Below, in pieces: positions 1 through 64,000 of a stretch of DNA of 64,000 nucleotides. The notes under the pieces were generated by a model. It was not told where the DNA came from. It was given only the letters and a program-made list of their open reading frames with translations, and did no database searches. Each line of letters starts with the position of its first letter. Within the stretch, counting starts at the first letter, position 1. The position numbers and the translations under genes are program-made. The stretch is from Strix aluco. Lineage: Eukaryota; Chordata; Aves; Strigiformes; Strigidae. The stretch lies in contig NC_133938.1 in assembly GCF_031877795.1 (NCBI RefSeq), positions 16,338,920 to 16,402,919 of the forward strand, in the 5' to 3' direction.

Positions 1-1776
1 TTATTTGTGTGAGTGAAATGGAAGGTGTTGCGGCTAGTGTGATTTAGACTGAAGTGAAAGATAAATGTTGCTTCTAGTCTGTGCCAGCCAATAATTCTTG
101 TCTGTCTTGTGTCTGATGCTACGATTTATAATAATTTTTTAGTAGCTCAGACTAAACCTAGCCAACATTTTTAGCATTTTTGAAGGTAGTATTTATCGCC
201 ATATAAATGTCTGCTAAATTAACTTAAAAACATTTCTTCCTGGAGACTGACCAAAATTCAGTAGAATCAATTGGATGGCTTAAGTAGGGGACAGTAGCTA
301 GACCCCGTGCCTTGGTTTTCTACATCTCTGCAGTTTTCGTCACTGCCTCCTTCCTTTGTATTTCCCACCTAGGCAGTAGGTGAATTGCCATAACCAGACT
401 GTACCATGGAAAGCTTACAGTCTCATGAGAGGGAGTAATTCCACCTGGTCTGGATTTTGGACCATATTTAACCAAGTCAACTTACCAGCATTTCAGTTGG
501 GCAGGTATGAAATGGCTTTTTTTAAGAACATGAACCCTAAACTCTTAAAGGAAGTTTTGGTCAGTATTGTAGAGAATATGATTCATTTTGATTCACTTTT
601 TTTTTTTTTAAAAAAAAAAAAAGCCAGTGTTTGGGCTCCCAAAGTATTCCTTGTTTTGAGCCTTTTTTGATGAAAAAAGGCATCCATTAAAATAAAAACC
701 ACCACACCACAAAAAGCAAAATGCGCTCTGCCATTAGCTATGAAAAACAAATGGTTTAGCAAATGCAAAGTAATGTTCTAGATGCATCGCTGGATGAACA
801 CGGTTATTTTTTGTTAGCTGTTAAGAGGTTATTGCCAAGTTTTTATTCTGGTATACTATATTAGTAAACTGAGGATGGAGTACTGCTACAATCATTTTCT
901 TTTTAATTACAGCACTTCATTCACGAAGAAAAGAGACAAAGTTTAAAAACTGCAACAGCTGGGTTTATTTTAGTTGCGTTGTGTCTTCATTTCTAACCTA
1001 CTTTCTTTCAATCAAACAGAATGTATGGTCACACAGATATAAGTATTTGGGCTTAATTATGTTTTGTATACTCTCACCAACTGACTTAAAAGATACTGCT
1101 ACCATGTGCTAGCTTTGGGCACTTTTACACATTTATTTCAATGTTAATAATCAGTGGCTCAGCACTTTTTTGGGGGTTGCTTTTAAACTTATTCATAGTA
1201 GTTTTATTTATACACTTGATTCTGGCTGTCTCAGTGACCTGTCTTAAAACAGCACATCTAAACAGTTTAGACTCATATTTTATGATAAATTTACATGCAT
1301 ACAAGGATGAATTGTTTTAAAAAAAAAAAAAGAGCTATATTGATACATAGCCATTGTATTTGTTTTGAATGTCAGTGCAAATAAACCACTGGCATTCCTT
1401 CCTTTTAATCTGTATGACACTCCTTTAAGAAAAGCCTTTGTAGACATTTTACAGAGTATGAAACATACCATCCAACATTCTGTATGTTTAGGTTGTTGAG
1501 CATTTTTGCACAACGTCATTAGGAGGCTGACACTGAATGCAGTCTTTGTCCACCCATATTTACATATGTGCAAGAAAAGTATAAGATACTTTGCTGTAGC
1601 AAATTTTATGTAACAAAGATATATCGTCACATTAATAAATTTAAAGAAATCCTTTGTATGAAAATGTTAAAATCTTTTGTATTTCATTTAGACCAAGGAC
1701 ATGCTGCTGTATGCTAGCTGTATGCGATAAATTCTACAAGTAACTTTGTTGTCGTTTATGAACTTTAAAAGATTTT

Positions 1777-1782
1777 AATAAA
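1777..1782 (+). promoter_or_regulatory. AATAAA polyadenylation signal
   Basis: A canonical AATAAA hexamer sits in an AT-rich context and is followed within about 30 bases by T/GT-rich sequence. It is a candidate end for the upstream (PRKACB-like) transcript. Confidence 0.5.
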
Positions 1783-3772
1783 TGTTGGAGATCACAATTT
1801 GATTCTGTTATGATTTTAATTTTTAAACATTACATTTATAATACTAGTAAGGTTCCGAGATTTTTTTTTTGTTTTGTAAAATACTGTAATCATTCATCTT
1901 GCGTGTACAATAAGACAAAAGTCTAGGAAATTGGTTCTGACATGTCTGTCTGATATCCAGATTAAATTCTACGTGGGCATAAGTGGAAAAGTCATCTTAA
2001 TGCCATGATATTATGCTATTTTTTAATTTTATGAAAATCCTGTTAGAAAGTAAAATACTTTTCCAATATGGCATAATAGACTTCAGTATGGAAATGAGAT
2101 TCTATTTTGGAAAAGGAGGGGAAGTGTGCAATTTCCAAGGCATTAGTGAGTACATTTGACAATGTGAGTATTATACAACCCTCTCATTTAAACACAGTCA
2201 TAAAATATAACTACGAATATTATGTTACCTGTATTTAATTTGAAAAATCCTTTTCACAATATGGAAAAAATTGTATATCTATGACAGTAGAAGCTTGTTA
2301 ATTTTACACATTTGAGGAATTAAGTGTTGAACTATATGGCATATTTTAATTGTACTCTAGTTGTATGTAACTTTCATTTCCAACATAAAGGATTGTATCT
2401 CATTAAGTAAATTGCTTTTTTATTATCTTGTCAGTTGCATTAAAACCCTTATTTTTAAATCCTTTAAAGTATTTTACTAATTTTTGCAAATAATTAGATG
2501 TTTTTAAGTGCTGCAATAGTGTGCAATATAGTAAACATTTATATACAGAAGTGCAAATTAAATTATGTACAACACTTGTGCTGCTTCTTTGTGAATCAGA
2601 ATGTTGTATGATGAGAGTCGTTGCATCTCCCCACGCACTGCGAACAGGGTTTGAAAGCAAGAGGAAAAGGTTATAAAATATACTGCACATATCAGTTGGG
2701 ACCCATTAAGCTTTACACTAACTAGGGTGCTTGGAGAAGACAGTGTAGAGAACATTAAAGGCACTATGAGAAGTCAGTGAGTTGGACTTAGACACTCAGA
2801 GGCAAGCAAGGTGATTGTTAGTTGCAGTATTGTTTGTCTTCATATTTTCACATTCAGACTCAATGCTTTTTATTAAAGATAATTGCCTGTTTCTAAACTG
2901 TCTGCAGATCCTGCTGTACAAACTTTGTGCTGTGTCTCATTGTGCTGTGAAACAACTGATAGAAGTAAAGACTGTTCATGGTCTTGGCATTGTCTGTCTT
3001 GAGGCTTTTTCTGCAAGTGGTGTTGGGAGAGGCCCTGGTACCTGCTCGCTGTAACGCAGCTGCTCCTCCTGCTTTCTGAGCAGAGCTTCGGCCTCTTTGC
3101 TTCTGCTGCTGTACGCCTACTGGCTGTGGTTTTGTGTTCCTCTTGGTTTTGTAGTACAAATGCTATATTACATATTAAAGATCTTTGTACTTTTTCTAAA
3201 GCTGAGCTAAGAAACTGCGAAAAGATTGTCTTCTGCTTTTACTACAGCTCCCATGCAAACACAGCATGTTGAGCAGCAGATTTGAAGGTGTCATTCAAAT
3301 TTGTTGTTCTAATTTGCCGTATGTAAGACGGACATACCCCAGATAAGAATTTGAGAACTGTTCAGTAAGAAACTGGTAAAAAGTTGATTCCATTCTCCAG
3401 CTGGGGTGTGTATAGCTGATCTGAATGTGTTTGACCAAAAAAAAAAAAAGTTGTATGACCATCGTAGTTTTACAATTGTGGGTCTTACACATATTTTAAA
3501 AATGTTTTTAATTGTCAGCTTGAGAAATCAACTGATTTGAGGCCTCTGACAGAAGGGGTGAAATCGAGCATCTAATGTCAGGCTGGGCAGTGATCACTTC
3601 CAGTAAAAGAGTTAGAGCTCCACAAGGATGTTTAATGTCTTACAGTAAATATTTGTCATCTTACATAGGAATTATGTAAAGTGTTGGGTTTTTTATGAGG
3701 ATAAGACAGGTGTTGTGGGGCAAGACAGGATCTCAAGATAGCTTCCCTTCATAATTTTTTAATTTGATGATC

Positions 3773-3778
3773 AATAAA
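3773..3778 (+). promoter_or_regulatory. AATAAA polyadenylation signal (distal)
   Basis: A canonical AATAAA is followed about 35-50 bases later by a T-rich, GT-rich stretch containing TTGTTGTTGGG, as expected of a downstream cleavage element. It is a candidate distal end of the same upstream transcript. Confidence 0.45.
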
Positions 3779-3789
3779 AGTTTGAGTTA

Positions 3790-6700
3790 AATCAGGTCTA
3801 GTCACATTTTACCTTTTTGTTGTTGGGTTGGGTTTTTTGGGATACTACAAAAAGGGACGCCTGCCTAAAGGAAACTAGCGTATATTGAAAATTTAGTTTA
3901 TTCTTATAATTCACTACTCCCAAAAGTTCCTACCTCAGTAGGATAACAGCAGCTTGAGGCTTCCATGAAATCATTGGGATAAGTTCCCAATAGTCTATTT
4001 CAAAGCCAGTAAAATTTCCTTTAGAATCTTTGTAGTCTGGTTGTTCTGTTCCCTTCCTCAGAGGGTCAAATACAAATGTTGTTTGCAAAAATGTATTTCT
4101 AAACATTGTGTTTATGTGGCTCTTTGCTTTAAATTTTAAAAGCAACTAATTTGTGGTGTTCATTTGCATTAGCTCATGGTCAGTGAAGCATGTAAGAAAG
4201 ACCCAGTGACAAACTTGCATGTTCCTTATTAGTGCTCAGTTTACAAGCTTTAGATTTTGATGGATTGCACAGTAGCAGTCTTGTATCTAATAGCAAATTC
4301 TGCTCTTTGTGTTGAAAAGCAGCCTGTCTGAGGATGAGGCGTCTTTGCTAAGGACAAGATGGAGAAAACACTTTGCCCAAGACATGGACGTGGTTGCAGC
4401 ACTAAAGCTCTTTAGGATGAAAAGGTTCCTTCTAGTTGGAAGACGTTTGAGGACAGAGGTCACTGGTCTGTTCCCATACATACACAACCACGGTAACATG
4501 TTTTCCTTTGCTGGGAAGTAGAGGTCAGAGACTTCATCCTTTGCCTTTGCTTCCAAGATGCTTGGAAGATGGGAAAGGACACAGCTGTAGGTGTATTGAC
4601 TCAAACCGAGCATGGTGTCAGCAGCCTGGCATGCAGTGTGGTACGTTCTGAGTGGGCCCAGTCAGTTACAGGAGGAAATACTGGTGATTAGGGCAATAAA
4701 GAGAAAACTGGAGTGCTGGAAAGGTTTGATTAACTTTCTGAAATTCTTCCACCATCAAGATTATTCGATTAAATTAAAGAAGTCGAACACCTCATTTACA
4801 TTTAGTGGCATATCAATGCTTTAGTCTATGCAGCAATATCATAAGAACTGTCTTCTACTGGAAGTATTCTTTACTGTGTCTCTACATTGCTACTTTGAAT
4901 GTATATATAGTTATCTTAGTTCCACAAAATGTATGCTTGATTGGGATGTCCTTTCAATTTCTTCCATCTTTACCATCATCTTTCTACTTGATGTTTGCAT
5001 AAAGGGGGAATCGAGGCATCAGGACCCCGTTAATGATAGGTAACGCTTTTGGATGAGTAAACCAACATAATTCATCTATCTCAAAGGTGTGTTAATTGAG
5101 GTTAAGCAGTCAATATTTCATTATTTCATAAATGCCCAGAGCTTATAAAATAATCTCTCTTCCAACTGCCACCTTAAAAATAAATCATAATGTGTGTCCC
5201 TAGTAAATACATTCTTTCCCTTTATTCTCTTACCATACACACTGGGAAATATGCATCTGGCAAGCTTGCTTACCGATGGCAAAAACTAACATTTCAGCTG
5301 AGCAGGTAACCTTAGTAAAATTACTATGTTGTACCAGAAACAAGGTCATGGTTGGCAGAATTATTCTAAGGGCTACATGATACAGCGTTAATGTTAGCAC
5401 ATTAGTTCACGTTAGGAGTGTGGTTCTCTTTCTGTAGAAGTATCTGCTCTGTGGTTTAGGACGTAACCCAGGGACAACATCCACATCAGAGACCCACCTC
5501 CCATGGCCAAAGCACCCACACACAGTTCATTCATTCTGGGAGAGGATTTCGTGACGGGAGAGAATTTCATAATGGGACTGGGTCAGCTGCAAGGTATGTT
5601 TTGTGCCAAGAGAAGTATTGCAGTGAATGCTGGGGGAAAAGTAACTCCCTAGAGTCTCATAAATTAATTGGGCCTTTTTAAAACTGTACAAGGAAACTTG
5701 AAATATCAACACAAATGCTTTTTTACTCAGGATTTGTACAGACCAAAGCTATGCTTTAGGGAATTCCTAGTATTATATCTGAAGTCATTAAACTGGTCTT
5801 AATTCTGCAACTACTTATTGACTAACAGAACTCAACTCTGCCTTTTCTTGAACTTTTTTTTATGTTCCAAATTACTACAAAAACCTCTAAACTAAAATGA
5901 ATCATAATTCCTTCTCTATAACAAAATGTTCGAGTTGCGTTCATTTGCCAGTAGATGGCACATTTATGTAGTGTGGAACAGTGTGTGTAAGAAATGTCAG
6001 CTGCCAAGCATAGTAAGAACAAGCCACTTGGAAAATATTTAAGAGCAGTAGGGAATGAGAAATTTGGATTGTACCAGTCGCATAATATGTCAGATAATAT
6101 ATGCAAGACCAACTATGAGTATTTGTTGTTTAAGTATTAGTAGATTTTGCCTTTAAAATCCTTTTAATTATTAATACTGGCAATATTTTTTTACTGGTTT
6201 TCATATCAGCAAAAAAGAAAATGTTGACACTAATTTGAAAAACATTTTTTTCATACTATGTATTGCACAAGCTGTATGAAAATTCCACTAAAAATCCCTG
6301 ACTGATAAATCCTATATTCATTAGAGGCTAGAATCGGGTAGTCTGTTTTTAGCAGCACACAATCACATTTCTGTATTATGTGCACTTGGAAGTTCAGAAA
6401 TACACTGCTTTTATCCAAAGACTGTCACCAAAAAATCTGGTTCATTAAATATATAGTATTTAAGTAGAGAGGATATACAGTTTTAGAGAGTTGGATGCTG
6501 AACAAATTTAGATGTATCTCTAGTAATTATATGTTCATATAATAAATATAATGTTTACAGGAAAAAAACATTGTTCAATATTTTTCTGAGTTATGTGACC
6601 ACAAGAGCAGCTGGAGAGAAAGTAAAGTTACAGCAAACATGTTCTTGAGAGCGTCTCTGATCAGAGCCTCATCAACCAATTTAGACCTGAGCAAAATTTC

Positions 6701-7500
6701 AAAAGGTCACTTTAACTGTTACAACCTTAATGCACAACTTTTGAATGTCATGTCCGCTCATGTTTGCATGTGAATATCTGGGTTTGGTTTATATTAAGAG
6801 AGTAAAGAGGGGAAACACAGTCATCTAATGGGCGACTGGAACACTTATCCTGCTGTAATGGTGACTCCTTTCTTCCAGGGAGTGATACAGTTTTCAACTG
6901 CAGTCTGCCAAACACGTGCATCCTCTGATCTTTCATATTTACGCACAAGGCAGAGGGTTGTCATGATTTCTTTTGGTTTCCTCGTAGTTCAGTGCCTATG
7001 AGCAGATGGAGAACCCATAAACCCTTGCACTGGCACTAGTGACAGAGCTGCAGAAAACACCCTTCTCCGAGTATGTGGTGCTTTCAGCGGGCTGAGGAGC
7101 AGCATCCTCCATGGCTGATCAATGGAAGAAATACCATATTCTGGTCTTCCACACCTGGCATCAGTTCTGGCAATTAAACCAGAACTGTAACATGTAAAGA
7201 AGATGCCGGTATTTAGCAAGACATGGGTGCTTTACAAACATCCAGATTTCTAAGATTTGTAAAGCAAGCTAAAACTGCCTGCTACTGGCAAACTCTGCCT
7301 GCCTACTGGATACCTAGTGGAAAAACTTCACCGTCCTCGAAACTCACTGAATGATCTATCTGAACACCTTGGAAATATGATCATTCCCCAAAATGACTAT
7401 GGTCAGCAAAGGTGGACACCCTTCAAGAGCTTGCTGCTATCTAAATGTTGCGTAGATCTCTCTGCATGCTCAGAATATTTTTTTAGAAGAAAACTATAAA
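3790..7500. other. Intergenic, nothing recognised
   Basis: AT-rich single-copy-looking DNA. The open frames here are short, lack splice context and resemble no family I know. I see no CR1, LTR or RNA gene in it. Confidence 0.5.
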
Positions 7501-7506
7501 GGAACA

Positions 7507-8360
7507 TGTAGTGCTAGGGCCTGAATAATAGGCCCTGAAACAAAGCTGACCTCTAGATGAACCTTACAACCAAATGTTATCCATTATTAGTATCTGCTAA
7601 TTAGTAAAATCTGTACCACCATTAGCATTTATTAATATCTGATCATTAATGAAATATGTTTGCTCACTAGTGAAAGATGTAGCTTAGGCAAAATGTAAGC
7701 AGTAGTGAGGAAGAAATGTGAGAATGCGTATCCAACTTCCCTTGTTTATCAGTCTTCAAGGCTGAGAACCCAAGTGTTTGGCCTTGTTAGAAACTCCCTT
7801 GATTCTCCCCCCCGAGCCCTGGCCAGGCTTTGGGTGGAAACCAAGAGGATGAAACCAGATGTTTCCGCTCAAAGAAAAGAGCAAGTCATTCTGACTTGCT
7901 GGTTTTTGGTATATAAGGCCGGACCCTCTTGCCACGACTTTGGATGCCTCACCCACGGATGGACACATCACATAGGGACTTCCCACTTGCCGGGAAAGGC
8001 TCTCCAAATCCTCGCTGCAACCAGGGCTCCCCAGCGACTGCGGATCTGGATGATGGTAAAGTGTGCAAGTGGTGATGTATCCTTCTTAATCACTATTCTC
8101 CCTGTCGTGTAGTAATGATTAGGTGCATTACCTTGCTTGTTCTTATTTTCTATAATTAACTGTATACAGTAATAATTAAGTGTACTATTCTGTGTTTTTC
8201 TTATTGCTTGTTTTCTGTATCACTTGGTTATATCCTTTAATTATTAACAGCAAAATAAGCCTACTCTTTTCACTCTGGTGTCTGAGTTTAATTGGCATCC
8301 TCAATCAGCAGAACAGAACGTTCTGGTTCAGCTGGACTGCTGATACCAAGGTGGGTTTGT
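7507..8360 (+). mobile_element. Solo-LTR-like element of an avian endogenous retrovirus
   Basis: The block begins with TG (TGTAGTGCTAGGGCC). It has an AT-rich U3-like part, a TATAAG box at 7912-7917 followed by a GC-rich R/U5-like leader, and then an AT-rich tail with an AAATAAG signal-like motif near 8243. This organisation is that of a long terminal repeat, and the wording of the sequence resembles common bird ERVL-type LTRs from memory. No gag, pol or env reading frame is present on either side, so it would be a solo LTR left by recombination. The 3' end and target-site duplication could not be fixed, and the end given is approximate. Confidence 0.6.
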
Positions 8361-8364
8361 GACT

Positions 8365-11300
8365 CAGCCTCTGCTCCTTTTTTCTTTATCGAGTGCATAC
8401 ATGGTCCTGAATCTTACTGACCTGGGCTTCTAAGAAAACCTCTTGATGGGAAGATGATGTAGGAATGTTACAACAGTGCCTTTAAGGAGAAATCCAGACA
8501 CCCCAGAAAGTCCTTGTAGGATTGAGTGGAAACCTCCATGGGCAGGTGTGGAGAAGGCTCTTTAATGTCCCCACGTTGAAAACAGCACAACTGCATTGGA
8601 ATATTTTGACTGCTGCTGTCAGGTGGCTACTGAGGAAACTAGACGTTAGTTTTAGCTATTGTAAAAATAATGCATAAGTTAGGTTTTTTAGAAATGGAGG
8701 AGGCATTTGGGGTTGTCCCCGCAGAGAATATTTTCCAGCTTGTGGACTAGGTGTCTCCTCTGTCTCTTGAAAAGGCGTTGTGTGAGAGCTGCGTGGGCTT
8801 GTAGGTGCGCTGGCTTCCACAGGGGTCTGTACTGGGCCCAGTTCCCAGGCACAGTGTCCAGGGAAGTAAAAGCTCACACGGGAAGCTGGTGAGGTATTAG
8901 AAGTCAACTTTACAGCCAGAACTGTCTTGTTGTTAAGAAGATGGCAGCCTCACCCCTGTAAATATTGTCTGGAGAATGAGGAGGAGGAGTAGAAGGGCAC
9001 AGCGCAGACCCCGAGAGTGCTGCAGGGGAAAGCTGTCTGGCAGGAGTCAGGTTCCTGCCCCCCCTGCAGCAAAAGCACCTGTGGATCGCACTGTCACTGC
9101 TCCTCACCAAGTGGGTCACTGGGCCGCCAAGGCATCAACATTAGGTGTTTATTGTTTTTTCAGTGATAGGCAGGTTCTTCACTCCTGGGAAAAAAAGGCT
9201 TCCCAGCAAAGTGGGGAAAAACCTAGCACTAATTTCTTAATGTAGTGTTTAAAATAGTTACGATTTCTGCTTGTGTTTTATTGACATATTTCTGTCTATA
9301 ACCGTATTTTTCCATTCTTGTGTGCATCAGCGTGTTGTCCTTTTTCATTTGCCTCACTTCATACAACCGAAGTGCTACCTTTCAGATTTCCCATGGATTT
9401 AACAGCTATTTCACTGAGATGCCTGAGCCATATTTATATAAAATATTTTTATTAGGCTGGATTCTGGTTTACAATGTTGGCATTTCATATGAATGCTTTT
9501 TATAAGCGTCTTGCTACATTATCACAAGCTAGGCAAATATGTGGCAGGTACTACTGCTAGTATGGGCAGAATGAGTTGTGTTTTATACGATTTTTTTTTA
9601 ATATAAAGTATAAGCTTTAAAATAGCAAGGGTTTAAGTCTGGACAGTGGCATTATTAAATATAAAGCAATTACCAGAATAACAAGGAGCACAACAAAATA
9701 AGTAGGGCAGGAAATTCTCAGTGAAGTGGATATAATTCATGTGCAGGAAGATTTATTTAAGCAATTCAGTCATGGAAACCAGAGGAAGCAAAAGCAGAAA
9801 GGTACCACTGGCCTTGCATTTTAGTCAGCTGCTGTACACGTTCATTTTTAGCCTGGTGTGTGAGGAGGGTGCAACTCTAGTCATCTTATCGGAGATTCAG
9901 GCGGTTACAAAAGAAAAGGTTGGATAATGCTTATTGTGTAAAAAGGACCTTAGCATACTAAAGCAATGATTTAAGGGGCTCCCTATCAGGACAAGACTGA
10001 GGGTCTTTGCCATCCTGTTAATTACTGACTTGCCAGTGAATCGGAGCAGTGCTCCTCCCCTCCAGGCTTGCAGCAGGGGAGCTGTGCTGCTGATTCGGCA
10101 CTGTGCACCTGCAGAGCTCTTAACCCATGCGTTGGTCCTGAAATCCAGAGCTTATACAAAACTTTTTGCACATCTATGGACCTTGAGTTTTACCTTATAA
10201 GAGTGTACCCAGGTAACTGCATGGAACATAAATTAAGGCTGACTGACTCTGGTGCTCTGACCTAGTATTTAAACATGCACTTAAACGCCTTAGAAATTAA
10301 TGCCAGGTTGGTACAAGTCACTCTGCTGTATTCTTGTCACGGGTTTTCTGCCTTCCTTCCCTCCACACTTGCTTTACACCAATGCTATCTTTGGCCTTTT
10401 GTCTAGGCTTTATACAGAACTTCAGAGCAATGTGGCAATGCTCAGCCATGCAGAAAACCTGGGCAGGTCAGAAGGGGACTGTGAAGAAGACACAGCATGG
10501 CTTTTGGATGACCTTCCTGGCCAAGGCAGGAATTGAAGAGAGGTGCTTCATTGCTAGACTCAGTGGGCGGACTGAAGGACCTTGCTGGGAAGTGTCCCTC
10601 TTTCTTCTATGCAATGCCAATGTAGGGAGGGGAGAACAGGATGACAAGTACCAAGCTGTCGGTGCTGTGAAGCACGGTAAGTGGTGAAATTCCATTCAAG
10701 CAAACTAGAAAGAATATGGACTGGAGTGGAAGAGACCTTAACTGAGGAAAGGCAGTTTTCTGAGAGTGGATAAAAGAGTTGGAAAGGCGCAACCTGCACC
10801 AGTAACAGGGATTTTGCCTCTTTCTGGGTATACAATACTTGCTAGGGACTGTGGAAAAGACCCTGAGTTATTCACCAGTCCTAGGATGACTAAAGTCATC
10901 GGTGCCGTATGGGTGTGATAAAAGACCTCCATAAGTGTGGTGTGGAGCTAGGGACTATTCAGAGCAGATAGGGAAGGTTAGAAGGCACTGCTGAGACCCT
11001 ACTGCACCCCATGGTGCAGCTCAAAAAGTCTGCTCCTGAAAGGTGAATGTACACAAAGAGAAAAGGGGAACGAGCTCCTACAACGCGGAGCTTAGACAGA
11101 AAGTCTAAAAGGGCTATGGTGACTCAGACAGCTGAGTCTATATAAGCCAGAGAAACAGAGAAAGCAACTATTAAACTAAACAATATTACTGCAGGAACGA
11201 ATCGATATAAATTGTTCATGTATTTTTCAAGTTGTAAATTCAAAGTTCTTAACCACCAGTAAAGGGGAGGTTGACACAAGCTTTCTGACTGGCAGAGGGG

Positions 11301-11815
11301 GGTGAGATTCCTTATGGGCTCAAAACCAGCACGAGATGCAGATGTGATTACGTGAAGGTTTGCTGCCTGTGATGGCAGGAGATCAAACTCCATGGCCTGG
11401 GAGGTCCCTTTTTAGTCCTGTATTGCTAGGAAGGAAATGATGCAAAAGGGATTTTTAGACTACTGTTATAAATAGACTGGAAATAGCTATAAATTAATTC
11501 AGTCTGGGTGGCAAGCAGTCATCTTAAACCTGTGTCACTTCCACGTCTGTGACAAGAATTTCTTACAACCAGCCTGGGTCCCCCGTTTGCTGCCCCTGCC
11601 CCCAATGCTGCACATGAAGAGGAGTTGATTTTTGGCGGCTAGTCACGTTTAGATGAAGTCTCTCAGCATTCCGGCTATCTCTGGTTTACTTTCTTCCTCA
11701 CGGTGAGGAGCATTTCCAATCTGGCTGCCAGGAACCACAAACGCTTGGTGCCAGTCCCGAAATGTCTCCCCGAACACCCCGAGGAAAAGCATAGCGCCTT
11801 CCAGCGTTTATTCCG
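8365..11815. other. Intergenic, nothing firm
   Basis: No exon, RNA gene or clear repeat family was recognised. The segment 11120-11400 has a TATATAAG-like motif followed by moderately GC-rich sequence ending in a G-rich stretch, which could be an old LTR fragment, but no partner or boundary supports this. Confidence 0.4.
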
Positions 11816-12115
11816 TGCTACAGTTCAGTCAGCGACGGCCACCAGCTGCCTGCACAGCCATGCCCGGGCCCTTCGGTGAGACGCTGCGGTGCGCAGGCCC
11901 GAGGCAGCGCTGCCGGGCGGCCCCTGCGGGACTGCAGTTCCCAGCAGGCCCCGCGGCCGCCGGGCCGGGGGCTGTGGGCCGGGCGGGGCGCGAGCGCCAG
12001 CGGTCCCGCCGGCCGTTCGCGGCGCCCAGGGCGGCTGAGGGGCGGCCCGTCCCGCGCCGAGCCCCCCCCCGCCTGCCGCTGGGCCCGGGGTGACTCGAAA
12101 CGTGCGGCCGTCGTT
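11815..12115. promoter_or_regulatory. CpG island (orphan)
   Basis: About 300 bases are very GC-rich with dense CG dinucleotides, in contrast to the AT-rich flanks. The frames open across it are low-complexity Ala/Pro/Arg/Gly products of base composition and are not proteins. In birds such islands normally mark promoters. The nearest candidate is an alternative SAMD13 first exon or a noncoding RNA promoter; no start site can be chosen by eye. Confidence 0.65.
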
Positions 12116-12229
12116 GGCAGACATACGTATTTTACACGCGGATATAATCCATTCTGCTCTGCGTAAGACTGGTTTGCACAGAGGAGCTCGCCTAGCTTCC
12201 CTCAAGGTGCAACCACAGAAGTCCTTCAT

Positions 12230-14520
12230 TGTTTTCTCACTTAACTTTCCCCGTGAACACGTTTAACCATGTTTTTTACCCAGGAGACTGGAATGAGAAA
12301 GGTTTGAAGGGCTTTGTCTCTGGGGGAGCTGAAATTTGGTACCCACAGCTAATGGTGCTGCGTTCTCCTTTGACACATGCACGATGCATTTTGTCTTCGT
12401 GTATGCTGCCACTTCCAGGGACCAAAAAAAAACCAACAACCAAAACCAACAAAAACTAGCTTTTCAGTAGAAAACTGGCATTTTCCAATACCCACAAAAC
12501 AGGGTCAGCTGGTGTCCAATACCTACACTGACTTCTGCATGTTTCTTCTTGTGTAACAGCCGAAGTTCAGAAACACACGGGGTTGACCCCTGAACCTGGA
12601 TCTACGGACCCTGGTCTCGCTTTGTTCCCCTGCGTGGCCTGGAAACGTTTTTTGCCAGAAGTGGGATGCAAATAGTCAAACAAAAGCCTAATTCACTTTC
12701 CTGCTTTGTCTCCCTCCAGACATAATCTCATTTTAATTAAATTACCTTACCCCAATGAATGAAAATACAAACCACAGATCATATTCCACACTGAATTTTT
12801 CCACAGCCCATTTTCTTCAAATTCCTCTCTCTGCTGTTCAAGGTCTTTTAGACAAAACGCATGCACTGTGTGAGCCTCACTTCGAATACTCTAAGGATTA
12901 ATTGAAGAACATGATGGAAGGAAGGGAAGAGTGTGAGTAAAATAGCTGGTTTATATTTGTATCCTCAAATGTCAGTTCATTACCAAAGTTAGAAACCAGC
13001 TGATGCAGAAAATTCATTATGGCCTCATTTAGAATGCTTATTCCTTGAGAGACAAAAAAGAATTGCCTTGCATGGCTTACTTGTCCAACACAAATATGCC
13101 ACATTTTACAGTACACTTTGGGATGTGAAGAGGGTTTTCTTTAGAGTGCAGTACGTTTAATGATCTGTTTAACTTGTTTACCTGCATTTATTTAAAATCC
13201 AAAGCAGTGAGGCCTCCCACCACTCTCTGTTCTCAATACTCCTATCAATACTCGAGCCCCATTATTTGCATAGTGTTTGCAAGCTTTGCTTATTTATTTG
13301 GCAGTATGTGAGTCAGGCAAAATGAAATGGTTGGGGAAGTCACATCTACAGCCCTTTGCACAAAAGTGCACTTTTCCTGTGATTTTAGTGCTTGTAACTG
13401 TGTCTGGTTAGCAGTGAGGTGACTTGGATCTCTGTTCACAAGTGCAGCCAGGATGCAGTGAGCTGCTTCTGGGAGTGAGACAGACGCACAGGGCTTGGTG
13501 CTGCTGGCCGGCAGGCTCTGTCTGTCAGTGCCGGCTGGGGCACTCCTGTCACGTAGCCGTGACTTGCTCTGCAGAAATCAGGCTGAAGTTACCAGCTGGT
13601 TCTGTACGACCCCCCAGGTAGCTTGTAATGTCTCCCTTGCCTCGCAGCGAACAGCAAGGGTGTCAGTTGAGTGGTTTGACTCAGAAGGAAATTCTGCAAG
13701 TAAAACATCCCGCAAATTTGTACTAACCCAGACTGTTAAGGATGGTCAAAAGGTCCCAACGTCTGAGTTGTTGTTGGGACGCAGCCCTGGTGCTGAGGGG
13801 AAGCCTGCAAAGCCCGTGCATGGGGAAGGCAGGGTACGTTGGTTGGTTGGTATTGCTTTGTTTCCCCAGCGCTGACACAGTGGCATCTGTGTAACGCTTC
13901 TACGCCGTTAGAAAACATCCTGAATCAGGGGGAATGTGGAAGAAGAAATTAAAAATTAGTGTAATTAAAAAAAAGAGTGCAGTTGCTGGAGAAACTTGCC
14001 GACATTTGTATTAACCTCTGCAGGCAAGATTTTATTGCCAGTGGGCCAGACTTAGTCGAGTTGTGCCTTACTGTACGGCCAATCCCACGGGTCTCTGTGG
14101 GGCTCCTTGTGAAATAAGGTACGGCGCTTACACGAGTGAGAGATGGAGCCGTCCCAGGGAATCGCTGTCTCCATCTCCTCTCTTCCCCGGTCCCGGCAGT
14201 GGCACGGTGGTGGTGGCACGGCTGAGCCGTCCTTAGTCGCTCCTCTCTCCTGTCACCCTCAGCCTGCCGACCCTCCAGTTCCAGAGAAAGCCAAGTGTCT
14301 GCTACTCACCTGCAAGTTGATGAACTCATTCTAGAAATTAATTTTATGTAACTTTATCAATTTTTCGAGATCTGGCTGTTTCTGTTTCCCACCTTGTGTG
14401 AAATTTCCTCGGCTCAGTACCACATCCTTCAAAAAAGATGTGCAGGTTTTTTCCCTTTCCCCCCACCCCACTCTCTCCGCTCCTGCGTACACCCCATTTG
14501 GTGGCAGTAGAAATGTTCAC
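12230..14520. other. Interval between two CpG islands, no gene recognised
   Basis: Mixed composition, with a mildly GC-rich patch at about 13420-13870. No conserved protein match, splice-framed exon or repeat family is evident. Confidence 0.4.
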
Positions 14521-14539
14521 AGGGAGCTCCTAAGAAACT

Positions 14540-15370
14540 CAGGTCACGCATGTGGCACCGAGTGCTCCTCTCCGGCCGGGTGCCGCGGCCGCCCGTGCCG
14601 GCAGCCCTCGGGTACCGGCGCTGCCGCCGCCCTGCCCGCGGCTCCCCCGCAGGTAAACTCTGCCCGCGGGCGTCGGTCCCTGCTCCCCCGCCTCCATCCC
14701 CCGCCCGACAAACCTCCCGGGGCGCCCTCCCGAGCCTCCGCGGCGCGGGCGCTTGCGAGGCAGGGGGGTGCTGCGGGGCGGCAGGCGGGGGGACCCCGCG
14801 GGCCCCCTGACAGAGCGGCGGCGGGGGGGGGGGCGGCGCAGCGCTGCGCCTTTAAAACGGCCGCCATGACGCGGGCGGCGGTTGGTGCGGGCCGTGTGTG
14901 GCGGCCGCGTCACGCGGGCCGGGAGCCAGGCGGGGCTGCTGCCCGGTGTCAAACTGAGCCGCCTCAGAGCGCCCCGCTGCCGGCGGGGGGGGCGGGAGCC
15001 GGGGGCTCCGCCGCTCCGGAGCAGCCTGTAGCAATGCTTTGGTTTAGTTGCTCGTAGGTAGGTTTTTCTGTCTTACTTCCCCCCCCCCCCCCCCCCCCCC
15101 CCCCGGCCAAAAAATGACAATGTGGTGCAGTGCTGCCTGGCGAACGGTTTCGGAGATGCTTGTAAAATGGTGAACGCGTGTCACACAGTCCCGGCGGAGC
15201 CGTCTCCTCGCCCGCCGCGGGGAAGGGGAGCCCCGGGAGCCCCCCGGCGCCCGGGTGGCTGCGCGAGGCCGTGGGCTCCGCGGACGGTGCCCTGCCCCGA
15301 GCCCGGGGCGGCCGCCGGGTCCTGCGCGGCCGGGGCGAGGGGACCTTCCACAGACGGGCTGGTGCGGTTG
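14540..15370 (+). promoter_or_regulatory. SAMD13: CpG island, likely SAMD13 promoter and first exon
   Basis: About 800 bases of very CpG-rich sequence lie 1.1 kb upstream of the first SAMD13 coding exon on the same strand. A good splice donor context (TAG then GTAGGT) falls at 15057/15058 near its right side, so a noncoding exon 1 ending there is plausible; a second donor-like CAG-GTGAAC occurs at about 15388/15389. The frames through this block are composition artefacts. A 26-base C homopolymer lies just after the first donor. Confidence 0.65.
15079..15104 (+). repeat. 26-base C homopolymer
   Basis: An uninterrupted run of C on the plus strand (G on the minus strand) inside the CpG island, only about 20 bases after a candidate exon 1 donor. 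The complementary G run could form a quadruplex, and the exact length is likely to be unreliable in an assembly. Confidence 0.95.
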
Positions 15371-15928
15371 GCGTTTTGCAGTCACCTCAGGTGAACCAAG
15401 AAGTGATTTGAGGGAATGCGTTGAGTTACGTGGTCAGCGGTGCAGGAAGAAGCATCTTTTTGATTAGTTTGATACTGCTTTCTTGGTGCTTTACATGCTG
15501 CTAGCTGTATAATAAAGGGTCCTTTTTTCTTCTTTTTTTCTTTCTTTTTTTTAACAGCAGTATTAATTACTATCCTCTGTTTTTGCAAAGTTTTAGCTGA
15601 AGAGCGTGATTTCCCTATTCTGTACTTCCAGAGCTCTGTGACATTTCACTGGCATCCATTAATGCTACAGCAAGAACATCCCGAGTCCTTGGTCAGTTCT
15701 TTGGTGCTCTCTGAAATAGAAATGGCTTACTTGAGAACAGAAAGAAAAGGCTCCGGTCATTTCTGCATGTTCGGTGGAGTGGTGGAAAACGCTGTGTGGT
15801 GAAAGTACTCCATCATGCTGCAAGGAGGGAAACAAACTGGATTTTCTCCCATGTCCTTCGTATGCTCCTTTCCTTTTCAGAGTTCAGTATGCCATACCTA
15901 TAGAAGAAGCTGTGCTAGTGCAGGAAGG

Positions 15929-16095
15929 ATGGTCTCATGGATAAGATGCAGATTTAGGCCTTGGGAGTTTGGCGCTCAATTAGTAACTCTGCTTACCAGC
16001 TTTGTGTGTGAGATGGGCATAAGTCACTTTGTGCTCATCTGTATCCCAGATTCCCCATTTGTAAAACAAGGCCATGGATTTCAAAACCCCACTAG
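15929..16095 (+). mobile_element. MIR-like CORE-SINE relic
   Basis: The block reads like an amniote MIR element in sense orientation. A tRNA-like head (ATGGATAAGATGCAGA and a degenerate B box near GGCGCTCAA) is followed by the core CTCTGCTTACCAGC, then GGGCATAAGTCACTT, and then the diagnostic tail CCCCATTTGTAAAACAAGG. The many mismatches to the family pattern show great age. It lies between the CpG island and the first SAMD13 coding exon. Confidence 0.75.
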
Positions 16096-16488
16096 GGATA
16101 AGATCATAGGTCTGTTTGGATCCTGTGTATAGCAGGATGACTGAAGCTCTCTTGAAATCTAGCTAGGTATCGCAGGTCACTCTCTATGTGCATGAATGTA
16201 GAGTTGGATCAAAATTTTATGAGTTTCAAAAAGGATCAGATGTAACATTACCTTCCTTGTTTTTCAGGCATAAACAGTTTCTTGTGTTTGAAGCACAGGT
16301 CAACTTTTCCTAGTTCATTAGGTATTATCAGCTTTGCCAAGCTTCTGAGGAAAGCACTCTTTGACAGCACCTTTGCTCTCAGATGGAAACATGGTTGTGT
16401 CCCTGTAGAATGCTTCTTTCTGTTACATTATGTTGCTCTTTTCATACTACCAATAATTAAACCAGCTTTTTTCCCCCCTGTTGATCAG

Positions 16489-16573
16489 TTGCTGAAGTAA
16501 AAGAAACCTCTATCCTCCCCATGCTAACTGTTGACATGGAAAACAAGGAAAATGGCTCTCTGGATGTCAAAAA
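16489..16573 (+). CDS. SAMD13: SAMD13 first coding exon
   Basis: The acceptor follows a pyrimidine tract ending TTGATCAG. A 32-base 5' UTR precedes the ATG at 16521. The exon codes for 17 residues plus two bases of an Asn codon and ends at a strong GTAAGT donor (phase 2). Confidence 0.93.
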
Positions 16574-19500
16574 GTAAGTGAATCCATAGTGTTCAGTTTA
16601 TGTAAACAGCACATGGATTTTGATTGTAGTTTTCCTTTGACTTAATGCGGTTGGCAATGGTGGGCACCTCCATCTTTGCTCATTTCAAACCTTCCCTGTT
16701 CTCAATTACTTTTACTGTATTTCAACTTCGATATAGAAGAGTCTCGGGCACTGAATTGATTAAAAGTGGTATGTGGGAGGACTGTATAGCAACGGAGAGA
16801 TGTAGAAGCTAGTAACTTAAGTTAGCGGTATACCTTTCTCCATTGATTTCTTCTCTCAACCAGAGACTAAAGCAAGCGGTAGCACTGTAACCAATACTCT
16901 ACCTCTGCTCACCTGCCTGCTAGTGGCTTTTGCAGAACTGGTGCCTGATGGAGTGAGGTGTCCTGTGTGGAAGTCTCCTCTCTGTCTCATTCAGAGCCTT
17001 TCTCTGCTGACTGCCCGGCCATCTAAAGCTGAGAAGTAGTAGCAGCAGCAGCATATGTCTTTGGTGTCAGTTCTCCTCTGGAACAGATCGTTTGTTTGCT
17101 GGAGAAGCCCTAAACTGCTGGGCTTTTGCTTCAGACCTAGGGTGGGAATAAGACAGAGACATGGTGTGCACTGCTCCACAATTTTCTTTAGTGTGGTAGA
17201 CTGCAGGCTGAGGGATAGAAATGATTTTGGAGGCATTTCTGTATCCTCAAAGGTCAGCAATTCTTAGATTAGGACTAGCAATCTGAAGTTACGATCTGAG
17301 AAGTGGAGAAAAGGAGCCTTGCTGCTTTTTAAGCTGTGCTGGGATAGATATATACATATATAGATATGTTAAAAAAAAAAGCCAAAACACAAAGAAAGGT
17401 ACTAGAGAGAGTTCTTAGTCTTCGTTCTCTCTCTCTCTCAAACTGTAACACTTCTGCAAAGCTGCCCCTCATTTTTCTCCTTCAGATGTGTTTTCCATAA
17501 GCCTTCCAAGAAAAGTTGACAATGCTTAGGCTTCCTGGCACTAGGGTAATATAAATAATAATAACAACAGTCACTTCAGGATGATGATAAAATACCTGAT
17601 TATGACACAGCATCAAAAGATCTGATGGCAGCCATTAAAATCAGCAGGGTCCCCCTTTGCTTGAGACATTGGTTACACCACACCAACATAAAATGCATTT
17701 TCCTATTCAGTGACTATGAATAGATTATATTATGTATGTCCCTCAGAAGCCACCTTCAGCTGGCAGTCTTGCTTCTACAGTGAGGACTCTGTGGTGGGAG
17801 GAGAAAGGAAGCAGTCAAAGCAAGGACAGTTTACATTTAATCATTTTCTGCTGAGGCTTAGGTGATAAAGGCTCAACTACTCATTTTGAAGGTGGCTTTT
17901 TAAAACTGGTGGGGATTGTCATTAAACTGATCAGGAGCTGTGGTTTCTAAATGAGTGTATACAGTATGGATGTGCACATATCTACAAAAGAAGTATTTAG
18001 CACTTTCTTGAAGTGGTTATAAATAGCTTGGATAAAATCTGTTCACAGCTATATCCTTTCAGGCCTTGCTGCTTCTGCCACATGATGGCAATAAAGGCAC
18101 AGGGACAGTGGTGGAAAGCAGACAAACCTAATCTTTATTCATTATCAGTGCATCTAGTATCTCGTTACAAAGCCTAAAATGCCAGTCCGCTTAAGATTTT
18201 ACAGCATCCGGGATGTCTGGCATGAACTGGTGGTGTATGGCTAAGCCATGGCTGTTATATATTCCCTTTTCTTGTCTAAAGAATAGAGCCCTGTGCAACA
18301 GCAGGGCAAGGAGGAGACTGTTGAAGTCTAGAAGCCAAATGAGCATCTGTGTGAGTAGATGGGTTAAAATCCAGGTAGCCTCCAACAGTCTGCCACATGC
18401 CTTTGAGTCTTCTGCAGCTGTAGCTGTGGAAATCGGCTCCACTTGAGGTCCAGCATGATGCTACTCCTTGAGGCAAGATCTTGCAGTTATTTCCTGTGAT
18501 TAGTTAATGACTAAGGTACAGCCCCTGAAGTCACTGCAGTTGAAGCTGGAATGGGGCTGGACCAAGCTGTAGTTCCCTAGTGGCAAAAGAAGAGGTACAT
18601 GAAGAACTAACGCACCTGGGCTGAAATACAAAATTGTGGGAGCAAGGGTTTGGGACCATATTTAGCTTGAAATTAAAGTGTTTTGGGAAGTAAGCAAAAT
18701 ACAGTTTGGAGGTATTTTTATAGATTGAATCTTTTATTTGCTGTTTAGGAAGACTTAAATGTCTTATAGGATTTATTATGTTGGGGTTTTTTTAATATAC
18801 TGAGTTGGGGTTTTGTTTGTTTATTTTAAGTAGAAGATGAGTCATTTAAAGTGATAGTTTACATCTTAGGGAAAATGGAGATTTAAATATAATTCTTCAA
18901 ATGCTGATTTTACAAACGTGTAGGCTTTGTGTGGCACTTCTCACATTTTACTTCTTAAGCCTCACAATGTGCACAACACCAAAAATCTTAATTGAAAGGC
19001 ATTCTTTGATTTAAAAAAAAAAAAAACAAAACAGTGCAGCTCTGATAAGGCCAGATAGTCTCATTTTCAGTTTTGCTGAGTGTTGCCTTTCTGTGTAATC
19101 ACAATCAGTGAAGTGATTCATTACTTGATGAGCAAAAGTAAGAAACTCTGGCCCTTTGCTCATTGCTCCAAGATATGTGTATATTCCATGTGGTAAGTGA
19201 AAAAACCTGCTTTTAGAAGGCCAAATGCAGCATGCAGTGTGATACTGAGGTTGCAGTGTGAGTCCCTAGGGCCAGAATTTTGTTGACATGTTGACAGGTA
19301 CATTCCAAGAGTTAGGGGAGAAGGAAAAATTATCTGTGTTCCTTTTCCAGCTGGTACCATTGAAAATCAAAGTCCTGCCTCTAAGCTTTAGGACCTGAAA
19401 TGGACAGGATTCTGACATCTGCCCTGATCTGTACATTTTTGGTATTTCTTCATTAGCATTATGGTTAAGCATGCAGAACAGTGGAAAACATCTGACATGA

Positions 19501-22500
19501 ACTTTAGGACTTCTAGTTGGAGAGACATGTTAAAGAAGTTCTTGATGTCTTGCTCTTCGTCCTCCTACATTGCTATAGGAAGGGCAATCAAGCTCACTGT
19601 GTGTCTTTTCTACCAAGAATTTGCCAATACACAAAGGTTATCTGAGATAGGGTGATGGCAGGCTGAGGATAGGAAATGCAGGATAAACATAGTAATATGA
19701 ATGATTGGTTGGTTTTGCTACTGTGGAAAGCAATTGCCTGAGGTCAGTCAATCACAGAAGGGATTTGTTCTGATTGTGTTTAACAGATGTTTTCTCAGGC
19801 TCCTAGGTATTTAAAAAGTCCATAGATTTGTCCAAAGATGAGTCCAAAAGCAATTTTGGGAAATTTTTTATATTGAGCAATTAGTGCAATCATTGGTGCC
19901 TCTCTTTTTTTTTTTTTTTTTTTGTTTTACAAGTAAAGATGGTTTCCAGTAGTTTCTATCCATGTTACAAGGAAGCACAGGCTCATCTGGGAAAAGAATA
20001 ATCCACATACTGCAATTCTTTATAAGTACCTGGTAGCTGAAAACAAGCTGCAGGCTTGAAAGACAGGAATTTGGTACCTCAGTCATGGTAGTCTTTGTTG
20101 TCCAACTGCAAAGGCAGCACACTTGCAGGAAAAGATCCTGATGCTATCTTTGGCTGATGTGAAGATCCATATACTTTCTTCTTTTCTGAAGGGAGAGGTA
20201 CCTCAGTTGTCCTCAGCATCAGGTCTTTGAAATGGAAGAGGACAGGAGTGACTATCAGGGTGGGAGGAGGTGTGTCAAAGGATACTTTTCCTGGAGGAAC
20301 GAGGAAGGAGGGGATGTACATGGGGTGTGCACAAAGAAGCAGCAGATGCTCTGCACACATTTAGTGATTACTTGTCTGGATTTGCACTTTGCAGTTCAGT
20401 AGAGAACGGGAGACCTCCGGATCCTGCTGACTGGGCTGTTATCGATGTTGTGAATTATTTCAGAACAGCTGGATTTGAAGAACAAGCCAATGCTTTTCAA
20501 GAACAGGTAAATCTGTTAGGAAACACCTTTTGACTGCCACCAGTTTCTCACATTGCACATTTTTTGCCATGGACCTGCTTATATACTGTTAAATGGGAGT
20601 GAAAATCACACATCAATGTGGGGATCTGAGTGTGTTATTGGGTGAAAATCCATGGGACTATGATCTTTGAGTAATAATACTGTTCAACAAGGTGTGGATA
20701 ATGGGTGGGAGTTTGTTTAAAACTCCTCTGAAAGGTGAGGAATCTAAACAAATTTTCTGGCTTGGACTCAGTCTTCCTATACAACCCACTCAGTTTCACT
20801 GTCTTGTTATTTAAAATGTGAATGGTAATTCCCTTCTTCCTTAGTGTATTGTGCAAATACTCTCATGAGTATTTGTAAAATCCAGGGCTCCTAAGAAGCA
20901 AGTTGCTTTTGAAGACCTAGGATGAAAAAGGGGCTGCTGTGTTGCATTGAACTTGGCAGTGCAAGTGAACAGGGAAAGAAAAGTTGGCAATAAAGGGGAA
21001 GAATCTTTTTATGCACAGGAGCAGCATGTTTGTAGGACTCAGTCTGAGAAAGAGGTTGGGTCTTCATTTCTGGGCCTTGTAACTGCTGATGCACAGCTTC
21101 TTTTGGTAGATTTGATCAGCAAAGAGCTTAACAGACATATGCCCCTTGTAACACCTGTCAGCACACTGGTAAGGTGTGTTAGTGGGGCAGGATAGGGAAG
21201 CTGGCTTACTTGGCCTACAGCCCACCTGTTCCACAGAAAAGGAACTTAGGTTCACGAAGATGATCAGGGGCCTGGACCACCTGCCTTATGAGGACAGACT
21301 GAGAGAGTTGGGGTTGTTCAGCCTGGAGAAGAGAAGGCTCTGGGGAGACCTTAGAGAGGCCTTCCAGTACTTAAAGGGGGCCTACAGGAAAGATGGGGAG
21401 GGGCTCTTTATCAGGGAGTGTTGGGATAGGATGAGGGGTAACAGTTTTAAACTGAAAGAGGGTAGATTTAGATTAAATATAAGGAAGAAATTCTTCCCTG
21501 TGAGGGTGGTGAGACACCGACACAGGTTGCCCAGAGAAGCTGTGGCTGCCCCCTCCCTGGCAGTGTTCAAGGCCAGCTTGGACGGGGCCTCGAGCAACCT
21601 GGTCTAGTGGAAGGTGTCCCTGCCCGTGGCAGGGGGGTTGGAACTAGGTGATCTTTAAGGTCCCTTCCAACCCAAACCATTTTGTGATTCTATGAAGTTA
21701 CATATCCAGGTTGTCAGTTCAGCACCTTCCCCGGTGAGTGTATAGGTTTGCGTGCCAACTACCAGGAAATTAATTACCAACACTTGTATTTAGTTATCAA
21801 AATAGGTGATTGGACCTTCCAAGGCACTGGGGTAGTGCAAGTTATTGGCAGCTTTGCAGGGAAACTGTACATCTAACATGAAATAACGTTACTGTTGGTC
21901 AGGTTAACCTTGCTGACCTTCAGCACCTGGACAGTGAAATCCCATCTGATTGTAAGTGATGAGTATAACAGAGTATCTAAATTTAGCTCTTTGTACTTGG
22001 GGGTGAAAAGCCTAGTGTCGGGTAATTCTCTGGCAGAGTGCAGAGAGAGGCTCTTTCTGCAGCTGCTACTAATTTTTCAGAATTTGAAGACAGGTAAACA
22101 TGCAAAAACCCCTGTTTAAGTGTATCTAGTCCTTAATACCAGCATCCATGTCTCCTCAACAACCCTGGAAATGTGGCTTGAAAAAACACACAGGCAAAGT
22201 GATTGGAGCCTCTGGGGTTTTTTCCTTATACTGACAGATATCTCTGACTTTCATCAAATATCTTAACCTCTCGGCACCTCAGCTGGCTTGTCAGTAATAC
22301 TGCAGTAATTACTACTGATCTTGCAGCAGAAAGGTGAGGCTAACTCATGAGTTTTGGCAAAGCAATTTGCAACAGCCTGATGGAAAGCAGCATAGAAGTA
22401 GAGTGTAAAGGTTTTATTAGTATTCTGCAGTGAGGGCAAGTGGCTTCAGGAGGATAGCTGAAGTAAGCTGCTTTTTGGCAGTGTGTTGCCAGGGCTTTGC

Positions 22501-25500
22501 TAGGATAGCCATGGGCAGAAATGTGGCTGTGATTCCACTGCCAACTTCACTTTATGCCAAAGCCTTGGACAGGGAGGCTGACAGCTGCCACCAGGATGCG
22601 GCCAGGGGATGTGGGACGGACACTCACAGCAGAAGTCATTGCCACTTCCTTCCCTCTCCATTCCCTTAGCAATGGAGCAGCAAGTGCCTGGTTCTCCCTG
22701 CCAGCTCTGCCAGCCCATTCCCTGCCTGCAGCAGGAACAGCCCCAGGAACAACCCTGTCCCTAACCTCTTACCAGTGGTGGTGTTCTGTTTCCTCTACAG
22801 TGTTTACTAGCCACTAACTTTAACTCTGTGTAGTTATGGTATTTGTTATCAAGATCTCCCAGGCCTTCCAGGTATGGCAGTGCGGTCAGGTTTGCTTTGA
22901 ACCCTTAGCCATCCTCTGTCTATTGAGTCACCAAGCATGCAGCTGAAGCTCTGGCTATCTCTTTACCATTTGTACTGCAGCTTGCCTGGGGCCACAGAAA
23001 CCTAAATTTATTTGATCTGCTACTGCCCTGAATATGTACTGGAAAGGGAATGAGGTTGATAATGGTAAAGTATTCTGTTTCACCTACAACATGGGGAAAT
23101 TGTTTTCCACTGAACTGCTTCAGTAGGGGTAGCACTATGGTTTGCTTACGAAACATCAATAGCTCAGAATGTAATCGTGAGATCTATTATTACATTCAGC
23201 TTTTACACAACAGTAACTGAGTCCACGCTTTCTTTTGATGAATCTGCATACATCTGGACTCACCCAAAGCAAGTGACTCAAAGAATTTTTAAGACCTGAA
23301 TTTTTATTACAACATTTTAAGGAAAATGAGAAGACATTTAAGGACTACAGAATGTTTTATTAAAAGTGTATTTTAAGTGCTGGTAAGAAGTGATGATTGT
23401 ATGATGATTATACATTATTCCTTCTTGAACTTCCACTCATGTCAGCAAGTCAAAAGAGCTCACTGATGAAAACAGATTCAACTGAAAGATGTTGCCCAGT
23501 AACAGAAAAATGTAACAACAACAAGCAAATCAGACAAGCCAAGGAGCTGGGGGCACAGGATAACTAAAGAGAGAGGCAGACCAGATGGAGGATGAGGGTG
23601 TGAACACCTTTAAAGAACTGCTGCCTGCCAGTACGTGGCTGAGCTTTCTCTAGGAGCCCTGGGAGCACAGGGGGCTGTTGCTCACTCAAAGGCTGAAGCT
23701 GTTTGCCATGTCTCAAGACATGCTAGTGCTATGCCTGACCTTCATTACTGCCCATGTGGCTTCTTAACCATTGGTCTTGTGATAGCCAGACAAGCCCAAG
23801 TAACCCAATGCTAGTTTGCTGGCCTCAGTGCAGTGCCTTACCAGAAGGGAAACTGGGGTTTGATGCTAGCTTGTGTCCACTGCTGCTTTCTAGCAGAGCC
23901 ATGGTGTGGAGGAGCGTGTGAGCATGCTGGCTGCTGTGCTTTTGTGTTAGCTGTACTGTAAAACCTTGCAGTTTGCAGTCACTTGGAGAAAGAGCAGAAA
24001 AAGTTCTGGGAGGACTTGAAGCTTAACTGGTCCTCTGGTTATTTGCTGAAGACAATAGCTATTGCTGCTGAGGTCATCCTGGCACAGTGGGGAATTACTG
24101 TTAGCTCTAGTTGTGCAGAGGGGTGCCTCTGCAGATGACATTAAAAAGGCATACCAAAAGGTGGCATTGAAGTGGCATCCTGAAAAAAATCCAGAAAATA
24201 GAGAAGTAGCAGAGAAGAAATTCTGAGAAGTCACCAAAGCATACAAAATCTTACCTGGTGCAAAAACCGGAATGACTATGACAAACCTACAGAAGCAGGT
24301 TTAAGTGGAAAACTAAAAAGAAGTGGAAGAGGTAAAGCTTACAGTACACACAGAGATATAAAACACTTGAATTCTGAATATGTAATCACTAATTTCTACC
24401 CCAATATGTTTAGAGAATCAGTTTCTAGTTCAGTGAAAGCCTTAGTAGTTATCAACATTTCTAGAATTCATGGGAACCCCATGGAAGAAGAAGGGAAAGG
24501 AATAGATGATTTTTTTCCTATTCTTGGAGTTTCTCCTGTTCCAGGTACTGGACTTACTTCATTTGGATCCTGCCAAGCTGGAGGCTGTTCTTCCTCCATA
24601 GCATCGTTGAAAGCAGCAGAAAAGGCAACTTCAGATCGGTCATAGCAATGAGCAAAATACTCACTGGTGTCAAAATTCCCACAGAAAGAATTGTGACGAA
24701 TGGAAAAGAGAGGATAGAAACTGGTTTTAACCATTAACATTCTCAACAGTAATTGGAAAGAGGCTCCTGCTATAATTGGGTAAAAAGTTATTAGAAACTT
24801 TTTTCTTTTAGAAATACTGTTACATTGCGTTCCTCAGAGAGATTAGCAGTCATATCTCTCAGAGAGATTTTAAAGAAATTCCACTTTCAGCTGAGCTTTG
24901 ACTATGTAGTGGTTTGTCCATGTATTTTGTATTTATAAACTATCAAATCATAAGAGAGGTCGGTCTGGACAAATTCGTGCTGAACTCTTATATAAGCTCC
25001 TCTTTTCACCTTGAGTTGTAACCAAGGATGGGATCTCTGACATTTCCAAGACAACGTTTAATATTTCTAAGGAAGATGCTGCAGTGGGATAAATTGATGT
25101 GTGATGTTTATAATATTTATAAAATACAAACTTTTGGCAATATATTATCATGGACAACAATAATATACGCAAGCATTTGAACTGGTTGTTGGCTACTGAT
25201 AACAAATTCAACATTTAATAGTGGTTTTTTTAATTAAAAGTGAAAAAGAATGGAACAGTAGAGTGAAGTCCAGTGCAGGAGAATGCCATAAGACTATATA
25301 CTACTTTGGGCTATGACAACCTTGGGAGGTCTGGCTGTGTTGCGAGACACCAGTCAATGCATTGTTGTGTAGCTGTAGCTCCTGTTTCCTGAGTAGTGCA
25401 GTGTGATTGAAGTGTAGGAGTGTGTAAAGAAAAGGATGGTACCATGTCTAAAACAGATGGGAGCTGAGAGAGGTGGATTCTTTCTCTTCCATTTTGACCT

Positions 25501-26421
25501 TTGAAAAATCATTTGTAGATAGTTTTTAAACATACAACAAGGTTTTGAGGTGGAAGAAACCCCCAATCCTACAGGATTTCTAATCTAAATAGGTCAGAAA
25601 GCCAAGGAGACTCAAAGAGAGGAAACAAACCCCCACATATGTGTGATTTAGAAGTGGGAATTTTAAGCATGAACAAGTAGGGGTTGTTGAGACCTAAGCT
25701 GGGAAGTTGCTGCTTTTAGCCTCTTCTGTTGTAAATGAAGGAAGAGAAATTCCCTCAGAGTGTTGAGCTCCACAGTTAGGCCCATCTAAAATTTCTGATT
25801 TCAGGAGTCTTGCCTGCCTCCCACCCCGGCCACATGGGAAGGTTGGCCTTTTAAAGAAGGCACCTGAAATTATTAGCAGATACCGACTAGTCCAAACTTG
25901 CATATTGCTGTCAATGGTAATTCTTCTGAAATGCACTTCATAAGCCTTTTTCTTAAGAGTATCCTTCCCTTAATGGCTGATAATTAGACAATCTGCACAT
26001 GTACCTATTAATTTGAAACAGATTTACAAGGAGGGAATTTTGAAATTATGCTCGTTTGGGTTTTGTGCTTGACTAAGTAGTATTTATGCCTTAGCACAGA
26101 TGAGAACTGGAAAGCAGACAGCAGAATTCAGCAGCTATAAACATAGCTTCAGGAAAATAAAGGCTACTATTTCTTTTTTCATTGATCCTCTGTAGGAGTC
26201 TTCCATGTGTTGCATGACTGTTCTCATCTGTTAGATTTGTACATTTGTCTTTATCAATTCTTTAATTCTTCTTATAGGAAATTGATGGCAAATCATTACT
26301 GTTGATGACAAGAAATGATGTACTGACTGGACTTTCATTAAAACTGGGGCCTGCGCTGAAAATCTATGAATATCACGTAAAACCTCTACAGACACAACAT
26401 CTAAAGAACAACTCTTTATAG
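16489..26421 (+). CDS. SAMD13: SAMD13, sterile alpha motif domain-containing protein 13
   Basis: Three coding exons (16521-16573, 20395-20506, 26278-26421) join in phase to give 102 residues, the usual length of the short vertebrate form. The protein starts [13 protein letters not shown], continues with [11 protein letters not shown], and then forms one compact SAM domain (about residues 28-95) with conserved [14 protein letters not shown] and [15 protein letters not shown] and the closing helix [15 protein letters not shown] domains mediate protein-protein contacts and polymerisation; the specific role of SAMD13 is poorly known. The start is chosen because it opens the conserved N-terminus just after the exon 2 acceptor; a noncoding exon 1 probably lies in the CpG island at about 15 kb. 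It is clearly under protein-level constraint. Confidence 0.95.
16574..20394 (+). other. SAMD13: SAMD13 intron between first and second coding exons
   Basis: This 3.8 kb intron contains a short TA-rich simple repeat near 17348-17370, a CT run near 17428-17440 and poly-A/T runs near 19013-19026 and 19904-19923. No other gene or clear transposon was recognised. Confidence 0.6.
20395..20506 (+). CDS. SAMD13: SAMD13 middle coding exon
   Basis: The acceptor is TTTGCAG. The first base completes the split Asn codon, then 37 codons carry the DPADW linker and the first helices of the SAM domain. It ends at CAG-GTAAAT in phase 0. Confidence 0.95.
21235..21697 (+). mobile_element. CR1 LINE, 5'-truncated 3' end, sense
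   Basis: This is the typical avian CR1 terminal segment in sense orientation. It has GGCCTGGACCACCTGCC and CTTCCCTGTGAGGGTGGTGA, then GAACTAGGTGATCTTTAAGG and CCCTTCCAACCCAAACCAT, and ends with the diagnostic GTGATTCTATGA near 21686-21697. The open frame across the left part is the CR1 terminal region by chance and not a host gene. The 5' boundary is approximate. Confidence 0.93.
22225..22395 (+). mobile_element. MIR-like CORE-SINE relic
   Basis: The segment contains the 3' half of an amniote MIR pattern in sense orientation: TCTTAACCTCTCGGCACCTC, then AGTAATACTGCAGTAATTAC, then GGTGAGGCTAACTCATGAG, then AAAGCAATTTGCAACAGCC. The order and spacing match the MIR core and tail. It is strongly diverged and therefore old. 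Confidence 0.7.
24083..24745 (+). pseudogene. DNAJB6-type processed pseudogene
   Basis: An intronless, decayed copy of a type-II J-domain chaperone mRNA lies in the last SAMD13 intron. The J domain is readable as [20 protein letters not shown], then a stop (TGA at 24224-24226) within the [12 protein letters not shown] stretch, then a frameshift near 24265 before NDYDK. Weaker parts follow that match the DNAJB6 FEFGFTFRNP region, the GTGLTSFGS part of the Ser/Phe/Gly-rich region and the C-terminal KITTKRIVENGQERVE region (here [16 protein letters not shown]). The catalytic HPD tripeptide reads HPE. Loss of introns, stops and shifts indicate a dead retrocopy. DNAJB8 or another close paralogue as the source cannot be excluded. 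Confidence 0.85.
26278..26421 (+). CDS. SAMD13: SAMD13 last coding exon
   Basis: The acceptor is CTTATAG. The exon has 47 codons in phase 0 from EIDGKS to the C-terminus KNNSL, then TAG. It carries the second half of the SAM domain, including the end helix. Confidence 0.95.
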
Positions 26422-26457
26422 CGAATTGTCTAATTGGGGTCATGTTGTGCCTCAAAC

Positions 26458-26463
26458 AATAAA
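26458..26463 (+). promoter_or_regulatory. SAMD13: AATAAA signal close to the SAMD13 stop
   Basis: A canonical hexamer lies 36 bases after the stop codon. A further AATAAA at 27435-27440 would give a 3' UTR of about 1 kb; which one is used cannot be told from sequence alone. Confidence 0.5.
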
Positions 26464-27449
26464 TAAGCAATTTGGTTTCATGTGATGGAACTTTGTAAAG
26501 AGAGAATATATCTATTAAGAATTTAAACCAAATTACGATATATATCCTATTGGATAGAGTTGGCAATATACTATGTACTGAGTCTGAACTGAGAGAGGTA
26601 GTGTGTATTTTTTAGATAGTACATAATGATTTTCTCTTTTAGGAAGTGTCAATGAGCATGTTGAGATAGCTACATCACTGTATCCAGAACAAAAGGGAGG
26701 TATGTCATTCTCATTTTTGAGCTAGACATGTTCTTGATTTCATGAATTAAAATACCAAACAGCCCCCAACCCCCCCTCCCCTGCCGATAAAGTTTACATG
26801 CATCTTTGGGAGATAGAAACCAGTTAAAGTAGGTTTTGGTTTACACTAAAGACCTACTAAAATTATTACTACTTATAATTTTAGGATGGGTCTGACGCTT
26901 GCCAACTCACCCTTTTTTGCAGAGGGTCCTATTTTGACCTTATTAAGGTTTACTTGTGGTATGCTGCAATGTTTAAAGCTGTACATACAACTAACATAAC
27001 CCCTTCGATAGCAGAAGGTGTTGCTGACAGGTGAAACTGGATTGTGTATTTTTTGCTGTCCCTTTAAATTTTCAGCTTGTTTTCACCTGTTTTTAATAGT
27101 AGTTCTATGTAAAGTACAGTTGGTTTTTAAAAGTTCATGTTGCTTTGCAAAACAAAAAAAAGCTTCCTTTTATTCCTTTTTTAATTTATGATAACTTGTT
27201 TTCTAACATTATGCAGAAATTTGTAAAAAGTAAAATTCTGCCCATTTTTAATATTGTCTGTCATTGGTGTTGTAATGGTTGATTTTTTTTTTTTTAATGC
27301 TTTACTTAACGGTTTGAATACTTATTTTAAAAACTGAAAGAAGCTGTCTCGTCACCATACATCTCTGTTAAAAGAGAGTCTTGTTTGATCTGTTTGTACC
27401 AGTTCCCTATTTGATAGGTTGCTTGCTATATCCCAATAAAGCATTGCTT

Positions 27450-30400
27450 ATGTTTGGATTCAGTTTACTTTACAGATCTTTTACTTCCTCTGTTTCTTTG
27501 TTGTGGTATATTGGAGCTCCCGTTTTTCTTCATTTTCCCATTAAAAAGGTACCAAAACCTACTTAATATTCTATGTTCTTGTGATTACTTTTAAAACCAC
27601 TTACCAAGCTATTTAAAGATTTCATTATTTTTGCTGCTTCTTATCTAGTGTTATATACTGCTGAAGGGAGAAGCCCTGGTCCCAATTCACCAGTAACGTC
27701 TGTGCTTCTCTTACCCCTTTCTAGAGCTGGTGGTGCAGAGATGCTGTGCTGGCCCTGGTACACACGGAGATTTACCCCAGAACGCCTGGGAGGTAGCCAC
27801 GGATGGTGCTAAGCACTGTCTGGGCTCACCATCTTCTTTGGCTCAGAGATGACCCCTGAAATTGGAATGTGGGGTTACATCAGTGAGGCTGAGCAAAGGA
27901 ACCAGGAAGTAGGAAATCAGCGGGAGAGTGTGGTGAAAGTGGAAATGGTGTGGGAGGAAATGGTGAGGGGGTGCAGCTGAGAAGGGAGAAGGTAAGAGAG
28001 AGTGGTGCTTTCTGCCATGTGGGGACAGGATTCAGGGAGAGGAAGGAGAAGCTCCTGTAATCTCCTGCCTAGGTGGTGGCCCTGCCTTCACTTCTGACTT
28101 GCCCAGGTGTGAGGTGACTGTTGATGCTTCAGAGCTAGGAGAGTTGCTTATGGTTTCTGGTGTTGAGATTTAAGAAGGGATAAAACCACGTTAATAGCTA
28201 TGCTGTAGGTAAAGCTCACAGTATATGGCATAATACATAACCTATATACAGCAGCATGTTTTTTGTATACTTTCTAACCTTTATATTGTACATTTATTTA
28301 GAATTTGAGACGCATGGTTGGAGACACGGATGTATTCACCATTTCTCTTTCTGTCCCTTGTATTGTGCTCACTTCAGGTATTGGTCTGTTAGCAGCAGGT
28401 TTGTAAGTCACAGCCTGAATTCCACTTATGATTTTATTTATAGTTTGTAGTGTCCAGAGATACCTAATGGGAGTAGGGATCTTCTGGAAGAAGAGATTCA
28501 AATAGAGACCATCGTCCCTGCCTTGGCGAATTTTCACGTACAGTCTGTATCAGACTAATTACAGGCTGCAATTGAAAAATTATACATGAAACTCCTAAAT
28601 ATTTAATATAGAATTAGGTAGGTTTATGAAAAGGATTATGTGAAGCAGCTGCATGTTGCAGTCTGGAGATGCCTACCAGCCCTGTATTTGTAGAATCGTT
28701 GTTGGAGGAGAATACATAGTGCTATGTTACTGAAGGATGAATTGAATATTCTGGTTTTCTCCATTTGCATGTTTGGTGTGGGACTGACACATTTTGTAGA
28801 TCTATGGATGACACAGTTAAAAGTAAAACGTATTTATTCCATGAGGGAGTAAAAATCTCCACTGTGCAGCCATGAGTGCACAGTGATTACTGAGCACTGT
28901 TCTTTCTTTTAATATGTTTTAATGAGCAAATGAATTGAATTCAGAAACATCCAAGTTGTATTCCCCTTTTGATCAGCATCGCTAACTGGCTCATACAAAT
29001 AGAGGCCTAACAGAAATCTCACTGCAAGTGTGAAAGGGAATTTGAAGGATGCTGCTCAGAACTGTAACAGGTTTTTTTTACTGTCCCTGATCTTTATTGT
29101 AGTTACCTACTGTTCTCTGAGCTTTCTAATGCTGCTGTGCTCTTTGTGCAGGTGACTGTTCTGGTTTTGTCTGTTACATTCTCCTTGCTGTTTCTGGGAG
29201 CAAAAAATCTTTTTAAAAGAGACTGAAGGGTTTGAAAGAGGAAGTCAAAGCCAGATTATTTTTAGCTACCACTCCTCTTGCAGAAAACACAGCTGCTGTT
29301 GAGATGAGGAAGCGACTGATGGGCATTACTGGATACCATGTCAACACTGCAGTTCTGAGATTTGCAGAGCTATGCAGGAATCTCTTTTATAACATGCCCG
29401 CAGCTAGGAGAGTCCCTCTTCCTTAAAAGCCCTCCCTGGGCTTTGGGCTGTGGTTAAGCTGCCAGGTATCTGACTACTCAGCTGGGTATGGGAGTGACAG
29501 TGGTCTCAGTGCTGCAGGTCTCCTTGCTTTCACACTGAACCAGCAATTTATGGAGTGGCCTCCTTCTCCTAGGGGCATCTTTAAGGACCAAAGCAGCAGT
29601 CAGCTCCCCTGCCCTGCTGCTGGTCAGCACAAGAATGGAGAGATGTGCTGCAGCCAAGGTCCTCCTATTCCCTGTCCATCCTCTTACCCTTTTCATAATA
29701 CAGCACATCTATCAGAATCTTTCACAGAACTTTCAAAAATGGTTTGAAAGCATTACAGCATGCCTTTTTTGGTGTAATGGTTGTGAAATATATATTGGTA
29801 TTGTTCATCAGCTCTGATGTTTGCTCTCCTCTCAAGCTGTAGATACACAATGCATAGCATGTTCTCTTTGCATCCAAATATAGTGCCAAGTACCACACAC
29901 AAAGCACATATAAGGCAACTATAGCCAATTATGCAGGCTGTGGCTGTGCCTGTCCACAAAGGTCGCTTTCTCAACCCAGTGAAAATTGTTCTGTCTGCTT
30001 GGTGATATCTCCCATCCCTGTCTGTTATTGTTCCTTTTAAAACAGTTTGCTCTAATGGGCTGCTCTGTATCAATTTGTAGAAAATTCTTTGCTCTTATAA
30101 TTATAGAAAAGACTCGGCAGCTGTAGCAAAGGGAGTAGCCACCCATGCATCACTCCTGGCTAGAAATGGCCCAGACAAAATGTCACGTTCAGCCCTTGCT
30201 GTCCGTGATTACTTGCTAAATTAAGTCTTCTATCTTTTCTAGGCTTTTTTCAACATGTTCAAATTCTAAGTCCTTTACCTCTTCCTCTTTTTAAAAATCA
30301 GCGTTTAATTGGTCTGTTATCTTCAACACTCCTCTTTCCACTGTCACACTTAAGTTACAATCACAGTTATTTGAAAAGCAGAGGCTCTTACTTTCTGTGA

Positions 30401-33400
30401 GTCTGGGGGAAGCTACAAATTTATTTCTCTTTTTTTTTTTTTTTTTTTAATGGCAATATTGTCTAAAATTTGAAGGCTGAGTCTGAGCAGGACCAGAAAA
30501 ACATTATCTCACTTTGTCTCCTTTCTAGTTCTTTACTTCCAAGTCAAAACAGCAGTTCCTTCCCTTCTAGGAATGGTTTTAGCCCAGAAGACATGTGGGA
30601 AATTAATTGACTGTAAATATGCATGTGAACAGTGTAACTGTCAGTGGCTCAGTAGGCAGCAGGACAAATGGAGTGATAGAGGGAAGGGTCTGCTCTACTC
30701 TCACCTTCACCTCAGGGACAATTTACACAGGCAATGGATTGGCTTCTGCTTCATCTAACAGAATGAGAGGACTTGGTGCTTGGGGATGTCAGCCAGGAGA
30801 GCCCATCAACGTCCCATTCCATCACACCAAAGGCCTCCATACACCTTGGCCTCTGCGTTGCTCAGTTTTGACAGCAGCTTCCTCCGGGAGAGCTGCAGAG
30901 GGCAGTGGCTGTCATTAGCCCCCTGGCAGCCTGCGAGGGCGGGCTCCATTGGAATAATGGGCAGACTGATTTAATAAGTAGCTTTCATTCCTGGTGGGAA
31001 AGGCTGTGTTCTTTGTAATATGATAATGCAACATGGTCATTAAATTCTTTTTTGCTTAGCCCCTGTAATTAGGGAATTGTTTGATTTAGTGATGTTCCTT
31101 TGGATCCCAGATGTGTATTCCATTTACTCCCAGAATAACATTAGCTGGTAGACACTGTAAATTTGGGGAATGCTGCTGTAACCTCAGACACCTGGAGAGC
31201 CCAGGAGGAGCACCATGAAGACTGTAAGTGGCCCTTGGTCTCCATGTGAGAGTTTCATTGCTGCAGCAAGCTGCTGGTGAGTACTGGAGACCACTGTTTT
31301 ATTTATATGCTGCACTCGTGAGCATCTTTGTTAAAGGAACAGCCAGCAGTTATAACTGCTGTATCATCAGCTGATCTGCTGATAAGGCAACAACAAATGT
31401 TTTGGCACGGGCAGGCTTGCACTCATCTCAAGATGTTATTTTCCCCCTTTCAGATGATTGCTATAATCCAGCTGCCCCTCTATAAGCACTCGGCAGTACT
31501 TGCTATGTTGAGGATGCCCCTGACTTTGTAGCTGATAAATTGTATCAAAAAAGGGAGGGAAGGCTCACCATTTGCACCCACCTCTGATTCAAGAGTAACA
31601 TTGCTTTGTCACGGGCTGGTGGATTGCATCAGGAGGAAGGAAGTGAAGAGTGAGGAACTTGTAGCAGAGTTTGTTTCCCAGCTGGGGACCAAACCTAGGG
31701 AGAAGTCTGGAAGTGGGTGTGTGCCTTGGGTGTAGCAACCCTGTTTCACAAGGATACTCTTCTACTCCCTCCTCCCTTCTGTATAAATACCACAAGCCAG
31801 TTTGCCTGCGCTTCTCTACCTGGAAATATGTGTAATCTAGAAGACTTGGAAACATTGCAGGAGTACAAGGGCATTAAAACTTGAGCTCTTGTCTTTTGCA
31901 TTCAGCTGTAGATTTTAATGAGTACTGAGGGGGGCTTCTGCCCCCTCTGGTTTCTGCGGTTATGTTTCCCACTGCACCAAAGGTTTCTCTACCCCCTTAT
32001 TTTTCTAGTTTTGAGACCCTCCAATGTTGTTTGGTTTGGGTCTTTGTTTTCAGCTCTGAAGTAGTCAGATAGGAAAGATACTTGTCCTCACTGCTTTTTT
32101 TTTTTTTTTTAATTTTCTGTTGTCTCCCTTCTTTGATTTGTCTTATATTTTTTACTATCACTGTATTTCTCTCTCCTTCCTCTTCCCTCTCCCCCCATCT
32201 TCCCTGCTTATTTTCTAGTCTCTCTTGCCTCTGTTACCTTATGTTCCCATTCCAGCTGGGTCCCCTCTTGCACCTCCATCTATCAGGGCCTGGGCTACAA
32301 ATGTCTGTCCACGCAGGCAAGCATTTACGTGCAGGGATACACGACCTGCTATGGTCAGCTAACAGGACTGAATGATTACCTTTGCTTCTGCCCCCCAGGT
32401 TGGTGAAGTACTCCTCCAGCTCTCTCTGGCAGGCAGCAGTAGGGTATGTGCCCCTTTCCTTGTTCTTTCCACTGCTTGTTTTTTTGTGAGCCTGGCAGAG
32501 GTGAATTGCTGTCCTGGTGTGTAATTTGGGATGGATCTTGAAAACAACATGGCAGGCTTCAAAGCTGAAACTTTGCAAATCGGTAATAAAACTATGTAAC
32601 AACTAACCCCAGCTCATGTTGTTTCTTATTTGATTGCCATAGATCAGTCATACACCAGCTGATATAGTAAATGCCCCTTATGTATTTTTTATGTATACAT
32701 ATTAAGTATACATATATGTATACTTATGGGACCAGGTGTGTGTGCATACCCCCAGGTATGTGTGTGTGTCATTTCTTTCTCAGCCTGCTATGAATAGTAA
32801 GGTTCAATCTCAGAATCAGAAAACAGTTTATATCCTAATTATAGCTGAGATGTGAGCTGACATTTTTGATCTTATAACTGGAGAACATTTGATGGGTTTT
32901 CTTTCTAGATACAGCTGTGCCCTTTCCAGGAAGAAGATGGTTGGCTGTTGTATGTACACAAATAGGGGGATTCTAACTTAAAAAGTATTTATATTGAGAT
33001 TTCTAGCCAGAAAGGGGTTTTTTGGTCACTTTAAGTCAGCTCAGTTCAGCTTAGAAGCAGAATCCTGTACTCCTGATAAAAACAAGATTCAAAAAAAAGA
33101 AAAAGACAACTTTAAAGAAGAAAAAAAAAGTAGCTGTAATAGTTAAAAACCAAGAGGTTTAAATGTGTGTTGGAAAGCAGGTAGCCTGAATATATATAGA
33201 ATAATACAGCCAGTGAAGACAGATCACTTGTACTGACCCTGATGGTGACATTTCATCTCAGTTTTAGATATTGGCTAATGAATTTAGCTAGTGCATTTTA
33301 TCTATGTGGCATTGGTTGCGTGTGGAGCATGATCAGCAGCTGAGGAGGATTGTGGTTCAACTGTCCTGGGCAGCTATCAGAATTGAACAGAAACAGGATG

Positions 33401-35000
33401 TGAAAGAATTGGATGCTAAAATGATAATAAGATTTTTGTGTACTTGAAATACGCTCTTTCTTGGTAGAAGGCTCCAGACCCTCTAAACTACTGGAATATA
33501 GCCCAGGACCAGCAAGGTTCATGTTATCAGCAAGAAGATGTATTTTAAATGGGAATTTTTTGATCTGCTAGCTGCTGCTCATTTTCATCAAGTGTGATTT
33601 CATCAGCAAAGCATCACAGCTGCCTCTGAATAAAACACAGTAAGCAACTTGAATAGCTTCTCAGGACAGGAACTGAAAAAAAAATCTCAATTAAAATAAT
33701 GCAAGTCCATTGTGGAGACTGAATCTAATGAAGCCAATGGGAATTTGATCAGGTTTCAGGCCCAAGTAAGTCTGGCTAAGTCCCATTTTCAAGAATGAGT
33801 TATGCCATTGTTATCTGAATCTAACTGCCATATAGAAAATTTGGGCTTCTTCCGATTGCCAAAGTACTTTCTTTAGAATCAATCTGCCCACATAAGTGAC
33901 TCAGGTTTGCAGTGCTGGATGGAGCTGTGCTGAGATGCCTTTAAAGACTTGCTGAATGTCTGCATGTCTGTGGAGGCTTATAGAAATCACATTGCATGAG
34001 TGACATGTGTGCTTGTTGCCACAGGAAAGTCTAAATAAAAAACTTCTTGCTGCTTTGTGTCCTCATTCTGCCATGAAGGTTAGTCCACTACTACCTTACA
34101 AGCCCACAAACGAAGCACAAATAGTAACAAAGGAAACCTTCTGCCTAATGCAATAAATTTCTCATAAGGTAGAAAAGAAGTGGGTTGTGAAGATCTGCCT
34201 TGTTTAGAAAGAGGTAAATGCTGAAATGTTCAGTAAGATCCTTTTTCATCTGTTTTTCCATCTATTGGTAGTGAACTGTCATTTGGAACAAGACTGGTCA
34301 CTTTTTTGAGGTAAAATTGGCTGAACTAAAACATTTCTCTTACTTACAATGTTTGCATTTATGTATAAGTAGTAAATTGTTTGTTATTTGATAAATAGTC
34401 AAATACTAGTTTGTTTTTTGATGTTGCTCTTTATTTGCCCTTAAAAGATACCTTAATAAATTACAAGCACCTAAAAATAGCAGAAATAGTAAGATGTAAG
34501 CCCACAGGTACAGTACAACACAATCTAACAAGGTAAGAAAGAATGTCCCTGGCAAAAGCTAAAAGTGTTGTATATAAAACTTTGAGAATTGGCTAGTGAC
34601 CAGAGGACAGCGTATCTGGGACAGCTTCACTCTGTGGTGTCATTTGTCCTGTTGTTTTTCAGGAGATATCTCAGGCTTGTGAACAGTGTCTTCTCTTCAC
34701 ATCTGTTATGTCCTGCTCACCAAGGCAAGTTCCTGTCTTGCAAAGCACCTCAAAATGTCACACGGTGCAGGACATGTTCCTCGTTTGCAGTGCCTATGAA
34801 TTTAAAGATTGTACCCAGAGGAACGCTGCAGGTCTGCCAATTGAGAAGGCACAAAGGCAACTGAATTGCAGTTTTCAGAAGTACCTTTGGGCACTTTCCA
34901 TTGGATTTGCACTCTGTCACATGGAGTCTGTGAAAATGATGCTCGGAGAAATGAGAGCAGTGGCTAGAAGCTGTCAGAGTTGACCAGGATTTCTGCTGCA
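27450..35000. other. Intergenic region between SAMD13 and UOX
   Basis: No exon or RNA gene was recognised in these 7.5 kb. It includes poly-T runs near 30430-30448 and 32097-32111, a perfect 24-base AT-rich palindrome at 32703-32726 with an adjacent GT-rich run, and a piece near 33730-33765 that resembles old amniote interspersed repeats but cannot be named. Confidence 0.5.
32703..32726. repeat. Perfect 24-base palindrome
   Basis: The sequence from TAAGTATACATA at the left is exactly self-complementary about 32714/32715. It lies in a TA/GT microsatellite-like stretch (about 32685-32770), so simple-repeat expansion is the likeliest origin. Confidence 0.9.
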
Positions 35001-35005
35001 AATCA

Positions 35006-35160
35006 CAGAATCATAGAATCACAGAATGGTTTGTGTTGGAAGGGACCTTAAAGATCACCTAGTTCCAACCCCCCTGCCATGGGCAGGGACACCTTCCACT
35101 AGGGCAGGTTGCTCAAAGCCCCGTCCAACCTGGCCTTGAACACTTCCAGGGAGGGGGCAT
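35006..35160 (-). mobile_element. CR1 LINE 3' end, antisense, 5'-truncated
   Basis: Read on the plus strand it begins with the reversed CR1 terminal repeat units (ATCACAGA / ATCATAGA / ATCACAGAATGG). It continues with GGAAGGGACCTTAAAGATCA, CCCCCCTGCCATGGGCAGGG and ends near CACTTCCAGGGAGGGGG, the standard reverse complement of an avian CR1 tail. About 155 bases remain. Confidence 0.93.
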
Positions 35161-35841
35161 CAGTTTGTGAGATGAGAGTTTTGGCTGTATAGTTTTATCT
35201 CTATGTTCAAAGCTATCACCCAGGGTAACTAAAGAAAGATATGCATTGTCTGTCTTGTCTAGCTTTCTCCCTACCCCCCCCCAAAGTAATAGGGTTACTT
35301 AGGTTGACTTCTGCCTTCTCAGAAGTCATGATGAGATTATTAGACTAAAGAAAACTATTTAATTATACTTACAGAGATAGCCCAAAACTTCAAACACCTC
35401 AGTGATTAATATAAAAGTAATTGTATAGTAACTTTATAGTCTGATGAGTAGTAGGAGCAGTTGTGCAGTCAGAATACATGCAGAGAAATTAGTCAACAGC
35501 TGTAACTATTCAGACTGCAAAGGAGATAGAGACTTTTTAAAAATTTTTTTCATTTCCTTCACAAGGAAATCAGTGTCTGATTGATTCCCTATTCAGTTAC
35601 TGGGTCAGAACATCAGCTCTGTAGAGCAGTGTGGCATCAAGGGGTCATGACCGGTTACATCAATGAAACATCTGGTCTCATGCCTGTATATTCATTTTAC
35701 TGAAGGAACATCAGTAAATAGAATATACAGAGTTGCTGATTTTACATGTCAAAAACATGTTACAGACACTACCGAATTAATTGTTTCATTAAAAGGTCTG
35801 GGAATAGCTGGTTTAAAAATTAATTGACTATAATGTTTCCA

Positions 35842-35949
35842 GCTGGGATTTTCAAAAGAGCATAGGGGATTTCAATCTGCAAATCACACTGAGATTCAGG
35901 GACAGACTTTGATTTCTGAATTCCTGAGGGTCCTTCAGAAATCCCAACC
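35842..35949. mobile_element. MITE-like inverted repeat, old DNA transposon relic
   Basis: The left end GGGATTTTCAAAAGAGC and the reverse complement of the right end (GGGATTTCTGAAGGACC) match at most positions. The interior is short and itself roughly symmetrical. Elements of this form, with GGGATTTTCAAA termini, are common old nonautonomous DNA transposons in amniotes. It starts about 120 bases past the UOX stop codon. The family name is not assigned. Confidence 0.5.
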
Positions 35950-36066
35950 TCAGGAGTTCATAGAGGGAAAAGTAGTCAGCAATGGAAGAGGCCAATGAGG
36001 AGTGTACGTCGATAGGAAAGCCATACTGTTAAGTTTATCAGGAAGATGTGAGTGTAGCCAACAGAT

Positions 36067-36204
36067 TTAGTTTCCCTGAGCAGCTGCCAGTCCAAAGTGA
36101 CTTTGCCTGTCATCTTTTAGCACATGGCTCTGTGCTTCTAAGAACTTCTTCCTGCCAAGCGTGCAAGCACAGGAGCCATAGGGAGTTTCCACTGGAACCA
36201 GAAC
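36067..36204 (-). CDS. UOX: UOX exon 8 (terminal coding exon)
   Basis: Begins after a pyrimidine-rich CCCCCTCAG acceptor with VLVPVETPYGSCACTLGRKK, matching the final strand of uricase. It runs on about 20 residues beyond the usual end, to QGN and a TAA stop. Two cysteines (CAC) fall in the extension-proximal part. Confidence 0.88.
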   Translation of the reverse strand, partial: VLVPVETPYGSCACTLGRKKFLEAQSHVLKDDRQSHFGLAAAQGN

Positions 36205-39200
36205 CTGAGGGGGATGAGCACAAACACAGAGGTCATTTCCGAGACAAGGATGTGCCAGTATCATCACAGCAGAAACTGCAGCTATTCATCTCCTCATAAA
36301 ATCATGCCCAGGCCCTTTCCTTCTCTTATGAACATCAGTGGTAGATGTTGCTGTTATCTCAAGTGAAAGTGGACTTGTAATGTCCACCTGAAAGAGGGCA
36401 AGGGTAGGATAGGATGGCAGCAGAATCACGACTTAGGGAGGGAGACTAGAGCATAAACAGACTATAGACCATTGATGCAAAATGGAATAACCCAGTTTCT
36501 CTCTGCTGCATGAGGATAACAGACTTTCAGTGGGACCTGGCTGTCAACTAGAGCAGCTGTGGAGGGAGGAGCAAATATATCTCATCCCCTCCATCTCTCA
36601 CTCTCTGCCTGATCCCAGGCTTATACGTTGTCCACTGTTGGATCAATCTGCTTTGGCTCCTAATGGCTATGGAAACATCCTTTCACTGCTCCCTTAAAGT
36701 GCTGGTCTTCATAGAATCACAGAATGGTTTGGGTTGGAAGGGACCTTAAAGATCACCCAGTTCCAACCCCCCTGCCATGGGCAGGGACACCTTCCACTAG
36801 ACCAGGTTGCTCAAAGCCCCGTCCAACCTGGCCTTGTCTTCTGTCACCTGGAGTTAGCCTTTGGCCCAGCTAACCTACTTGTAACCCCCACTGCACCAAG
36901 GTTGCTCCCTGGCCTCAGTGGTGCTGCCAATGGAGCAGAAAGAAGAGCCATAATGGGCTAGCTTTTCACATGACCTGGCTATGTGAAAGGATGACATAAT
37001 GAATTTTGTTTGCTTAAAACTGCACAAGTTGACATTATAACTAAAAGTCAAATTCAGTGGAGAAAACAGGAATGATTTTTTCAGAGGTACTCTCGGTTAC
37101 ATATCCCTTTGATCTCCACAGCATTCCACTGTGCTCCTTTAGCTTTTATCAGTAACACAAGAAGGCAGTTATCCTTCTTCTGTAATCAGTGTAAATCTCT
37201 TTCAGAGGTAAGGTGGAGCTTTCACTGGGGCTGGGGGAGAGTTTCCTCCTTTTAACTCTGTTCTATGCAGAATTGCTGCTATGCTTTAAGGCTGGGTGTT
37301 TCTAGAGTCCAGGTAAGTTGTATTTGGAGCATTTACTTACTTCTTTGTCATTGGTCAAGCCTAGATTCTTCATGTCTACGACATTATAAAAAGTGTTGTT
37401 CAACACAGTTTCTATGACCTGTACCTGAAACCATGAAAACGAATGAGACAATGAAGTAGGGCACCTTTTCAGCCAACAGCCTGGCAATCTTTTCACTCAC
37501 TGAAAAGAAAAGCAACAGAATCCCCCACCCCCATATGTACAGGGGTTCAATCTATTGAACGTGTAGACAACGTTGTATCACCCCTTTCACTTTCACTCAT
37601 GTCCTGCCAAGCACTGAGTGATATTCTCCCCCATTGTGTTCACAGCTGGGGAGCAGCATATGAACTTCTCAGCGTGTTCATATTTTTTCAGACCATCTAG
37701 CTGTGCCACCAGTTTCCAGTCTTACTTGGGACTGCCAGAGGAAACAATAGGCTCATTTTGGTCTTCTCAGTGGTCCAGTTAACATTCACTATTGTTTAAG
37801 TAAAACATCAGCAGGAGGAAAGAAGATACCTGTGACACTTTGGAAAGGACGAGCATCTGGATACTGTTGACAGTTTTCTGGTAAGAGGGTGAATATTCCC
37901 CACAGTCGGGTGGCCCAGAAAAGGCTTCAAGGATACATTCACGGATTTTGTTCCTAGAGGCAACACAGATTCTTACAAAACCTTGTATCAGCTGTCTCTG
38001 TCTAGATCCGTAATGTTTCACTGTAGAGTGGGTTTTTTTCGTATTTTCTCTGTCTTTTCTGACAAATACATAGCACATGGGATTTTATGGAAGAGCAATT
38101 TCTTTGCCCTGTCACCTCCAAATTCCACCCCCCAGCTCTATAATTCACAAATAGGTGTTTTGCTAAAAGTGCTTAACAAATTAATTGTTAGTTTGTTCTC
38201 CTAAAGTGTTCTGTGCTGAACACTGAACTGTCCATTTAAATACTGCCCACTGATGCACCATCAGAGAGAGAAGTACCCCCCAAGCAGTACCCCCTCTCAC
38301 CCCTCCTAACAAGTGCTTAGCGCCACTGCTGAGATCTGTGAGAGCGGCTGGGGCACAGCAACTGTAGATCTTGCCCTTACACCTGCTGTGTTGTATAGAG
38401 GGACTTTGGGATCATAGATTAGGTAATAAATATTACTCGATTTGATGTATACCATATGCAGTCAAAGTCAAAATCCTTGCATTCGCCATATGACCATTTG
38501 CAGAACAGCTCTCCACATAAAATCCTGTCATGCCTTTCAGGAAGAGTGGTGTGTTCATTCTTAAAGAAGCCTTCAAATCCAGACTGTGTGGTCTTCATAA
38601 GTTTCAGATCTTTAATTCCAGCAAAAACAACCAAAGGACCTGTGATCCAAAAATACGAGAAATATGAGCTCATTTTCATGCAGAGAGAAAGAAACCTCTG
38701 GGTGCGTACTTGCAGCGATAGCTTCAGAGCCATGAAGCAGTCTCTCCAGGACTCACTCATGTGCTTCTGTTGCAAACCTAACTACTTTTAAAAATTATAT
38801 TCTGTGCACTGATGTTAGCAGAAAGGTAAGAAACAAGACAAGAAACTACTGAACTCAGAGCTCAATCTAGAAAACAGAGAATCCTATCGAGTGACCTGCA
38901 CTCAAGGAGAGCTGAGGACACCCTTTATCTCACCTCCTTGGAGCTGGGACATGCATTGAGTTGGCTCTCACTGATGTCGGTTCAGAGACTAATTGCTCTA
39001 AAGGGAAATGAATAGGCTACTAGTGCTGCAGTGTACAGGAGAGGTGTGGTGAGCCATTTCTAACAACACAGACAGTGTAGCAGCTCTCTGTACAAAGACT
39101 TGGAGCCTCAGTCAGAAATTCACTTTACATACCCTTCCTGTCGGGAGTTTTGCATCTGTAAGAACTAGAGGGCAAGGAGCCAATGCAAATCCCTGCAGTT

Positions 39201-42200
39201 CAGCTAATTAGCAGGAACTGGCACTGATACAGATGCCACCCACAGGTTCAAACTGACAGCAGTTTTGCTCTGAGGCACTATTTATAAAATGTGCTGTTGT
39301 AGGTCACTGCTGCATGGGTAGATTATCATCTTCTAAAGACCAGTTGTATCCTGAACTTTGTTTTCTGACAAACACTTAGGATGGCAGCTAAACAATTTCA
39401 AGCAGTCAGTCATCTAGAGCACACCAAACTGATAACTGAAAATTTCACTGACCAGAGCTGCCAAAAAAGCAGATTCAGAAAAGAGAAACTTTATGGCACG
39501 CAGGCTTATTCAGAGCCTGTACGGATAGACAGTGGCTGAAGCCCAAGCTGCTGTTTCTGTGCTGCTCTTGGTGCTCACAGTATGTAGTTCAAAATTAATC
39601 CTTGAATATGTCTGGCGCAGAGTAATCCTGCCTCGGACTGGGAAAACTAACAGACTTTGTCTCTAAACTGTGTCTTTGCAGGAATTTATACTGGAAATAA
39701 TTCCATTATGATGGATATTTCTAAATCACGTATTTGTTTAGAGGTTTGATTTTTTAATCTGCTCTGTCACTGGAAATGATCAAAACTGCATTTAACCTAT
39801 TTCTTCTCTTGTTTACATTCATCATTGTTTTTGAATGAGTCCAAGGAGGTGTATCTATAATTTTGGCTACATCCCCCTGTTATTTACTAAAGCTTTAAAA
39901 AAAATCTAAAGAAGAGACTGTCCTTGGACAGGATATTTTAGGGTTTGTTCAGATCTTGATGAGTTCATTGCTTGGGTATAAGACTGTAATACACAGGTAT
40001 TAATGTAGTGCAGATACTATTAGTGAACCTGGAGATATATTTATCTCATATTCAAATACATAGCCTTGTTTGAAAGAGCTCCTTGCAATGAATGATTTAC
40101 CGAAAGGCTGGCTGAGTGGCTGGCTGTGCGGCAATCGACCTGAAACTCGCACTGAAGAATATAATGCCTAGGCAAAGATTTTGAGGTGAGCAGCCGTGCT
40201 GTGCTTTCAGTATGTTTTGTGCTTGTGCTGTCTTCAGCTGTCAAATGTTGACACTGTTAAGTTACTTATGATGTTTTCAGTTTCCAGAAAACTCTGAGCC
40301 TTTTATCAGCCAATACAATGGCAAAAAATAATTCTATTAAAGTTTCTTTTAATTATGAGAAAAGTGTTAAAAGCTAAGATTAACTGAGAAATAAATTTCC
40401 GTGTCTGGCTGATAGGTGCATAGGAGGATGCTAAAGATAGAGAAGGTTCTCTTATAAGAAAAATAAAAGGGATTTGAAAATCTTGTCTTTGGTTATTGTT
40501 CACCTAGGCAGGGAATCCTAAAGAAACAGCTAAAAAGCTACATGAAGGGAAGATTAAGAAGGAAAGGCTGTTTCTTCAGTAAGCTTTAAAGACTTTTTGT
40601 TTGTATAGAACCTGAAATTGCAGAATTTCATGCTGAATTTTCAAGGTGATGAAAAATTTAATTCAATCTGTACATTAATAGCAGCAGCTTTTCAAGAAAG
40701 CATAAATTCTTCTTCTTCTTTTTTTTTTTTTTTTTTTAATTCAGGTTTCTTTCTTTACATTTTCCAGAAACCAAAGTCAATACTATTGAAGCTGCTAAAA
40801 ATACAGCAGTAGTTAACATTACTAGGAACATTAAAAAAGATTAGGTCAAGAGGCACTGGAGACTTGTACGGGCTCTCTCTTTTCTTTCAGTAGGAAGACA
40901 GGACCAATGCTCAAATGCACACCTTTCAGAACTTTTGTCCTGTCTGCAAGTGAAACTTGTCTTGTCACTGCTCCTAACCCTGGCACATTAGAGAAATAGG
41001 GAGAGAGGGTAGGATGGGAAATAGTTCTAAGTTACATTAGGGCAGTAATAGATAGATACTGAACTAATGTCTAAAACCACTGAACCCACTGTGTTAAATG
41101 ATGGTCTCAACTCAGTTCTCAGTAGTCTGAGAGATGGATTAAATGAAACACCAACACAGTGAGATTGAATTTACACTCTTCCTGTGAGTCATAGCAACAA
41201 GAGATAATTTTTGTTCTCCCTTTGGAATGCCAATTTATGGACCAACAGTTGAGCTTGAAAGCCTATGTCTTTTAAGTTCACAAAACTCTTAGTGAAGCCA
41301 AATGGTGCTTTGTTTATGCGTGGCATGCAAAAATAGTAAGAACACTCTGAAGTATTTTCATGTGAAAAATTGTTTGCACATAGACCTGAGGGCTCATGAT
41401 GTTCAAGCCAGCCTGGCTTGCAGCAACGAAATTGCATCTTTCTTAGAAATAAAACCAAGGCATGTTGACATGGTTTTGAAAATAACCACAAACTAGGCAA
41501 TCGGCCTACAGCAGTGTGGTTTCATGATGCATTTCTATAGGGTAATGATAATACTGAGACTGCAGAATATAGTATCATCTGAAAAAGTAATCAGACCATT
41601 CTCAGAAGGCTACTAAATCCTGTGACAATATATAGCAGTTTTGCTGGATGTGCTGTTGTATGTTTAGGGTATACATACAAATGAGAGCTACAGTAGTTCT
41701 TCAGCCATGTCTCAGAGATCAAGGGCTGCAAAATTAAGACTATAAAAGTATTCTTTGTTTCAGACCTCTGGAGTGGTTTGGCTGTGCTGTAAGCCCTGTA
41801 ACACCTTTAGCTGTGTCTAAAGCCATCTTCATCTCTCATCGGCGGAAATATTTACAGAGAAGTAGGGAAAGTTGCAAATTCTTTTCTCACCATTTCGGCA
41901 CTGCTCAGCTTCACAAAAGCGGATCCCATCAGGAACGCATATGAATGAGTGGATGTGGGGAACGCCATTCTGCGATTTAGAGCAGACATGTAAGTAAAGG
42001 TGCAGTAAATACTATCTTAACTTGAAAACGGGAACTAAGAGAGTGATAAATGGCTTCAGCATAAACAAACTGAATGCGTTAGTATTTTAGATACCTCATG
42101 TAGACGTTGCCATGGTACTTCTTGAACATAGGTTTTGACGTACGCCACTTGGCAAAATGTTGTCATGAAGTGTTTGCAGATATCTATAGCAAATTGTTCT

Positions 42201-43281
42201 AAAGTCGGGATCTAAGACAACAAATAGTATTATTAGAAAGAAGCAATTACCTCATGTACAAAAATAGATTGTTCTGACTGTTGTAAATATTTGGGAAGGA
42301 TCAATGTTAGAAATACAGATTTCTGTCATTTCTGATTTTCCGCACTGTGCCTAGTCATTTGATCAGCTTGCAGCATACACTGCAAATAGCTACAGTCACA
42401 TCAAGAATCCCCCATTCTGTGGTATAGTGAGCTGCAGTTCTTCGACTGAGTGAAACTGCTACAGAAGCCTTACACTTTGAGGATATAATGCTGAAATAAT
42501 CATAGTGATATTCTGATTGAGCTTTACAGACTAAAGATGGGATTTCATTACTGAGACAATTTATGTTACAGATTGTCATGATGATAGATGCAATTGAGGG
42601 ACGTAAGAGCACAGTTAACAATTAAAAGGAGTCTCACATACATACACATTTAAAAATGCTATATAGGAATAATGCATTATTATGTGCTATTAAATTAAAA
42701 AAAAGATGGATCTTATATGACAAATCAACAAAGAAAAGGCTTTGGAAAACTAAGGAGTCCACAGGATAAGCACTGGAGGAGAAAAAAATTCTTTCCTGAA
42801 TCACTGAAGGTGACTAGTGCTGATCTGACATGCCAATGGGGGAGAGATTATTTTGATGCATTTTGAAAACAAAAAGCTAGTATAACAAACACTTCCAAAT
42901 GAAGTCATAAGAAACAGCAAGGCTAGTTAAAAAATACCCCATTTTTTTTGGCCAACACAAGGACAATATTCTTTATGGTGTCTGTAGGTATCACAAGGGA
43001 GTTGTTTCCATCCAGGTACTCATGAGCAGAAGTCAGCCGGAGATGCGTGCACACTTCCACTTCTTTAACAAAGTGCTTCTTCCCTTCTCTGTGAAGGCGA
43101 AGGAACTTAATTGTGTTCTTCCCATATTCACAGTTGAGGACTTCTACATCCTTGATCTGCAGAGAAAATACATGACAATTGTAAAGGAACCCAGTGGAAG
43201 CCTGAGTGTGCTCAATGAAACATAGACAATGTTTATGGCCTTTATTTCAGTGGTTACCTGCAATAATGAAAATATTTCCAT
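36067..43281 (-). CDS. UOX: Cysteine-rich urate oxidase-like protein (UOX)
   Basis: Seven firm exons encode the two tandem T-fold halves of uricase, which normally oxidises urate to 5-hydroxyisourate in peroxisomes. Exons 2-8 join with no stop or frameshift (315 codons), and all junction phases agree. Matches include YGKNTIKFL, IPTDTIKN, TTQSGFEGFF, HDRIL and GEYSPSYQKT. The catalytic Lys (YGK) and Thr (PTDT) and the urate-binding Phe and Arg are kept. The catalytic His of the N-x-H motif is Phe (NNTFY), and the Val of the SPSVQ motif is Tyr. About 15 cysteines are present, far more than in mammalian uricases. The C-terminus is extended by about 20 residues and ends QGN, so the peroxisomal SRL/SKL-type signal is gone. 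This fits the cysteine-enriched, functionally shifted uricase reported for chicken and reptiles. Exon 1 is only a candidate. Confidence 0.9.
36711..36835 (-). mobile_element. CR1 LINE 3' end, antisense, 5'-truncated, with short direct repeat
   Basis: About 125 bases of reversed CR1 tail, from CATAGAATCACAGAATGG-like ends to CCGTCCAACCTGGCCTTG. The hexamer GTCTTC occurs immediately before it (36705-36710) and after it (36836-36841), a plausible target-site duplication. It lies inside the UOX intron between exons 7 and 8. Confidence 0.92.
37341..37424 (-). CDS. UOX: UOX exon 7
   Basis: 28 codons with VQVIETVL, NNTFYNVVD and MKNLGLTNDKE. The donor GTAAGT is strong. The acceptor before GTACAG is chosen because the length then equals that of the mammalian exon exactly, which places Phe at the active-site His and keeps the Asn two residues earlier. 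Confidence 0.9.
37830..37953 (-). CDS. UOX: UOX exon 6
   Basis: The first base completes a split Trp codon, then 41 codons read NKIRECILEAFSGPPDCG and EYSPSYQKTV, and end IQMLVLSKVSQ at a GTATCT donor. The Gln of the substrate-contacting Val-Gln pair is kept; the Val is Tyr. Confidence 0.92.
38453..38639 (-). CDS. UOX: UOX exon 5
   Basis: 61 full codons bounded by split Gly and Trp codons, with IKDLKLMKTTQSGFEGFF and LPERHDRIL, the core substrate-binding region. Four cysteines occur (ILCGEL, LFCKW, GECKD, FDCIW). The donor is GTATAC. Confidence 0.94.
38640..41890 (-). other. UOX: UOX intron 4
   Basis: A 3.25 kb intron without recognised genes. It has a poly-T run near 40719-40737; no CR1 or SINE was noticed. 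Confidence 0.6.
41891..41969 (-). CDS. UOX: UOX exon 4
   Basis: 26 codons plus one base: NGVPHIHSFICVPDG then IRFCEAEQCRN. Three cysteines fall in 26 residues, two of them at sites not normally Cys. The acceptor is ATCGCAG and the donor GTGAGA. Confidence 0.92.
42095..42211 (-). CDS. UOX: UOX exon 3
   Basis: 39 codons in phase 0, with IPTLEQFAIDICKHF and VKTYVQEVPWQRL, matching the end of the first T-fold. Cysteines occur at DICKHF and TFCQV. Confidence 0.93.
42938..43156 (-). CDS. UOX: UOX exon 2
   Basis: 73 codons from IKDVEVLNCEYGKNTIK through HFVKEVEVCTHLRLT to IPTDTIKNIVLVLAKKNG. It contains the catalytic Lys and Thr positions. The donor is the weak GTATTT after GGG, right behind an A8 run, and its position matches the mammalian exon boundary. 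Retention of the intron would meet a stop after four codons. Confidence 0.92.
43258..43281 (-). CDS. UOX: Candidate UOX exon 1
   Basis: A short in-phase coding piece of eight codons, MEIFSLLQ, ends in the good donor CAG-GTAACC and would join exon 2 across a 101-base intron. The length is close to the ten residues of the mammalian first exon, but the residues are not conserved. The true first exon could instead lie further upstream, up to about 45 kb. Transcript evidence is lacking. Confidence 0.35.
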
Positions 43282-43770
43282 TATACATTGCAAAGTCCTG
43301 GCAGGAAGAAAAAACACTTTAGGAAGCTATTACATTAGTAGCAGGTGTGATAGAATTTTAAAATTTTATGGGGGGCAGATCATATAACATGAGTAACAGT
43401 GAACTAGTCTCTCTGGTTCATCATCTTTGGATTAGCCCTGACTATAGACCTTCACTGAATCTCCCCTCCATCACCTCTTTCTGAACCCAGTGTCCCAGTG
43501 CATTCAGTCACTGCAGGTACAGCCGTGCAGAGGGCAGGCAGCATTCACACCCGCACCCTCCGCTGTCACTCCACTGGGGCTGGCTCTGCTGGGCTGGGCT
43601 GCACCTCTCCAGATACAACTCCTGATTTTCACTGGCACCAAGGACTTTCACCACCTCCTACTCCTCTAGCTCCCAGCTCTCATGACTGCTGTCAGGCACC
43701 ACGTGTGCAATGCACTGAGCCCTCTCTGTTTTCACGCAGAAGCTGTCAAAACATGGTCAGCATCCTGCAT

Positions 43771-43820
43771 GGCAGAGCCCCCCGTTAGCAGGCAGAGCCC
43801 CCCATTAGCAGGCAGAGCCC
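43771..43820. repeat. 20-base tandem repeat, 2.5 copies
   Basis: The unit GGCAGAGCCCCCCRTTAGCA is repeated twice with one G/A difference, followed by a half unit. It lies upstream of both UOX and DNASE2B. Confidence 0.95.
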
Positions 43821-44621
43821 AGCAGGTACTCCATCTCCCCAGGGCTGGCCCCCGTCACGCACCCAGAGGCGCAAGGCTGAGTGGAAGCAGTGAGTATCAA
43901 AGCAATTCTTCCATGAGGGACAGGAAGGTTGCTTTGTAAGCAGGCAGAAGTCCCAAACAGAAAATGGGAACAGCTGACACATTCTTGGCATGTTGTGTGT
44001 TTTATTACCCCCTCTGTGCACATTGCAATTCCTGAGAGAAAGAAGAAAAGACAGACCGAGCTGGGCTCGTTGAAAGCAGTTCCTCATAACCGTGTTATGG
44101 CTCTGATCTCCCACCAAAGGGATCAGAAATGAGTCTGAGCAGCAAAATTCAGGTCTCGATCCACACCTCCAAAATCCTGGCTTTCTGGGATCGTTGGTTT
44201 TGTTTGTGCTAAGCCTTATTCAGTTTTATCCTGCTTCTGTCAAACACACCTAATTTACACATCTAAATATTACAGTGTTGGAAAGGCTATACTAGAAAGG
44301 AGACAAAATTCTGTGAAGGTTGTGAAGATTTCTGTTATGCTATATCCAAAGCTTATTGCACAAGATTTTCCCTGAGGCTGAAATATCCCATACTTGGTAT
44401 CAACATCTTTTAATGTAAATCAGCACCTTTTAATGTAAGCATAATGAGGAGGGAGAAAGAATATTTTACACACCAAAATACAAATTGAAGCTTTTTATGT
44501 GTGAGTTGCTAAAAGACTATCAGATGTAAAATTGCTCGATTCACACATTTGTTCCTAAGAGAAATGCTAATGCACTTAAAAGATAATTTAAAAAAAAATT
44601 AACTAATTGTAAGTAAATTAC

Positions 44622-44680
44622 TGTGGCTCAGAGATCAGAGCATTTTCTCTGACTGTCAGTCCCTGCAGGCTCAATCCCCA
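44622..44680 (+). repeat. Possible tRNA-like SINE head
   Basis: TGGCTCAGAGATCAGAGCA resembles an RNA polymerase III box A region, and GGCTCAATCCC 40-odd bases later resembles a box B. The arms do not fold into a good tRNA by eye, so an old tRNA-derived SINE fragment is more likely than a tRNA gene. Chance similarity is possible. Confidence 0.3.
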
Positions 44681-45266
44681 CAGACAAGTGAAGGCCCCAC
44701 TGCCAGAGCCAGAACTGGGCAGGGCTCAGCGCTGCACCAGAAACCCTCTTTGCAGGAATGTGCCTGCTGCCAGGGCTGTTTGGAGAGGTAGTGAGATGGA
44801 AATGATTTTGTTTTGCTTGTCTGAACACTGAGGTTTCTTCATATAGTTGTAAAAAATTCATACTTCAGTCATGCAGCACTGAAAACAAAAAAGGTTTCGG
44901 TATCTACAGCTTTTTTTTTTTTTTTTTTTTTAAAGCAGAATACCTTGACTATTCTAAACAGTCAAAATACTACCTCCTAAAATACAAGGGTAAGTTTTCT
45001 CAAAACCATAACTTGACAACTGTCATTTTGCCCTTTTGTTGCCCAAAGAAATCGTGAGCGGTTTCCAGCGGGTCCCGGGAGCCCAGGCCCCGCTGCCGAC
45101 AGCCGTCCCTGCAGTGGGAGCCTGACCACCCGAGCTGGCTCTGCTGTCCCGGGCAGCCGCCCAGGGTGTGCTTACTGCCTCGTACGGCAGGAGCTGACAG
45201 TTAACGCACACAACTTCTCCTTTTAGAGCCTACTCAGTGCTTGCCTTGTGCAGCTGAGAAACCAAA

Positions 45267-45379
45267 ATGCCCGCGGGATCTGCACGGTGTCACCCTGCTT
45301 TACTATTGCTTCTCTCCTCTGCACCCCTGTGGGCAGCTGAGATCTCCTGCAGGAATGAAGACGGGGAGACAGTCGATTG
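45267..45379 (+). CDS. DNASE2B: DNASE2B exon 1
   Basis: 37 codons plus two bases of a Trp codon: signal peptide then EISCRNEDGETVD. It ends at a consensus GTAAGT donor (phase 2). Confidence 0.95.
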
Positions 45380-48300
45380 GTAAGTAAATACCACGCAGAG
45401 GAGAAACTCTGGGTGAGTAAATAACACTTGAGATTAAACCGCATGAAGGAGGTGGATCACTGAGAAGTAATGCATAGCAATCACTGTTTTACTCCTGTTT
45501 GCTTGTGAGTAGTAGCTGAATTTTGCATTTGAAAAACCTATGATAAGTTACTGAAATGTGACTTCCTTTCACTGAACCAACCACCCTACTGCATTGTGAC
45601 TAACTGCAAAATAATCACCGTTTTACACAGCGTTCATGTCTCATCATCAAAGGGAGTGTAACCTGTGTTCGGGTGCCAAGGCTGCGCTCGCCGGTGGCAG
45701 CCCCAGGGGCGCCTGGCCCGGGCCAGGGCTCCAGCACGTGGCTTGTCTGGCTGAGGGAAAATAGCCGTATCTCGCCCTTAGCCTCGTCGCTCGTACCCCA
45801 ACAGCAGCGTGGTGGGACTTGTCCCCTTGCTGCCGTCGCTGAGGGGGAGCGGAGGCTGGGCCGCCCCAGGAGGGATGCGGGAGAGGCGCGGTGTGGGGTG
45901 GCAGTGTGAGAAAGCGCCGTCTGCGCCTTGTGACTGAGGAGCAGAGGTCGTTCCCCACCGCCGGAGCTGCCGGCACGTTAGAGCTGGTACCATCCTGCTG
46001 CCAGCAGATTAACGTGCTTTGAAGATGAAAGATGTAAAGTATAATTACATAATATCCAGCCCACGCTTAAAAAGTGAAACAAGAGCTCTTAAAAAAGAGC
46101 ACGGAAGCCTCCCAAAGATAAATATCAACCAATTTCAAAAGAAAAGTGTCTTTCTCATGGAACAATGATTACTTTGGATACAAGTGATAAAGAAGTAGAT
46201 GCTATTCTTGCACATCCCTTCCCTTGCACACAGAGCTAGCTGCAGGGAAAGCAGGAGTTCCTCACACTGCAGGCAGGCTACTCAAGCAGGACCATAAATC
46301 TGGTTTTGCTCTGTATAGGCACAGCATCAAACGTATGAGGGTCTGGTCCATCTCTGTGACCTATCACCCTTGCCAAGGCCCTTCTGGATAATGTGATTTT
46401 TTTCAGGAATCAGACTCTCAGTGGGTGCAGCTACCCAACAACTTAAAGGTACAAGAAATCTTATTTCTCCACAAACTGCAATTATTCCTTGCAGAATGAG
46501 TCTGTCTGTGCTAAAGCTAAACAAAAAAACCAGACCAAACACAAACAAACAAAACAAAACAAAAAAACATTTACCATCCATTTCTTAAATGAACACGATT
46601 TTTGTATCCAAATTCTCTGAGAAATTCTGTGAAAGCTGTGGCTAGGAGTAATTCACCTGTGCCTCTGTGTGAACACCAGCAACGAGGGATCTGTTCCAGA
46701 TGGGAACTTGGGGGTCTGCACAGGGAAAACCATGTTCCCTTCTGACAAATTTAGCAGGAAGGACAGGGGAGATTTCCTTTCCAATATGCCATGATCACAG
46801 AATCACAGAATCTTGGAAAAGACCTTGAAGATCATCACAAATGAAAGAGAAACTTGCCTATCTTCAGGGGTCATCCTAGTTTATTGACAAGAAATGGTCA
46901 ACTTCTTCCTGATTCTGGATTTAGTTGCTATGAAGCTGATAGGAGAAGCAGAACTGAAACTGCTGAGAAAAGCTTCCTTTTAACCAAAGCTTCCTCTTAA
47001 ATGCCCTTTCAAACAAACACAGCACTGCAGGTTTTGTATTCAGTTAGCAAGAGCTTTATGTGAGTTCCTACTATTCAGTGTTTTCATCCTGCAATATTCC
47101 GTAACTACTCAGTATTCAGGCACCCTTTCAGTTGCTACTAAACCGGAGGAATCACTTGCCTTATCTGACCTGATCCCACTGCGCTCCCCAGCTGTGCCTG
47201 CGGTTCCTACCCATGCACAGCGCCTGGGCTGGCAAAAGTCTCTGCTGTGTTTTCATTCCATGCAGGAGCTCATCCCACCATCTTCACTGCACCTCGCACA
47301 GGGACCACCAGAGCAAATGGCCTTAGGATCAGCTCTCTAAGGAGGGCACAGAGTCTTTCCTTTATTCATCCAAACTCACTGTATTCTGTGAGAAGCTTTT
47401 CATGCAAATAAAAGCCAAAACTCTGCTCTCTGAGAAGTGTTGAGTCAAGGACTGAAGCCATGGATGTACATTGTTTGGGGTTTTTTTGGGGGTGGTGGTG
47501 GAAGAAGTAAATATGTGATTAAGAAGTAAAGATGTGATTATTTGTAGTAAGTTAGTGTTCAGTCACAAGCAAACAATGTGACAACACTAACTGGGTGTAA
47601 GCAGATTTGCTTTTCCTTGGTTCTCAGGAAAGTAACTTTCACTCTGCTCCCACAATACCTAAGCTCTTGAGAAACTTCCTGTGCACAAATAGCAGTGAAG
47701 ACTTTTATACAACTTTAATTGCTAATACACTCAACTGACTTTCTGGAAAGGGCCAAAACATGTATCCACTGGGAATTGGCAAGCAATTTACTGATAGCTC
47801 AACTACGGCCATTCCCGTAAGCATACCTGCTAACGCGGATTTGTCAGATGCAAGGCTGTAAACACCCCGAGAGCATAAATCTTCCACTACATTTCAAAGC
47901 AGATAGGAAAGGCTTTGTATGCTAATTCCTGGATCAGCTCGTACTACTGTAACGACTGCTATTCCTCTCCTTTCCAAATCTTCATTTCATATAAAGGGAT
48001 TGTTGTGATGCCTCGTGCATGGACAGCTCTCCCCAGCCTTGCTATATAGATCACTTTCTTCTCTTCTCCGTGATCTGTCATCAGCAACAATTTCTCCTGA
48101 GATATTTAAGGAACATCACTCAGTCTGTGGCAATGCAGGTGGATTACCAGGATCACCAGTGGTGTGTTTCTCTTCTGCCTGTACATGTACGTTTCCCATG
48201 GATTAAATGTTCCTCTAGCAAAATGCTTTTCTGCCACTTCTTACCTGCTTTCAGAGATGCTGGTTTTGACCAACTTGAGATTGTAAATCAACAGGGCGAG

Positions 48301-51300
48301 GCTTGCTCCTCCTGATATATTTGAAGGGTTAAGAACAGTCAGGCTGCATTTTTGGTAAATAGTATAGGATTGAAGATAATGCTGCTCAGTTCTTACTTAC
48401 TATTGACATAAATAACAAATTATTCAAGTACAGCACTCAAAGAAAGTGGCTCAATTAATTATATTGCAATTAATCCCATGGACTTGTGCACTGGGAAAAC
48501 CTGTTTACTTCATCAGGGACATTAATGTGAAATGAGCCATTTACTGACAATATTGAGTACTCTACAATTTTGAAAAGATTTGTCTCTCTGGCTAATGGTT
48601 TGCAAATATCCAGTCTGCAACAGTTCAGCAGAGTGTGAGTCTGTTATCAAAAGTAGGATTGGAACAACATTGTCACATGGCTTTATACTTATTTTGTGGG
48701 TTTAATATGTATAAATATAACATTATCATTTTTATAATTTTATCTATTTTATATAAAGTTATATTTGTATAATGTAAGAATGTATTGGTAAGAGGTGTCC
48801 AGGTTGATCATGAGAATATCAGACTGAGTTTGGGACCTGAGGTTCTCTACCAGCATCAGGAGCAATAGGGATTTGGTGGCTAAACAGGACTCCAAATCAG
48901 GGCCACCTCAAATTCTTTTGGGGTACCAACAGCAATCTGTCACAGCAACAGGTCAAACCATCCTCCCTTGCTTGCTAAGAAGCAGAACAAATTTGTCTGC
49001 AGCAGGTACTGCGCTGCCAAAGTGCTGCTGGTTCCTGCACTGGGTCACCTCCTCCAGGCTGGGAGATGTCCACACCGCAGGCTGGTGGCACTGGTCCCCC
49101 TCCAGCATAGCAGCATGGGCATCCCCGGAGTCACCCTGCTCTTAAATCCTCAATCCTTACACATTCAAACAGGATGGTTGTAAAAAACAAGTCTTCTTCA
49201 CTGTCACAGGTTTGCTCTTTACAAGTTGCCAAAACATGCCAAAGGAGAGATTCCCTTGCTGGGGCTGGAATACATGTACATGGACACCCTGGCTCCACAG
49301 TGGCAGCTCGGTAAATACCTCGTCAACATGACACAGGGTGCTCTGGGACAAACACTGAAGCAGCTGTACGAGATGTATGAATCTGAGGCAAGTGACATTT
49401 AATTATCATTTTATTAGTACACTTACTTGATATTACATGCAAATGAAATGAAACCAGCCAAAAAAAGCACTTAGAGGTATGGCCAGACCTGACCAACTAG
49501 ATCTACTAAAACACATCAAGGGGAGTGTCTCGACAGCTGGGCAGTTTATTTGCAGTTTTGGCTACAATTAGAAATTACCCTTGAACTTCCATTTTCTAGT
49601 CAAGCCTATCACACACTTAAAGCATTGCCCATCAGAAAAATGAGCATTGGCACATAGTTCCTTTGTTTTTTTCTCTGCAATCCATGTTGAGCAACGTCTG
49701 AAGCTGTGAACTGGCTGTGAACTCAGACCAGGGCCAGTGGTGACTATTACAGACACTTGTCCTAAGTCCTCCCATGTGCATGTGTTTCATGCTCTGTCTC
49801 AAATCAAATCTGGGTTTTGCTCTTCTCCCTGAAATCACTGTGACTGTTTCAGCAGAGATATGCTGCTTGTTAGGCCTTTTTTTCCCCCCACAATCAGACA
49901 CCTCATTTATATTTGTGTGAAGTGATTAGAAAATACCACAAGATCTGCCTATAGTTATTTTGTTACCATCTACATAGTATTCTCGGGAGTCTGGGTGTGT
50001 CTTTGCATTTTTGCTGTGGGTTAGTGGTGGTAAAGTGTCATTAATTTCGATGTGGAAGAGATTCCCACAGTCAGTCAAATATTGTCAATCTGTTCAACTG
50101 TCCTATTCTGGTCAATTGTCCTATTCCAGGTCTCACTGTAATTGTAATAAACTGCTTACAAATTCAAAGTACATCAGGAGGGGAAGCATGTCCCAACTCC
50201 TTTGAAGTTCTCTGTTCAGAGAGAATAAGGTGTGGCTATATGCAAACCTTTTGCTTGTCCTTCATAAGAACGCTTGTCACGTCTATTTTCCTCAGCAAAC
50301 ATTTTCACCTGGTCTGGTTGCTAAATCAGAGAGGCACAAAAAAAAGAGGGGGGGGGACTTCTTTGCAAGCGAGTGCCCAATAAACCCATGTAAATTGTCT
50401 TAGTGAGTATATTCAACCTCTTGAGGAAGGGCTACTGCAATGATTGAGAGAACTTCCACTTTATATTAACTGGGACCCTAATGCTGAGTCTTCAGGTTTA
50501 TTCTACTGTAACTTCTGTGGAGACTGTGCCAGCTGAATTGGGAGAAGGATTAGGCTCATGGTGTTCACACAGAAAAGTCCTGAATTCTTTTTTCTGTTCC
50601 CAGCAGAAGCTCGCTTGAATGCTTTCCTTTTACTGAATGTCATGTTTCAGAAATGTGTGTTTTCCTGCAGAAGAACAGCATTGCATATGCGATATACAAT
50701 GATGAGGTCCCTGAACCAGACTCCAATGGGTGGAAGAGAGGACATACCAAAGGTACAAGGAGAGTCCCAAGTTATTATTTTCTCCTTTCTAAAGTTGTGG
50801 ATAGCATCTACTTGTCTGTCTATCTGCATATCTAAAATTCCTGCCTAAAGCAAAACTGGAGAATGATTTGCATCATGCGTGGTTTGTTGTATAGTTATAT
50901 ATGCTGCAGCGTCTGTTTTGGTTTTGCTATGCCTGTGCTATGTTGAAGAACTCTTAGGGCTTATGGACCCTTTGTTTTCAAGAGTTAAAATTTATGTATC
51001 TCCTTTCAGCGAGTGCAGACCACATTGTCCTGAGCCTAACAGCAACAGCAGTACAAAACGCGAAGTGAAAGGCACTCTAAACCCCTCCAAACTCTCTCTC
51101 TCTGGGGCAAGAAGCTGCTGCCAAGATCATGGAAGTGCTAAAGCATGCAGCAGAAGTAAAGCAAGACTTTAAATAAGTGTAAAGTTCAGTGGAGGTGTAC
51201 ATGTTCCGCTGAGGAAGCAGATGGGGTTTGCCCAGCCTGACTCTGGGATGACCACATTTTGCAGGGCTGTGTTTTCAGGCTGCAGCCATGGGGACAGCTT

Positions 51301-54300
51301 GGAGCTGTGCTCCTCCCTGGAGCACCCTGCTGCAGAGGGAGGCACAGCCTGTCTCTCTGCTGCTTCCCTGCGGAGGAGAATTTGGTCTGGGGAAGAAAAC
51401 ACAGCATTGACGGAATCTGTTTCCATTTACGCAGAGAACATATGAAGGGAAGGAAAATGAGTAGTGGAGAGAGGGTCACAGCCACTAAATCATCAGGCTT
51501 TTTAAAGACAAAATTTGAGCAGAGAAAGAGAAAAATTTTGAAATTTTTTTTTTCAAAAGAAACATGGTGACAGTTTGAGTTAGGCTATGCAGGAGAGAAT
51601 TAATGCAATTTTAATAGAATGTTAGTGTCTCTTATAATCCATTGAACTATTCTAGAGCCAGTTTACTGTAGACATTAACACACTGAAGTGTGGTGTCTGC
51701 AGCAGCAAATCCAAAGTAGGACACAGCTTTATCATCTCAGGGCTTCTTCCTCCTTAATTCATTTGCAATAACTTTTTTTTTTTTTTTTTTGACAGGTTTT
51801 CTGCTCTTGGACAAATCACAAGGCTTCTGGGTGATTCACAGCGTGCCCCTGTTCCCTCCCATCCCTGAGGATGGTTATGGGTATCCAGCTACTGGGGAGT
51901 CCTATGGACAGACAGCCATCTGTATAACCTTCAAATATGACCAGTTCACAGAAATAGGTATGAGAATTTTCTCCCTAAGAAAGCCTTTGCCCCACCGCAC
52001 CTCTCTGACTGCTTTCCTCGAGGCTTCACCTCAAAAATTGCTTGTTCTTGTCCTTCATTGTCAAATTCAGAAACCAAGTGGGGCTTGGAAACAGCGTTCT
52101 TGGCCTCAGTTATGTTTATCCAATGATTTCCTGTGTGAATGTGGGAAATTCACTCTTCTACTCTGTCTCCATCTCCCTGTGGGGACTAGGGATAATAATA
52201 GTCACAAGTGCAGTTCGAGAGTAGACTCAGTCCGTGCATACAAAATGCTTTGGAAGGATGAAGTAGGATGATTAATCTTTTTTAACAGTAATAGCTTGTT
52301 CAGCTGCAATCATCTGCAGTTCTAAAAATGTAAGGCAACCACTGCTTGAGTCTGAGTAGTAGCCTTGACTCATCAGAAATATGAAGTATGGAGGAAATAT
52401 CACCCAGAATTTACCCAGGTACTTTTTGTTACAAAAAATACCAATACTAAAATTGGAAAAAACTCAAATCCATACCTGTAAGATTCAGAACAATCTGAGA
52501 GTGATATCTGGTACTGGGATCCTGAAAGGGACTATCAAAAGGCGTTACAAGAAGTCATACTTCTTAAGTATGACAAGAAGTCATGCTTCTTAACGCTTTT
52601 CACACTGTTTTTCACTCTTTTCTCAGTTACAAACCTCAAATGATATTAACAAAACACATAAACTGAGCAAATGGCCAGCCTAGCCATACCCCAGAGCTAT
52701 CTAAACCAGGTTCCTGTTTGTGGAAGCACATCTATGCATGTGTTTAGGAAAAGAGGACAAGAAAATGAGACACTTACACTAATGCTTTTCCTGCTCCATC
52801 CTCCCAGTTTCTGGTAATCTGTGGTTCAGGGGATTTCCTGAGCCGGAAAGACTGGAAAGTTCCTGATGGACTGGTCTTCCATGAACTCATCTAATGAGCC
52901 CATTTGTTCCCTTGCTCTTTATGATATCCATCGCAAGGAATTCTACAGTTAAGCTGTGCACTGTACAGAAAAGTAAATTTCTTCTGCAAATTCAATCCAG
53001 ACACTGAAAGTCAAGCTCTGTTCTCCCTAGAACCAAACTAGACCCTTTGGCATCTCTCCTGTTTGCATTTGGCTTGGCAACTGTAACTGACTGGAAACTA
53101 CTCCTGTAAATATGGACAGGCTTGGATTTACACATGCTGTCTGAGCGCTGTGTGACTGCTTAGAGGCTTGAAGATGAACATGGGTGGAAGTGGCAGTGGA
53201 CCAAGACCACTGGTTAACAGTTCTGCTAGGAATAATGAGGTGTAAATAGAAAAACCTAAGCATACTCTCCCAGCCAGTCTACGTGCCACAGGGCCAGTCA
53301 GAATACAAAGCAACTAAACACGTTTTTTGGTTGCTAAAATAAGATACTTTGACACTGAACTCCTCCAGGAGATAGGCTGTGAAGACTAAGAGGGATTTAA
53401 GTGTCCTTTCCAAGGCAGAACTTTGCTCTCTTGATTGCTTCACTTTAACCCATTTTAATACTGCATGTGTTCATTTCTTTGGGTTTTTCTTAGACCAACA
53501 GATGCTGAGTAATAATCCAGGAATCTACAGCTGTTCCATCCCTAACATCTTCCAAGCTGACCTCCCAAATCTGCAGAAGCTCTGTGCAGGGTCCAGGCTG
53601 CCCTCAGTCCCCTTGCACCACCTCTCCAAGCTCCAGTCAGCTCACGGGGAAACATTTCTCCACTTTGCAAAGTCACACTTGTTCATAGATGGTAAGAGTA
53701 GCTGTTGCTCTATCACACATTCTCAAGCAAGAAATAAGTAATTAATATATTCTTTGGAAATTAGTATTTTCTCTGAGGGGAAAAAAGAAGTTCAGCTTCA
53801 GAAATAAAGGTAACAGAGGGCAAGGAATGGTGTCCCATCATAATATTCTCTCAGCCCCACAAAGTGAAAAGCTGTCTGGTCCTTCAGATGCCTTAAGGTG
53901 TTCAACAATGTGAATTTCAGAAAATTTATTTTCTGTTATTCAACATTAACAACAAAGAACAAAAATGGGCTTTGAATCATCTGCTTTTTTTTATTATGAA
54001 GAAGGCTTGAAATTTTTTTCCTTTCTTTTTTTTTTTTCCTGCTGATTGTTTGTAACAGGTTTTCTAGGAGAAGGAGTAGAAGCAGAAATTAGCTTCTGAA
54101 ACGAAAGTCAAAATAAGGAGAGGGGGCAAAATTCTCTCTGGCTCACTTTCTGCATTTGAATGAAATGAGCCCAGTTTAGGTGATGCTTTTCAGTCACCTC
54201 TTAAATGAAGGAACATGAAGGACTAATTTCGCACAACCTGTGTTATTCCACAGATATCTACGTGGCCTGGATGGCCCAGGAACTGAAAACCGATTTGTTG

Positions 54301-54609
54301 GCTGAATCCTGGCAGCATTCCGGCCAAAAACTTCCTTCAAATTGCTCTCTCGACTACCACGTCTACAACATAGACCTAATAGGGATGCCATTGAATTTCA
54401 CCTTCTATTCCATTAACGATCATTCCAAATGGGCTGTTTCAAGGACATACGAAGATCAGTGGACGTGCATTGGAGACTTAAACCGCGCTGCTGAGCAAGC
54501 TTGGAGAAGTGGTGGGTTCATCTGTACACAGAATGAACATATCTACAAAGCCTTCAGGCATTTGATAATCCACTACAACAGTTGCACCGATGCTTCCACA
54601 TTGATATAA
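45267..54609 (+). CDS. DNASE2B: DNASE2B, deoxyribonuclease II beta
   Basis: Six exons (45267-45379, 49210-49387, 50671-50752, 51796-51957, 53494-53691, 54254-54609) join in phase to 362 residues, the normal family length. DNase II enzymes cut DNA at acid pH in lysosomes without metal; the beta form removes DNA from lens fibre cells in mammals. Seen here: a signal peptide (about residues 1-24, a run of Leu then APLWAA), the mature start EISCRNE, the first catalytic motif HTKG with His122, and the second HxK motif DHSKW with His301 and Lys303. Conserved blocks include GFWVIHSVP, PSNCSLDYHVYNI and WTCIGDLNR. N-glycosylation sites include NMT, NCS and NFT. The start is the only Met before the signal peptide in this exon. 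All active-site residues are intact. Confidence 0.96.
45665..45975. promoter_or_regulatory. CpG-rich patch in DNASE2B intron 1
   Basis: About 300 bases are clearly richer in GC and CG than the flanks. The patch lies 400 bases after DNASE2B exon 1 and could be an intronic regulatory element or alternative promoter. Frames across it are low-complexity and not credible proteins. Confidence 0.45.
46794..46836 (-). mobile_element. Short CR1 tail relic, antisense
   Basis: ATCACAGAATCACAGAATC followed by TTGGAAAAGACCTTGAAGATCA is the reversed CR1 terminal repeat and the start of its tail, with more mismatches than the other copies. Only about 43 bases remain. Confidence 0.75.
47502..47539. repeat. 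19-base tandem duplication
   Basis: AAGAAGTAAATATGTGATT is followed directly by a copy differing at one base. Confidence 0.95.
49210..49387 (+). CDS. DNASE2B: DNASE2B exon 2, followed by a GC splice donor
   Basis: The first base completes Trp38, then 59 codons read FALYKLPKHAKGE, LLGLEYMYMD and QLYEMYESE. The exon must end at GAG because the next exon resumes in phase 0 with KNSIAYAIYND. The intron then begins GCAAGT, a classical GC-AG intron with an otherwise perfect donor. Confidence 0.93.
49388..50670 (+). other. DNASE2B: DNASE2B intron 2 (GC-AG)
   Basis: A 1.3 kb intron with donor GCAAGT and acceptor TTTCCTGCAG. A pair of TCAATTGTCC-like direct repeats lies near 50092-50127. Otherwise nothing was recognised. 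Confidence 0.6.
50671..50752 (+). CDS. DNASE2B: DNASE2B exon 3
   Basis: 27 codons plus one base, with KNSIAYAIYNDEVPEP and RGHTK; the His of HTKG is the first catalytic His. Confidence 0.95.
50753..51795 (+). other. DNASE2B: DNASE2B intron 3
   Basis: A 1.0 kb intron. It has a moderately GC-rich central part (about 51190-51400) without recognised function and a T19 run as part of the acceptor pyrimidine tract. Confidence 0.6.
51796..51957 (+). CDS. DNASE2B: DNASE2B exon 4
   Basis: 53 full codons between split Gly and Asp codons: FLLLDKSQGFWVIHSVP, PPIPEDGYGYP and QTAICITFKYDQF. The donor is GTATGA. Confidence 0.95.
52090..52260 (+). mobile_element. MIR-like CORE-SINE relic
   Basis: In order it shows CTGTGTGAATGTGGGAAATT, CACTCTTCTACTCTGTCTCC, GGGGACTAGGGATAATAATA and AAATGCTTTGGAAGGATGA. 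This is the core-to-tail layout of an amniote MIR element in sense orientation, well diverged. Confidence 0.75.
52547..52593. repeat. 26-base tandem duplication with inner dyad
   Basis: The unit ACAAGAAGTCATACTTCTTA plus AGTATG is followed by a second, partial copy with one A/G change. Each unit contains the imperfect dyad AAGAAGTCATRCTTCTT. Confidence 0.93.
53494..53691 (+). CDS. DNASE2B: DNASE2B exon 5
   Basis: 65 full codons between split Asp codons: NNPGIYSCSIP, ADLPNLQKLC and GETFLHFAKSHLFID. The acceptor is TTCTTAG and the donor GTAAGA. Confidence 0.95.
53692..54253 (+). other. DNASE2B: DNASE2B intron 5
   Basis: A 0.56 kb intron in which no further feature was seen apart from a T-rich run near 54010-54040. 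Confidence 0.6.
54254..54609 (+). CDS. DNASE2B: DNASE2B exon 6 (terminal)
   Basis: 117 codons and TAA. It carries IYVAWMAQELKTDLL, the second catalytic motif INDHSKW, WTCIGDLNRAAEQAWRSGGF and ICTQNEHIYKAF. It ends a few residues beyond the usual terminal Cys, with TDASTLI. Confidence 0.96.
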
Positions 54610-55283
54610 TGAACCATTCCTCCCAAAGAGTACAGCCCCTCATTACACAGAAAGTGTAGGAAATATCTCCCTTAAATTATATTTTCACTCTGAAAAATGG
54701 CCCTGTGAGTTGCCAGATGTGTTAGCCCTTCACCTCATTAGCTATGAAAGCAGGTGGTTTGCAGGTAAATTATGGCTGTTTTTCTCTGGGTGATGGACCA
54801 GCAGGCCCTGTGTGTGCTGAGCCACGCTCCGCTCTCTCCCTGGCTCCTCTCACCATCAGCGCCGGGCTGGGACGCTGCTGCACAAGGCTACACCAAAGCA
54901 CATCGCTGTGAGCAACTGTGCACAGGCGTCCCCAGGGCAACTTGTGAGTGATGCCAGACATGGGACAGGAGGAACTGGTCTCGTTAGCTAGGCTGTCAGG
55001 GCTGGACAGCTAGCAAGAGAAAAGTACCCCAAAATGCTTCAAAATTGCCCCACGTTCCAGGCACTGTTGACATCAATCACAGCATTTCTGCTCAGTTTGG
55101 GCTGAATCTCTTAAAGAGGTGACATAATTAGATACAGACAGGGAGATGAGTCGATCTGTGGACAGAAAGGCTTCATTTTTACATGATTAATCTTTAGAGA
55201 AGAAATGAGCTTTAAATCATTTGTAACCGATAGCTTGGGAGTATTTCTAGTGCTTTTATTCATGTACAGCAATCTTATAAGCA

Positions 55284-55319
55284 AATAAACATGTCCAAAA
55301 TATGAATAAGCAAAATAAA
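55284..55319 (+). promoter_or_regulatory. DNASE2B: Two AATAAA signals downstream of DNASE2B
   Basis: AATAAA occurs at 55284-55289 and 55314-55319, about 0.7 kb after the stop codon on the gene strand. They are candidate 3' ends of the DNASE2B transcript. Confidence 0.4.
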
Positions 55320-55329
55320 TTAAGAGCAA

Positions 55330-58300
55330 AAATGGTCTGTTTACAGCTTCCCTCTTCCATCTTTATAGCTATTGGTGGTTGGTTACAATGTTTTATAGCT
55401 GCCAAAGGAAAAATGGAGACAATTAGGAAAAAAATTTGAGAGAAAAGAGAAGAAAATATTTGAAGGAAGATGTTATTACACCTATATTTTCACACTACAA
55501 CAAACGTGGCTGTTAATTTTCAATACTTCCAGTCTCAGGCTTAGGACCTGAAGTTTGCATGGACTTGCTATGAAGACAAAGCTAATCTGCAAAATCCTGA
55601 TACACTCTTGGGTTCAGATTTCTGTATCTGTATTTAATATGTTCCTAAATATATTTATAGGGTTATACCTCAGTTATATTTTTTTTCTTGAGTTGCTAAT
55701 ATAAACTCCAGTCTGAAGATTTGGCTGTCCCACTAATATTCCTGTTTTGCTGTGTTCATAGTCCATACACTGTGTCCACAACATAGTCCACAACAGTGTT
55801 TTACAAGGAAGTAGATATAAAGAAATGCCCCACAACTGCAAGAAGTTGTCAAAGATTTTGCCCTGAAAAATCAACCACACAACAAAGTGTATGAAGTACC
55901 AAACAAATCAATTTCAGAAAATGTTTGTGCATACTTCTTGAAGAAATAAAAAGAATGTATCATCTGGCCTGCTTAATGAGAAGAATTGTGCAGGAGTAGA
56001 TTTCATATTTAGTCGATCTGGATTGAAGTCAAACCTGAGTATCATAGCTCCGTGAAAATAATGTAGATAGCTTAGATATTCTGCATGAAATAGGTGTTTT
56101 TATCTTCTCCATGTATGACCAAATAACATTGATAAATAATTTGCCTGATAATGTTTTTTCTCTGATGTTTGTCAAATTGTTTTATGTATATAGTTTTCAT
56201 TGTTTTACTAGCTGTGGTCAAGCAACACCTATTTGTGGCACTGAAAATTGCCAGTGACACAGAATGCTGAGCAGTGGGATGCTAGGGCATCACTCAGATA
56301 AGCCAAGATAAAATAATTTCTCTTGCCCACCTTTTCATGGCAGACACTAACCCAACCTGCCTGACTGAACTCTTACATCTTGCCCATAGCTTTGCATATG
56401 CATGACCTCAGTGTACAGGAACGGTGAGAAGTCTGCAGTGCTGGTGAGGTTCACCATGGTGTATCAGAGGGCACCTGGACCTGTGACACAACCTGTATTT
56501 CTTATGGTAGATGCTCAGCCACAGCATTTGGGTCAGAGAGTTCAATAGCAAAGAGTCTCCATCCACCGACTGTCACAAAGGTGTTGCCACAGCCCTGCTC
56601 TCCAGGCTAAAAGTCAACAGTCCCTCATTTGACTTTAAGTGTTAATTGCTATTCTTAATTATTTGAGCAAACGATAGCTGTCATAAAGCTTCACAAGACC
56701 ACTTACAACATTCCTCTTTCATTATACCCCAGATTGGTAGCCTCCATTTTAGCTGTTACTGAGGAGGCATAAACAGCAGTGGGAAGATGGAGAGAAACAG
56801 TTGTACCATACAACATTACAAACACCTAAATAGCCAGGTTGTGCACACTCATTTCAGTGGCATAGCAATAAAAAGGCTGCAGTTCCTGTTCCCTCATTTT
56901 TTGACTAAACAACTTTAATTCGGTTTTGCTTTTGTTGTGTAACTTCCATATTTGCATATCCTGGTATTTCTACTACACACATTATGAAACATGGGCAGAC
57001 TCTTTGTTTCCCGAAAGAGGTTGATAATCAACAAGATAAACCATACAGATTTTTAAAGGGTTTGTAACTCTCAGGCTTCCCGTGCAAAGGGAAGACCATA
57101 TGCCACTTACTTGATCTCATATGCCCTCACAGCATGCATTGTGATCAATCATTGGTGTGAAATATTTATTTTTTGCATATTTTATATATAGATATTCATA
57201 GAGTTTTAAATTTTAAAATGTGCTGTTTTTTCTCAAAATGCCAAACGCTCAACAAATATCCGCCTGTCCCAGTGACTCCGTGCTGCCTTTGCTGCCCACT
57301 GTGACCCTTTTGACTGGACAGACCTTGTCCTGTGGAAGGGGACATCTGGCGCTACCCGCTCTGTGATTTCAGGGGGACCTGCCCAGCAAAGCTGATCCTG
57401 CAAAAGGACAGAAGTCTTGGACCCTGGCATGGAGAGGGGATAAAGCTGATCTCTCATCTGGAAACCCAGAGTCTTTTCTCTTCAGTGTGAAGGTATGGCT
57501 ATTCTGACCCTTGGGCTCTGTTCTAGTTAGACTAAATGAGAACATTTATTATACATGAAAATTGTTTGCTGAGGGAGTAGGAGAGGCCAAAAGCAGACAT
57601 TATTAATCCACTAAACATTACTGTACTGCAGCCAAGTTTGTAACAAACACAACAGTAGGGATTGTTGTTTGGTATAAATTGCCTTGTAATCATTTCCACA
57701 AGCCGAGACTCGGTCCCAGCACGCCTGACAAGCTTACAAGGGGCAGGAAATGCAAATACAGCCTCTTGAAATACACGCCTGCCACTTGCTCACCCACCAG
57801 GACATCTCCTACCCTCACCACAGCCACTGTCATCACAAGGGCAGAATCCTGTCTCCCTGTCACTGCTCCAAAAAAAACCCTGATGATTTTTCTATAAACC
57901 CCTGTATCCCTGAGGATGCTTCTGTAACACCGGTAATTGTGGATCGTTAGGGTAGTGGTTTGCTGTGTTGGAAGAGTGCAGTTTTACACAGACTTAATGC
58001 AAGAGGTCAAAGGATTAGACAATAGCCTCACTAGAAGAAAAACTAAAACTAAAAAAAAATAAAAAATAAAAAATTTGAAGGCATAAAAACTTAAACTGCG
58101 TGAAGTTTAACTCCAGCTGGGCAATTACAATACTCGCAAACAGGTACAGGCATTGCGGCCTGAGCCCACCCCACAGGGCAGCCTTTATGGTGGGACTGCT
58201 TCTGGTGTCTCCACAATGACTGAAAATCTACTGAGCCCTCATGACGGGAGTGATGAGCAATGTATTGGAGAATTTTTAAAGGACACCTGGGGCTCCATGC

Positions 58301-61300
58301 AGCTGTCTGCCAGCAAGTCAAGGGAAGTTTTGGGAGAAATTTCTCTGACTGAGCTGGGAACCTTCCCTTCTCCAAGGCATGCTAACATAGCCTGGCACTC
58401 GGACTTGTCATGGAGGTCCGCAGTTCTGAACCACAGTAGTCTGCTCCAAAGTGTGCTAGATTGCTCCAAAGTGTGCTAGATTGCACTTTTTAAAAGTACA
58501 GAAGTTCTGCAAAGCCCAGGAGGTTTTGATAGTTTTGCTGTCAGTAATACCCAGTAATTCTTCCAGCTTGCAAACTACACACGCTGCTCCCCTCTCAGCA
58601 CACTTTGTGTAGTTTTCTGCTCTCAAAACAGGAAGTTTCCAGTAAACACATCTAATGTAAGTGCCTGTGTCAACAGGGCTTCCTCAGCCTGCCTGCGGCA
58701 TGAAGGGAAGGGTTATTTTTTGCAAAGACATATGGGCCTCTCTCATCCCTCTCTCCTGTTTAAATATATACACTCCTGACAGTAATGAAAAGCATCATTG
58801 TGAGAATTTGTTTTAATGTATCAAAGCATCCTTGGCGTTGTTGCATAGTCACATAATTACCCCCAGAGAAACTTACACCCATATGTTAACGCCCATAAAT
58901 TATTGTGTGGATCTTTTATACCTTTATTTTCAGTTTCTGGGAAAGATACATCACTGGGTGCTTAGTATAGTAATTGCTTCAGAACATGCAAGCTGCCTAT
59001 GCCCTGGGTAAAATGTTCGGGAGACAGAGTAGTGCTGGCAGTGTCTTCTAAAAGCTCAGTGCAAGCCAAAGCCTAACTGTGCTCAGAATGTGATGCAAGA
59101 ATATGATGCAGCTCTTTAATTTCACAAGAGATTTCTTAAAAAGACAGGAATTTTAAAATGAGAATGGAGATGAATAGAAATTTATGTTAGGCAAAGTGGG
59201 AAAAAACCCTTGTAGCAGGGAATAAATTCTTCATAGCACAAGGCAGAGAGCCTGATCTGAAATTTCAAGCTATAATATCAATATCAGTGTTTTGCAGACA
59301 CCCTGATACCCTGAGTAGCTTAGCCATATCTGGCACTTTTCTGTTTAGATTGGAGATACCAGGTTAAAGGCCTAATCTGCTGAATTTTCTCATAATCCTT
59401 ATGAACTTGGCATGAATGCAGTAAAAGAAGGTGCATATGTACTCAGAAATCAGTTGTAGCACTTTCAGATCTTGGTCTCAGATAGGAGCCAGCTCATAAT
59501 ACAATTTTTTAATGCAGGCCCATTGTATGCTTATCTTTATGCTTTTTTAACTGATTTATCCCAGTATTAAGAGTATGCTACTCTATGCATATTGGATATG
59601 TTCCTTTTACTCAAACTGTTAAATACAAAACTTTAGAACTTGAAAACATTTATCTTGCTTTTTATAAACAGCTGTGTTACACCTTCACTCAAGTGATTTT
59701 AGTAAATCTTCTTGTTTTATTTTTTTCAGCTGAGTTTGTTTGACATTTCTACATAAGCATCTATCTGGTGACTATTCTGATTCTCCTGTAAGAGGGATAA
59801 AAGCAAGGAACATTCTTCCCCTCCTTTGATCACTTTGCAGCTTGGGAAAGGCAAACTGATATTCAAATATTCAAAGCTTTACTGGAGCAGAGCATAGTAT
59901 TTAATGTTGCCTGCTAGAGCGCTGGCGATTGCACTTGTACTAGCATTGCATAATTTATTAATCATAGAAATTTTGCATGCAAATTAGCCACACAGTTGTG
60001 CATAATAATACAATAACCCAAAATTCTGTCTTCATATGTGTTAATGCCCGCAAATAAGCATGTCACATTACAGCAGTACACAGTTTCACCATTACATTCC
60101 AAAAGCTCACTAAAAGCCATATCATCAAGTGTTTTCTTTCTGTTCCTTACTTCTGACTTTCTAAAGTGTGAGAGTATTTAGCTCCAAGGCTTTTTCGTGT
60201 CTGTCTTTTTTCAGGTTTCCTTTTTGGGCTAAGGTTCTGTCAGCCAAAAATCAGTATTTCTTTCGCTATAGTACAGTTTTAAAAATGTATTTTTGCACTG
60301 GTATGAGTATGCTCAGCACCACTGTCCACCACTTCATGTTGAGGATTAAAAATGCCCAGCTCAGTACATATTTCAGGAACCATTTCCTTCCCAGCTCTGA
60401 AAGCTGCTCCATTTCACGTACTGACCTTGTAAATCCTAGGCATTGTGCAAAGGAAATCTGCACCTTTTCCTCTCTTGCTTTCTAACTACTCCAAATATTT
60501 CTTTCATGAAAGTCAAGGTGAGAATGAGGGAACTGACAATATTACATGGGAATTTTGCAAAGAAGGACCATGGAAGAAATGCTGCACAGCAAATAGGGAC
60601 AATTAGTACAGTTGTGTTCCCAGATGCCCACCAACCTGCCCTCTTCTTTACTTCCAAAAGATGTGAAGAACCAGCGAAATGGGATGAAAGAGAGCTTGCA
60701 GGAGAAATGGAGAGGAGGGAACAAGACAATTGAAGGTAAGCAAGAGAAAAAGCAAGGGAAGAGCCGAAGGAACATTAGAATGGGTGACACCAGGGAGGTC
60801 AGAGACTTTGAGTTTGTTGACAAAGAGCCATTAGGAGTTAACTACGCAGAAATCCAGTTAACAGGATGTTTCATTTACTATGATAGTTACTTAACATTTA
60901 TCCATAATAGGCTATGCTACAGAGATAAAACGAAAGGCATAAACTGAAGTGACTTAGCCAACTATTAAAAAAACCCGAACAACCAACAAACCAACACCCA
61001 GAGAGAAAGTTGCTACCTGTCTGTTACCAAACCTACAAGAGGTGGGGCAAGGCAAAGTCAAAAGCATTGAATATGTAAAAGTAGGAGAGAGAAATGAATA
61101 AACTAAGCTGAACAGTTTGAACCACACATATTTGAACATGCTAAACCATTTTTTTTTTAAAGAAGGAAGATACTTTTAAAAGAAGGAAGGTTTAAAGCCA
61201 ATACAAAAATACAATGAAACCAAGAGATGCAAAACATTCCCAAGAGTAACTGCAGATCATTTTGTTACAGATCATGACACTAAAGCTAGCTTTATTCATT

Positions 61301-64000
61301 GTTGGGGCATTGAGAGAACTGCAGGCAAAAAAAAGTAAAAACAAATGTAAAAGAACATAAACAGAACATAATTAGTGATAAGCAAACTGATGCCTTTAAC
61401 ACTTTCCTCTTGGGATTATTATTACAGATATATCTACAACATAAGGCCTTTTATTCTCAGGTAAAAATCAAGCTTAGTTTAGAAACCTCCCCAGTTTTAT
61501 ATTTGCTTCAGTTTCGTCTCTGATCCTACTTTGCTCTCCAGCATTAAACAAACCACCACTGGTCTAATATAGTTGTTTCTCACTGCACTGAGTCAAAATC
61601 AGCAAGCATTCCTAGATATTACTTACTGTCACTTGGCTCATGGTGGCCTGCTGTTTTGTCACCTCCTGGTCTTGGATCCCACAGGGGAATAATGGCAGTA
61701 TAGAAGCTGTAGCTCTATAAAAAGTGTCATCTTAACATCAGAGGAGGAGCTAGGCATAAGGGGTTGGCTTCACAAATGTAAATACCTCATAATTTATTAG
61801 TATCATGGCTTTTCTTTTACCCCGAGGCAAAAGCTTTAATAAAGGAATAGGTCTACTGCAGCAAAGGAAACAACAGCAAAAATAGAGACAAGGAAACATC
61901 CTAACTCCATTAATATTGGTGGGAATTTGTCTTCATCCTCAGTGGGAACAGAACTTCAAAGACATGGGAATCACCCATAAAACCTGAAGGATAAAATCTG
62001 AACCTTTCGTGGTCTATGACACAAACTGTATTTAGAGGATGGTAGTGTTGTCCCGACATGGTGGAAATGTCCCCAGCAGGAGTTTCAGATCCTTGGCTTG
62101 ACCACAGCCTTGTCCCCACCGCTGCCAGGGTGGCTGTTAGGACAGATGTCAGAGAGACCACATGCATGGGCAGTTTCTTTGACAGAAGAACCGCTCTGAG
62201 GCAGGACCATGCAGGAGTTGGGCAGAGATGAACCTCCTCTTGGTGAACACTGTCTCTCTTGCTGTTCATGGCTTTGCTTTCAGTACCCAAATCAGGAAGA
62301 AGTGATATCCCCACCTTTAGAGGTGTTTTTTTTACATCTCAGTAATTTAAGATATTCTTTCAAAGCCTATCTCTGGCAGAATGAAGACTGAAAGCTGTAT
62401 CTCCTCAATGCTACCTTGTGTTGTTAGCACTAAGGAAGATGAGTGGTGTGGAAAGAAAGAATCTTTTCTTTTCCAGGGAGATTCAAGATCTCCCTCAAGG
62501 ACTAAGAACATATCCTGAGTGCACTCTGCCTGCTAAATGTTGTGAAAAATGTGGGAAAGCCAAGATGAGGGAACTCATTCCCAAACATCTCTGCAGGTCT
62601 TGTTTTGGTACTGCCACCATACAGCAAAATAGAACTTAAAAGAACAGAGGTGCCATTCTTCTGCTAACAGCAGAGTTTGTTTCCCTCTCTTTCCTTTGGA
62701 TGACTCCTTATACTTCTTCCATTCCTGGGATTGTGTAATAAGACACAGTATCAAGTCACTGTATGACAATGTGTGTAATGTACAAACAACCTGGAGAGGT
62801 TGTTACACTCTCGGTGGGTGAGTTCAGCTGCCCCACAAACACACAGATCCTCATAGTCCGATTTTAGCTCTTCAAGAAAAAGTCCCCCTCTGTCCTTCAT
62901 TATTGGCCACAAAAATAAGTCTGACAACACAGATCCTTTCAAATAAACCAAATTCCCAATAATGTTAGGTCTTTCAGGAAAATGTTCCATGGCAGTATGT
63001 ACCCTAATTAAGCTCCTCTTTAATTTCATGTTATATTTCATAAGGGATCTGCACCACCAGACCATTGCAGGTCGTATCAAGAAAAAAAAGAGAAACATTT
63101 TCAGAAAAGCCCCTTTAAAAGAAGTATGTTTACCCTATGCTAATATGTCAGTGATGATTTTCAGTCCCTGGGTGTGGAGAGGTCTATGCACAACCTTTAA
63201 GAAAGCCACAAGTATGACTACAGAAATACAAGTTCACACCTATTTTCCATACATTAAATTTCTTAAGGAAGCCTGTGCCTCTACTGAAAAACTATAGAGA
63301 AATTTCAAAACCTGTGCTTTTTGCAAGTCAGACCTATACTGTATGTCAAAATACACAGTTGGGGTTTTTTGGGTTTTTTTGAGAGAGAGAGCATTGCTCA
63401 GGATCCTGCAGGAAAAGAGAACTTACGGTTTCAATACTTTTTTCAATAAAACACAGTATTTCTTTAATGCTGAATTCCTTTGGTTTCCAGTGCCCTCATT
63501 TTTAACAATCAGCAGGTATATAACTGTTGTAGAAATGAGGAATGAAGCATGTGGTTTGGCTGCTTTGAAAATCATATAATAATGCTATTTGAATTTGTGG
63601 GCTTAGCTTGGTAGTACAACTAAAATGACTGTCAGCTAGACAGATAGTGCAATAAAGGTGAAACACAGTACTGCAGATAAGAAACTAATCTTTATTTCAT
63701 GGTCCCCGTCTTCTCTGAGTATGTGAGCCCAGCACTTTGTGGGATCAAGTGACACTCTTAAGCATAACACATCTGCTATGGAGCACGACCAGTTTGATTA
63801 GATTAGTTAAACCTAATGTGGTAAAGGCAAAGTAAAACTGAGCAGCTTCGTGGCCCTTACCAAGTATACCATAATCAAGTATACCATATATCTTCCATAA
63901 GCAAGGGAAATTTCAAGGGCTAACAGCTTCTGAAGTAAGTGTAGTGTAATTTAACTGTAGTATTGTATGAAGCATGACAATAAGATCAACTGAGTAAAAA
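55330..64000. other. Region downstream of DNASE2B, no gene recognised
   Basis: 8.7 kb of AT-rich DNA. In other amniotes the next gene is RPF1, but no RPF1-like coding exon is visible before the window ends. A GC-richer island at about 57240-57460 and another at about 58090-58480 look different from their flanks but match no family I can name. A tandem duplication is listed at 58443-58484, and a short GT-rich run occurs near 63360-63380. Confidence 0.45.
58443..58484. repeat. 20-base perfect tandem duplication
   Basis: GCTCCAAAGTGTGCTAGATT occurs twice in direct succession with no mismatch, followed by the start of a third copy (GC). Perfect identity suggests a recent slippage event or an assembly artefact. 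Confidence 0.95.

Follow-up and report, generated by a model that had tools for sequence, protein, structure and literature searches.

The closest described relative of the gene reported here is the cysteine-rich urate oxidase (CRUOX) of chicken (LOC101747367; PDB 8OFK, 8OH8, 8OIH, and 8OIW; Mori et al. 2023, PMC10517255). According to the available text of that study, the chicken protein weakly oxidizes urate to HIU with release of H2O2, reduces HIU back to urate, binds xanthine-agarose, and forms cysteine-mediated disulfide aggregates under oxidation. Its kcat is more than 100-fold below that of the zebrafish enzyme. The gene is expressed in skin and feather follicle, with the liver transcript absent, and birds lack a liver uricase. 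Turtle Uox1 and Uox2 are likewise sauropsid uricases, and the same source reports their expression in skin.

The window, a 64,000-nucleotide stretch of the Strix aluco genome (contig NC_133938.1), contains on the minus strand a urate oxidase gene of eight coding exons with a total span of 61641–36067 (Table 1; residues are numbered throughout as in chicken CRUOX). Exons 2–8 join into 948 nt, i.e., 315 codons and a stop, with zero internal stops; the six introns between them are all GT-AG, and the remaining two frames are stop-rich. A sequence-only reading of this DNA had described an open uricase of seven minus-strand exons and 315 codons with sound exon joins and splice sites; all of this stands, but it overlooked exon 1, which lies beyond an intron of 18.5 kb and outside the interval it considered. 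Exon 1 matches the chicken sequence, taken from a published cloning primer, with 0 mismatches over 17 nt (exon plus GT), where 0.29 matches with ≤3 mismatches are expected by chance. A start in the intron directly before exon 2, as the database models for Rissa (P0001) and Taeniopygia (P0002) seem to have, was rejected in favor of exon 1 at 61641 because this stretch, part of the open reading frame at 42923–43246, has no in-frame ATG here. The complete protein has 320 amino acids from 963 nt of coding sequence, and no stop, frameshift, or broken splice site was found across the eight exons and their boundaries. Its C terminus, FGLAAAQGN, is an extension without a peroxisomal targeting tripeptide, colinear with chicken up to the penultimate residue.

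Table 1. Coding features of the CRUOX locus and its neighbors in the window.
Feature	Positions	Strand	Remarks
CRUOX exon 1	61627..61641	-	MSQVT; strong Kozak gccaccATGa; GTAAGT donor; exact match to chicken exon 1
CRUOX exon 2	42938..43156	-	C14, Y16, K18, C41, P62, T63, D64; also whole-genome match
CRUOX exon 3	42095..42211	-	C90, C98
CRUOX exon 4	41891..41969	-	C128, C136, C141
CRUOX exon 5	38453..38639	-	F165, L176, R182, C185, C190, C197, C204; best Pfam PF01014 place
CRUOX exon 6	37830..37953	-	C212, C223; SPSYQ with Tyr230 and Q231
CRUOX exon 7	37341..37424	-	N-T-F motif: N257, Phe259 replacing catalytic His
CRUOX exon 8	36067..36204	-	C287, C289; C-terminal extension; stop; colinear with chicken
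DNASE2B exons 2-6	49210-49387, 50671-50752, 51796-51957, 53494-53691, 54254-54609	+	antisense inside CRUOX intron 1
SAMD13-exon-like open reading frame	20252..20533	+	downstream of CRUOX

The best homolog of the DNASE2B exons is an annotated deoxyribonuclease-2-beta (90% identity, entire query covered); DNASE2B exon 1 was not located within the window. CRUOX exon 1 sits upstream of the 3′ end of this divergent gene, which is the derived sauropsid gene structure. The open frame downstream of CRUOX resembles an exon of SAMD13.

The identity of the gene is supported by a match to the Pfam Uricase family (PF01014, E = 5.6e-52) and by a phmmer comparison with chicken uricase 8OFK, whose E = 8e-201 excludes a chance match. 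Of 319 aligned residues, 284 (89%) are identical to 8OFK. In the protein tree, the Strix aluco protein is placed inside birds, and a genome-wide protein search returned seven matches, every one at this locus. We are therefore nearly certain that the gene is an intact avian ortholog of CRUOX and the sole uricase locus found in the genome. The sequence-only reading had anticipated an ortholog of the cysteine-rich skin uricase of chicken and reptiles, and the identity to chicken, the position of exon 1, Tyr230 and Phe259, the C terminus lacking a peroxisomal tripeptide, and the cysteine content all bear it out. By analogy, we infer for Strix aluco the same activity and tissue as in chicken.

Cysteines make up 15 of the 320 residues (4.7%, including C14, C98, C287, and C289), in line with the ~5% that characterizes CRUOX. 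Among the matches listed by the protein searches (the best 120 of 134 rows and the best 120 of 811 rows), the median is 5 in 126 non-sauropsid rows, as against the 15 found here; sauropsid rows with at least 300 amino acids, of which there are 28, have a median of 16. Each row is a 90% cluster whose members were not individually read (P0001 alone covers 321), and ‘non-sauropsid’ denotes rows whose names indicate neither a bird nor a reptile, including 12 of the 126 that lack an organism name. All eight cysteines named in the available text of the chicken study (C14, C41, C98, C141, C197, C204, C287, and C289) are retained. Chicken CRUOX has 18 cysteines, of which C149, C236, C240, and C270 are missing here, while C128 is additional; with four of 18 absent and one extra, the precise complement of cysteines is not constant.

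The Lys-Thr-His triad of canonical urate oxidase is incomplete in Strix aluco, with K18 and T63 kept and Phe at 259. An altered active site had been recognized from the start, with the His of the N-x-H motif replaced by Phe (Phe259), the Val of SPSVQ by Tyr (Tyr230, giving SPSYQ), and the catalytic Lys and Thr and the binding residues F165, R182, Q231, and N257 retained, and each of these assignments holds. The alignment with other uricases proposed at that stage finds both altered residues in chicken as well, so these changes are not peculiar to Strix aluco. Among the matches listed, residue 259 is Phe in eight of nine readable bird rows and in the sole crocodile row, but His in all 17 readable lepidosaur rows and in 124 of the 126 non-sauropsid rows, the remaining two being unreadable there. 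The nine bird rows represent eight species, both Aquila rows being one species, and Varanus is represented by two rows. Of 43 sauropsid rows, eight were left out at 259 (P0005, P0006, P0020, P0024, P0030, P0053, P0096, and P0115), being fragments or models that apparently lack exon 7 or extend into intron sequence; the 35 kept include Chelydra P0108 (Asp), a fragment whose reading is distrusted. Turtles differ from the Tyr/Phe combination seen here: three Uox1-like rows (P0011, P0018, and P0118) have His/Tyr at 230/259, i.e., swapped, and further rows (P0012 and P0015–P0017) have Tyr/His. A third search of the proteins, for which turtle and crocodile sequences were aligned as the query, added no sauropsid row in the best 120 of 811; hence, the crocodilian state at 259 rests on one row. 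The fork joining crocodile and birds in the tree has a support of only 80/79, and a single origin of Phe259 depends on it.

The enrichment in cysteine, together with the lack of the triad His in those bird and crocodile rows that are readable among the matches listed, would suit a corneous protein that is cross-linked through its cysteines and has a solely structural role, catalysis being irrelevant. We consider this improbable: the nine bird rows readable at 259, again among the matches listed, all preserve the Lys-Thr dyad and the residues that bind substrate, and the chicken protein both turns over urate and binds xanthine-agarose (PMC10517255).

A recently dead or dying pseudogene, still open by chance, fares far worse. 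Substitution-only simulation places 89–90% amino-acid identity at ~0.05–0.06 neutral changes per site, and an uninterrupted frame survives in 23% of simulations with 0.05 changes per site, in 15% with 0.06, in 1.5% with 0.15, and in 0 of 400 with 0.3. Chicken and other birds are separated by a neutral divergence far above 0.06 per site. The protein diverges from chicken by 11%, compared with 20% for the adjacent DNASE2B, and so looks constrained rather than decaying, in a comparison that, with DNASE2B itself under constraint, gives relative constraint only. A low Ka/Ks was also found by Keebaugh and Thomas (2010), as cited in the introduction of PMC10517255, and the protein is strongly conserved among birds. 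The absence of a liver uricase in birds and the departure of two catalytic-pocket residues from canonical uricases would be expected of a pseudogene, but 320 codons are open with intact splice sites, and the altered residues are common to chicken, whose protein is active (PMC10517255); we judge decay highly unlikely. Equally hard to credit is a conventional liver uricase degrading urate at a normal rate, which the retained Lys18, Thr63, Phe165, Arg182, Gln231, and Asn257 would allow, but against which stand Tyr230, Phe259, the missing peroxisomal tripeptide, an exon 1 moved off the promoter shared with DNASE2B, and the >100-fold lower kcat and absent liver transcript of the 89% identical chicken enzyme (PMC10517255).

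The initial proposal that this uricase was repurposed rather than lost is thus supported. For chicken, such repurposing was demonstrated in a 2023 publication (PMC10517255), which reports expression in skin and a slow oxidation of urate, so that the proposal is right but not new. What the present locus contributes is another intact CRUOX ortholog and an active-site residue, Phe259, that is a detail beyond the main text of PMC10517255, which names one active-site substitution, Val to Tyr230.

In the available text on Aspergillus flavus uricase, the equivalent H256 hydrogen-bonds the catalytic Lys and is a member of the proton relay (PMC7792999, PMC3900588). Loss of His259 would contribute to poor completion of the reaction and may help explain slow turnover. 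Tentatively, and with more doubt than confidence, we propose two steps, in which Tyr first replaced Val230 on the sauropsid stem while His259 persisted, and Phe then replaced His259 on the archosaur stem, turtle Uox1 having the swapped His230/Tyr259; the archosaur loss of His259, not Tyr230, would then be a main cause of slow turnover and of stopping short of HIU. The chicken Y230V and Y230H mutants each lose ~75% of activity (PMC10517255), from which it follows that the active site is not readable from single residues; under the two-step reading, Y230V would fail to restore activity because the loss of His259 is a main cause. His259 is retained in lepidosaurs (all 17 rows readable there among the matches listed) although sauropsids as a group are uricotelic; therefore, its loss is unnecessary for repurposing. 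Residue 259 could make part of the odd kinetics of CRUOX directly testable.

Compared with canonical urate oxidases (zebrafish 5LL1, ancestral mammal 4MB8, and A. flavus), the Strix aluco protein shares PF01014, the Lys-Thr dyad, and the Phe/Arg/Gln/Asn substrate pocket. The canonical enzymes have Val or Ile at 230, His at 259 (in readable non-sauropsid rows among the matches listed), few cysteines, and a C terminus of the peroxisomal type; the mouse and zebrafish genes have exon 1 beside the promoter shared with DNASE2B (available text of PMC10517255). With chicken CRUOX, in contrast, the Strix aluco gene has in common an MSQVT exon 1 located past the DNASE2B 3′ end, Tyr230, Phe259, the C-terminal extension without a peroxisomal tripeptide, and the eight cysteines named in that source; the two proteins differ at 36 of 320 residues, including the final one (Asn here, Lys in chicken). 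The ape uricase is dead, whereas birds retained and reused theirs, a clean case of an enzyme in a new tissue and role.

Seven exons on the minus strand of the window, with a Pfam Uricase match (E = 5.6e-52), join into an open reading frame of 948 nt (315 codons plus a stop) that is free of internal stops, and all six introns among them have GT-AG boundaries; the other reading frames of the join contain many stops. The sequence-only reading had described an open but catalytically altered uricase; the positions, number of codons, and residues that it gave are all correct, and the observation now widens to the entire gene by adding exon 1. In sauropsids, the coding part of Uox starts with an exon upstream of the neighboring gene DNASE2B, past its 3′ end, and the cloning primer for chicken cysteine-rich urate oxidase (CRUOX) gives the start as ATGAGCCAAGTGACA (MSQVT), followed by ATTAAGG (Mori et al. 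2023, PMC10517255). The chicken 15-mer plus GT is found in the window with no mismatches; its Kozak context is good and the donor reads GTAAGT. One further place in the rest of the window resembles this query, with three mismatches. This exon therefore sets the extent of CRUOX, whose 18,470-nt intron 1 encloses DNASE2B exons 2–6 in antisense orientation and whose complete protein has 320 residues. A protein search of the entire 1.41-Gb genome returned seven matches, every one at the window locus, and thus no second copy was seen.

Features of the window (window positions)
Feature	Position	Strand	Remark
CRUOX gene	61641-36067	-	
CRUOX exon 1 plus GT	61641-61625	-	
Other seven CRUOX exons	43156 to 36067	-	
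TATA-like stretch	61713-61724	-	CTTTTTATAGAG; about 70-80 nt upstream of start codon
DNASE2B exons 2-6	end at 54609	+	between CRUOX exon 1 and other exons
DNASE2B exon 2 donor	49387/49388	+	GCAAGT
128-nt repeat	35011-35138		downstream of CRUOX
128-nt repeat	36709-36836		in CRUOX intron 7
G+C peak	14001-16000		0.59; adjoining 2-kb steps 0.47 and 0.41

The TATA-like stretch may be the core promoter from which skin-type exon 1 is transcribed, and the G+C peak is possibly the CpG-island promoter of a neighboring gene. DNASE2B exon 2 apparently precedes a GC-AG intron. The two repeats, 97% identical and 1698 nt apart, resemble tails of the bird CR1 retroposon. Several bird uricase models among the database rows (each standing for a 90% cluster) look wrong, namely P0001, P0002, P0005, P0006, P0020, P0030, and P0053: they seem to start inside the intron ahead of exon 2, or to skip exon 7 and continue into intron 6, so that the N-x-F motif is lost from view in some of them.

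The gene appears constrained within birds. Residue differences are smaller for CRUOX than for DNASE2B against chicken (11% and 20%), a passerine (9% and 15%, a different species for each gene), and a charadriiform (5% and 13%, different genera), whereas the order reverses against crocodilians (36% and 30%, with Crocodylus used for one gene and Gavialis for the other). This pattern fits a CRUOX that changed faster before the bird radiation and came under tighter constraint thereafter. In a neutral simulation of the frame, with substitutions only, 89–90% identity was reached at about 0.05–0.06 changes per site, and 0 of 400 runs stayed open at 0.3. Neutral divergence between chicken and other birds is far above 0.05–0.06.

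The main text of PMC10517255 names a single active-site substitution, Val to Tyr230 (chicken numbering), and contains no mention of F259, N257, H256, H264, or 'triad'; its alignment figure should display the change at 259. Work on A. flavus uricase (PMC7792999, PMC3900588) describes a hydrogen bond from H256 to Lys10 and assigns this His to a Lys-Thr-His triad and proton relay. We equate H256 with residue 259 by motif (N-x-H/N-x-F) and spacing, since Val227–His256 and Tyr230–Phe259 are both 29 residues apart. Among the 35 readable of 43 sauropsid rows, Phe259 occurs in eight of nine bird rows (8 species) and the one crocodile row, and His in all 17 lepidosaur rows, tuatara included. Turtles pair residues 230/259 as Tyr/His in four rows (P0012, P0015–P0017) and His/Tyr in three resembling Uox1, one of two turtle uricases (P0011, P0018, P0118); one fragment reads Asp at 259, a reading we distrust. 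Non-sauropsid uricases have His in 124 of 126 rows, the other two being unreadable there. The remaining bird row, P0008 (Corythaeola cristata), has Ser at 259 and also at 98, where chicken C98 makes an intermolecular disulfide in the crystal (PMC10517255); this protein may thus be drifting or specialized. Among the papers listed by a search covering few subscription journals, no prior one on residue 259 in sauropsids was found by titles and abstract openings.

On a maximum-likelihood tree of 29 proteins, built with sites 230 and 259 included, the five residue pairs need four changes, the minimum possible; support at the crocodile–bird fork is 80/79. By parsimony, Tyr230 would have arisen first, with His259 lost later on the archosaur line, and turtle Uox1 would reflect a reciprocal exchange of the two residues. 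Chicken CRUOX has a KM of 12.5 uM and a kcat of 0.03 per second, versus 3.95 for zebrafish uricase (PMC10517255). As described in the main text of that paper, the chicken mutants Y230V and Y230H left the missing His unprobed because both carry chicken Phe259, and loss of this His would be an obvious candidate cause of whatever slowing is left unexplained. This proposal has a point against it, in that lepidosaurs, also uricotelic, retain the His. The pattern at 259 is a modest, testable addition to the known CRUOX story.

Repurposing of this uricase is already published. Chicken CRUOX reduces HIU, the product of urate oxidation, back to urate, aggregates via disulfides with H2O2, and is expressed in skin and feather follicle but not in liver (PMC10517255); by analogy, the Strix aluco protein would share these properties and the kinetics. 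The 29-protein tree places it inside birds, with Rissa nearest. Among solved structures, chicken uricase 8OFK matches it best, sharing 284 of 319 aligned residues. Both catalytic residues, Lys18 and Thr63, are kept, as are those of the pocket (Phe165, Arg182, Gln231, and Asn257), and Tyr230 and Phe259 are common to both proteins. This likeness, cysteines included, supports the earlier interpretation of a repurposed gene orthologous to that of chicken. The C terminus lines up with that of chicken across the sauropsid extension and lacks a peroxisomal tripeptide. Eight cysteines named for chicken in the main text of PMC10517255 are all present. Chicken has 18 cysteines and the window protein 15, since the latter lacks those at 149, 236, 240, and 270 and has an extra one at 128; the median in non-sauropsid uricases is five (126 rows).
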